Shown here: one piece after another, positions 1-42,816 of the stretch
Layout of the letters: each line of letters begins with the position of its first letter
Numbering within the stretch: position 1 is the stretch's first letter
NCBI GenBank assembly: GCA_001920415.1
Contig: MNJR01000095.1
Location: 1 to 42,816, forward strand
Length of the DNA: 42,816 nt
From: Acidobacteria bacterium 13_1_20CM_3_53_8
GTDB taxonomy: Bacteria > Acidobacteriota > Blastocatellia > Pyrinomonadales > Pyrinomonadaceae
Reading direction: 5' to 3'
Position numbers and translations under genes: made by a program
The notes under the pieces: generated by a model
Seen by the model: only the letters and a program-made list of their open reading frames with translations
Database searches by the model: none
What the model was told of the DNA's origin: nothing

Positions 1-3000
1 TTGATGCAGGATTGATCCACACCGCATTGCGTTATCTGGCTAGTCCAGTAATCCCATCCTCCCTGATCCGGGTAGCGGCTCAGGAAGTCCAGATAGTTCT
101 GACGCACGAAATAGCGAGCGTCGTCAATGGGGTTGGTCGTGGGCTGAACACTATCGTTGTCGTGAATCGTCAGAGTTGCAATCGCCTGCGCTCCTAACGT
201 TGCGCCAGACGGACTATTTAACCTGAGATTGACTGTTTCATCTCCTTCGACGTAAGCATCATCCGCTATCAGCACAGCAAAGCTTTTGCTTGTCTCTCCA
301 GGCGCAAAGTTGAGCGTGCCTGTGGTCGTAGTGTAGTCAGTGCTTTGATTCGCCGTGCCGTCGCTGGTCGCGTAACCAACCGTTGCGTTGCCAGACACAT
401 CGCCCGTGCGGGTCACGTTGATCGTTGCGTAGTCATCGCCCTCCGTCACGTTATAAGCTGCGGCGCTGAACTGTATGTTGCGTACAACAGTGGCTGTGAA
501 GTTCGCCGTCTGGCTATTGCTCAAGTTATTGAAGGTCTGCGCTGTCGGAGTGAAGACGAAATTGATCTTCGACGGCGTAATAGTGTAGTTGCCGCTAGCC
601 TGTAGGTTGGGGAATAAGTAATAGCCATCCGGGTCTGTGTTGACCACGCCGCTGCTTGTTCCGCTTAACGTGACGGTCGCGCTAAGACCTGAGCCGCCAG
701 CGCTATCTGTTACTCGACCGATGATGGAGAGGTCGGACGCCGAACTTAGCTTGGACACGAAAGCGTCGCCATACCCACTCATATGCGACTGTAGGGGAGC
801 CGCGACCGGGTAATTGCTGGCATAGGTGAAGCCTGTAACGTAAGCGTTGCCGTTGGCGTCTACCGCAACGGCATTGCCTCCGTCAACATCGTCTCCCCCA
901 AGATAAGTAGAATATGCGAGGGCGGAACCCGCAGGAGTTAACTCTGTAACGAACGCATCATCGTACCCGTTATTGCCAGATTGCACGGCATTCATTGTCG
1001 GGAAATTGCTCGAAGAAGTTTGGCCGGTAATGTAAACGCTGTGATGCGAGTCAACGGCGATTCCATAGCCCGCATCATTCAAATCGCCCCCCAAGTAAGT
1101 TGAGTAGATTAGAGACGAACCTGCGGGGTTCAGTCGCGTGACGAAGGCGTCGTTGTAAAAATTAGCGCAACTGTTGCAAGCGGATTGAAATGCGCTGACA
1201 ATGGGGAAGTTAGATGAAATGGTGCTGCCCGTGAGATAGACGCCTCCCGTATTGTCCAGAACGAGGGCATTGCCGAAATCATCGTTTGAGCCTCCGATGA
1301 ATGTAGAATAGAGAAGAGCAGACCCCGTTGAATTCAGCTTCGCCACAATCACGTCAGAGCCGCCAGCGTTATTCGGTTGTAAAGCATTCGCGGTCGGGAA
1401 GTCCGTCGAGTAGGAAGACCCGGCCACAACGGCGTTGCCACTGGCATCAACCGCGACTTGATTTCCGGTGTCAACCTCCGCGCCTCCCAGATAGGTCGAG
1501 TAAATAAGCGCCGAACCGTCTGACGAGAGTTTGGCAACGAAGGCGTCAGTGCCGCTATCGGTTCCTGCATAGACATTGGCGGCGTTCGTCGGGTCAAGCG
1601 CAAGCGCTTTGATTCTCAGGCTGCCTAATCCGTTATTGCTGCTGCTCCAATGGGCACCCGAATCGGTGCTTTTATAGATACCACCGCCTTCGCTTGCGGC
1701 GTAAACGGTCGTAGCGTTCATTGGGTCAAGAGCCAACGCATTGATATGGAAGAACGACATGCCCGCAGTACCTCTCTCCCAATTGTTGCCACCGTCGGAA
1801 CTCTTAAAAACGCCGCCAGCGGTCGCGGCATAAATGCCAGAAGTGTTGGTCGGATCAATAGCAAGATCGTAGGCAGCATACGGCCCGTAGAAACTGGTCT
1901 GTGTCCATGACATGCCTGCGTTCGTGCTTCTATAAACGCCGTGATCAGTGCCAGCCCAAACTATAGACGTATTTGTCGGGTTGATGGCGACGGAGTTAAC
2001 ATTCCCTGTGCTAAAATTTCCGACCAGAATGTTCGAAGAGAAATGAGCGCCGCCGTCAATACTCTTGAAAATAGCGTTTCTGTATCCGACGTAGAGCGTG
2101 TTGCCGTTCGATGGGTCAACGGCTATCGAAATAGGAATTTGAGGGGGGCTTAGCAAGCTCCAATTGTTCCCCCCGTCTGTGCTCTTATAAAGAGCACCAG
2201 TCGTTATTGCGTAAAGCGTCGAAGGGTTGAGATGATCAATTGCCAGCTTGTTAACAGTCCCGTTGATCTGGCTAGCGCCTATAGCATTCCAGTTTCCGCC
2301 GCCATTGCTGCTTTTGAAGATACCGAAATCAGTTCCCGCATAAAGGGTCACAGGGTTCGACGGATCAATCGCAAGAGAGTTAACGAAGGCCACCGAGAGA
2401 CCTTTAGCCGCAGATGCCCAGTGATCACCAGCGTCTGTGCTCTTGAATGACGGGCTGCCCGACCTTGTAGCCTGTATCGCATTTGCCACAGGAAAATTCA
2501 GAGACCTTGTGTATCCTGTGATGTAGGCGCTGCCATTGCCATCAACGGCGACGCTATTCGCCTCGTCGCTCCTTGTACCGCCAAGGTAGGTAGAATAAAC
2601 CAGCACCGAACCCGTCGGGTCTAACTTTGCGATGAAGCCATGAAGGTAGGGTAAGCTACTTGTTGCCTGAATGGGATTGACGGTTGGGAAATCGATCGAG
2701 GCAGTGCCGCCCACAATGTAAGCGTTTCCGGCAGCGTCTGTAGTAATTCCGTGAGCCGTCTCAGTGCGGCTTCCACCTATATATACTGAGTATAGAATTG
2801 CTGAGCCAGTCGGATTCAGCTTTGCCACGAAAACGTTCCTGAGAGCCGCGGACTTTATTCCGTTCGCCGGGAAATCTGTTGACCCGGTTTCACCAGCGAT
2901 GTAGGCATTTCCCGCTGCATCAACGCTGATCGCGTCACCTTCGTCTGGACCATTTCCTCCTAGATAAGTCGAGTAGGCGAGCGTAGGGTCTATCACAAGC

Positions 3001-3884
3001 AATTGGCTCCGGTCATAGTCACCGATTTTGAAACCAACTTGATTCTTATTTCTCAGCACAAAGCGGCTGGCGATTTCTCGTCTCTCACCGTTGATCTTTT
3101 GATAAGCGACAGGCTTGCGCAGGATAACGTCGCCCGCGGATGTGGTCAGCACCAAGTCTCCTTGGCTGTTAACTACAAAACGAGTCGCCCCTTGAAAAGA
3201 GAGTTTGATGGCATCTGTAGAAGCGCCGGGAGCAACCTCGAAGTCGTATTCAAGCTGGCGCTGGTTACCGTAATAAACAAGGTCAATCGCCGGGTACACA
3301 TTCGAGTAGCGAACCTGCGCGTATGTCGGAACATTTGTGCGCCACGCCGCTCGATCATCCCCGACAAAGTAATTGGCCTTGCCCGGCAACTCGTTAACTC
3401 CTGCTATCTTGGCCGCAGGGTCAGCGTTCACTATCTGCATACGCAGCAGACCTCGCTCTTCCCCAATGGCACGCGAATCAGGATTGTCATTCCTTATGGA
3501 AGAATCATTGCCTCCGCTCTGTTTTGACGAACGCCTCAGAGACAGAACAGCTTCAGTCGGCTTGAGAAAAAGTTCGTAGCCATCGCCGCGCGAGACAAAC
3601 TTCGTCTCACCCTTGACCTGACCTTGATTGGTCTCAAAGCTCAAGGGTAGCTTCCCATACGCCTCACTGATTCTTGTGCGCGTAGCGTGATTAATTCCCT
3701 GTGAGGCCCTATTCTGAGACTGTGCGTTTTCAACGCCGCGAGGGGACGATAGAGATGCAGGATCAAGCGCGCTCTGTCGCTGTAGATTATGCGACCAAGC
3801 GGTTTGGACAGATAGGACGGCTAAAGACAGAATGAACGTCAGAATGGTCTTCACACGAGACCGCGATAGCAAGGTATAAGGCAT
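1..3884 (-). CDS. Secreted SBBP beta-propeller / BNR / Calx-beta / DUF4214 protein (C-terminus cut by window edge)
   Basis: This open frame runs from ATG at 3884 off the left edge (1294 full codons), with AAGGTGA about 9 nt upstream as ribosome binding site. A hydrophobic stretch near residues 13-30 looks like a signal peptide. Residues about 73-300 match the N-terminal domain typical of SBBP proteins (FETNQGQ, then RGDGYELFLKPTEAVL). SBBP repeats follow, marked by repeated STYLGG and AYITG/AYVTG strings. A block of BNR/sortilin-like repeats (KSTDGGNNW type) at about 478-775 interrupts them. A carboxypeptidase-regulatory-like fold lies at about 1049-1129, a Calx-beta domain at about 1139-1235, and the start of DUF4214 (FVRQNYLDFLSRYPDQGG) at about 1245. 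Such proteins are usually exported or surface bound; the binding partner is unknown. It shares its C-terminal domain type with the proteins at 31408 and 34600, but not their leader sequence. Confidence 0.9.
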   Translation of the reverse strand, partial: MPYTLLSRSRVKTILTFILSLAVLSVQTAWSHNLQRQSALDPASLSSPRGVENAQSQNRASQGINHATRTRISEAYGKLPLSFETNQGQVKGETKFVSRGDGYELFLKPTEAVLSLRRSSKQSGGNDSSIRNDNPDSRAIGEERGLLRMQIVNADPAAKIAGVNELPGKANYFVGDDRAAWRTNVPTYAQVRYSNVYPAIDLVYYGNQRQLEYDFEVAPGASTDAIKLSFQGATRFVVNSQGDLVLTTSAGDVILRKPVAYQKINGERREIASRFVLRNKNQVGFKIGDYDRSQLLVIDPTLAYSTYLGGNGPDEGDAISVDAAGNAYIAGETGSTDFPANGIKSAALRNVFVAKLNPTGSAILYSVYIGGSRTETAHGITTDAAGNAYIVGGTASIDFPTVNPIQATSSLPYLHGFIAKLDPTGSVLVYSTYLGGTRSDEANSVAVDGNGSAYITGYTRSLNFPVANAIQATRSGSPSFKSTDAGDHWASAAKGLSVAFVNSLAIDPSNPVTLYAGTDFGIFKSSNGGGNWNAIGASQINGTVNKLAIDHLNPSTLYAITTGALYKSTDGGNNWSLLSPPQIPISIAVDPSNGNTLYVGYRNAIFKSIDGGAHFSSNILVGNFSTGNVNSVAINPTNTSIVWAGTDHGVYRSTNAGMSWTQTSFYGPYAAYDLAIDPTNTSGIYAATAGGVFKSSDGGNNWERGTAGMSFFHINALALDPMNATTVYAASEGGGIYKSTDSGAHWSSSNNGLGSLRIKALALDPTNAANVYAGTDSGTDAFVAKLSSDGSALIYSTYLGGAEVDTGNQVAVDASGNAVVAGSSYSTDFPTANALQPNNAGGSDVIVAKLNSTGSALLYSTFIGGSNDDFGNALVLDNTGGVYLTGSTISSNFPIVSAFQSACNSCANFYNDAFVTRLNPAGSSLIYSTYLGGDLNDAGYGIAVDSHHSVYITGQTSSSNFPTMNAVQSGNNGYDDAFVTELTPAGSALAYSTYLGGDDVDGGNAVAVDANGNAYVTGFTYASNYPVAAPLQSHMSGYGDAFVSKLSSASDLSIIGRVTDSAGGSGLSATVTLSGTSSGVVNTDPDGYYLFPNLQASGNYTITPSKINFVFTPTAQTFNNLSNSQTANFTATVVRNIQFSAAAYNVTEGDDYATINVTRTGDVSGNATVGYATSDGTANQSTDYTTTTGTLNFAPGETSKSFAVLIADDAYVEGDETVNLRLNSPSGATLGAQAIATLTIHDNDSVQPTTNPIDDARYFVRQNYLDFLSRYPDQGGWDYWTSQITQCGVDQSCI

Positions 3885-3961
3885 AAATTTACTTCACCTT
3901 AAAACTCGATAACTACTTCCTTCACTAAGGGGGGCAAATACAGCATGTTGGTCGGGCACAA

Positions 3962-3979
3962 CCCTACATAGATGCAGGG
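3962..3979. promoter_or_regulatory. 18-bp dyad upstream of the SBBP gene, possible operator
   Basis: CCCTACATAGATGCAGGG is a near-perfect palindrome (one mismatched pair) lying about 80 bp before the SBBP start codon. A related but looser dyad (TATGTATGG and CCTACATA) lies just upstream of the exported-protein gene at 31408. It could be a regulator site or a small hairpin in the leader. No matching regulator was seen. Confidence 0.25.
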
Positions 3980-3996
3980 CTAAAATGAGTGGTTGT

Positions 3997-4022
3997 AAGT
4001 AGATTGGGAACTCAATCTACTT
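3997..4022 (-). terminator. Perfect 10-bp hairpin overlapping the GT39 stop codon
   Basis: AAGTAGATTG and CAATCTACTT pair perfectly around a 6-nt loop. The stem overlaps the stop codon of the GT39 gene. There is no T-run on the minus-strand side, so it is a weak terminator or an mRNA 3'-end hairpin. Confidence 0.35.
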
Positions 4023-5555
4023 TTTCTCAAACAGATAAATCTCCACGCCCGGATCAATTCTATGCTCCGCTACAACATACCACTCGCTCATCTGCATGGG
4101 CACGAGATAGCTCAACTCATTCTGATGAGAGAGGACTATCCAAACGCGGTTGTGGCCTTCAATAACAGGTTTGAGAAGTTCCGCGACGTTGTCGCTTCTC
4201 AATTCGTCGTAGCGCCCCAGTTGATTGTTGTAATCGGGGAAAGGTTTCTCTGTGATGTCTGTGCGCCGCGCGTAGTAATCGAAAGGCATGTGCGCGGCTG
4301 GCTCTATGAAAAGAACAAGGTCGCCGCGTTGCGCCTTCTGATTGAAGAAAGCCACCGAGTCGCGCCAAACGTCCTTCTTTATTGCGCGGTAATAATCGCG
4401 CATGTCCGTGAGCGCAAAGATAAGGAAGGCCACGACCAGAAGGGTGCGCACGGGCAGAGACCGCAGGCTCATCACGCCGCGCGCGGCCAGGATAAGAAAC
4501 GCTGGCGAGGCCGGGATGGTGTATTTCAAGAGAAAAATCGGCGTGACGAAATGAGAAACTACGAAGGGCAGAAGAATCACGCCTGCAAGCCAGATGAGAA
4601 GAAAGAGAATTTTTTGTCGGTTGGTGAACGGCAAGCTCGCATTGCTTTGATTCTCGCCGTTGTTGATGAAATGCGCGCTCGCTCGACTCACTCTTTTAAG
4701 AAGAAGTATGACTGGGATTGCTGCGAGCGGCACGAGCAGCCAAGTCAATTTGTACGAGCCTGCTATGGTTATCCACGTAAGCCTAAACTCGTTCCACGTA
4801 GGGCGCGGTATCCAGAAACCTTTACGCACACGCAAGACCTGACGTGTGAGCACTGTGAGCCACGGCACGAATAGTAGAAATAAGATTGACTGCGCCAGAA
4901 TCCATCTCTTGAATACTCTTTTGAATATTTCGCGCGAAGAGAAGTAGAGCGTCAGGAAGAATATGTTCTCGGCTGCGATGACGAAGAGGCCGTAGACGTG
5001 CGTGTGCATCAGTAGGATGCTTGTCAGCACGTAGCCCATCATCATCCAGTTGCTTCTCGCCTCGAATAGTTTTAGAAAAAAGTATAGAGAGGCGAGCGTG
5101 AGCATCACCAAGAGCGAGTACATGCGCGTCTCTTGCGAAAAATCTATGTTGAAGTGGGAGAAGGCCATGAAGAGCGCGCTCAAGATTCCAGTCGGGCGGT
5201 CAAAGAGCAGCGCGGCCAATTTGTATGCGAGCGGTATACAGATGATTCCGAAGAGCGCGGAGAGCAGGCGAGCGCTCTCTTCGGAATCCCCAAAAAAATT
5301 TATCCAGTAGTGCAGCAGGAAATAGTAGAGCGGCGGGTGAACATCCCTTGAGGCTTCGTCAATTATCCCTGAAATATTTTCGTGCGCGACTTGAATCGAG
5401 TAGGCTTCGTCCAACCAGATGCTATCTGAACTGAGGTAAGCGATTCTCAGCAGCGCGCCCGTTGCGATGATGAGGACGAGGCAAGCCAGGACTAGCCGTG
5501 TACGGCTGCTATTAATTTCCGTTGCGAGATTGTTCGTCTTCGTTGAGCTTGTCAA
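4017..5555 (-). CDS. GT39-family membrane glycosyltransferase (PMT/ArnT-like)
   Basis: A 512-residue polytopic membrane protein. An early loop carries the acidic motif SIWLDEAYS (about 46-54), followed by DVHPPLYYFLLHYW; both are hallmarks of GT-C enzymes that use polyprenyl-phosphate sugars on the periplasmic face. About ten hydrophobic helices follow, then a short soluble C-terminal domain (about 420-512). Family knowledge suggests transfer of a sugar to lipid, glycan or protein, but the acceptor cannot be read from sequence. The start is TTG at 5555, inside the end of the upstream regulator gene (44-bp overlap). No in-frame ATG exists near the first membrane helix, so the exact start is uncertain. 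It is probably co-transcribed with the gene at 5512-6381. Confidence 0.87.
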   Translation of the reverse strand: MTSSTKTNNLATEINSSRTRLVLACLVLIIATGALLRIAYLSSDSIWLDEAYSIQVAHENISGIIDEASRDVHPPLYYFLLHYWINFFGDSEESARLLSALFGIICIPLAYKLAALLFDRPTGILSALFMAFSHFNIDFSQETRMYSLLVMLTLASLYFFLKLFEARSNWMMMGYVLTSILLMHTHVYGLFVIAAENIFFLTLYFSSREIFKRVFKRWILAQSILFLLFVPWLTVLTRQVLRVRKGFWIPRPTWNEFRLTWITIAGSYKLTWLLVPLAAIPVILLLKRVSRASAHFINNGENQSNASLPFTNRQKILFLLIWLAGVILLPFVVSHFVTPIFLLKYTIPASPAFLILAARGVMSLRSLPVRTLLVVAFLIFALTDMRDYYRAIKKDVWRDSVAFFNQKAQRGDLVLFIEPAAHMPFDYYARRTDITEKPFPDYNNQLGRYDELRSDNVAELLKPVIEGHNRVWIVLSHQNELSYLVPMQMSEWYVVAEHRIDPGVEIYLFEKK

Positions 5556-6381
5556 TCAGTTGCTTCTCGAACGTCTCTTCGGGGCGTTTGACCATCGTCA
5601 GGCGGTTGCCGCGATCATTGTACTCAACTTCGTCCATTATGTTGTAGATGAGAAGCACGCCTCGCCCGGAGGAGCGGAAGAGATTTTCGGGGTCGCGCGG
5701 GTCTGGAATATCCGCCACGTTGAAGCCTGCGCCCTCGTCTTCGATTGTGAAGCGCGCCTCTTTCGGGGAAAGCTCTGCTGTGATGCGAACCAGTTTCGTG
5801 GGATCATTTCGGTTGCCGTGCTTGACGGCGTTGACGAAAGCTTCGTCCAGAGCTACGAAGAGGTTCGAGCGTTCGGGTTTTATGAGTCCGAGTTTTGCTA
5901 CGCGTTCTATCAAATACTGTAGCACGCCGTTCATCAAAGAGAGGTCGCTTGGCAATTCAAAATCAATTTTTTCGTGCACGTAGGGAAGAACCTTTATGTC
6001 GTCAATGAAGCGAAGCTTGTAGGAGAGCGTCTTTTCGACAATGCCCTGAAGCTCCTCTTTGTTATAGGGGACGCGCAGGTAGTTCGATGCGCCTATCTTG
6101 AAAGCTTTGACTATGCCGGGCTGCTGGGCTTGATTTGAAGAGACGACTATAGGAATCATCAAACGCTTGCGCTTGATTTCGCTAACGAGTTGCACACCGC
6201 CCTCTGCGTCATCCGTCAAATCGCTGATGACAAGGTCGAATTCGTCCAAATCATCGCGCTCCAAGGCTTTCGCGCGGTCGCCAATCGCCACGACCTCGTG
6301 CCCCATCTCGCGCAACGCCTGCTCAAGGACGGCGCGCAGTTCATCGTTATTATCGACGATGAGAATTCGTCGTCTTTCCAT
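5512..6381 (-). CDS. Receiver domain fused to RsbW-like histidine-kinase-type ATPase (anti-sigma regulatory type)
   Basis: 289 residues from ATG 6381, chosen because AGAAGG stands just upstream; an in-frame extension to 6483 has no such signal and no conserved sequence. Residues 1-120 form a receiver domain: D10 in the acidic pocket, phospho-acceptor D54 (VISDLTDD), SS81-82 as switch residues. The lysine that normally precedes Pro in the last motif is replaced (YLRVPYN, V104), so phosphorylation chemistry may be altered. Residues about 140-275 form a GHKL ATPase of the RsbW/SpoIIAB class, with N-box LDEAFVNAVKHGN, G1 DEGAGF and G2 GRGVLLI. Such proteins switch anti-sigma-factor antagonists or act as response regulators with kinase output. 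The next gene (GT39) overlaps it by 44 bp. Confidence 0.88.
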   Translation of the reverse strand: MERRRILIVDNNDELRAVLEQALREMGHEVVAIGDRAKALERDDLDEFDLVISDLTDDAEGGVQLVSEIKRKRLMIPIVVSSNQAQQPGIVKAFKIGASNYLRVPYNKEELQGIVEKTLSYKLRFIDDIKVLPYVHEKIDFELPSDLSLMNGVLQYLIERVAKLGLIKPERSNLFVALDEAFVNAVKHGNRNDPTKLVRITAELSPKEARFTIEDEGAGFNVADIPDPRDPENLFRSSGRGVLLIYNIMDEVEYNDRGNRLTMVKRPEETFEKQLIDKLNEDEQSRNGN

Positions 6382-6490
6382 CGAGCCTTCTGTCCAGCCT
6401 TGATGATGTGGAAGGGAAGAGCCAAGCGGCCTAGTCGCGCTTTTCCGAACCGTTGTACGAAAAAGTCCCACCCCGCGTTTCAAATAATAT

Positions 6491-6618
6491 AATGGTAAAT
6501 GGTAAATGGTAAATGGTAAATGGAGGTTGAAGCTCAGCGGCGGGCTGCCTTTTTCTATTCACGATTTACGGTTCACGGCTATTAATCCATTCACCATTTA
6601 CCATTTACTATTCACCAT
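6491..6618. repeat. Heptamer inverted repeat (AATGGTA type) between divergent genes
   Basis: The left arm, 6491-6523, is almost five tandem copies of the heptamer AATGGTA. The right arm, 6587-6618, is the imperfect complement (CCATTTA/CCATTCA units). About 63 bp separate them. The whole element fills the gap between the regulator at 6381 (minus) and the acyltransferase at 6654 (plus), where promoters for both genes would be expected. It has the same text as the element at 23416-23492. Confidence 0.85.
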
Positions 6619-6653
6619 CTTTTCCTGCTATCCTCGTTCGTCTGATACAGAAG

Positions 6654-7412
6654 ATGCAAGCTTCAGTCGAACAGAATCCCTCGTCTGGCGAGCGCCGTAT
6701 AGCGCGCAGTGTCGAGCGCGCGTACATGTTTGCAGACCTCTCTGCCTATCCGTTCAGGAAACGTCTTCTAATACGCCTGGCCGATCTGCTCTTCTACGGT
6801 CTGATTAATCTTATAGGCTCTACGGCGCGCTATGAGGTTAAAGGATGGGAGCATTTCGAGACTCTCGCGCGCGACGGTTTTGCCGGAATTCATGCTGCAT
6901 GGCATGACTGTATCTATCTAGCCATCTACTTCTGGCGGCGTCGCGGCATAGTTTACTTGACATCGCAAAGTTTCGACGGCGAGTACATCGCGCGGTTTCT
7001 ACAGAGATTCGGCTTCGGCGCGGTGCGTGGGTCATCAACGCGCGGCGGCATAGGCGCAATGGTAGAGATTGCGCGCATCTTACGCGCTTCGATTTCTGTC
7101 GGATTTACTGTTGATGGCCCGAAGGGGCCGCGACGCCTAGCCAAGATGGGCGCGGTATTGCTGGCGAAAAAGACGGGGCAGCCCATACTCCCCTTCAGCG
7201 TCACGGCCAAGCGATTCTGGCAAGCGCCCTCATGGGACGGCCTTCAAGTGCCAATGCCTTTTACGCGCGCGCTAATGGAAATCGCCCCACCTGTCTATGT
7301 TCCTACGGATGCGGATGATGCTACACTTCAGGCTAAACTAGACGAACTACAAAGCAGGATGGATGAGCTTAACCGACGCGGCGAAGAATGGCGCACGCAC
7401 CCGTTGGCGTAG
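6654..7412 (+). CDS. DUF374 / lysophospholipid acyltransferase family protein
   Basis: A 252-residue protein. HAAWHDCIYL (about 80-89) fits the acceptor histidine region of DUF374 acyltransferases. RGSSTRGG and VDGPKGPR are the two later signature motifs of this LPLAT subfamily, near residues 124-160. Members are inner-membrane or membrane-associated enzymes thought to acylate lipid A-like or phospholipid precursors. The first 24 residues are not conserved-looking; a second ATG at 6726, just before the hydrophobic helix RLADLLFYGLINLIG, is an alternative start. Neither has a strong ribosome binding site. The heptamer palindrome ends 35 bp upstream. Confidence 0.83.
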   Translation: MQASVEQNPSSGERRIARSVERAYMFADLSAYPFRKRLLIRLADLLFYGLINLIGSTARYEVKGWEHFETLARDGFAGIHAAWHDCIYLAIYFWRRRGIVYLTSQSFDGEYIARFLQRFGFGAVRGSSTRGGIGAMVEIARILRASISVGFTVDGPKGPRRLAKMGAVLLAKKTGQPILPFSVTAKRFWQAPSWDGLQVPMPFTRALMEIAPPVYVPTDADDATLQAKLDELQSRMDELNRRGEEWRTHPLA

Positions 7413-7471
7413 CGTGCGTTAAGCGTCGTGTAGTAGGATTAGTCTTTCCTGAAATCAAAAAGAGGCGGCGC

Positions 7472-7609
7472 GTGCTCATCGCTTATTTTCACGGCGAGGG
7501 TTTAATAGAACCCCTTGTCGTCTTATTCATTTCCGGCTTCATTGTTTTCGGCGGAATCCTTGTGGGCATCTACATAATGCTGTACAGATTTCTCAAGAAT
7601 AAGGATTGA
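7472..7609 (+). CDS. Small single-pass membrane protein (45 aa)
   Basis: GTG at 7472 follows AGAGG at a 6-nt spacing. The 45-residue product has one strong transmembrane helix (LVVLFISGFIVFGGILVGIY) and a basic tail (RFLKNKD), suggesting N-out/C-in topology. It overlaps the start of the peptidase gene by 4 bp (TTGA), consistent with translational coupling. A longer in-frame reading from 7388 overlaps the acyltransferase and looks less likely. I do not recognise a family; it may be an unannotated small membrane protein. Confidence 0.5.
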   Translation: MLIAYFHGEGLIEPLVVLFISGFIVFGGILVGIYIMLYRFLKNKD

Positions 7610-8775
7610 GAAAAAGAGGCGGTCAAGAGCGCATCAAAAATCTTCTTCTTGAGTTGTGCGAAATCAGCAGCCCTTCTAGGCGTGAGGGCAAGGTGGCCGA
7701 GAAGATAAAGAGATACTGCGAAGAGATTGGCGCAGAGGTGGAAGTGGACGACGCTGGCGAGCGCGTTGGCGGCAACACCGGCAACGTCATCGCGCGCTTT
7801 CGCGGAACTATCCCCGGCGCTGAACCTATCATGATGAGCGCGCACATGGACACGGTCGTGCCTTGCGAAAACGTTCGCCCGATTGTTGAGGGCAACATCA
7901 TACGCACTGATGAATCAACCGTTTTGGGCGGTGATGACAAATCCGGCTGCGCCGTCATCATAGAAACCATACGCTGCTTGAAAGAGCAGAACATCCCGCA
8001 CACGGACATCGAAGCCATCTTCTCCATCTGCGAAGAAGTGGGCTTGCTAGGCGCGAAGAACGTTGATGTTTCTCGCTTGAGATCGAAGTACGGAATCGTC
8101 TTTGACTCGGACGATCCAGGCTTTCTCTTCACGAAAGGCCCATCGGCCAACCATCTTGAATTCAAGATTCACGGCCTGGAATCTCACGCAGGCGTCGCCC
8201 CCGAATCAGGCATCTCCGCAATCAAGATTGCTGCCGAAGCAATTTCCGGCATGAAACTCTTCCGCATTGACGAAGAGACAACGGCCAACATAGGTGTGAT
8301 ACGCGGCGGCGAGGCCACCAACATCATCACCAATCTAGTCGAACTCAAAGGCGAGGCGCGCTCGCTCAGTGAAGAGAAGCTGAAAGCGCAGTGCGACCAC
8401 ATGGTGAAATGTTTTGAAGACGCTGCGGCGAAATACGAAGTGACTGTTGATGGCAAGACTACGAAAGCTTGGGTCGAATCCAAGGTCGAGCCTGAGTATT
8501 ACGCCATGAATGTTTCCGACGATTCGCGCGTCGTGCAACTTGTCAAACAGGCTGCGGCCAACATGGGATTGAAGGTCGAGACGATGGCATCGGGCGGCGG
8601 CTGCGATGCGAACATTTTTAACAAGCGCGGGATAGAATGCGCCAACTTGGGCACAGGCATGCGCGCCATTCATACCGTCAAAGAGTGGCTCGACGTAAAG
8701 GACATGTACGCATCGGCAGAGATGACGCTGCAAATCTTGAAACTGAACGGCGAGATGGCAATGAAGCAAAAATAG
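7606..8775 (+). CDS. M20-family metallopeptidase, PepT-like
   Basis: A 389-residue zinc peptidase. SAHMDTV (about 80) carries the first metal His and catalytic Asp, GGDDKSG the bridging Asp, and CEEVGLLGA the catalytic and metal-binding glutamates. A later Asp (FDSDDPG) and a C-terminal IHTVKEW His complete the site. Residues about 185-300 form the dimerisation/lid domain (HAGVAPESG). The pattern fits PepT-like tripeptidase/aminopeptidase proteins that degrade cytoplasmic peptides. The start is TTG at 7606: a stop codon lies just two codons upstream and no ATG precedes the conserved region. The start overlaps the end of the small membrane gene. Confidence 0.9.
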   Translation: MRKRGGQERIKNLLLELCEISSPSRREGKVAEKIKRYCEEIGAEVEVDDAGERVGGNTGNVIARFRGTIPGAEPIMMSAHMDTVVPCENVRPIVEGNIIRTDESTVLGGDDKSGCAVIIETIRCLKEQNIPHTDIEAIFSICEEVGLLGAKNVDVSRLRSKYGIVFDSDDPGFLFTKGPSANHLEFKIHGLESHAGVAPESGISAIKIAAEAISGMKLFRIDEETTANIGVIRGGEATNIITNLVELKGEARSLSEEKLKAQCDHMVKCFEDAAAKYEVTVDGKTTKAWVESKVEPEYYAMNVSDDSRVVQLVKQAAANMGLKVETMASGGGCDANIFNKRGIECANLGTGMRAIHTVKEWLDVKDMYASAEMTLQILKLNGEMAMKQK

Positions 8776-8789
8776 TTCGGGTGATAATA

Positions 8790-9026
8790 ATGTCAAGGCT
8801 CAAGCACACTGATGAAGAAGAAAGCAAAGCGACGATGAAAGGCGTTCGATTCGTGACCGACGCTGAGGGGCGCAAGGTGGCCGTCATGTTAGACCTGGCA
8901 GAGTGGGGAGAACTTTGGGAAGACATTTACGACAACCTAATCGCTAACCAGCGCGCCGATGAGCCAAGCATGCCATTGGAAGAGTTCGAGGCTGAGCTAC
9001 GCGCCGAAGGTCTCTTGAATGAGTAG
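8790..9026 (+). CDS. RelB/Phd-like antitoxin of a RelE/ParE module
   Basis: A 78-residue acidic protein starting at ATG 8790, with GGGTGA about 5 nt upstream. The core RFVTDAEGRKVAVMLDLAEW is a short DNA-binding-type beta strand and helix start seen in antitoxins partnered with RelE toxins. The C-terminus (MPLEEFEAELRAEGLL) resembles the toxin-wrapping helix of such antitoxins. It overlaps the toxin gene by 8 bp. A second ATG at 8835 is possible. By family analogy it neutralises the toxin and represses its own operon. Confidence 0.75.
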   Translation: MSRLKHTDEEESKATMKGVRFVTDAEGRKVAVMLDLAEWGELWEDIYDNLIANQRADEPSMPLEEFEAELRAEGLLNE

Positions 9027-9285
9027 CACGAGCTACACGGTCGTCGTCTCGCGCCCGGCGCAGAAGGAGATCAGGTCTCTAGATCAGGTAGTAAGAGGTC
9101 GAGTTTTACAGGCGCTCCGAGCACTGGCCGTTGATCCACGTCCCGCAGGCTGTCGCAAACTCGTAGGAGCACAAAACCGTTGGCGCATTCGTGTGGGTGA
9201 CTATCGGGCAATCTATGCCGTGAATGATACGGATCACCTCGTTGAAATTATCGCTGTTAGACATCGCAGCAAGGCTTACGAATAA
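9019..9285 (+). CDS. RelE/ParE-family toxin
   Basis: An 88-residue basic protein with the compact RelE/ParE pattern: YTVVVSRPAQKEIRSLD, a helical stretch, then GAQNRWRIRVGDYRAIYAV and the terminal VRHRSKAYE. The C-terminal Arg/His/Tyr-rich segment matches the catalytic face of RelE mRNA interferases. ParE gyrase inhibitors share the fold, so the exact target is open. ATG 9019 lies inside the antitoxin's last codons, giving coupled translation. The pair sits between the peptidase and era with short spacers and may be transcribed with either. Confidence 0.85.
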   Translation: MSSTSYTVVVSRPAQKEIRSLDQVVRGRVLQALRALAVDPRPAGCRKLVGAQNRWRIRVGDYRAIYAVNDTDHLVEIIAVRHRSKAYE

Positions 9286-9300
9286 AACTGCCTACCGACA

Positions 9301-10215
9301 ATGGTTGAAAATCCACAAAATCAACATTATCACAGCGGCTATGTCGCGTTAATTGGTCGTCCCAACGCAGGGAAGTCAACGCTGCTGAACCGGCTCGTGG
9401 GCGAGAAGATAGCGGCTGTGTCGAATAAGCCGCAGACGACTAGGCACAGGATTCAGGGCGTGATTACGCGCGCCGGTGGTCAGATAGTGATGGTTGATAC
9501 GCCGGGCGTGCACAAGCCCGGGTATTTGCTGAATCGCAGGATGATGGCTGCCGTGCATGATGCGCTGATGGGCGTTGACCTCGTTTGCTTGATTCGTGAT
9601 GCGAGTGTTTCCACAGGTAACGGCGACCGCTTCGTGCTAGACCTTGTGAAGCAATCTGGAAAGCCTGCGCTGCTGCTGCTTAATAAGACGGACAGGCTCG
9701 CTGACAAATCGAAGTTGTTGCCGTTGATGGAGTGGTACGGGAGTGAGTATGACTGGCGCTCGGTTGTGCCGCTCTCGGCTCTCAAAGGCGACATGATAGA
9801 AGTTCTGCTTCAAGAAATAATCAAAAATCTTCCAGAAGGCGCTCCCATCTTTGACGAAGATGAGTTGACGGATCAGCCTCTGCGCGTGCTTGTCTCAGAG
9901 ATAGTGCGCGAGAAGATTTTGCAGACGACGGGCGAAGAGATTCCTTACGTCACTGCGGTCGTCACAGAAAAGTTTGAAGAGGTCAGGCCAGACTTTACGC
10001 GAATCAACTGCGCCATCTTCGTCGAAAAGCCTTCGCAGAAGAGAATAATCATAGGTCATGGCGCAGAACGATTGAAAGAAGTGGGCACGCGCGCACGCCA
10101 CGACATCGAACGTCTGTTGGGCCATCGCTGCCACCTTGAGCTTTTCGTCAAAGTCGAAGAGGGCTGGCGCGACAAAGAGCGCGTGCTTAATGAGCTAGGA
10201 ATCAATGAAGGGTGA
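9301..10215 (+). CDS. era: GTPase Era
   Basis: A 304-residue protein, the normal Era length. G1 is GRPNAGKST, the effector loop TTRHRIQGV, G3 DTPG, G4 NKTD and G5 SALKG; a KH RNA-binding domain fills about 200-300 (EKPSQKRIIIGHGAERLKEV). Era binds the 3' end of 16S rRNA and assists 30S assembly at the membrane. The last codons overlap the ATG of the next gene (prmA). It heads an era-prmA-rsmE group acting on ribosome biogenesis. No clear ribosome binding site precedes ATG 9301. Confidence 0.97.
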   Translation: MVENPQNQHYHSGYVALIGRPNAGKSTLLNRLVGEKIAAVSNKPQTTRHRIQGVITRAGGQIVMVDTPGVHKPGYLLNRRMMAAVHDALMGVDLVCLIRDASVSTGNGDRFVLDLVKQSGKPALLLLNKTDRLADKSKLLPLMEWYGSEYDWRSVVPLSALKGDMIEVLLQEIIKNLPEGAPIFDEDELTDQPLRVLVSEIVREKILQTTGEEIPYVTAVVTEKFEEVRPDFTRINCAIFVEKPSQKRIIIGHGAERLKEVGTRARHDIERLLGHRCHLELFVKVEEGWRDKERVLNELGINEG

Positions 10216-11185
10216 AAGAATAAGGACGCGGGGACGCGGGGACGCGGAGACACGGCGAAAGAAAAAGATCGATGTAAGAAGCTCATCAACTTCTCCCCGC
10301 GTCTCCGCGTCGCCCACTCCCCGCGTCTCTTCTTCATCCCTTCGCTTGTGGTACGCGGTTGATGTCTCTCTTTCTGCGGAAGCGTGCGAGGCCGTCGAGT
10401 ATGCGTTGATGGAGGCGGGCGCGCTCGGCACGGAGAGCAAGGATGAGAGCAATGGTGTTGCGCGTGTCTCTGCTTATTTCCCCAAAACGCCTGAAATAGA
10501 GAAGGTGCGCGCGGCGTTGCTTGATGCTCTGCGGCTTTATGAACTTCCGTCTTCGTCCGTTGGCGAGATAGAGTTGCGCGAGGTTGAGGACAGGGATTGG
10601 TTAGGCGAGTGGAAGAAGAGTTGGCGCGCGGTTGCGGTTGGAAGATTCATCATCGCGCCGCCCTGGAGCGATTTCAGAGAAGACGACTCGATTGTGATTC
10701 GCATTGAGCCGGGCATGGCCTTTGGCACGGGCACGCACGAGACCACGCGTTTGTGTCTCGCTGCAATCGAAAAATATTTCGAGGGCGGAAGCTTTCTTGA
10801 CGTTGGCACGGGCACAGGCATTCTCTCAATAGCCGCCGCGAAGCTTTTTCCGTCGGCGCGCATAGAGGCGTGCGACACGGACGCGGACGCTGTTCGTATA
10901 GCTATAGAGAATGCTGAGATGAATCATGTTGACGAGCGTATAAAATTCAGAGTCGGCACGGTGGATTATGTGACCGCTTCAGCCGATATGGTCTGCGCGA
11001 ATCTAACGGCGGACGTGATCGTGCCGCTGCTATCCAAACTGATAGGCGCAACGTGCAATCGCCTTATTCTCTCCGGCATTCTAGACACGCAAACCGAACT
11101 CGTGCTCACGCGCCTGCGCGAACTCGGCATCGCAGAGCCGCTCGAAGTCATGAGCGACGGCGAGTGGGCGGCAATCATCGTTTAG
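10205..11185 (+). CDS. prmA: Ribosomal protein L11 methyltransferase PrmA, with a repeat-encoded N-terminal extension
   Basis: The methyltransferase core is clear: MAFGTGTHETT, the SAM site FLDVGTGTGILSIAAAKL, and the CANLTA catalytic loop. PrmA trimethylates ribosomal protein L11. The core begins near LRLWYAVDV (residue 46 onward). The first 45 residues are encoded by a GC-rich palindromic repeat (10224-10328) and are Arg/Ser-rich low complexity. ATG 10205 has AGGA at a 5-nt spacing within the end of era, so the extension may truly be made. The alternative is initiation at TTG 10346, right before the conserved domain. The gene overlaps era by 11 bp and is followed by rsmE. Confidence 0.93.
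   Translation: MKGERIRTRGRGDAETRRKKKIDVRSSSTSPRVSASPTPRVSSSSLRLWYAVDVSLSAEACEAVEYALMEAGALGTESKDESNGVARVSAYFPKTPEIEKVRAALLDALRLYELPSSSVGEIELREVEDRDWLGEWKKSWRAVAVGRFIIAPPWSDFREDDSIVIRIEPGMAFGTGTHETTRLCLAAIEKYFEGGSFLDVGTGTGILSIAAAKLFPSARIEACDTDADAVRIAIENAEMNHVDERIKFRVGTVDYVTASADMVCANLTADVIVPLLSKLIGATCNRLILSGILDTQTELVLTRLRELGIAEPLEVMSDGEWAAIIV
10224..10328. repeat. GGACGCGG-type octamer inverted repeat inside the prmA 5' region
   Basis: Tandem GGACGCGG-like units (10224-10256) are followed after a short spacer by the imperfect complement (CCCCGCGTC, TCCGCGTC units, 10291-10328). The element stays open in the prmA frame. Its spacer AAAGAAAAAGATcGATG is shared with the element at 11194-11298. Confidence 0.85.
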
Positions 11186-11193
11186 GAATGAAA

Positions 11194-11298
11194 GGACGCG
11201 GAGACGCGGGGACCGGGGCGACGCGGCGAAAGAAAAAGATAGATGGGAAGCTTATTCTCTTATCTCCGCGTCGCCCCGGTCCCCGCGTCTCCGCGTCT
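11194..11298. repeat. GC-rich inverted repeat with perfect 32-bp arms before rsmE
   Basis: Left arm 11195-11226 and right arm 11266-11297 are perfect complements of 32 bp, made of GACGCGGA/GACGCGGG-like units. The loop is about 39 bp. The element lies between prmA and rsmE and is open in the rsmE frame from ATG 11188. It belongs to the same text family as the element inside prmA. Confidence 0.92.
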
Positions 11299-11313
11299 CT
11301 TCCCCTCTCTTTT

Positions 11314-12075
11314 ATGAGTCGTCGAAGATTTTATGCGCCGCGTGAGAATTTCGCGGCTGATGGAAAACAGGTGACGCTCGCGCAAGAAGAGGCGCGGCAC
11401 ATGCGCGACGTGCTGCGGCTGCGACGCGGTGATGAGGTGTTCGTCTTCGATGGCGAAGGCAGAGAGTTTGTTTGCGAGATTGAAGAAATAAGGAGTCTGG
11501 ACGCGCTGCTTTTTGTGAAGGATGAGGTAAAACCTTCTTGTCCTGAATCGCCGCTAGATTTAACTCTGGCTGTGGCGTTGCTCAAAGGCGAGAAGTTCGA
11601 TCTGGTGGTGCAGAAAGCTACGGAGCTTGGAGCGACGCGCATTGTTCCCGTCATAACGAAGCTTGCGGACGTGCGCGTTCGTGATGAAAAGGATGCGGAG
11701 CGTCGCGTCGCGCGATGGCAGCGTATAATGATGGAAGCGGCGAAGCAATGTGGACGCGCTCGCGTGCCGGAAATTTTTGGGCTAACTGATTTCACTTCGC
11801 TCGTCCGTGGCTCAACTTCAAATGTTGATGAAAAGTTTCTGATCTTCTCAGAACGTGGCGGGCAGGGGTTGAACGAGATAATCCCAGTAATCAAACGACC
11901 AGAAAGTTTGACGGCGCTCGTAGGCTCTGAAGGCGGATGGACGGATGAAGAGATTGAGATGGCGCGCGATGCTGGCTGGCTCGTAGTGACGCTGGGGGGG
12001 CGCACGCTTCGCGCGGAGACGGCTGCGATTGTGGTCGCGGCGTTGCTTCAGCACCTACTAGGAGATTTGAAGTGA
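11314..12075 (+). CDS. rsmE: 16S rRNA m3U1498 methyltransferase RsmE
   Basis: 253 residues from ATG 11314. The N-terminal PUA-like domain begins RRFYAPRENF and includes ARHMRDVLRLRRGDEV. The SPOUT knot domain shows GSEGGWTDEEI and LGGRTLRAETAAI, the SAM-binding signatures of RsmE, which methylates U1498 of 16S rRNA. No ribosome binding site precedes this ATG (CCCTCTCTTTT). The frame is also open through the palindrome to ATG 11188, which follows the prmA stop by 2 nt, so a 42-residue extension or coupled translation through the repeat is possible. It is the last gene of the era-prmA-rsmE group. Confidence 0.95.
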   Translation: MSRRRFYAPRENFAADGKQVTLAQEEARHMRDVLRLRRGDEVFVFDGEGREFVCEIEEIRSLDALLFVKDEVKPSCPESPLDLTLAVALLKGEKFDLVVQKATELGATRIVPVITKLADVRVRDEKDAERRVARWQRIMMEAAKQCGRARVPEIFGLTDFTSLVRGSTSNVDEKFLIFSERGGQGLNEIIPVIKRPESLTALVGSEGGWTDEEIEMARDAGWLVVTLGGRTLRAETAAIVVAALLQHLLGDLK

Positions 12076-12124
12076 GAACTATAGAGGTTTGCGATTGAAT
12101 GCGGCTACTAGGGCAAAGCGTTAT

Positions 12125-12217
12125 GTCAGTACCGCCTGCGGTAGCGGGCGGGTATTGTGTTTGTGACTCGCCTGATAATGAAGACATCACCCGCCCGCTA
12201 CCGCAGGCGGTACTGAC
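12125..12217. repeat. REP-like inverted repeat (GTACCGCCTGCGG type), copy 1
   Basis: Arms 12125-12153 and 12189-12217 are perfect 29-bp complements. Each arm contains its own smaller palindrome (CCGCCTGCGG and CGGGCGG), as in REP elements. It lies between convergent rsmE and the TatT-like gene and could end transcripts from both sides. A second copy with the same arms is at 20976-21054. Confidence 0.93.
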
Positions 12218-12258
12218 TCGCCAGATTCACTCATTTGATAGATCAGACCCAGAGCTTA

Positions 12259-12936
12259 TTACTCCAATCTTCCCAAATATCTTTCAGCCGCGCGCCTGTC
12301 GCGTTCCATTTCAAAAGCCCATGCCGGATCAACGGGCGCTCTTAATATCTCTTCTAACTGCTCTTTCGCTTCAATAGCTTTCCCTTCTTCAATCAACATT
12401 TCGGCGAAATAGATTCGCGTGACTGTATTCGCGGGCGCGAGCACGATTGCCCTTTGGAAATTTGCGCGTGCGCGCGCGCGGCTGCCGCCGAGAATTTTCG
12501 GGAGTTTGTGTTCGAGTCGTGCGAGCACGCGCAAGGGCGCGGCGGCGTGATAGGTGGAATCAATTCTCGCGGCAAGGCGAAGAGCGCTGCGCGCAGCGAG
12601 CGCATGACGCAATGCGCGAAAAAGTTTCTCTGTTTGTGCCAGTAGAGCCAGGTTGACGCCTAGCCAGAAGTGAGCTTCGACCCTGAAGGGTTGATCTTGA
12701 GAGGCGCGCTGGCAGACGCTTGCGCCGCGTGAGTGGAATGCGCGCCGCTCGTCTTCTCTTTCAGCTTCTTGTCCTAAGAAGAAGAGTGCGCGCCCAAGTC
12801 GCCACGCGACTTCGTAATCGCGCGCGTCGTCCGCACTCTCTAAAAGCTCCACGCTCTGGCGCACGCTCTCTATCTCGCTACGCTTGTCATAGAGCGAGTC
12901 GGCTCGCGCCAGGATTTCTGCCAGCATCTCTGTCAT
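12259..12936 (-). CDS. TatT-like (TRAP transporter T-component type) helical repeat protein
   Basis: 225 residues from ATG 12936, just before a helix (MLAEILARADSLYDKR). The body is all alpha with TPR-like units. AAPLRVLARLEHKLPKILGGS followed by ARARANFQRAIVLAPANT and YFAEMLIEEGKAIEAKEQLE resembles the TatT family and regulators with TPR folds. No signal peptide is visible, unlike periplasmic TatT lipoproteins, so a cytoplasmic scaffold role is also possible. The reading frame continues upstream to a GTG at 13023 without a ribosome binding site. Neighbours give no functional hint. Confidence 0.68.
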   Translation of the reverse strand: MTEMLAEILARADSLYDKRSEIESVRQSVELLESADDARDYEVAWRLGRALFFLGQEAEREDERRAFHSRGASVCQRASQDQPFRVEAHFWLGVNLALLAQTEKLFRALRHALAARSALRLAARIDSTYHAAAPLRVLARLEHKLPKILGGSRARARANFQRAIVLAPANTVTRIYFAEMLIEEGKAIEAKEQLEEILRAPVDPAWAFEMERDRRAAERYLGRLE

Positions 12937-13119
12937 AGTAAACGGGACAGCCCGCGCTTTTCCACCACTCGTTGCGCATCTAAAACTTTGACTTGCGCTC
13001 AGGCAGAGGCGCAGAATACGCACAAAGGTAGGGCGCGCTCAAGGCCGGTAGAACTATTTTCCCGTAGCGCTCGTTTATAGCTTAAGAACCGGCAAGAAGA
13101 GCGACGAGGAACCGAAAAG

Positions 13120-13398
13120 ATGGCTTTGAACAGGGAAGAGATGGTCAGGCGCGCGCGCGCAGACCTTGCGAAACGTTTAGGCGTCTCTGAAAATGAGATT
13201 CGTGAAGAGGCTGTGGAGCAGACGGATTTTCCAGACATGGCGCTCGGCGCAGCCTCGAAGGGCGAGATGAGCGGCCAGATGATAACGCCCGGCCTGCGCA
13301 TACGATTGAGCGCCGAAGGGCACGGCCAACATGAGTACCGCGCCAACGAACAACAGATTCGTCTCTATAATTTCAAGGGGAAGAATTATAGGCTTTAA
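13120..13398 (+). CDS. Small conserved-looking protein of unknown function (92 aa)
   Basis: ATG 13120 follows GAGGAA at a suitable distance. The 92-residue product begins with a helical region (REEMVRRARADLAKRLGVSENEI), then VEQTDFPDMALGAASKGEMS, and ends with beta-prone sequence (YRANEQQIRLYNFKGKNYRL). No family is recognised. The stop codon overlaps the first bases of the GTCTGGA-type palindrome, so the repeat forms its 3' end. It may be transcribed with the subtilase gene 106 bp downstream. Confidence 0.65.
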   Translation: MALNREEMVRRARADLAKRLGVSENEIREEAVEQTDFPDMALGAASKGEMSGQMITPGLRIRLSAEGHGQHEYRANEQQIRLYNFKGKNYRL

Positions 13399-13489
13399 GT
13401 CTGGAGTCTAGAGTCTGGAGTCTGGAGTCAAAAGCAAGAAAATGTTTTTGACCTCTGACTCCAGACTCCAGACTCTAGACTCCAGACTT
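13397..13489. repeat. GTCTGGA heptamer inverted repeat, perfect 34-bp arms
   Basis: Left arm 13397-13430 is made of GTCTGGA/GTCTAGA heptamers; right arm 13456-13489 is its perfect 34-bp complement, with a 25-bp loop. A T-run (TTTTTT) follows the right arm, so on the plus strand it also has the form of an intrinsic terminator. The subtilase ribosome binding site starts 4 bp after the T-run. Confidence 0.95.
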
Positions 13490-13504
13490 TTTTGAGGTGA
13501 AGAA

Positions 13505-14926
13505 ATGAACAGGCAGAATTTTCTTGGACATCTTGCGCTGGCGATTACGCTTATTCTGCTCGCTGCGTTTCTAGGTCAAATAAGACATTGGCAGCAGGAA
13601 TGGCGCTCGAACCATGCTTATTGGGCTGTAGGAGACCGCCGCCCTGTGACTTCAAAGCCGAGGACGGCGGAAGTCATCGTGAAGTTTCGCGCTGGCACTT
13701 CGCTCGAACAGATGAAAGCGATTGCCGCAAGATTTGGTGATCGTCTGGAAGACCAGTACGAGTTCATTGACGGCGAAGCAGTGATGGAAGATTTGGACGG
13801 CGAGAGCGCAGAGCAGGTCGCCGCTGAATACAACGCGCACACTGATCTGGTCGAATACGCCGAGCCGAATTACGAAATCAGTTTAGACCCGACTGAAGCG
13901 CAAAACTATCGTGGCTTTGGTGGCAACACCGGAGAACAGAACTCGGACGCAGCGTTGAGTGATCCTATGTTCAGCGATCAGTGGTCGCTTGAGAATACAG
14001 GGCAGCGTGGAGGCCGTGCTCAGGCAGATATAAGCGCAGTGGATGCATGGGCCAAAACACATGGCAGCGATGAGACGGTCGTCGCCGTGCTGGACAGCGG
14101 CGTTGATTACACTCATCAAGACCTTGCTAATAACATCTGGACGCGCCCGGCAAACGTAGCGGCTTATACGGACGCGCAACTTGGAACGGTTGATGACCTG
14201 CACGGCTTCAACGCCGTCACGAACAGCGGCGACCCTATGGACGACAACGGGCACGGCACGCACGTGGCCGGAATCATTGGCGCTGAAGGCGATAACGAGA
14301 TTGGCATCGCTGGCATCAACTGGACGGTTAAGATCATGCCGCTGAAATTCATGTCAGCGGGCGGCTACGGCACTACGCGCGACGCGATAAAGGCGATCAA
14401 CTATGTGATTGAGCGAAAGCGCGATGGTGTGAACGTGCGCGTGATTAATGCTAGCTGGGGTTCTACGCAGAACTCACGCGCGCTGCGCGATGCGATTAAG
14501 AAGGCTGGAGACGAGGGAATTCTGTTCGTTGCAGCGAGCGGTAATTCGAGCGCAAACGCAGACCGCAATCCGCATTATCCTGCGGGCTATAAATTGCCGA
14601 ACGTGATTTCGGTTGCCGCGACTGACCGCAACGACCAGTTAGCGTCGTTCTCGAACTATGGTGCGAAGAGCGTTCACATAGCAGCGCCCGGTGTAGAGAT
14701 TCTGAGCACGTGGCTTGGCAATCAATTCCGAGAAGCTTCGGGCACTTCTATGGCTACGCCGGAAGTCGCAGGCGTCGCTGCATTGATTGTCGCCACGAAC
14801 CCGAATATCTCAGTCGAAAATTTGCGCGAGCGAATATTGAATTCGGTTGACCGACTGGATTCATTGAACGGCAAAGTCTCCACGGGCGGACGACTCAACG
14901 CGGCAAAGGCTCTCGGAGTTGAATGA
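13505..14926 (+). CDS. Subtilisin-like S8 serine protease, membrane-anchored or secreted
   Basis: 473 residues from ATG 13505 with GAGGTGA 4-5 nt upstream. A hydrophobic N-terminal segment (LALAITLILLAAFLG, about 9-24) is a signal peptide or anchor. Residues about 52-125 form an inhibitor I9-like propeptide (EVIVKFRAGTSLEQMKAIA). The catalytic triad is visible: D197 (VLDSGVDYTH), H250 (NGHGTHVAG) and S415 (SGTSMATP), with the oxyanion Asn in AASGNS. The enzyme should mature by removing its propeptide and act outside the cytoplasm. A terminator follows at 14952. Confidence 0.95.
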   Translation: MNRQNFLGHLALAITLILLAAFLGQIRHWQQEWRSNHAYWAVGDRRPVTSKPRTAEVIVKFRAGTSLEQMKAIAARFGDRLEDQYEFIDGEAVMEDLDGESAEQVAAEYNAHTDLVEYAEPNYEISLDPTEAQNYRGFGGNTGEQNSDAALSDPMFSDQWSLENTGQRGGRAQADISAVDAWAKTHGSDETVVAVLDSGVDYTHQDLANNIWTRPANVAAYTDAQLGTVDDLHGFNAVTNSGDPMDDNGHGTHVAGIIGAEGDNEIGIAGINWTVKIMPLKFMSAGGYGTTRDAIKAINYVIERKRDGVNVRVINASWGSTQNSRALRDAIKKAGDEGILFVAASGNSSANADRNPHYPAGYKLPNVISVAATDRNDQLASFSNYGAKSVHIAAPGVEILSTWLGNQFREASGTSMATPEVAGVAALIVATNPNISVENLRERILNSVDRLDSLNGKVSTGGRLNAAKALGVE

Positions 14927-14951
14927 GAAGAATATGCTATTGACTGAAAAG

Positions 14952-14990
14952 AAAGCCTCTTCTGAGCATACGGGAGAGGCTTTCTCTTTT
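14952..14990 (+). terminator. Rho-independent terminator after the subtilase gene
   Basis: AAAGCCTCT and AGAGGCTTT (14952-14960 and 14975-14983) form a perfect 9-bp stem with a 14-nt loop, followed by CTCTTTT. It is 25 bp after the subtilase stop. Confidence 0.8.
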
Positions 14991-15159
14991 CAGAATCTAT
15001 TAAAGGGATTTTCAGTCTGTAGTGGTTCAAGCAAATATTTTCATCCTTCTTCAATTGTCGCAACTTGCGCGTCCGCCTCTGAATGTGTGATGATTTATTT
15101 TTCAGGAGACTCCTCTCGTAATAACTTATATGCACTGATCTTTAAGGAGAGTTGAAAGA

Positions 15160-15921
15160 GTGAAAGCGGAATTGAAGCAGTTGATCGCTTTACAGAACAC
15201 TGACACACGCATACGCAGGCTAAAGGCAGACATAGAGGCCATCCCGCAGAGGCGCGCCGAGATCGAAAGAGAGTTCGATCAGCGCGCCTTTGAAATTCGC
15301 GCGCTGGAAACCGAGCGGGACGCAGCGCAACACGAACGCGCGCGATTAGAGACGGAAATCTTTGAGCAGAGGAAGCGTGCGGAACGAGCAGACCGCAACC
15401 TTATGTCGTCGAAGAACGCGCAAGAGTACGAGGCGGCCATACGTGAAGCAGACGCCGCGCGCAAGACCATCTCGCAACTTGAGACAACTCTGCTGGAAAA
15501 GATGGAAGCGATTGACCAGGCCGAGAACCAGTTGAAAGAGCGCGAGCCTGAAGTTGAGCGTATGCGCACAGAGATGGAGCAGCGATTGAAGGAGTTGGAC
15601 GAACAGACACGCAGCGAGAGTGAAGAGATAACGGCGCGAGGCATAGAGCGCGAGCAGATTTTCGCGTCGCTGCCCGTACAGATGGCTGCGCTCTACAAAC
15701 GCATCAGCGCACGCATACGCGACGGCATAGCAGTGGCCGAAGCGCGCAACAGCTCGTGTTCGGCCTGCTTCATGTCGCTTCGTCCACAGGTCATGGCCGA
15801 AATCCGTCGCGGCGAAGAGGTCATCACCTGTGACAACTGCAACCGCATACTCTACTACGTGCCAGCCGAACAGAAAGCAACGGAAGCCTCCGCAACCGTC
15901 ACGCCCAATGTAGCAGCATGA
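15160..15921 (+). CDS. Coiled-coil protein with C4 zinc ribbon (zf-RING_7 / CdsZ-like)
   Basis: 253 residues from GTG 15160 with AAGGAGA 9 nt upstream. Residues 1-170 are a long charged coiled coil. The C-terminal domain carries two Cys pairs, CSAC and CDNC (about 200-235), separated by SLRPQVMAEIRRGEEVIT, typical of the C4 zinc-ribbon family once called DUF164. Members are thought to bind nucleic acid or act as chaperone-like adaptors; the function here is unknown. It is a single gene between a terminator-bearing spacer and a palindrome. The palindrome begins at its last base. Confidence 0.85.
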   Translation: MKAELKQLIALQNTDTRIRRLKADIEAIPQRRAEIEREFDQRAFEIRALETERDAAQHERARLETEIFEQRKRAERADRNLMSSKNAQEYEAAIREADAARKTISQLETTLLEKMEAIDQAENQLKEREPEVERMRTEMEQRLKELDEQTRSESEEITARGIEREQIFASLPVQMAALYKRISARIRDGIAVAEARNSSCSACFMSLRPQVMAEIRRGEEVITCDNCNRILYYVPAEQKATEASATVTPNVAA

Positions 15922-16066
15922 AAAGAAGGCAAAAGTAAAAAGGTAAAAGGCAAAGGGAAGGCAAAAGGTAAAAGTAAAAAGGCAAAAGTGAGGGGAAGCC
16001 AATCTTTTAATAGAATTGATTTCAGCCTTCCTTTTGCCTTTTACCTTTTTACTTTTGCCTTTTCTT
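15921..16066. repeat. AAAAGGC/AAAAGGT heptamer inverted repeat, copy 1
   Basis: Left arm units run from 15921 to about 15990 (GGCAAAAGTAAAAAGGTAAA style). The right arm, about 16027-16066, is the complement. The centre (GGGAAGCC, AATCTTTT, TTTCAGCC) is nearly the same as in the copy at 19042-19147. It sits exactly between two convergent genes, its left end touching one stop codon and its right end the other. Confidence 0.9.
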
Positions 16067-17530
16067 CTACCGTCCCGTGCTCGCAAGGTACGCTTTGAGA
16101 AACGCGCTCCATTGCGTTTTCTGTGTGAAGTCCAGATTCGTGTCGTAGAGGTTGATGATCTGCTTCGTAGGGAAGTAGATTGCAAGGCCGTGCGAGTTCT
16201 TCATGTTCGCGCCCTTGAAGCCTGAGTTGAGCACGAACCCTTGAGCGCTGATTACGTCTTTAACTTGCCTGCATGCGGCTTCTATGTTTGCATCGCCCAC
16301 GCTCTGCTGTAACAGGTCGCAGAAATCATAGAGGTCTATGTTGTCTTCGACATCGTAGGACTGAACACGGTGTCGCGCGAGCACTATCTGTGTAAGCACG
16401 TTCTGGTCGTCGAGCTTGCTCTTCATGGCTTTGGCAAGATTATCAACCACCCCGGCCATCAAATCGGATTTTGTAAGATCGCAAGCGGCCTGCGTGACGC
16501 CAGCGTCCGAAGGGTAAGATGCTATGTACTTGTTGACGATTGTGACGGCCAACTCCTGCGGCGTGGCAGTAGGCTTTTTTGTCAGGTAATCCAGAACTGT
16601 GTCGTAAGGCCAGCCGTCGCCCGGCTCTGTCTGCTCTGAGCCGATGGTGACCAGCACATCGCCGCGCAGTTGATAACAGACTTCCGCCATGCTCATCAAA
16701 CATGCATCCATTCCTAAGATGTCGAGCGGCCTGCCTATCTTCTTCTTCATCCAGTTGACGACCTTGCGAAGCTCTATGTTGTCCAGAAAATCTTCCGCGT
16801 CGTCGTCCAGACAGATTGCGCGGGAGATGACTCCGCTGCGCGGGTCTTCTTCTACGCGCATGGGCTGCGAAAGAGCTTTTTCGATTGTCGAGCGGAAGAG
16901 TGCGCGCTTGAATCTTTGTCCCACTGTGCGAAGCCTGCGTGTCGAGACATTTGTGCCGTCTGCGCCTCGCGACGCATCAATGACTTCACCGCGCCGCGTA
17001 ATGTTGGCACCCATAGAACGGCGCGCTTCATGGTAAACGTCCGTATCATCCCAGCCCTCGCCGTGATTCCATAGCACTACTATGTAGCGCTTTGCAGGAT
17101 AGTTCTTGATTCCCCAGTTGATGAAATCTTCGAGCACTTTGGGATCACCCATGTTCGTTTCGCCCAGCGTCTGAACAACGTCGCTCGAAGGCGCGCCGCC
17201 TTTGCGCACGAAGTAGCGCTTGGTGCGATGGTCGTTGCCGCTACGGTCGTATTGCACTACTACGTTGACTTGATTGGTCGAGCCTACCTTCTTCATCTCT
17301 CTCAGATCGGCTATGCCAGCGCTATCCAGATTGTTGTCGCCGCACATGTAGACCATCATCGTCCATTCTGTCTGAACGGGTTTCTTCGACGCAGCCTTTA
17401 CGGCTGAACCTTTCTTCGCCGCAGACTTCTTTGCCGTAGACTTTTTAGCAGCGCTCTTTCGGCCTACAGCGCGTCCTTTGCCCGATTTTTTCGCCGCTGC
17501 TTTCTTCCCGGCTCCCTTTTTAGTTGCCAT
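16067..17530 (-). CDS. Clostripain-like C11 cysteine peptidase with Lys/Ala-rich N-terminal tail
   Basis: 487 residues from ATG 17530 with AAGGAGAT 8 nt upstream. Residues 1-50 are an AAKK-rich tail like histone H1 or AlgP. The peptidase domain follows: WTMMVYMCGDNNLD (56-69), catalytic H156 (LWNHGEGW) and catalytic C277 (GMDACLMSMAE). The catalytic pair is typical of clostripain-family proteases. No signal peptide is visible, so with its basic tail the protein may stay in the cytoplasm, perhaps bound to nucleic acid, or be exported by another route. Its stop codon abuts a heptamer palindrome shared with the convergent upstream gene. Confidence 0.9.
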   Translation of the reverse strand: MATKKGAGKKAAAKKSGKGRAVGRKSAAKKSTAKKSAAKKGSAVKAASKKPVQTEWTMMVYMCGDNNLDSAGIADLREMKKVGSTNQVNVVVQYDRSGNDHRTKRYFVRKGGAPSSDVVQTLGETNMGDPKVLEDFINWGIKNYPAKRYIVVLWNHGEGWDDTDVYHEARRSMGANITRRGEVIDASRGADGTNVSTRRLRTVGQRFKRALFRSTIEKALSQPMRVEEDPRSGVISRAICLDDDAEDFLDNIELRKVVNWMKKKIGRPLDILGMDACLMSMAEVCYQLRGDVLVTIGSEQTEPGDGWPYDTVLDYLTKKPTATPQELAVTIVNKYIASYPSDAGVTQAACDLTKSDLMAGVVDNLAKAMKSKLDDQNVLTQIVLARHRVQSYDVEDNIDLYDFCDLLQQSVGDANIEAACRQVKDVISAQGFVLNSGFKGANMKNSHGLAIYFPTKQIINLYDTNLDFTQKTQWSAFLKAYLASTGR

Positions 17531-18053
17531 TACTATTTATCTCCTTTTCAAGAGGGTAGTGAGAAAAACGATTTGTGTTCTCGGTTCTAATTCGATTCCG
17601 CCAGATGAGTTTCCCGTAGCGTATGGAACAGCGCGCGCGCGAAGTCTAGCCGCTTTGGCGCATTCGCCTAACCTGTGATTTTTTTTGAAAGAGCCGTTAA
17701 AGATTTCTCCTGAGTTGAGCGACCGTGAGACAGGTACGAGCGTTCAATGGCTATTGAGAAACGGCGACGGTCTTGGGCTACTCTGCACGAAAGACTGTGA
17801 GTGAAGAGCCTTGTGACCGCCCAAACGGCCTGCATTGATGTGTCAAAGTTTCAGAGCGAGCGCGCACACTATAGCACTGAACGGCGCGGTTGTAACTTGA
17901 AATTTATCAATCCGGCTGAACAAATTGGCCTGCAACGAGCGCGGGCGAGTCTCAATCTCTTCGTGTTATGATGCCCGCGCTAATCCATTAAGAGCAGAGG
18001 GCTGCGGCGCGGCTGGAATTTGATTCACCCGCGTCCGTTTAAGTTTCAGAATC
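17531..18053. other. 523-bp divergent intergenic region, no gene recognised
   Basis: The gap lies between the starts of the C11 peptidase (minus) and galE (plus), so it should hold both promoters. A possible galE -10 box (TTATGAT near 17962-17968) has only a weak -35. GACCGT and ACGGTC (near 17721 and 17766) could pair over a 40-nt loop. No ORF, tRNA or known RNA motif was found. Confidence 0.5.
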
Positions 18054-19055
18054 ATGAGAATCCTTGTCACGGGCGGGGCGGGCTACATTGGAAGCGTCGT
18101 CACGGAAGAGCTTGTGAGTGGCGGTCACGAGACCGTTGTGTATGACAGTCTTTGCAAAGGTCATCGCGGGGCGCTTGTTCGAGGTGCAAAGTTAGTCGTA
18201 GGCGATTTGATGAACGGCGCGCTTCTAGGTCGCACGCTGGAGGAGAACAGAATTGAAGCGGTCATACACATGGCCGCAGATTCGCTCGTAGGCGAATCCG
18301 TCGAAGCTCCCCAAAAATATTATAGCAACAACGTAGTGGCAGGGCTTTCACTGCTTGACGCTATGATGGAACCTGGCGTGCGCCGCCTGGTCTTTTCATC
18401 AACAGCCGCAACTTATGGCGAGCCTGAGAAGCAGCCGATTGAAGAATCAGACACGAACAATCCGACGAACCCTTACGGCGAAACTAAGCTTGCCATCGAG
18501 CACGCGCTTCGCTGGTACGATAACGCCTACAAACTTCGCTACGCCTCTCTTCGCTACTTCAACGCGGCGGGTGCGACCGAACGTTGCGGTGAAGTACATG
18601 ACCCGGAAACTCATCTCATTCCGATTGTGCTTCAAGCGGCGGCTGGGCGACGCGAGCGGGTTGAGATTTACGGCGACGATTACCCAACGCATGACGGCAC
18701 GTGCGTGCGCGACTACATTCACGTAGTGGATTTAGCGCGCGCGCACATCCTAGCGCTTGGGATTCTTGATGAGAGGAGCGCTATCTATAACTTGGGCTGC
18801 GGCGGGCGCGGTTATTCAGTGCGCGAAGTGATAGAGACGGCACGCGCGGTCACAGGGCGCGAGATTCCCACACACATTGGCCCAAGACGCGCGGGCGACC
18901 CTGCCGTGCTCATCGCAAGCTCTGAAAAGATAAGACGTGAGTTGGGCTGGCAGCCCACTATGCAAGTCCTGCGCGTCATCATAGAATCCGCGTGGAGGTG
19001 GATGCAGAGCCATCCGAATGGATATGAAGAAAGGCAAAGAGAAAGTCAAAAGTAA
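18054..19055 (+). CDS. galE: UDP-glucose 4-epimerase GalE
   Basis: 333 residues, the usual GalE length. NAD-binding GGAGYIGS lies at 7-14, the catalytic region is SSTAATYGEP, and the YGETK motif holds the Tyr/Lys pair. The C-terminal substrate domain includes RYFNAAGA and CVRDYIHVVDLA. It interconverts UDP-glucose and UDP-galactose for envelope polysaccharide. The final residues (EERQRESQK) are encoded by the beginning of the downstream palindrome, so the repeat has supplied the protein's last codons and stop. It stands alone, convergent with sppA. Confidence 0.95.
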   Translation: MRILVTGGAGYIGSVVTEELVSGGHETVVYDSLCKGHRGALVRGAKLVVGDLMNGALLGRTLEENRIEAVIHMAADSLVGESVEAPQKYYSNNVVAGLSLLDAMMEPGVRRLVFSSTAATYGEPEKQPIEESDTNNPTNPYGETKLAIEHALRWYDNAYKLRYASLRYFNAAGATERCGEVHDPETHLIPIVLQAAAGRRERVEIYGDDYPTHDGTCVRDYIHVVDLARAHILALGILDERSAIYNLGCGGRGYSVREVIETARAVTGREIPTHIGPRRAGDPAVLIASSEKIRRELGWQPTMQVLRVIIESAWRWMQSHPNGYEERQRESQK

Positions 19056-19147
19056 AAAGGTAAAAGGCAAAAGTTAGGGAAGCCAATCTTTTTATTAAAA
19101 GTGGTTTCAGCCTTCCTTTTGCCTTTTACCTTTTTACTTTTGACTTT
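19042..19147. repeat. AAAAGGC/AAAAGGT heptamer inverted repeat, copy 2
   Basis: Perfect 32-bp arms at 19042-19073 and 19116-19147 surround a 42-bp centre nearly equal to that of the copy at 15921-16066. The left arm overlaps the end of galE; the right arm ends 4 bp before the stop of convergent sppA. It could end transcription from both directions. Confidence 0.95.
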
Positions 19148-19150
19148 CCT

Positions 19151-20953
19151 TTATCTGATTCTCAATTCAAACGGCATGAGCGCCATCATATCGCCACGCT
19201 TCATGCGGTCTAGCATGGCGGCGTAGCGCAGTGAGCGCTGCACGTCCTCTGGCAATGCGGCGATGGCCGCGCGCTGCTGTTGCACATGGACGTTAGCGCC
19301 GTTCTCTTCTTCGTCATCATTGCCGAACAATCTTTCAAAGAAGGTGCGCGGGTAAGGGAACACTACGCGATGCACGCTCTTTTGCGCGGGAATGCCTGCG
19401 AGTTGTTTGGCTATCTCTACGGCGCGGTCGAGTCCGCCGAATTCGTCAACGAGACCGTTCGACTGTCCCTGCGCGCCAGTCCACACGCGACCCTGACCGA
19501 CTGAGTCAATGTATTCTGGATTTTTGTTCCGACCTTTAGCGACTTTCGGCACAAAGTCTTCGTAGTAAGTACGCCTGATTAAATCCTCGAACCGCGCTCG
19601 CTCGTCCGTAGAGAAGGGTTCTGTCTCGCGGAACATCCCTGCGTTCTTGCCGCGCATTACGTACTCGTTAGAGATTCCGAGCCAATCGTAGAAACCTTTC
19701 ATCACGGGTTTGCCCGCGAAGATGCCTATAGAGCCTGTGATGGTCGAAGGCTCTGCGACGATGCGGCTGGCGTTGCAGGAGATGTAGTAACCGCCGGAAG
19801 CCGCAAGGTCGCTCATTGAAACCACTACGGGCTTCTTCTGACGCGCTTCTTCCACAGCGTGCCAGATTAAATCTGATGCGTAACTTGATCCGCCTGGGCT
19901 GTCAACTCTGAGCACTATGGCTTTAACCGTGCGGTCGTCGCGCGCGTCGTTCAGCGCTTTTACAACTGTATCCGAGCCTGCGGTCTGCTCGCCTAACAAG
20001 CCATCGTTAGAACGACCAGAATCAATCTCGCCCGATGCGTAGATGATCGCTATGCGCTCGCCCGTGTTCAGTCCCAAGGATTCCGGCGAGACCTCTCGAT
20101 AGTCCGAGCCTTTGACCAGATGAAGATGATCGGACGGTTTGTAGCCCAGTTGTTGTTTCAACTCATCTTCGATTTCGCTGCGATACTTTGCGCCGTCCAT
20201 CAACCCTGTGTCCTGCGCTTGCCGTGCATTGAACGGCGCGCTGTCAATCAGAGAGCGCACCTCGTCCGGCGATTTATGGCGCGTCTCGGCCACTGCGCTG
20301 ACGTAGCGACCGAAGTAGTCATCCAGGATAGAATTGATTACTTCGCGCTGCGCGTCCGACATATTCTTTCTGGTAAACATATCAGGCGCGTTCTTGTATT
20401 TGCCTATCTGGAAAACGTCCGCCTGTATGCCAAGCTTATCGAGCGAGCCACGAAAGAACATAGCCTCCGCCGCAAGACCGTTGATGAAGAGATCGCCCAC
20501 TGGCGGAATGTAGATTCGGTCGCATGCGGTCGCAATGTAATACTCACGATTGAAACCCAACTCCATGTATGCATAGATGGGTTTGCCTGAACTTCTGAAA
20601 TCAGCAATCGCGTCGCGTATCTCGTCCGCTTTAGCCCAGCCTCCGCCCGGCATATCAATGTCCAGCAGCACCGCGCGTATGCGCCTGTCAACTTTCGCTT
20701 TCTTTAGCTGCACGAGCAGGCCAGTGAGCGACTGATCATCGCTGCCGAAAATTTTCCTCACAGGGTTTTCCGGCACGTAGTCTGGAAGCGAACCCGAAAC
20801 GCGCAGCACCAGCACGCTGTTGTCAGCAATCGCAGGCTCGCTGTGGCGAAACGCTGCGAACAGCATAGCGATTCCCAAAGCAGCAAAAAAGAAGATGACC
20901 AGGACTATTCCCGTAATGATAAGAACGATTTTTCTTGTACGCGACATCGCCAT
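19151..20953 (-). CDS. sppA: Signal peptide peptidase SppA, long (67K) type
   Basis: 600 residues with one N-terminal membrane helix (IVLIITGIVLVIFFFAALGI) and two tandem S49 protease-like domains, as in the long SppA class. The general-base lysine is likely in IGKYKNAPD (first domain), and the nucleophile Ser in SDLAASGGYY (second domain), followed by TGSIG. It cleaves leftover signal peptides in the cytoplasmic membrane. GGAAA stands 6 nt before ATG 20953. A second Met two codons later is also possible. Its end touches the palindrome shared with galE, and a REP-like palindrome lies upstream. Confidence 0.95.
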   Translation of the reverse strand: MAMSRTRKIVLIITGIVLVIFFFAALGIAMLFAAFRHSEPAIADNSVLVLRVSGSLPDYVPENPVRKIFGSDDQSLTGLLVQLKKAKVDRRIRAVLLDIDMPGGGWAKADEIRDAIADFRSSGKPIYAYMELGFNREYYIATACDRIYIPPVGDLFINGLAAEAMFFRGSLDKLGIQADVFQIGKYKNAPDMFTRKNMSDAQREVINSILDDYFGRYVSAVAETRHKSPDEVRSLIDSAPFNARQAQDTGLMDGAKYRSEIEDELKQQLGYKPSDHLHLVKGSDYREVSPESLGLNTGERIAIIYASGEIDSGRSNDGLLGEQTAGSDTVVKALNDARDDRTVKAIVLRVDSPGGSSYASDLIWHAVEEARQKKPVVVSMSDLAASGGYYISCNASRIVAEPSTITGSIGIFAGKPVMKGFYDWLGISNEYVMRGKNAGMFRETEPFSTDERARFEDLIRRTYYEDFVPKVAKGRNKNPEYIDSVGQGRVWTGAQGQSNGLVDEFGGLDRAVEIAKQLAGIPAQKSVHRVVFPYPRTFFERLFGNDDEEENGANVHVQQQRAAIAALPEDVQRSLRYAAMLDRMKRGDMMALMPFELRIR

Positions 20954-20975
20954 AATATTTCCAGAAAATTGAATT

Positions 20976-21054
20976 AAGGTCAGTACCGCCTGCGGTAGCG
21001 GGCGGGTAATGTATGCTGAAAGACCCGCCCGCTACCGCAGGCGGTACTGACCTT
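20976..21054. repeat. REP-like inverted repeat (GTACCGCCTGCGG type), copy 2
   Basis: Perfect 32-bp arms 20976-21007 and 21023-21054, 15-bp loop. The 29-bp core of each arm is the same as at 12125-12217, while the loop differs. It lies 23 bp upstream of the sppA start, between co-directional genes, so it is in the sppA leader or promoter region. Confidence 0.95.
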
Positions 21055-21144
21055 CCTCATCTGAGGCTAAAAGGAGATGAAACCGCCTGTGTTTACGCAA
21101 GCGAGGAGGAAAAGGTTTAAGGAAGGGATGAGGGATGACAAGAG

Positions 21145-21171
21145 ATTGATTCATTTACTCATTGAATCAAT
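21145..21171 (-). terminator. Possible hairpin terminator after the thymidylate kinase gene
   Basis: ATTGATTCA and TGAATCAAT form a perfect 9-bp stem with a 9-nt loop, 14 bp past the tmk stop on the minus strand. No clear T-run follows, so the strength is doubtful. Confidence 0.35.
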
Positions 21172-21184
21172 TTAGAAGCCTTAT

Positions 21185-21973
21185 CTATCCCAGTTGAATA
21201 GCGGCAATCTCCGGTTCGCTTAGTGGCTCGGTCTCCATCAACAAAGCTAATTGCTGCTGAGTCGGTTGCTGATCTGTTTTCTGATGCTGATTTTTTTCTG
21301 CGGCAATTACAAGCCGAAGAAAGTTTTTTACTGCTTGGACGACTGCTTTATGAACATCTTTGGGGGGCTGATGGCCGTCAATTATTTCTATCTGCTCACC
21401 TTCAGTTTTGGATTTTTCAATTGCCAACAAAAAGTTCTTACGCACTCTTTCAAGGTTATCAAGGTCCTCGTACAATTCAACGTGCCACCTTTGTGTTTTC
21501 ATCCGCTTGACACAAATCCCTGGCGGTACATCAAGGAAGATGGTCAAATCTGGTCTAATTATATTTCTATTTATTTCCTTAATCCATTGATAGTCTGCGG
21601 TATCAACCGATTGGTAAGCAAGCGACGAGAGATAATACCGATCAGCAATAACATGGACTCCCTCCTTGAGTTTTGGAATAACTTCATTGTGTAAATGATC
21701 GGCTCTATCGGCGGCAAAAAATAGTGCCATGCTTGTTTCATCAAGACGCCTAGGGGCTGCATTGCCATTAGAGGCGGCGCAGAAGAGGCGCTTAGATAAA
21801 ACAAGTTTGAGAAGCGCGCCAACGGGGCCATCTGTGGGTTCTTTGGTATAGTACGCGAATTGATTTCTTTTCTCCATAAACCATTTTGTTAGTAGGTGCG
21901 CTTGCGTTGTTTGACCTGAGCCATCGAGACCTTCAAAAACTATGAACTTTCCTTGAAAGAAATTAGCCTTCAT
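21185..21973 (-). CDS. tmk: Thymidylate kinase (dTMP kinase) with variant P-loop
   Basis: A 262-residue member of the thymidylate kinase family: FIVFEGLDGSGQTTQ at residues 10-24, then DRYYLSSLAYQ (substrate and Mg site) and the lid-like RMKTQRWHVELYED. It phosphorylates dTMP to dTDP. The P-loop lysine is replaced by Gln (Q21), an unusual change at a normally essential position. A 40-residue Gln-rich tail (KNQHQKTDQQPTQQQ) extends past the fold. The base composition is visibly lower in GC than its neighbours, which suggests transfer. It overlaps the small Cys-rich gene upstream by 4 bp. Confidence 0.88.
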   Translation of the reverse strand: MKANFFQGKFIVFEGLDGSGQTTQAHLLTKWFMEKRNQFAYYTKEPTDGPVGALLKLVLSKRLFCAASNGNAAPRRLDETSMALFFAADRADHLHNEVIPKLKEGVHVIADRYYLSSLAYQSVDTADYQWIKEINRNIIRPDLTIFLDVPPGICVKRMKTQRWHVELYEDLDNLERVRKNFLLAIEKSKTEGEQIEIIDGHQPPKDVHKAVVQAVKNFLRLVIAAEKNQHQKTDQQPTQQQLALLMETEPLSEPEIAAIQLG

Positions 21974-22185
21974 GGATTTCGCCTTCTTAATTCAAGATAG
22001 TATGGACAGGTGCCTGATATACGCTCATTACACCACGCGGCTCGATCTTCCCAGTTTTCGTCTTCTCTATAGCAGCTACATAGCCGAGAGACAAGGGCAT
22101 CACGTGCAACTTTGAATTTTTCTTCTGCCGCCTCGCGTTCTAAGGTAGCAGTTCTAAGTTTTGCCCAAAGCTCTTCGATGTCCAT
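21970..22185 (-). CDS. Small Cys-containing protein of unknown function (71 aa)
   Basis: 71 residues from ATG 22185, with AGGA about 9 nt and AAGG 3 nt upstream. A charged helix (MDIEELWAKLRTATLEREAAEEKFKVA region) precedes a segment with four cysteines (CSC, WCNE, TCPYY). The Cys spacing would allow a metal site, but no family is recognised. It overlaps tmk by 4 bp (ATGA) and shares its AT-rich composition, so the two probably moved and are expressed together. A longer frame to 22227 is less likely. Confidence 0.55.
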   Translation of the reverse strand: MDIEELWAKLRTATLEREAAEEKFKVARDALVSRLCSCYREDENWEDRAAWCNERISGTCPYYLELRRRNP

Positions 22186-22304
22186 TGCCTTACATCCTAC
22201 CAATAAGATCACCCCAAGTGTAGGCATATAAGGCTACTAGGTCAACTGTTCTGGAAATCAGGCTCCTGTCTGAACTTTTGAGACAAACAATTTTTTGTGC
22301 AAAC

Positions 22305-23411
22305 CTATCTTTCGATCCAGCCGCCGCCTAATACTTCGTCGCCGCGATAGAAGACTGTGGCTTGGCCGGGCGTGATGGCGCGTTGCGGTTCGTCGAAGAC
22401 TATATGCGCGCGTGCGCCATCGAGCACGGTGATGGTTGCGTGCGCAGGGTTGTGGCGATAGCGTACGCGCACCTCTGCGCGCAAGGGTTCGGATGGAGTG
22501 TCGAAGCTTATCCAGTTGACGCCCGATGCCTTGAACTCATTTCTCAACAACTTTTCTTCAGTGCCTACGACTACGCGATTCTTTGTGGAATTAATCTGCA
22601 CGACGTAAAGCGGTCGCTCGTTAGATATGCCCAAGCCCCTACGCTGACCAACGGTGTAGCGATGAATGCCGCCGTGTGTGCCCAAACGTTCGCCGCGCGT
22701 GTTGACTATCTCGCCTGTGCCCGGCTCACGCTCCTTCTGCCCTTCGGCTTCCAAGTAGCGGTCAATGAAACCAGCGTAATCCCCATCGGGCACGAAACAG
22801 ATTTCCTGCGACTCTGCTTTGTCGGCAACTGCCAGACCCTTAGCACGCGCAGCCGTGCGCGCTTCCGTCTTAGACATCAGCCCAAGCGGAAACAGTGAGC
22901 GAGAGAGTTGCGCTTGAGTCAACTCCCATAGAAAGTAGGACTGATCTTTCTGAAGATTCTTTCCGCGAAGAAGTTTGTAGCGATTCTCGGCCTCGTCAAA
23001 CTCGACGCGCGCGTAATGTCCCGTAGCAACATGATCGCAGCCCAGACTGGCCGCAAGACGATCAAGCGAAGCGAATTTTAGTCGGCTGTTGCACGCCACA
23101 CACGGAATAGGCGTCTCGCCATTCAAGTAGCTTGCGACGAAAGGCTCAACCACGTCGCGCTCGAAATCTCTTTCAAGATTCAGTACGTAGAAAGGAAACC
23201 CCAACTCTTCGGCCACGCGCCGCGCATCGTACACATCATCCAGAGAGCAGCAGCGCGAAGGCAGAGGCTCGCCGTGTTCGTCAACAGTCAATCCGCGGCG
23301 CTGATTCCACAACTGCATCGTGAAGCCTACGAGTTCGTGCCCCTGCTCCTTCAAAATGGCCGCAGCCGCGCTCGAATCCACGCCGCCGCTCATTGCAACT
23401 GCTATCTTCAT
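22305..23411 (-). CDS. mnmA: tRNA-specific 2-thiouridylase MnmA
   Basis: 368 residues from ATG 23411. PP-loop SGGVDSS at the N-terminus, catalytic Cys in PIPCVACN and the second Cys in [11 protein letters not shown], and the later GQRRGLGIS are MnmA signatures. It thiolates the wobble uridine of tRNA Lys, Glu and Gln. No ribosome binding site precedes the ATG: the five bases upstream are AACTT and then the TTACCAT heptamer palindrome begins. The start is nevertheless fixed by homology, since the PP-loop starts eight residues in. Confidence 0.95.
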
Positions 23412-23415
23412 AAGT

Positions 23416-23492
23416 TGGTAAATGGTAAATGGCAAATGGTGAATGGTAAGAAGCTTTTATCTATTTACCATTGACCATTTACTATTTACCTT
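23416..23492. repeat. AATGGTA-type heptamer inverted repeat adjoining the mnmA start
   Basis: The left arm (23416-23449, GGTAAAT/GGTGAAT units) and right arm (23459-23492, ATTTACC/TTGACC units) are imperfect complements. It uses the same heptamer as the element at 6491-6618. It lies directly at the mnmA start codon in a divergent gap. Confidence 0.88.
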
Positions 23493-23607
23493 CCCTTGTT
23501 TGCCGCTCTTTCGCGGCGAATGTTAAGATGCCTGCTTTGGTCGAAAAAGTAGGCTGCGCGTTAACTGATTAGAATACCCGAAACGGGGCGAAACGTCAGC
23601 CCAACAG

Positions 23608-23719
23608 AAGTCTGGAGACAGATTGATTTGCGATTTTAGATTTAAGAAGCTCTCCGCTTCTTCCAATCGAAAATCGCAAATCTAAAATCGAAAATCTATC
23701 TGTCTCCAGACTCCAGACT
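23608..23719. repeat. GTCTGGA/AAATCGA composite inverted repeat before the AAA ATPase
   Basis: The left half (AAGTCTGGAGACAG, then GATTTGCGATTTTAGATTT) and right half (AAATCGCAAATCTAAAATCG, then CTGTCTCCAGACTCCAGACTT) are imperfect complements. The outer heptamer is the same as at 13397-13489, while the inner text is ATTTGCG/AAATCGA. It ends 7 bp before the ATPase start codon. Confidence 0.9.
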
Positions 23720-23726
23720 TTTGATT

Positions 23727-24530
23727 ATGGAAAGAGCTATTGAAGAGTATCGCGTTGCGGACGAGCCTTTCTATCTGGAAGTGGCGCGCGAGGTAGAGTT
23801 GTTCGAGGCGGCTTACGCAGCACGCCTGCCCGTGATGCTGAAGGGGCCTACGGGTTCGGGCAAGACTCGATTCGTAGAGCATATGGCGTGGCGTCTGGCT
23901 CGCCCGCTGATAACGGTTGCGTGCCATGAAGATTTGTCTGCGACCGATCTGGTCGGGCGCTACCTGCTCGAAGGTGAAGAAACTGTCTGGCACGATGGGC
24001 CACTCACGGCTGCCGTGCGCCACGGCGCTATCTGTTATCTGGATGAAGTAGTCGAAGCGCGCAAAGATACTGTCGTAATCATACATCCGCTCACGGATGA
24101 TCGCCGCCGCCTTCCTATTGAGAAGCGCGGAACTATCCTGGATGCGCCACCGGATTTCATGCTCGTTGTCTCTTATAATCCCGGCTACCAATCCATATTG
24201 AAAGATTTGAAGCAGTCAACGCGCCAGCGATTCGTCGCATTGGAATTCGACTATCCGCCGCCAGAGATGGAAGCGGTCATAGTCGCGCGCGAAGGCGGTA
24301 TTGACGAAGCGATGGCGCGCGACCTTGTGCTCATAGGCCAGAAGGTCAGAAACCTGCGCGGGCATGGATTGGAAGAGGGCGTCTCGACGAGGCTTCTAAT
24401 CTACGCCGCGCAGATGATAGCGCGCGGCATCCCCGCAATCGCCGCCGCCGAAGTCGCCATGTCCTCGCCCATCACAGACGACCGCGAACTCCAGCGCAGC
24501 ATACGCGAGATAATCACGACTGTGATTTGA
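23727..24530 (+). CDS. MoxR-type AAA ATPase, NorQ/CbbQ family
   Basis: 267 residues from ATG 23727. Walker A GPTGSGKT at 40-47, Walker [11 protein letters not shown] near 105, sensor 1 VVSYNPGYQ, and a C-terminal helical lid with [12 protein letters not shown]. NorQ/CbbQ ATPases form rings and, with a VWA partner (NorD/CbbO), activate or remodel a client enzyme. The matching VWA protein is the gene at 25845, with two small genes between. No ribosome binding site precedes the ATG (ACTTTTGATT); the palindrome ends 7 bp upstream. Confidence 0.92.
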
Positions 24531-24548
24531 GAAGGTGGAAGCTTAGAC

Positions 24549-24971
24549 ATGGCAGGCTATTCCGAAACTCCGCTCTTTAAGAAGCTAGGCATCAAGGAGA
24601 ATTTTCGTCTTGCGCTCATCAATGCACCTGAGAATTTCGAGGAACAACTGGGAGAGCTTCCTCTTGGCGTCATCGTAAACGATAAATCAAGGCAGCCTCT
24701 TAACCTCATCCTCTTCTTCACGAAAAAAGAGTTGGAGTTGAATAAAAATTTTCCGAAGCTAGCAAAACGAGTTGCGCCTGCGGGGATGCTGTGGGTTGCA
24801 TGGCCTAAGAAGGCTTCGGGTGTGACGACCGATTTGTCGTTCGATGTTGTGCAGGAGATTGGATTGAATGCGGGGATGGTTGATACGAAAATCTGCGCGG
24901 TTGATGCTGTGTGGTCTGGCCTGCGATTCGTGTTTCGTTTGAAAGACCGAGCGCGCATGAGTGAATTGTAG
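24549..24971 (+). CDS. DUF3052-like protein
   Basis: 140 residues from ATG 24549 with GGTGGAAG upstream. The sequence opens GYSETPLFKKLGIKENFRLALINAPENF and continues with LPLGVIVNDK and AGMLWVAWPKKASGV, a pattern I assign to DUF3052. It is a small soluble protein of unknown function. It lies 18 bp after the AAA ATPase gene and is likely co-transcribed, which could link it to the ATPase/VWA pair. Confidence 0.75.
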   Translation: MAGYSETPLFKKLGIKENFRLALINAPENFEEQLGELPLGVIVNDKSRQPLNLILFFTKKELELNKNFPKLAKRVAPAGMLWVAWPKKASGVTTDLSFDVVQEIGLNAGMVDTKICAVDAVWSGLRFVFRLKDRARMSEL

Positions 24972-24989
24972 CTGGTTGTCTATAAATAA

Positions 24990-25131
24990 AACCTTAACCG
25001 CCGCAGGACGCAGAGGTTTTCGCAGAGGACGCGTAGGATTTAAGAATTTGAAATTTCAGATTTGAGATTTCAAATTAAAAGATTTCTCTGCGCCTCCTGC
25101 GGCGAAACCCTTTGCGCCCTGTGGCGGTTAA
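24990..25131. repeat. Nested inverted repeat (CGCAGAGG outer, ATTTGAA inner)
   Basis: The outer arms (AACCGCCGCAGGACGCAGAGG and the complementary CTCTGCGCCTCCTGCGGCG, TGTGGCGGTTAA) enclose an inner palindrome, about 25045-25075, of ATTTGAA/ATTTCAG heptamers. It divides the DUF3052 gene from the YhhN gene and may form a long hairpin in a shared transcript. Confidence 0.82.
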
Positions 25132-25162
25132 TATAAGCTCTTAATCGCACTCAACTGCGAAT

Positions 25163-25171
25163 TGCTATAAA
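25163..25171 (+). promoter_or_regulatory. Possible extended -10 promoter of the YhhN gene
   Basis: TGCTATAAA gives a good extended -10 box 15 bp before ATG 25186. No convincing -35 is seen. The short distance would make a very short leader. Confidence 0.35.
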
Positions 25172-25185
25172 ATTCTTTGGCGAAG

Positions 25186-25818
25186 ATGCCCGTTCTAATC
25201 ATCTCTGCGCTGGTCGCAATCTCCGCGTTTTTAGCCATACGCGCAGAGTATTTCGGCCCGCGCAGCAAAGTCTATCTCTTCAAGCCGCTCACTGTTCTGC
25301 TAATCATTCTCATCGCGCTTCAGACAAAAAATCAGACATCACATGTTTACAGAATTGCTATCATCGCGGGGCTTCTCTTCTCGCTCATGGGCGACATCTT
25401 TTTGATGTTGCCGCGTGATAGGTTCATTCAAGGTCTTGTCAGTTTTCTAGTAGCGCATCTCTGCTACATCGCCGCTTTCATCACGGAAGGCAATCGCGCG
25501 TTTTCGACATTGAGCCTGCTGCCCTTCTTTGTTTACGGTGGGTTGATGCTGCACGCGCTGTGGCCGCATCTGGGAAAGATGCGCGCGCCCGTAGTCATTT
25601 ACATGCTGGTGATTCTGTTGATGGGCTGGCAGGCTGCGAGCAGGTTTCTGGTAGAAAATCAAGAGGGAAGCTTGCTGGCGTTCATTGGCTCTCTTTTCTT
25701 CATCGCGTCCGATTCAATTCTAGCCATCAACCGATTCAAAACTCATTTCAAGAGCGCGCAGGCGCTCACGCTCACAACCTACTTCATAGCTCAGTGGCTT
25801 ATTGCTCTTTCGACCTGA
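25186..25818 (+). CDS. YhhN-family membrane protein (lysoplasmalogenase-like)
   Basis: About 210 residues with seven or eight hydrophobic helices. FKPLTVLLIILIA, LLFSLMGDIFLMLP (first catalytic-like Asp) and FIASDSILAIN (second Asp) match the YhhN/TMEM86 family, whose vertebrate members hydrolyse lysoplasmalogen. In bacteria the substrate is unsettled. ATG 25186 is taken as the start; a TTG at 25177 is in frame. It lies in the same orientation between the AAA ATPase/DUF3052 genes and the VWA gene. Confidence 0.85.
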   Translation: MPVLIISALVAISAFLAIRAEYFGPRSKVYLFKPLTVLLIILIALQTKNQTSHVYRIAIIAGLLFSLMGDIFLMLPRDRFIQGLVSFLVAHLCYIAAFITEGNRAFSTLSLLPFFVYGGLMLHALWPHLGKMRAPVVIYMLVILLMGWQAASRFLVENQEGSLLAFIGSLFFIASDSILAINRFKTHFKSAQALTLTTYFIAQWLIALST

Positions 25819-25844
25819 ATTTCTTAATCTGAATTTTCAGAGGG

Positions 25845-28800
25845 ATGAAAGAGGAAGAAGACAGAAACGAAAGCGCTGAATCGCAGCCTCTTGAAAGAGA
25901 GTTCCGCGAGCGGCTGCGCTCTGTCAAAAGCTTGACGGAGCGGCGCTCTGTCTCAGGGTTGGCGCGTGAGCTTTCGCGCTTGCCTTCGGACACAGCGCTC
26001 GCAGCATTGGAGACGAGCGCGGTTCTGGCGGGCGTCTCTCTTCGCGCGAGCATAGAGTTTTTGCGCGCTGTGCCTGCCGCTTCGCTCGTGCTCCGTTCGG
26101 AAGAGTTGAGCGCTTGGGGCGAGATGGGTCGCCGTCTGGCTATGGGCGACGCCGAATCCGCGATTGCTTTCTTCGCATCGGGCGTTGAAGAGATGGCGAT
26201 GATTCCAGAAACGGCGCGGCCTCTGGTCTTTCAAATCTGCGCGCGCCAGATGATTCTCTCAAGCTCCGTAGCGCTAGACACCTTTCGACGCGCGCCGCAA
26301 ATTGCAAACGTAGTCAAAGATGCAGAACTTCTCTTCTCCATTCTTGAAATCGCAGCAGAGATTTCGCGCCGCTCCGCTAAGCACAGCGCAGATTTCTTGC
26401 GCACGACGGAAAAGGTCTCTGCTTGTCTTCATGATTTCGATAATAACGAACAGGAGGTTGCGCGGCGCGCTGTCGCGCTCGCGTCCAGTTTCGCATTGCG
26501 CGCCGGAGGCATAGCCGCAGACGCCTGGTCTGCTATGCCAACTGCTTTAGAAAACTTGGACGCGCCGAGAGCGCTAATGCTTCTAAACGGCGCGGGCGAA
26601 TTTCTTGAACGAGGCGGTGGGGCCGCGCTCTCAGTATTGGTAGCAGGGGGCGAGGTCATGCGCGTCGCGCCGGAAATTTTCGAGGATTGGACTAAGTTGC
26701 TTTGGACTATAACGGAGCATGGCAACGCTGCGCTGGTGGCAACGGTGCGCGCAACGCCTCCGTTCTTTCAGACAATCATGAAAGACGTAGGGCGCGCTCG
26801 CGCCATCGAACTCGCGCGGCGCGTGCTGGAAGTGACGGGCGAGGTTGCTCTTTTGGATGGCGAAGCGGCGCTCGCATGCTTTCGTTCAAGCCCGAAGGCG
26901 CTGCGCACAGTCTCGCTAGAACAGTTCGAGCAATGGGCGCGTGAAGGTCTCGCTCTCTCTTCATCAAACGCTCGTGCGCGTAGAAGCTACTATGCGCTGG
27001 AAACCAGACGAAGCAAAGAGGCGCTTCAGACTGGAAGCGAAGGACTCGCCCTGGAATCTGTTCAGAACACTCTGCGCCTCTATGTAGAAGCTCTAACGGG
27101 GCACGAGGTTGATGTTGCGCCGCTCGCAAGTCTGCCGGATGAAGCGCGCATTGGCGACGGTCGCACCATACATCTACCGGCGGTTGTTTCAGAGTTTAAT
27201 GACGAAGAGCTTGATTTTCGTCTCTACAAAGTTCTGGCAGCGCACGCCGCAGGGCAGATTGAGTTCGGCACGCACGAGCGCGACACGGCGGATTTGCAGG
27301 CCGCATACGCGAGCATTCACGACGTTTACTCTGCCGAAAATCTGGACGCGCGCGACGCATTCGCCCTAAATGGTTACATCAACGAGATGGAGAAAGGCGA
27401 GCGTGCGCTCTCGCCTGAAGAAGAGGCGCGAAGAGCTAGAGTTGCAAGCTTGCCGCCGGATTCCGATTACCGCGCTGTGCTCGCGCTCTTTCCCTACAGA
27501 GGTTTGGCCCAGAGAATTTTCGGGACGCTTGAGAACGGGCGCATTGATCGCCGATTGCGCCGCGCTTATCGCGGACTCGCGCGCGATCTGGATTTGACGC
27601 GCGAACACTTGAGGCGCAGCCGACCGCCAATAACTCGCCTGCCCGTCACGCTCGTTCCGTTTGAATTGCTTTTCCAGATAACCTTGTGCGGAGGCGCGCT
27701 AGATGACGCGCGCAATTTCTACAGCCAGATTGTTTCAGAACTCGAATCAATCGTCGCGGATTATCTGACTCCGGCTTCGGCTTCCGTCGCAGACACACTG
27801 ATGGCAACGAGCCGCGTCTATTCGCTCTTTCAATCAATCACCGCAGACGATGCGCAGAAGCAATCTGAGGATGCTAGCCAAGGGGACGAGGGAAGAGGCG
27901 AGAGCGCTGCTGCGCGTGAAGAGATAGAGTCGGAAAAATCTGCTGACCAGAACAGGCAGCGGCGAGACGCGCGCGAGCTTTTCAACGCATGGGCCAGCAG
28001 CGACCCTTCGGGCGAGCTTGAGCAACTTGATGGCGCAGAGCGATGGATTCAGCAAGAGATGCCCGAACAGACGCTCGAACAGGGTGAAGTCGCGTTCAAT
28101 TACGACGAGTGGGACAGGGAATTGTCTGACCACCGAACGGGCTGGTGCCGCGTAGTAGAAAAGCGTGTGCGACACGGCGACCGCTCATTCGTAGCGGGCA
28201 CGCGAGAACGTTATCGCGGCATCATCTCTTCGATTCGTCATCAATTTCAGATGATGAAGCCGGAAGATTTGCAGCGCACTACGAACGAACTGGACGGCGA
28301 CGATTACGATTTGAACGCAGTGATTGATTACGTCATAGACCGCCGCGCCGACGGACATCAATCCGAAAGACTCTACACTAAGCGTCTGCGCCGACGGCGC
28401 GACGTTGCAGTCTCGTTTCTGCTGGATCAATCTTCATCAACCGCCCGAACGATTGGCCGTCATCCTTTGCAGCCCTACACGCATCCGGGTCGTCGCATCA
28501 TAGAGATTGAAAAGGAAGGACTGGTTCTGATGAGCGAAGCGCTGGAGGCTGTGGGTGATGTCTATTCAATCAACGGTTTCACCTCTGAAGGACGCCGCAA
28601 TGTGAAGTTTTACGTCGTCAAAGATTTTGACGAGAAATATTCCGAGACGGTCGAGCGGCGCATAGGTGGAATAACTTATCAGAACAACACAAGATTAGGC
28701 GCAGCCATACGTCACGCCGCCGCGCGCCTCTCTCGTCAAGATGCGCGCACGAAACTTCTGATAGTTCTTTCAGACGGTCGGCCCTACGACCACGACTACG

Positions 28801-29006
28801 GCGACGCACGCTACGCACGCGAGGACACGCGAGAAGCTTTAAGACAGGTGAAGAATCAAGGCATCACGCCCTTCTGCATCACGATTGACCGCGAATCCGA
28901 AACAGAACTGCGCGATCTTTACGGCGAGGTGGGCTACACGATAATTGACGATGTGCTCAGTTTGCCTGAAAGAATGCCGGGGATTTATAGACGGCTGACG
29001 ACTTGA
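25845..29006 (+). CDS. Large VWA-domain protein, NorD/CbbO-like, partner of the AAA ATPase
   Basis: 1053 residues. Residues about 30-450 are alpha-helical repeat-like sequence rich in Ala, Arg and Glu ([18 protein letters not shown] opening). A charged linker lies around 660-730, and the C-terminal VWA domain (about 850-1053) has a full MIDAS: DQSSS near 860, Thr in NNTRLGAA, and Asp in LSDGRPYD. NorD/CbbO proteins bind a MoxR-type ATPase and a client metalloenzyme; the client here is unknown. ATG 25845 follows AGAGGG closely. The last 93 bp are copied at 30076-30168 and in part at 30909-30964, after two toxin-antitoxin modules. Confidence 0.88.
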
Positions 29007-29044
29007 GAGCACGTATTTCTGTGTCAAGCCAGAGCTATTTGAGC

Positions 29045-29050
29045 TATACT
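29045..29050 (+). promoter_or_regulatory. Candidate -10 box of the DUF433 module
   Basis: TATACT lies 8 bp before ATG 29059. Transcription from it would start at or near the start codon, giving a leaderless mRNA; no ribosome binding site is present (TTTTCAGCG). The -35 is not clear. Confidence 0.35.
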
Positions 29051-29058
29051 TTTCAGCG

Positions 29059-29379
29059 ATGAGTCAGGCCACAACTACAGTGCCGTTATCTACAGATGAA
29101 GCAGGCGTCTTGCGCGTCGCAGGCACACGTGTATCGCTCGATTCGGTCATATACGCTTTCTTGGAAGGCGCAACACCGGAAGAAATCGCACAAGCCTTTC
29201 CTACGCTTGATCTAGCTGCTATCTATTCCGTCCTCGGCTACTACTTACAGAATCGCGCCGAAGTAGAACAGTATCTTGAGCAAAGAAAAGTAGAGCGCGA
29301 GGAATTGAGAAAAGAGATTGAGTCTCGCTTCAATCCTCAAGGATTACGCGAACGTCTTCTGGCTCGTAAAAATATATAA
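29059..29379 (+). CDS. DUF433 protein, probable antitoxin, first of a tandem pair
   Basis: 106 residues. The DUF433 core AGTRVSLDSVIYAFLEGATP followed by IAQAFPTLDLAAIYSVLGYYL is a helix-turn-helix-like DNA-binding fold. A charged helix (REELRKEIESRFNP) follows. DUF433 proteins are commonly antitoxins to DUF5615 PIN-like toxins, and one such gene lies just downstream. It is similar along its core to the next gene, so the pair arose by duplication or joint capture. Confidence 0.85.
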   Translation: MSQATTTVPLSTDEAGVLRVAGTRVSLDSVIYAFLEGATPEEIAQAFPTLDLAAIYSVLGYYLQNRAEVEQYLEQRKVEREELRKEIESRFNPQGLRERLLARKNI

Positions 29380-29397
29380 GCAGAGCCAAACACTTCG

Positions 29398-29715
29398 ATG
29401 AATAAAGAATATGTTGTACAACTTGAAGGCGCTTATCGTATTGCAGGAACGCGTGTCTCCTTGGATTCTATCATCTATGCTTACCATCGCGGCGCATCGC
29501 CTGAGAGTATTCAGCGCTCATTTCCCACACTATCGTTGGAACAAATCTACGGAGCCATCACATTCTATCTGGCTCATCAGGATGAGGTAGATAAATATCT
29601 ATCGGAAGGCGAAGCGGAACTTGAGAAGCTGCTGGAGGCTCAACGTGCAGCCCTTCCAGAGTTCTACGAAAGGATAGAGCGCGCGCGCAAGAAATCCCTT
29701 ACAACACCTCAGTGA
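29398..29715 (+). CDS. DUF433 protein, probable antitoxin, second of the pair
   Basis: 105 residues. The core AGTRVSLDSIIYAYHRGASP and IQRSFPTLSLEQIYGAITFYL aligns without gaps to the first DUF433. The C-terminal helix (LEKLLEAQRAALPEFYERIE) differs, as expected if only one copy fits the toxin. The stop overlaps the toxin start (GTGA). This copy, being coupled to the toxin, is the likelier direct antitoxin. Confidence 0.87.
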   Translation: MNKEYVVQLEGAYRIAGTRVSLDSIIYAYHRGASPESIQRSFPTLSLEQIYGAITFYLAHQDEVDKYLSEGEAELEKLLEAQRAALPEFYERIERARKKSLTTPQ

Positions 29716-30062
29716 AAGTTCGTTTACAGGCCGACGCTGATCTCAACGAAGACATCGTCACGGGCATACAGAGGCGCGTGCCGGAGATAGATTTCCAGAC
29801 TGCTCAGGATGCTAATCTCGAAAATTTAACCGACACTGAAGTATTGGCTCTGGCCGCTATAGAAGGGCGCGTGCTGGTTACTCATGACCGCAGGACTATG
29901 CCCGCGCACTTCGGAAAGTTTATCGAGACACAAAATAGCCCCGGCCTCTTCATCATCTCACAACGCGCAGACCTTCTGGCTGTGATTAATGACTTGATAT
30001 TGATCTGGATGGCATCCGAGGCAGAAGAATACATCAATTCAATTCGCACAATCCCGCTCTGA
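29712..30062 (+). CDS. DUF5615 PIN-like toxin
   Basis: 116 residues from GTG 29712. Acidic residues typical of the PIN-like fold appear in [20 protein letters not shown] and [14 protein letters not shown]5615 proteins are predicted nucleases, usually paired with DUF433. The 4-bp overlap with the second DUF433 supports a working pair. The first strand reads ADADLN rather than the more usual LLDENL, but acidic residues remain. The 93-bp copy of the VWA gene end begins 14 bp after its stop. Confidence 0.82.
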
Positions 30063-30075
30063 AGTTCTATGTCCT

Positions 30076-30168
30076 GATCTTTACGGCGAAATGGGCTACA
30101 CGATAATTGACGATGTTCTCAGTTTGCCCGAAAGAATGCCGGGGATTTATAGACGGCTTACGACGTAA
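30076..30168 (+). pseudogene. Duplicate of the VWA gene 3' end (copy B, 93 bp)
   Basis: From GATCTTTACGG to the stop codon, this aligns without gaps to 28914-29006 with 7 differences in 93 bp. It encodes the same last 30 residues except for one change (GEV to GEM); the other differences are synonymous or alter only the stop codon (TGA to TAA). It has no start codon and is an isolated gene end between two toxin-antitoxin modules. Confidence 0.95.
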
Positions 30169-30278
30169 GATAGATCACATTGAGCAACTCTCATAAGGCT
30201 ATGGTAATCTTGTTGGCGGTTTGACTATTGCTCTTAACGCATTTCGTAAAGTTGCAGCGAAAACCGAGAGGGAAGGTC

Positions 30279-30506
30279 ATGCAGCAGGAAACACTCATCG
30301 AAAAAATTAAAAGCCTTCCGCCGGAGAAGCTGGCGGAAGTGGAAGACTTTGTTGACTTCCTCGCACAGCGTTCAGCCAAAGTAGCGCGACATCAAGCTAT
30401 TGCTGCTTATGCTGCTGAATATGCAGGTAGTACAGATGATCTTGATCCTGAGCTTGAGGCAGTAGCGGTAGAACACATGCGCACTGAAGAGGAAGCTGGA
30501 CAGTGA
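30279..30506 (+). CDS. DUF2281/VapB-like antitoxin of a MazF module
   Basis: 75 residues from ATG 30279 with GGAAGG 4 nt upstream. The N-terminal IEKIKSLPPEKLAEVEDFVDFL motif is the DUF2281-type helix pair seen in small antitoxins; the acidic C-terminus (DDLDPELEAVAVEHMRTEEE) would bind the toxin. It overlaps the toxin by 4 bp (GTGA). The possible -35 TTGACT at 30221 lacks a good -10. Confidence 0.8.
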   Translation: MQQETLIEKIKSLPPEKLAEVEDFVDFLAQRSAKVARHQAIAAYAAEYAGSTDDLDPELEAVAVEHMRTEEEAGQ

Positions 30507-30850
30507 AACGCGGCGAAATCTACTTGGCCGATTTGTCACCACGCTCAGGCTCTGAACAGCAAGGGCGTCGTCCGGTAATCATCGTCTCGCATGATGGATT
30601 CAATCAAGCTGCTGGCTGGCGTTCGATTATTGTAGTGCCGATCTCAACCTCTGCGTCGCAAGCTAGACGTGGGCTAACTGCTGTAAAAATATTGCAAGGC
30701 GAAGGCGGATTAACACAAACCAGTATTGCTCTCTGCCATCAGGTGACGACTCTTGACCGAGCCAAACTTACCAAGCAACTTGGAGAACTGCCGCCACCAT
30801 TGCTCCGACAGGTCGAAGAAGGTCTCAAGGCTGCGCTGGACATCGAATAA
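30503..30850 (+). CDS. MazF/PemK-family mRNA interferase toxin
   Basis: 115 residues from GTG 30503. The family pattern is complete: MKRGEIYLADLSP, RRPVIIVSHDGFN, IIVVPIST and SIALCHQVTTLDRAKL. MazF toxins cut RNA at short motifs. Together with the antitoxin gene 30279-30506 it forms a second module of the island and is followed by copy C of the VWA gene end. Confidence 0.92.
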   Translation: MKRGEIYLADLSPRSGSEQQGRRPVIIVSHDGFNQAAGWRSIIVVPISTSASQARRGLTAVKILQGEGGLTQTSIALCHQVTTLDRAKLTKQLGELPPPLLRQVEEGLKAALDIE

Positions 30851-30908
30851 GCGCAGTTCCCTATGTGTAACAAACCTCCCAGCTTTTAGAATTGAAATCG
30901 CAGAATTT

Positions 30909-30964
30909 GGCTACACGATAATTGATGATGTTCTCAGTTTGCCCGAAAGAATGTCGGGATTTCA
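30909..30964 (+). pseudogene. Partial, decayed duplicate of the VWA gene 3' end (copy C)
   Basis: About 55 bp match the VWA gene from GGCTACACGATAATTGA onward, covering the codons for [15 protein letters not shown], then lose one G and drift. Copy C shares with copy B two bases that differ from the real gene (GATGTT and GCCCGAA), so B and C are closer to each other. Confidence 0.88.
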
Positions 30965-31049
30965 AATAAAAGTATTTTCAGAACATTCCCAGGGACAGAG
31001 CTTGTTGGAATTTTTGTGCTGCATCGCACCATATTGGTGTTACTTTCCG

Positions 31050-31079
31050 TTGACATCTGTCAGCCAACTTCTTTAGTAT
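31050..31079 (+). promoter_or_regulatory. Conserved promoter of the exported-protein family, copy 1
   Basis: TTGACA (31050-31055), 18-bp spacer, TAGTAT (31074-31079). The block including CTTCTTTAGTATGC recurs at 34118 and 39178 in front of paralogous genes, which supports a real promoter. Confidence 0.75.
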
Positions 31080-31085
31080 GCGTAG

Positions 31086-31407
31086 GCCATAATTTTTTTC
31101 GTGGGGTTGCGCTGGCACCGGGTCGGCAGCCTTTCAGCCCAGATTCATCCGCACATTAGATAGTCTTACACAGTTTTTCCGGTAGGCCACTTTTGTAGTA
31201 TTCGGGCGCTTACCGCTTACGAATCAGGGTTGGATAATTTAAGCGAAGTCAACTCCCCGATTAGCTATAGGCGGGAGTAGAGCAACACATCTGCACTCCC
31301 TTTTCAATCAAGACAAGGCGTTCTCGCCGACGAGATCAAGCGGTCAGCGTATGTATGGGACTAATCCTACATAGTCAAATAATAATTGGAACAACAGTGG
31401 AGGAATT
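31086..31407 (+). promoter_or_regulatory. Long conserved leader of the exported-protein gene, copy 1
   Basis: About 322 nt without a gene. It shares ordered blocks with the two other leaders: GGTCGGCAG and TTCAGCCCAG, then AGTCTTAC, TTTTCCGGTA, GCTTACCGC, ACGAATCAGGG, CTCCCCGATTAGCT and GATCAAGCGG. It ends with GGAGG and the start codon. Probably a structured mRNA leader. The class is not recognised. Confidence 0.6.
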
Positions 31408-33948
31408 ATGAAAAGAGTGGGTTTCTTTTTGGCGGCGGCGTTTTGCATGGCCGTAGTTTGTTCAAGCGTGTCTGCGCAAACCACCTATACATGGAATCAG
31501 ACAGGTACGGCGGCATGGACAACTTCAACGAACTGGACGCCAACGCGAACCACGCCTGCTGTTGATGATGTTCTGGTTTTCAATAACGGCGCGACGACTA
31601 TTGTAACAGCCGTGCCGACTCAGACCATCGGACAGTTATCGGTTTCGGGCAACACCAACGTGACACTGCAAACCGGTGCCGCTGGCAACACTTTAACCAT
31701 TGCGGGCGGCACAGGAACGGATCTATCGGTTGCCGCAGGTTCGCAGCTTAATGTCAATACAGCTAATGCGCTTATCATTAACGTTGCGACCGGCGCGACG
31801 GGAAGCATAAGCGGGTCAATGACTCTCTCTGCTGGCGCTCACAGGTTAACGGCTGTTGATGCCAGTGGAATTACATTCCAGAGCGGAGCCACATTCACGG
31901 AAGGCACATCGTTTTCAGGAAACCCCTTTGGCACAACCAATCTCAACTCCATAGTCTTTGCCAGTGGCTCTACATTTATATTCATCGCGGGAAGCAATCC
32001 ATTTGGGGCGGCGCAGCCAAGCTCTGTAGTTGTATTCCAAACGGGCAGTCTATTCAGCCAAACTGGCACTGGCACACCTGCATTCTCGGGTCGTACCTAC
32101 GCGAATTTTGAGTTGAATAATGCTTCTGCCAACGTTACTGTTACCGGCGGCAGTGCAGTCTCGATAGACAACCTGACGATCACGGCTGGAACTCTCAACT
32201 TCAACATGACCGCAACTCCCGGACATTCAATCAAAGGAAACATCACGGTTGCTTCTGGTCAGACTCTTAATTTCGCTCCCGCGACGGCAGGAACGGTCAA
32301 CTTAAATGGATCGTCCGCTCAGACGATTAGTGGCGCGGGAACACTTACGTTTTCGACCCTGTCAACCATTAACGTAAATAATGCGAATGGCATCACCTTA
32401 CAAAAGGACATAACGATTAATGGCGGGCTTACGCTCACCGCAGGTAACATAACTACCGGCGCTAATACTCTGTCAATTAGCTCAACCGGAATTGTCAGCC
32501 GAACCAGCGGTCACATCATTGGCAATCTGAAAAAGAATTTTCCGGCGGCGGCAACCAAGACTTTTGAAGTTGGAACGGCCAATGGATATTCTCCGGTCAC
32601 CGTTAACGCCACTGCCGGAACGTTCCCGGCGGATTTTACGGTCAGCGCCACTCAAGGGCCGCACCCGGCAGTCAACGCCGCCACATCCATTCAGAGATAC
32701 TGGACGCTTACAAACACAACCATCAGTTCAGCGGATTTAACTTTCCAATATTTAGCTGGCGATGTGATGGGCACGGAAGCCAATTACAGAGTGATACGCA
32801 TCTCTGGCGGCACACCCGTCTCCTTCCCTGCAAGCATCATTAACACAGGCGCTCACACGGCAAGCCTTGCGGGCGTGACAGGTTTCTCAGACTGGACTGT
32901 GGGCGAGAACGTTGCTCCGACAGCCGCTCCGGCCAACTTGAGCGGACGAATCATTACGAGCGATGGCGCTCCTTTGGGCGGCGTAGTGCTGGCTCTTAAC
33001 GGAGGCAGCCACGTGCGAATGACCATCACGGATGCATCAGGTTATTACTCGTTCGGCAATGTTATGACCGATCAGTTCTACACGCTCGCGCCCATGCGTG
33101 TTAACTACCAATTCAGCCCCGGTGCGGCATCCTTCAGTATGGTGGGCAATAGGGCAGATGCGAACTTCACTGCAACTGCTTCGGCAATGGTAGCCAATCC
33201 TCTGGACACGCCTGAATTCTTCGTTCGCCAGCAATACCTTGATTTCTTAGGACGTGAACCGGATCAAGGCGGATTGGATTTCTGGACAGCTAAATTAAGA
33301 GCGTGCGGAGTGGACTCGGAGTGCATGCGACAGGAGCGCATAAACGTCTCCGCCGCATTCTTCCAGAGTGATGAGTTCCAACAGACTGGCTCTTTTGTCT
33401 ATCGTCTATACAAAGCTGGATTGGGCAGACAGTTGAGCTATCAGGAATTCACAGCAGACCGCGCGCAAGTTCTGGACGGGAATAATCTGGACGCGCGCAA
33501 AGCTGCTTTCGCAGATGCCTTTGTGCAGCGTGCGGAGTTCACACAGAAGTATCAGGGCGCAACAACAGCCGAAGGTTTTGCTGACGCGCTGATACGAACC
33601 ATGCTCCAGTCGAGCGGTGTAGATTTGTCGGCGCAAAGGAACGCTCTCGTTAGCAGGTACAATTCAGGCGCGACGCTAGACCAATCCCGCGCGCTCGCGC
33701 TGAGAGAAGCGATTGAATCTGCAAGTTTCCGTCAGGCGGAGTTCAATCGTGCGTTCGTGCTGACAGAGTATTTCGGCTACCTGCACCGTAATGTTGATGG
33801 GGGAGGATATGACTTCTGGCTGGATGTATTGAACAACCGTGTACCCGGTAATTACAGAAGCATGGTATGCGCTTTCATTACTTCTAGTGAGTATCAGAGA
33901 TTGTTCTCTTCCGTCGTTACTCATTCTAACGGTGAATGCTCGCAGTAA
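31408..33948 (+). CDS. Exported beta-rich repeat protein with DUF4214 C-terminus (846 aa)
   Basis: GGAGG stands before ATG 31408. Residues 1-23 are a classical signal peptide ending SVSAQ. Residues 24-365 are Thr/Ser/Gly/Asn-rich beta sequence of passenger or beta-helix type (TWNQTGTAAWTTSTNW opening). Residues about 368-500 form a module shared closely with the next gene (FEVGTANGYSPVTVNATAG to FSDWTVGE). A carboxypeptidase-regulatory-like fold follows (about 510-590), then a DUF4214 region (595-846) with FVRQQYLDFLGREPDQGG and a second copy YLHRNVDGGGYDFWLD. Likely a surface or secreted protein; the ligand is unknown. Confidence 0.9.
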   Translation: MKRVGFFLAAAFCMAVVCSSVSAQTTYTWNQTGTAAWTTSTNWTPTRTTPAVDDVLVFNNGATTIVTAVPTQTIGQLSVSGNTNVTLQTGAAGNTLTIAGGTGTDLSVAAGSQLNVNTANALIINVATGATGSISGSMTLSAGAHRLTAVDASGITFQSGATFTEGTSFSGNPFGTTNLNSIVFASGSTFIFIAGSNPFGAAQPSSVVVFQTGSLFSQTGTGTPAFSGRTYANFELNNASANVTVTGGSAVSIDNLTITAGTLNFNMTATPGHSIKGNITVASGQTLNFAPATAGTVNLNGSSAQTISGAGTLTFSTLSTINVNNANGITLQKDITINGGLTLTAGNITTGANTLSISSTGIVSRTSGHIIGNLKKNFPAAATKTFEVGTANGYSPVTVNATAGTFPADFTVSATQGPHPAVNAATSIQRYWTLTNTTISSADLTFQYLAGDVMGTEANYRVIRISGGTPVSFPASIINTGAHTASLAGVTGFSDWTVGENVAPTAAPANLSGRIITSDGAPLGGVVLALNGGSHVRMTITDASGYYSFGNVMTDQFYTLAPMRVNYQFSPGAASFSMVGNRADANFTATASAMVANPLDTPEFFVRQQYLDFLGREPDQGGLDFWTAKLRACGVDSECMRQERINVSAAFFQSDEFQQTGSFVYRLYKAGLGRQLSYQEFTADRAQVLDGNNLDARKAAFADAFVQRAEFTQKYQGATTAEGFADALIRTMLQSSGVDLSAQRNALVSRYNSGATLDQSRALALREAIESASFRQAEFNRAFVLTEYFGYLHRNVDGGGYDFWLDVLNNRVPGNYRSMVCAFITSSEYQRLFSSVVTHSNGECSQ

Positions 33949-34034
33949 AGTAATTTGGAAGATGTATGAACGAAGAGGGGGCGTAGTGTTCAAAAATCTA
34001 CGCCCCCTCTTCGCCGGTTACGACAACTGTCACA
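33812..34034 (+). repeat. 223-bp direct repeat, copy 1 (gene end plus hairpin)
   Basis: These 223 bp are identical base for base to 38870-39092. They cover the last 46 codons of the exported-protein gene, its stop, the hairpin and 20 bp beyond. Upstream the two genes differ clearly, so the identity is recent and local. Confidence 0.95.
33971..34013 (+). terminator. 16-bp perfect hairpin after the first exported-protein gene
   Basis: CGAAGAGGGGGCGTAG and CTACGCCCCCTCTTCG pair perfectly over an 11-nt loop. No T-run follows, but the position 22 bp after the stop and its exact repetition at 39029 support a 3'-end role. Confidence 0.75.
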
Positions 34035-34117
34035 AGACAATTGATAGTCTTAGCCCTGACAGGATAATTACCGTTGACCTTATAAGCTGCATCCCGCCAG
34101 ATTTTCCTCCACCTTTG

Positions 34118-34146
34118 TTGACATCTACCTGCGACTTCTTTAGTAT
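34118..34146 (+). promoter_or_regulatory. Conserved promoter of the exported-protein family, copy 2
   Basis: TTGACA (34118-34123), 17-bp spacer, TAGTAT (34141-34146), in the same sequence context as copies 1 and 3. Confidence 0.75.
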
Positions 34147-34152
34147 GCACAC

Positions 34153-34599
34153 GCCTATTTGAGTTGCGACCTGCCCAGAGATCGGCAGTCCTTCAGTTCA
34201 GTTCAGTTTCACCTACAGGCTAACATTACGGTTTTCAATCGTCTGCGACTTGCTTGCAAATACCCGGCTTGAATCTGCTGTTGATGAACACGGGAGACAG
34301 ATTGTTAGTCACCGGTCGCACTCGAATGTAAACCGTAATAGTTTTACGCGAGAGCTTTCCGGTAAGTCACTCAGCTAGTATCCCGGTGCCTTATCACGTA
34401 CGAATCCGGGGGTAATCAGCCTTGGGGGAAATCACCTCCCCGACTTAGCTGTCAAGTAGTAGCCGAAGTTGCAGGTTTTCTCGCCTAAAGATCTAGCGGC
34501 CAAAAGGGGTGAGTCTGTTTTTTCAGCATCGGTTAATGAGGGGGAATTCTTTCACCCTTAGATTATTAAATGCAGTCCGAACATTGATGGAGACTTTTC
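34153..34599 (+). promoter_or_regulatory. Long conserved leader of the exported-protein gene, copy 2, with an extra insert
   Basis: About 447 nt without a gene. It has the shared blocks GATCGGCAGTC, AATAGTTTTACGCGAGAGCT, TTTCCGGTAAG, TACGAATCC, GGGTAATCA, CCTCCCCGA, TTAGCTGTC and GATCTAGCGGC. An insert of about 115 nt absent from the other leaders is bounded by perfect 10-bp inverted repeats, ATTACGGTTT (34225-34234) and AAACCGTAAT (34330-34339). GGAG lies 7 nt before ATG 34600. Confidence 0.6.
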
Positions 34600-37500
34600 A
34601 TGAAAAACTCAAGATACAACTATTCGACCACTAAGCTCGGCGCGCTGATCTGCTTTGTCGCCGCAATTCTAATAATAGTCGGCGTTGCCACTGGGCCTAT
34701 CACTGCAACGCTCGCTCAGAATGATAATAATAGTCTGCAATCGTCCGCCGAACGTGTTTCGGCCAAGCTAGCCCGAACGGCGGCTGAGGAATCGAGCGTC
34801 ATCACAAATGAAGCCCCGTCAGTAAGCCCGGAGCTTGTGACCGCGACAAGTTATCCGTTCACAAGCGCCAGCGGCGTCGCGCTCGAAGATATGTCGAGCG
34901 GGACGACGCAGTTGGTGGCCGCCAGTCTGGACGATACCGCTTCGGTTGTTACCAACATCGGCTTTGATTTCTGGTATGACGGAGTTCGCGCTACTCAGTT
35001 TTCCGCCAATGCCAATGGCTTAATGCGCTTGGGTAGCACCGTTATTGATACGGCGTTTACCAACAGTCTTGCCTCGACGACGGATGCGCCGAAGATCGCT
35101 CCTTTCTGGGACGACCTGTGCACGGGCACGAGCGGGAAGGTTCATTATAAAGTTATCGGCAGTGCGCCAAACCGCAAGCTCGTCGTTGAATGGAAGAATA
35201 TGCAGATAACTAGAAACGCCGGTTGTGGCGGTGTGGGCACGGGAACTTTTCAGGCGTGGTTATTTGAATCAACCGGCGTTATCGAACTTGTATATGGGTC
35301 GGGAATGACAGGAAGTAATGACGGCGGATACTCTGTTGGTTTACAGTCCGGCGCATCAACGAACTTTGCCGCCGTGACGACTTCCGGCCCAACCGTTTCT
35401 TATGTGGCTGCCAACGACACACAGACGAACGCCATCACATCCGGCACAGCCTATATCTTCACGCCGAACACGCCAATAGCGCCGACAGGGTTTTCCGCTA
35501 CCGGTGTGGGAGTGACCTCTATGACGCTCAACTGGGCTGACAATGCGATCAATGAAGTCGGCTATGCAATCTATCAATCAACCGATAACGTAAACTTCAC
35601 GTTCGTTACGCAAACGGCAGCGAACGCAACCTCGCAGGCCGTCAGCAATCTTTTTCCGAACACAACCTATTTCTTCAAAATCTACGCCGTCACAGAAGGC
35701 GCGCTCAGTTCTGCCTTAAGCGGAAGTCAGGTGACAAACGCGGCTGGCGTTGTTATGTCAACGGCGGTGGGCGGCAACTGGAGTTCTACAGCAACATGGG
35801 CAGGCGGCGTCGTTCCGACGGCGACAGATGACGTGACTATCGTGGATGGCGCAACTGTGACGATTGACACGGCAGCAGTCGCCTTAGATGTCACAGTCGG
35901 TCAAGGCACATCCGGCGTCCTGCAATTCGACGCCACGACTGTGCGCACGCTTACTGTAGGGCTGAACGTGACGATCAATAGTGGTGGAACTCTGCAATCT
36001 GCCACGACCGGCACCGTGACAACACACACGCTTTCCGTCGGCGGTAATCTGACCAACAACGGCACGCTTAATCTCAGCACCAATGCAAACACGGCTGCCG
36101 CAGGACTCACCTTTACGAACACGACCAACAATACGTTCGGCGGCACAGGTGCGACCACCAACATCAGGACGCTGACCATCAACAAGGGCACGTCCAACGC
36201 TAATATCCTTGAATTGAATCCGACAAACTTTACAGTGCAGGGCGTGGCTACGGATGTCGCGGGCTTCCTGACATTGACCAACGGAACACTGAAGGTGTCC
36301 GGCACATTCGCCGTAACCAACAGAGTCTTTACTACCGCAGCCTATAGCATCGGTGCGACTACTGGCTTCTGGCTGAACAATCCAAACTTCACCGTCGCAG
36401 GCCAAGCGGGTTCGCCAGCTACTAGCGGCCTGCTCAGAATATCTCAGGGGACGTTCAATATTGGCACAGGCACCGGCAACTCGATGGGCTTCAACGTGGG
36501 CAGTACGATCACGGTTGAAGGCGGTGCTGTTAATGCGACAGGCAGATTCGGTGTGGCATCTGCGGCCAATACCATAACTTACACGCAATCTGGTGGAACG
36601 ATCACGGTCTGCACTATCGGTAATGGCTCAGCCTCTCTCGGCAGCTTCGATCTGGGCACTTCAGCCAGTTCAAACATCAGTGTTAGCGGCGGCATGGTTG
36701 TTGTCCAGCTTGCCAATACGAACGCGACTCCGATTGATTACCGTTACGACTCCGGCAGTACGCTCGGTAACCTTACCGGCGGCACAGTGCAATTCGGTAA
36801 TGCCGCTTCGGGTGCGGCGAAGACTTTCAGCGCGCGCGGGGTCGCTTTCAACTATGTAGTCAATACCACCAGCGCAGGGCATACGGTGAACTTGAGCACT
36901 ACGCTCGTCAACTGGAATCACGTGGCATTCGGTAATATTAATATTGGCACCGGCGGTACATTTGGTTGCGGTAACAGCATTTTCTTCATACAAGGAAACG
37001 TCGTTAACGATGGCACATTGACAGCGACGGGTGCGAGCGTTCGGTTGTATAACGGAGGGAGTAGCGCACAGACCTACTCAGGCAACGGCACGTTTACAGC
37101 TCCGGTTACCAGCTTTGAACTGGATAACGCGAATGGCCTAACGATTACGACGACCAACCAGATTCCTACGGCTCGTGTTATCTTGTTCACCGGCAGCTTC
37201 ACTGGCGCTAACAAGATCACGCTCGGCAACGGCGGCGCGACCACAGGCACGGTTCTGATCGGTAATGGGACCACGCCCACGGCGGCTGGCTCTTTCGACG
37301 TGCCTCTGACCTTCAATCTCGGCACAGGTGGTGAAGTTGTTTCTTACTTAAGAACGACAGCGAGCAGAGCTACAGGCGGTGAGATCAATCCAGCGCGCTC
37401 GCTCACCACGTTCACATATGACGACAACGACGCCACGCACACACTAACTATCTCTGGCGGCGATCTTACCGTCACGGGCACGTCAACGTTCACTAACGGT

Positions 37501-39006
37501 CGTATCATCACCGGCGCGAACAATTTCATCATCGGCAGCGCAGGCACGGTCGCGCGCACCAACGGTTACATTGACGGCAACCTGCGAAAGACCTACACGG
37601 CAATAGGCAGCAAGACCTACGAAGTGGGAACTGCCAACGGCTATTCTCCCGTCACAGTCAACGCTACTGCCGGAACTTTTAATGCAGATTTCACAGTCAG
37701 CGCCACACAAGGGCCGCAGCCCAACGTCAATGCGGCTACGTCAATCCAAAGATACTGGACGCTGACGAACACTACAGTCACTCAAGCAGACCTGACGTTC
37801 CAGTACTTAGCCGCAGACGTAATGGGCAATGAGAATAACTACAAAGTCATACGCGTCTCAGGCGGCACGCCAGTCTCTTTCCCGGCCAGCACCGTGAATA
37901 CAGGTACTCATACGGCCTCTCTGGCGGGCGTGAACAGTTTCTCCGACTGGACTGTTGGAGAGGTAGCTACGCCGACTGCTGCGCCTGCGACAATCAGAGG
38001 ACGAATCACAGATAGCGGCGGCGCTGCGCTTGGCGGCGTAGTCGTAATGCTGGATGGCGGCAATGGCGAGTACACTGCTATCACAGACAATCTGGGTCGC
38101 TATACCTTCTCGAACGTTATGACCGACCATTTCTACACGCTCACTCCGATGCGTGCTAACTACAACTTCAACCCTGCGTCGCAATCCTTCAGTCTTCTGG
38201 GCAACAGGGCTGACGCAGATTTCACTGCCTTCGGGTCATCAGTGGCGATTGCCAACCCACTGGACACGCCAGAGTTCTTCGTTCGGCAAAACTACCTTGA
38301 TTTCTTAGGACGTGAGCCGGATCAGGGAGGACTGGCCTTCTGGACAGCGAAGATAAAGGCATGCGGCAACGACTTTGTGTGCATACACAATGAGAGACTC
38401 AATGTCTCTGCGGCATTCTTCCAGAGTGATGAGTTCCAGCAGACTGGTTCCTACATCTACCGTCTCTACAAGGCTGGATTGGGCAGACAGTTGAGCTATC
38501 AGGAGTTCACTTCGGATCACCAAAGGGTCGTGGATGGCGAGAACCTCGAAGCAAGACGAGCTTCGTTCGCACAGGAGTTCGTCTCTCGTGCAGAGTTCGC
38601 GCAGAAATACAGCAATGCGACCACAGCGGAGAGTTTCGTGGAATCTCTCATTCAGACGATTCAGCAATCAGATGGAGTTGATCTATCCGGGCGGCGTGAT
38701 GCTCTCGTAGCAAGGTATCAGGCGGGAGCGAGCATGAACGAAGGACGCGCTTTAGTGTTGAGAGATGCGATTGAGGCCGCGAGTTTCCGTCAGACGGAAT
38801 ACAACCGCTCGTTCGTGCTAATGCAATACTTCGGCTACCTACACAGGGACGCGGACGAAGGAGGATTCAACTTCTGGCTGGATGTATTGAACAACCGTGT
38901 ACCCGGTAATTACAGAAGCATGGTATGCGCTTTCATTACTTCTAGTGAGTATCAGAGATTGTTCTCTTCCGTCGTTACTCATTCTAACGGTGAATGCTCG
39001 CAGTAA
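34600..39006 (+). CDS. Giant exported protein: FN3, beta-repeat region, DUF4214 (1468 aa)
   Basis: The signal peptide or N-terminal anchor lies near residues 14-40 (ALICFVAAILIIVGVA). A jelly-roll-like domain (about 80-285: NIGFDFWYDGVRATQFSANA, IAPFWDDLCTG) is followed by a fibronectin type III domain (about 290-384, ending NTTYFFKIYAVTEG). A long Gly/Thr/Asn-rich beta region opens GNWSSTATWAGGVVPTATDD. The module shared with the preceding gene spans about 988-1122, then a carboxypeptidase-regulatory-like fold (1130-1214) and DUF4214 (1217-1468). The last 46 codons are identical to the preceding gene. GGAG precedes ATG 34600. Likely surface-exposed; the role is unknown. Confidence 0.92.
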   Translation: MKNSRYNYSTTKLGALICFVAAILIIVGVATGPITATLAQNDNNSLQSSAERVSAKLARTAAEESSVITNEAPSVSPELVTATSYPFTSASGVALEDMSSGTTQLVAASLDDTASVVTNIGFDFWYDGVRATQFSANANGLMRLGSTVIDTAFTNSLASTTDAPKIAPFWDDLCTGTSGKVHYKVIGSAPNRKLVVEWKNMQITRNAGCGGVGTGTFQAWLFESTGVIELVYGSGMTGSNDGGYSVGLQSGASTNFAAVTTSGPTVSYVAANDTQTNAITSGTAYIFTPNTPIAPTGFSATGVGVTSMTLNWADNAINEVGYAIYQSTDNVNFTFVTQTAANATSQAVSNLFPNTTYFFKIYAVTEGALSSALSGSQVTNAAGVVMSTAVGGNWSSTATWAGGVVPTATDDVTIVDGATVTIDTAAVALDVTVGQGTSGVLQFDATTVRTLTVGLNVTINSGGTLQSATTGTVTTHTLSVGGNLTNNGTLNLSTNANTAAAGLTFTNTTNNTFGGTGATTNIRTLTINKGTSNANILELNPTNFTVQGVATDVAGFLTLTNGTLKVSGTFAVTNRVFTTAAYSIGATTGFWLNNPNFTVAGQAGSPATSGLLRISQGTFNIGTGTGNSMGFNVGSTITVEGGAVNATGRFGVASAANTITYTQSGGTITVCTIGNGSASLGSFDLGTSASSNISVSGGMVVVQLANTNATPIDYRYDSGSTLGNLTGGTVQFGNAASGAAKTFSARGVAFNYVVNTTSAGHTVNLSTTLVNWNHVAFGNINIGTGGTFGCGNSIFFIQGNVVNDGTLTATGASVRLYNGGSSAQTYSGNGTFTAPVTSFELDNANGLTITTTNQIPTARVILFTGSFTGANKITLGNGGATTGTVLIGNGTTPTAAGSFDVPLTFNLGTGGEVVSYLRTTASRATGGEINPARSLTTFTYDDNDATHTLTISGGDLTVTGTSTFTNGRIITGANNFIIGSAGTVARTNGYIDGNLRKTYTAIGSKTYEVGTANGYSPVTVNATAGTFNADFTVSATQGPQPNVNAATSIQRYWTLTNTTVTQADLTFQYLAADVMGNENNYKVIRVSGGTPVSFPASTVNTGTHTASLAGVNSFSDWTVGEVATPTAAPATIRGRITDSGGAALGGVVVMLDGGNGEYTAITDNLGRYTFSNVMTDHFYTLTPMRANYNFNPASQSFSLLGNRADADFTAFGSSVAIANPLDTPEFFVRQNYLDFLGREPDQGGLAFWTAKIKACGNDFVCIHNERLNVSAAFFQSDEFQQTGSYIYRLYKAGLGRQLSYQEFTSDHQRVVDGENLEARRASFAQEFVSRAEFAQKYSNATTAESFVESLIQTIQQSDGVDLSGRRDALVARYQAGASMNEGRALVLRDAIEAASFRQTEYNRSFVLMQYFGYLHRDADEGGFNFWLDVLNNRVPGNYRSMVCAFITSSEYQRLFSSVVTHSNGECSQ

Positions 39007-39092
39007 AGTAATTTGGAAGATGTATGAACGAAGAGGGGGCGTAGTGTTCAAAAATCTACGCCCCCTCTTCGCCGGTTACGACAACTGTCACA
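38870..39092 (+). repeat. 223-bp direct repeat, copy 2
   Basis: Identical to 33812-34034 (constant offset 5058 bp). It includes the coding end, stop, hairpin and 20 bp of flank. After it the two downstream sequences diverge but remain related up to the next promoter. Confidence 0.95.
39029..39071 (+). terminator. 16-bp perfect hairpin after the second exported-protein gene
   Basis: Same hairpin as 33971-34013, within the 223-bp repeat. Confidence 0.75.
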
Positions 39093-39177
39093 CAATAATT
39101 GACAGTCTTTCCTTTGCCGGGATAAATACCGTCGGACTCCTCAAGCCGCATCTTGTCCGCTTTTCTCATACTTTTCA

Positions 39178-39207
39178 TTGACACCTGTCGGCCAATTTCT
39201 TTAGTAT
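39178..39207 (+). promoter_or_regulatory. Conserved promoter of the exported-protein family, copy 3
   Basis: TTGACA (39178-39183), 18-bp spacer, TAGTAT (39202-39207). The spacer CCTGTCGGCCAATTTCTT is close to that of copy 1. Confidence 0.75.
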
Positions 39208-39213
39208 GCGCAG

Positions 39214-39560
39214 CAATATTGAATTGCGATCCATCGAGGTCGGCAGTCATTCAGCCCAGGTTCAGCCACAAATCAATAGTTTTACGCGAGAGCTTTCCAG
39301 TAAGCCACTCTGTAACATCCTGGTGCTTACCACACGCGAATCCAAGGGTAATCAATCTTGGGGAAAATCATCTCCCCGATTAGCTGTCGAGCAGTGGCAT
39401 AGAAGCAAGAGCCTGATTTCAACCGAAAGGTTGATGCAGGTTTATTGCTGAAAGATCAAGCGGCAAAAAGCAGCTAGTGTGTTTCGGTGCTGGTTGGTGA
39501 GAGGAAACCTTTCATACTCGAATCAGCAATTTCCATACAAGAAAATTGACGGAGATCATG
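39214..39560 (+). promoter_or_regulatory. Long conserved leader of the exported-protein gene, copy 3
   Basis: About 347 nt without a gene. The blocks GGTCGGCAGTC, TTCAGCCCAGGTTCA, AATAGTTTTACGCGAGAGCT, GCTTACC, CGCGAATCC, AAGGGTAATCA, CTCCCCGATTAGCTGTC and AGATCAAGCGGC match copies 1 and 2 in order. CCAAGG can pair with either CCTGG upstream or CTTGG downstream. GGGGAAAATCATCTCCCC forms a small hairpin. Confidence 0.6.
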
Positions 39561-42500
39561 ATGAAAAATCCCTCGAATAACTTCTTAACCACCAAGCTCA
39601 ACGCGCGCCTTCTCGCCGCATTGATAACTATTCTGACGACGCTGACGCTGGCGAGCGTGACGGCCTTCATGCAGGGACGGGAGACTCCCCCAGCTAAGCC
39701 TGCGGTCGAGGAGCCTGCTGTGCAGCAATGGCAAAGGCGTGCGGAGCCGACGCAGATTAGGACGCCGCTTGGCCCCGGCGTCGCGCTAACTTACGCAGAC
39801 CCGGACGAGGGCGGCCAGCCTGCGGACGCATCAGCGAGTCAACCGAGCGCCGACAATCAAAACTTAGTCAACAGTCAAAACTTATTTGTAGAACCCGGGC
39901 GGCAGAATGCAACAGCCAACATCACTCCGCCCTCTGTTACTCCGGCTGCGGCTATTACGTGCAACGGCGCGGGCGGGAACTGGAGTTCAGCGGCTACATG
40001 GACAGGCGGAGTGCCGACTGCGGCAGACAGTGTGACTATCACAAACGGTTGCACGGTCACCATTGACACAGCCGCTGCCGCATTGAGCGTCAATGTTCAG
40101 AGCGGCGGGATTTTGCAGTTCGAAAGTGTGACTGCGCGAACGTTGACAACAACGGCATCGGTCACGATTGTTTCGGGCGGCACATTCCAATCCGCCACTA
40201 CGGGAACAGTCACGACTCACGTTCTCTCGGTCGGAACGGATTTGACTAACAACGGCACGCTCAACTTTAGTACGAACGGCAACACTGCCGGAGCGGACAT
40301 CACTTTCACGGGCGCAGTTAATAATACTTTTGGCGGCACTGGCGCAACCACTAACATCAGAACATTGACTATCAACAAGGGCACGTCTTTCACACCCACT
40401 CTGGAAATCACAACATCGAACCTGACTGTGCAAGGTACTACAACCGATGGCGCGCCGATGGCGTTTCTAACGCTGACAAACGGAACGTTAAAGGTGTCTG
40501 GCACATTTACTATGACGGGTCGCGTGTTTACTACCGCAGCTTATACCATCCCGGCCACTGGCGGATTTTGGCTGAACAATCCGAACTTTACAGTCGCAGG
40601 CCAGAACGGCTCGCCTACTAACAACGGCCTGCTCAGAGTCTCAAACGGCATATTTAATATGGGCACTGTCGGCACCAATGTGATGGGTGCTGGCACAGGT
40701 GCAGCTTTCACCATAGAGGGCGGCACGATGAACGTTGCCGGACGCCTCACTTCGGCGAACGCCGTCACCTACACGCAGTCGGCTGGAGCGGTCAACATCT
40801 GCACGGCGGGCGGCTGCGCGACCACGCCCTCGTTCGGTTTCACTTCCACGCTGCCGACCAACGTTATGAACATGTCGGGCGGGGCAATCAACATGGTGAA
40901 CAGCAACACGCTCACCACCGCAGACTACAACCAGCTAGGCACTATCAACTTTACGGGCGGCACTGTACAGTTCGGCACCGCAGCCACCGCCACTAACTTT
41001 AACTTCCGTATACAGGGCAACGCGCCGAACGTTGTGATTGACAACACTACCAACAACAAATCGTTGTTCTTGAGCAGTACCGCATACGTATACGGCAATT
41101 TCACCATCTCAACCGGCACGACTCTGCACCTGAACAACCTCATACTAAACATGCTCGGCAGCACCTTCACCAACAACGGCACGGTGACGGATGGCATCAC
41201 ATCGGGCTTCACGACGAGCCGCTTGCAGTTCTTTGGCGCTGTCGCGCAAACCTACACTGGCACAGGAACGGCGGGCACAGCAGCCGATCCTATCTTCGGC
41301 TTCTCTGTCATCAATCGCGGCGCGGGCTTGACGATTGACCCTGCGGCTAACCCGTTCAACGCCGCGCGCCTTTTACTGTTCTCCGGCTCGCTCATCAACA
41401 CCAACAAGGTCAACCTGAGTCAGGTCGGCACGAACGTGATGGTCATACAGCGCGGTGGCGTGGCATTTCTTCCGCCGGGCAGCGCCGACGTTGCGCCTAG
41501 CTTCAGCGGCGGCACATCTGCGTTGATTCTGGTCTACTCCCAAGGAACCACAGCCATCACGACCGGCGTGGAAATTCCTGCCAGCCGCACCGTCGAAAGC
41601 CTGCAAGAGTTCAACACTAACGGCGTCACGCTGGCTGGCGGCCCGCTGACGGTCACAGGGACTGGTGGGGCTGCCCCGGATACCGTAGGCCTGTTATTGG
41701 GCGGCACGGCTGCTGGTGCAGCCGGAGGGCCATTGAATACCAGCGCGGCCAACCTGATCACCGTCGCATCCACCGCCGTCGCTGCTTTGGCGGGCGGTTC
41801 TGAGAACTCTTACGTGAACGGGCCTATAGCTCGAACGCTGCCAGCAAGTTTGGTGTCGGGCAGCACCTATCTCTTCCCCATAGGTAAGTCCATGTACAAG
41901 GCGTTCGAGTTGGTCAACCCGACCACTAATGCCAGTGGCACAGTCACAGTGCAGGCCGAAGTGTTCGACGCAGACTCTGGCGGCACGAACGGCGCAGGTC
42001 TGGATGCCATCAACCACAATCGTTATTGGAATGTTCAGATCACTTCGGGCGCTGCGAACTTCACGAACAGCAGCGCGCGCGTGACCGAATTGAACTCCAC
42101 GAACAATAGACTCGGCCAGTCGGCAACGCAGACCAGCGCTTACGCTTCAGTCGGCGGCACGCTCACGTCATCTACAGTCCAATCGTCGGTCACCCTCACT
42201 TCGCTGGGATTTTTCGCCGTCGGTCGCCTGGCGACAGCGCCGACGTTTCCCGGCGGGACTTACACCGTTGGGACTGGCGGCAACTATACGACTCTGACAG
42301 CCGCAATGGCGGACTTGAGCGGCAAGCTAATCACAGGCCCCATCGTCTATAGCCTGCTTGCGACATACAGTTCGGCGGGCGAGACATTCCCGATTATTGT
42401 TCCGCGCAATGGCGGTTCAAACGCCACGAATACGATTACAATTAAACCCGCGTCCGGCGTGACCGCATCCATCAGCGGCTCGTCAGCAAGCAGCATCATC

Positions 42501-42816
42501 CAAATCAATGATTCCTACGTGACCATAGACGGCTCGAACACGAGTGGCGGCACGACGCGTGACCTGACAATCCAGAACACGAGCACTGCGACCACCACGG
42601 CGGCCATTTTGGTCTCAAGTCAGAGCTTGAACGCTGGCGCGACCAACGTCACGCTCAAGAACATGAACGTACACGCGGGACTCGGCAGCACTACAACCAA
42701 CATCTATGGCATCTTCGCTGGCGGGGCGTCTCCGGGCGCTAACGGTGAAAACAACGACTTCCTCATCATCCAGAACAACGCCATAGACACAGCTTATGAA
42801 GGCATAGCCGTCCGCG
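39561..42816 (+). CDS. Giant exported beta-repeat protein, third paralogue (C-terminus cut by window edge)
   Basis: The frame is open from ATG 39561 to the right edge (1085 full codons); an adjacent ATG at 39558 is less well spaced from GGAG. A signal-like helix (LLAALITILTTLTLASVTAF) is followed by a Pro/Gln-rich linker. The beta-repeat region opens GNWSSAATWTGGVPTAADSV, very like the protein at 34600, and shares FGGTGATTNIRTLTINKGTS with it. Around residues 905-1085 a right-handed beta-helix-like segment appears (GGNYTTLTAAMADLSG, TNVTLKNMNVHAG). The C-terminus, where DUF4214 would be expected, is not visible. Same promoter and leader as its two paralogues. Confidence 0.88.
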   Translation, partial: MKNPSNNFLTTKLNARLLAALITILTTLTLASVTAFMQGRETPPAKPAVEEPAVQQWQRRAEPTQIRTPLGPGVALTYADPDEGGQPADASASQPSADNQNLVNSQNLFVEPGRQNATANITPPSVTPAAAITCNGAGGNWSSAATWTGGVPTAADSVTITNGCTVTIDTAAAALSVNVQSGGILQFESVTARTLTTTASVTIVSGGTFQSATTGTVTTHVLSVGTDLTNNGTLNFSTNGNTAGADITFTGAVNNTFGGTGATTNIRTLTINKGTSFTPTLEITTSNLTVQGTTTDGAPMAFLTLTNGTLKVSGTFTMTGRVFTTAAYTIPATGGFWLNNPNFTVAGQNGSPTNNGLLRVSNGIFNMGTVGTNVMGAGTGAAFTIEGGTMNVAGRLTSANAVTYTQSAGAVNICTAGGCATTPSFGFTSTLPTNVMNMSGGAINMVNSNTLTTADYNQLGTINFTGGTVQFGTAATATNFNFRIQGNAPNVVIDNTTNNKSLFLSSTAYVYGNFTISTGTTLHLNNLILNMLGSTFTNNGTVTDGITSGFTTSRLQFFGAVAQTYTGTGTAGTAADPIFGFSVINRGAGLTIDPAANPFNAARLLLFSGSLINTNKVNLSQVGTNVMVIQRGGVAFLPPGSADVAPSFSGGTSALILVYSQGTTAITTGVEIPASRTVESLQEFNTNGVTLAGGPLTVTGTGGAAPDTVGLLLGGTAAGAAGGPLNTSAANLITVASTAVAALAGGSENSYVNGPIARTLPASLVSGSTYLFPIGKSMYKAFELVNPTTNASGTVTVQAEVFDADSGGTNGAGLDAINHNRYWNVQITSGAANFTNSSARVTELNSTNNRLGQSATQTSAYASVGGTLTSSTVQSSVTLTSLGFFAVGRLATAPTFPGGTYTVGTGGNYTTLTAAMADLSGKLITGPIVYSLLATYSSAGETFPIIVPRNGGSNATNTITIKPASGVTASISGSSASSIIQINDSYVTIDGSNTSGGTTRDLTIQNTSTATTTAAILVSSQSLNAGATNVTLKNMNVHAGLGSTTTNIYGIFAGGASPGANGENNDFLIIQNNAIDTAYEGIAVR

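Follow-up and report, generated by a model that had tools for sequence, protein, structure and literature searches.

Three neighbouring genes in the window, by which we mean the whole stretch of 42,816 nucleotides analysed here, raise the question of whether giant exported DUF4214 proteins can be placed under common control by a shared leader, and whether such a leader works as a folded RNA switch. The genome has 100 listed DUF4214 matches, and nothing on the control of these proteins was found in the literature searched. An original prediction from the letters gave all three genes one promoter and a long leader of ordered blocks, with spacers of changing length and, in copies 2 and 3, a strand able to pair in two ways. 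Here, we report that the conserved stretch of this leader probably helps to control the three genes together.

Results

The gene array and its promoters

The array consists of three adjacent genes, duplicates of one another, which encode giant exported proteins and share one orientation (Table 1); each has an SD-like GGAG before its start codon. Gene 3 has no stop up to the contig end, past the window, and a DUF4214 match lies in the contig beyond the window. The common TTGACA/TAGTAT promoter was borne out before all three genes; the pattern TTGACA, 16-19 nt, TA..AT matches only these three promoters on both strands of the window. Assuming a start about 7 nt after the -10 element, the leaders would measure ~322, ~447 and ~347 nt in copies 1, 2 and 3, or about 320-350 nt without the insert in copy 2. 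The leaders predicted at 320-450 nt are indeed homologous, and what makes copy 2 longer is an inserted mobile element with inverted repeats.

Table 1. Features of the array, in positions of the window.
Feature	Position	Strand	Remark
Promoter copy 1	31050..31079	+	TTGACA-18-TAGTAT
Promoter copy 2	34118..34146	+	TTGACA-17-TAGTAT
Promoter copy 3	39178..39207	+	TTGACA-18-TAGTAT
5' block, leader copy 1	31119..31142	+	GGTCGGCAG...TTCAG..CAG
5' block, leader copy 2	34178..34201	+	
5' block, leader copy 3	39236..39259	+	
MITE-like element in leader copy 2	34225..34339	.	~115 bp; 25-nt inverted ends, 84% complementary
Conserved leader core copy 1	31160..31270	+	75/110 identical to copy 3
Conserved leader core copy 2	34338..34455	+	98/115 identical to copy 3; opening two letters may be part of the insert
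Conserved leader core copy 3	39276..39390	+	
3' block copy 1	31334..31344	+	GATCAAGCGGT
3' block copy 2	34490..34500	+	GATCTAGCGGC
3' block copy 3	39454..39464	+	GATCAAGCGGC
Gene 1	31408..33948	+	DUF4214 protein of 846 aa; N-terminus suggests export
Gene 2	34600..39006	+	1468-aa exported protein, fn3 + DUF4214; G8 just under cut-off
Gene 3	39561..42816	+	exported protein; G8 just under cut-off
Gene 1 end + hairpin	33812..34034	+	223 nt identical to 38870-39092
Gene 2 end + hairpin	38870..39092	+	223 nt identical to 33812-34034
Terminator-like hairpin after gene 1	33971..34013	.	16-bp perfect arms; no T run behind
Same hairpin after gene 2	39029..39071	.	

Conservation of the leader

Homology among the leaders is far beyond chance: a BLAST search with copy 3 against the 6.1-Mb genome returned copies 1 and 2 at E 2e-16 and 2e-27. 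Of the six blocks predicted for every leader, two (AGTTTTACGCGAGAGCT and GGGTAATCA) are intact in copies 2 and 3 only and degenerate in copy 1. Matches in copies 1, 2 and 3 are 9/9, 8/9 and 9/9 for GGTCGGCAG and 10/11, 10/11 and 11/11 for the block towards the gene (GATCAAGCGGC). CGAATCC reads CGAATC in copy 1, and CTCCCCGATTAGCTGTC is exact in copy 3, matches at 15/17 in copy 1 and carries one additional base in copy 2. A small ORF or leader peptide conserved in all three copies was considered and rejected, since indels of 1 and 2 nt within the core argue against it.

At four-fold sites the paralogs come close to saturation, with identities of 113/245 (genes 1 and 2), 127/344 (genes 2 and 3) and 62/183 (genes 1 and 3). 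Compared between copies 2 and 3 with sites treated as independent, the core (98/115) exceeds these four-fold sites (p 4e-20), the upstream spacer at promoters 2 and 3 (54/83, 2 gap columns; p 0.001) and the gene-proximal part (53/82; p 0.001), and the spacer is itself above the four-fold sites (p 4e-6). From promoter to core, copies 1 and 3 agree at 76/98 positions; past the core, the likeness of copy 1 fades (60/136). As judged from these alignments, conservation of the leader exceeds drift, and recombination between copies contributes to the likeness, as indicated by the 223-nt identical tract. Because the spacer is also alike and this tract is identical, much of what copies 2 and 3 have in common could come from recombination alone. 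A common upstream region can persist in paralogs whose genes reach saturation.

A mobile element in copy 2

The insert in copy 2 sits between the 5' block and the core. Both marks of a MITE were found, namely terminal inverted repeats and dispersed copies, one of which, on another contig (C92), is 96% identical; the target-site duplication is at most 2-3 nt, with an ambiguous boundary. Spacers of changing length had been taken as a sign of a folded RNA, a reading that did not survive: the changes are largely this insertion together with one 29-column indel. A mobile element can, as in copy 2, mimic a variable RNA spacer.

Predicted folding and the proposed switch

No Rfam 15 family reached its gathering score in the window with covariance models, in agreement with the original prediction, in which no known riboswitch class was recognised; ten lax matches in 30850-39650 are far under the cut-offs and look like chance. 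As letters, the complements of the proposed two-way pairing exist in copy 2 (CCCGG/CCGGG/CCTTGG) and copy 3 (CCTGG/CCAAGG/CTTGG, where the upstream pairing forms only with a bulge); no counterpart was seen in copy 1, for which none had been claimed. Copies 2 and 3 have three two-way segments in common (shuffle mean 0.44; three are reached in 8/300 shuffles, and at least one in 91/300), and the proposed toggle is absent from them. Per copy, 8, 3 and 6 two-way segments were counted in copies 2, 3 and 1, against letter-shuffle means of 3.2, 1.5 and 1.9.

For the core, RNAalifold gave a closing stem ATAG/CTGT with GGTAAG/CTTACC, CCAAGG/CTTGG and GGGG/CCCC, a structure derived from the same three sequences that it describes. 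In it 91.3% of cells pair, compared with 34-45% when slid, and 59/500 shuffles reach 91.3%. With three sequences only, 1/27 pairs changes on both sides, and 156/500 shuffles equal this. Pairing probabilities differ between copies: P2 has 0.00, 0.88 and 0.03 in copies 2, 3 and 1, and the two pairings of the proposed toggle have 0.96 and 0.29 in copy 2 and 0.08 and 0.06 in copy 3. With one two-sided change and predicted helices that differ between copies, a folded switch was not established.

The consensus fold energy of the whole leader has a z of -2.5 (2/300 shuffles as good); the last three of eleven consensus windows stand at z -3.6 to -5.5, and those covering the core at z -0.4 to -1.8. The single copies show no common fold, with z -0.3, -0.1 and -2.8 for copies 1, 2 and 3, copy 2 being folded with its insert; the part of copy 3 past the core has a good fold (z -3.5, 1/200). 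A start-proximal hairpin has p 0.25/0.07/0.11 per copy and 0.05 combined, with registers that differ in copies 2 and 3. A strict scan for intrinsic terminators found none in the leaders, its single site lying over promoter 1; inspection by eye showed a strong hairpin with TTTATT behind it in copy 3, a weaker one ahead of TTTT in copy 1 and none convincing in copy 2.

Distribution in the genome and in relatives

Searches of the genome turned up only three copies of the leader, one before each paralog. The notion of a leader general to DUF4214 genes failed: 38 stretches surrounding other DUF4214 genes of the genome yielded none (the match on contig C11 left out, and some stretches cut by contig ends), and none was convincing in the genome sets of relatives searched under strict filters, with no genus mate among the listed genomes. 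In these genome-wide model searches, no more than 9-31 candidates were scored for each genome. Within the fetched stretches, the top profile matches have E 1.4 and 1.6; those BLAST matches there that improve on E 0.1 are to the copy 2 insert.

Upstream of 45 other DUF4214 places, some with doubtful, script-guessed start codons, seven pairs have some sequence in common at E <= 1e-3. They were followed up with three queries, leaving out the pairs L039-L046 and L046-L048; two queries are palindromic repeats, and the third, present again in two other loci, resembles coding sequence. Upstream of a gene in genome G009 that is 69% identical to part of protein 1, no similar sequence was seen by eye and no profile match was better than E 1.

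Several further candidates were rejected. A match to model R1 in genome G026 (E 0.17) has many gaps and disrupts pairs; 15 pattern matches in the searched collection of genome contigs are about the estimated chance number, none having the core by model R1. Weak matches to model R2 occur in 35/161 other genomes of the class; of nine fetched (L156-L164), most lie within or antisense to long reading frames, and one (L161), a promoter look-alike near an exported-protein gene, is not distinguishable from chance.

Discussion

From the sequence comparisons we lean, with modest confidence, towards a lineage-specific cis-regulatory promoter-plus-leader, copied in the tandem array and kept by selection and recombination. 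The unit would comprise a sigma-70-type promoter and a leader of roughly 180-190 nt, made up of the 5' block and the core and joined by a small block closer to the gene. It would have been duplicated along with the genes, its letters held by purifying selection with the help of recombination between neighbouring copies. The leader would be transcribed and may act after initiation, by binding a protein or small RNA, through the stability of the message or by attenuation ahead of the start codon, and the three genes would then respond together.

That the leader has no special function is possible but rather doubtful. Tandem duplication and gene conversion would keep the intergenic regions young, and only the promoter would be constrained; the 223-nt identical tract, the likeness of a spacer outside any leader and the restriction of the leader to the array would all fit. 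However, the core stands above both the spacer and the gene-proximal part, and copy 1 retains promoter and core although its gene is near four-fold saturation. We consider it unlikely that the region acts as double-stranded DNA, with transcription-factor sites downstream of the promoter. Its best-kept letters, the promoter and short blocks at variable spacing, would suit such sites, but the near-continuous core is conserved to ~180-190 nt past the promoter, which is long for operator sites.

A folded cis-regulatory RNA, be it a riboswitch or an attenuator, that combines a branched core with a hairpin ahead of the start codon seems distinctly unlikely. The RNAalifold structure with its high share of paired cells, the whole-leader and last-window energies, the excess of two-way segments over shuffles and the fold of copy 3 past the core all speak for it. 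Nevertheless, that structure comes from the three sequences themselves, with its single two-sided change often equalled by shuffles; P2 and the proposed pairings differ in probability between copies, the core windows have only small z, the start-proximal hairpin is unlike in register between copies 2 and 3, and the strict terminator scan is empty within the leaders. More improbable still would be a novel, narrowly distributed leader-RNA class with a branched core that acts as a gate on transcription or translation of the giant exported proteins, copy 2 being still active despite the insert upstream of its core. As for the preferred promoter-plus-leader, a shared leader would offer a handle on how giant exported DUF4214 proteins are switched on.

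Among known systems, the copy 2 insert is like MITEs in its inverted ends and dispersed relatives, and is separate from the leader proper. The candidate list of Weinberg et al. (2010; PMC2864571) names Acido-1 and Acido-Lenti-1 as RNA candidates for Acidobacteria, not cis-regulatory and submitted to Rfam (RF01686, RF01687); as listed there, both are unlike the present leader, the window being without any Rfam match. The leader differs from the riboswitches and other cis-regulatory RNAs of Rfam 15 in its occurrence in one genome only among the sets searched, in the lack of covariation among its three sequences and in the absence of a gathering-score match. It resembles them in that promoter and start codon are set apart by a long conserved leader.

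Organization of the three leaders

Three genes, each encoding a protein with a signal-peptide-like N-terminus, lie in tandem on the contig, which ends at 44580 within gene 3, and their leaders are homologous to one another. The TTGACA/TAGTAT promoter that the original prediction placed before all three genes is indeed there, with spacings of 18, 17 and 18 in copies 1, 2 and 3, respectively; the ordered blocks that it listed are also present, although AGTTTTACGCGAGAGCT and GGGTAATCA are degenerate in copy 1. Its reading of the changing spacer length as an RNA feature is largely unsupported: the long leader of copy 2 reflects a MITE-like insertion separating the 5' block from the core. This element has a 96% copy at C92:79075-79186 and a partial one (99%) where contig C110 ends; its terminal repeats give 25 matches at E <= 1, counting the window itself. 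Minus the insert, leader copy 2 is ~330 nt long, compared with ~322 and ~347 nt for the other two.

Coordinates of the tandem genes, the inserted element and the repeated gene end
Feature	Position	Size	Remarks
Gene 1	31408-33948	846 aa	DUF4214 match inside the window
Gene 2	34600-39006	1468 aa	DUF4214 match inside the window
Gene 3	39561 to beyond the window	at least 1673 aa	DUF4214 match past the window on the same contig
MITE-like element	34225-34339		In leader copy 2; inverted ends of 25 nt with 84% complementarity
VWA-domain gene	25845-29006		
Repeated 3' end of VWA-domain gene	28914-29008, 30076-30170, 30891-30985		

Elsewhere in the window, the 3' end of the VWA-domain gene recurs behind a DUF433-DUF433-DUF5615 module (93%) and partially behind a DUF2281-PemK toxin-antitoxin pair (64%), as if both modules, flanked by gene-end copies, had been inserted there. 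Palindromic repeats at 15925-16062 and 19030-19152 are kin to a repeat upstream of a DUF4214 gene on a different contig.

Conservation of the leader

Region-by-region identities make the promoter and the core the best-kept parts. Between copies 2 and 3, 98/115 positions are identical in the core, 25/31 in the promoter, 18/28 and 27/38 in the promoter-to-core stretches, 16/30 (plus 29 gap columns) directly 3' of the core, 19/26 near GATCAAGCGGC, 53/82 in the final part of the leader and 54/83 in the spacer that precedes the promoter; copies 1 and 3 share 76/98 positions in the stretch from the promoter to the core, 75/110 within the core and 60/136 beyond it. Four-fold site identity is 113/245 for genes 1 and 2 (95/227 without the last bin, 18/18), 127/344 for genes 2 and 3 and 62/183 for genes 1 and 3. 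The upstream spacer, too, is kept above four-fold sites (p = 4e-6), and the copies recombine, since 33812-34034 is identical to 38870-39092 (223 nt; the final parts of genes 1 and 2 and the hairpin behind each), a tract whose sequence points to recent recombination; selection and recombination are thus not cleanly separable.

In the core, copies 2 and 3 differ by 16 transitions and one transversion; 3' of it the counts are 28 and 23 (p = 0.003). Lower divergence by itself also raises such an excess of transitions. Six of these 17 differences fall in predicted helices, four preserving the pair in both copies and two breaking it in one; as the other 11 lie outside, the excess is not taken as a sign of wobble pairing.

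Folding and switch tests

Single-sequence z-scores for copies 1, 2 and 3 were -0.28, -0.14 (folded with the insert) and -2.76 for whole leaders, 0.75, 0.18 and -1.14 for cores, and -0.52, 0.40 and -3.52 for the part 3' of the core. The RNAalifold core has 27 pairs, with 91.3% of cells pairing against a shuffle mean of 89.6 (59/500 equally high); across the three sequences one pair is changed on both sides, which 156/500 shuffles equalled, and a control alignment slid by -3 gave three. Consensus energy against column shuffles reached z = -2.5 for the whole leader (2/300); along eleven windows it was 0.80, -0.37, -1.78, -0.88, -0.76, -0.83, 0.13, 0.11, -3.58, -5.26 and -5.49, the last three being attributed to a predicted hairpin ahead of the start codon. 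This hairpin gives p = 0.25, 0.07 and 0.11 per copy (combined 0.05), and its preferred register differs between copies 2 and 3.

As to the proposed switch, two-way pairing segments are commoner than in shuffles, but those originally named are not among the three common to copies 2 and 3 (8/300 shuffles reach three, 91/300 reach one). Copies 2, 3 and 1 alone hold 8, 3 and 6, against letter-shuffle means of 3.2, 1.5 and 1.9. Such segments weakly suggest pairing potential, short of a demonstrated switch.

Distribution

Within its own genome, BLAST finds the three copies and, besides them, a single 17-nt match (E = 0.59); models of the core (R1) and of the promoter block (R2) find the three copies only, up to E = 10. 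The original prediction looked to the leaders of other DUF4214 genes, and none in 38 fetched stretches of this genome is alike. These stretches and the end of the present contig (39 loci, 200,677 nt) were drawn from around 100 DUF4214 matches, and the leader is absent from all those fetched. The genome has 100 DUF4214 matches listed; the same search was positive in 1/14 control genomes.

Among other genomes, in overlapping sets, BLAST (E <= 0.01) found the leader in 0/59, the promoter-block pattern occurred in 0/96, and R1 gave one poor match in 118 of the family (E <= 0.5), 0/161 of the class and 0/395 sampled across the phylum (both E <= 0.05). As BLAST still detects divergence at the level of copy 1 (71%) in the own genome, equally similar relatives should have shown up in the 59. 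R2 (E <= 0.5) matched 35/161 class genomes (top E = 0.009), taken as chance, and a pattern scan of a collection of genome contigs gave 15 matches, none with Acidobacteria in its title. Stretches near protein relatives in G028, G009, G067 and G002 and at other such loci hold no leader; profile matches from other genomes reach E = 2.9 at best. Four relatives of protein 1's C-terminal part are packed into ~12 kb of a single strand in G028 (stretch L145, contig C18), so such genes are tandem elsewhere too; a profile search did not find the leader at this array. Another class genome has a similar TTGACACCTACC...CTTAGTAT promoter shortly before a gene for an exported protein (L161, 1501-1534, minus strand), a likeness that may be chance.

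Proposed role

From the conservation we infer post-transcriptional action: a common regulatory leader would act on the message, with ligand and fold left uncommitted. Combined searches of the paper collection covered here gave nothing on how DUF4214 genes are controlled. The leader has no Rfam match, in keeping with the original view that it fits no known riboswitch class; RNA candidates, including some listed for Acidobacteria, are described in Weinberg (2010; PMC2864571).
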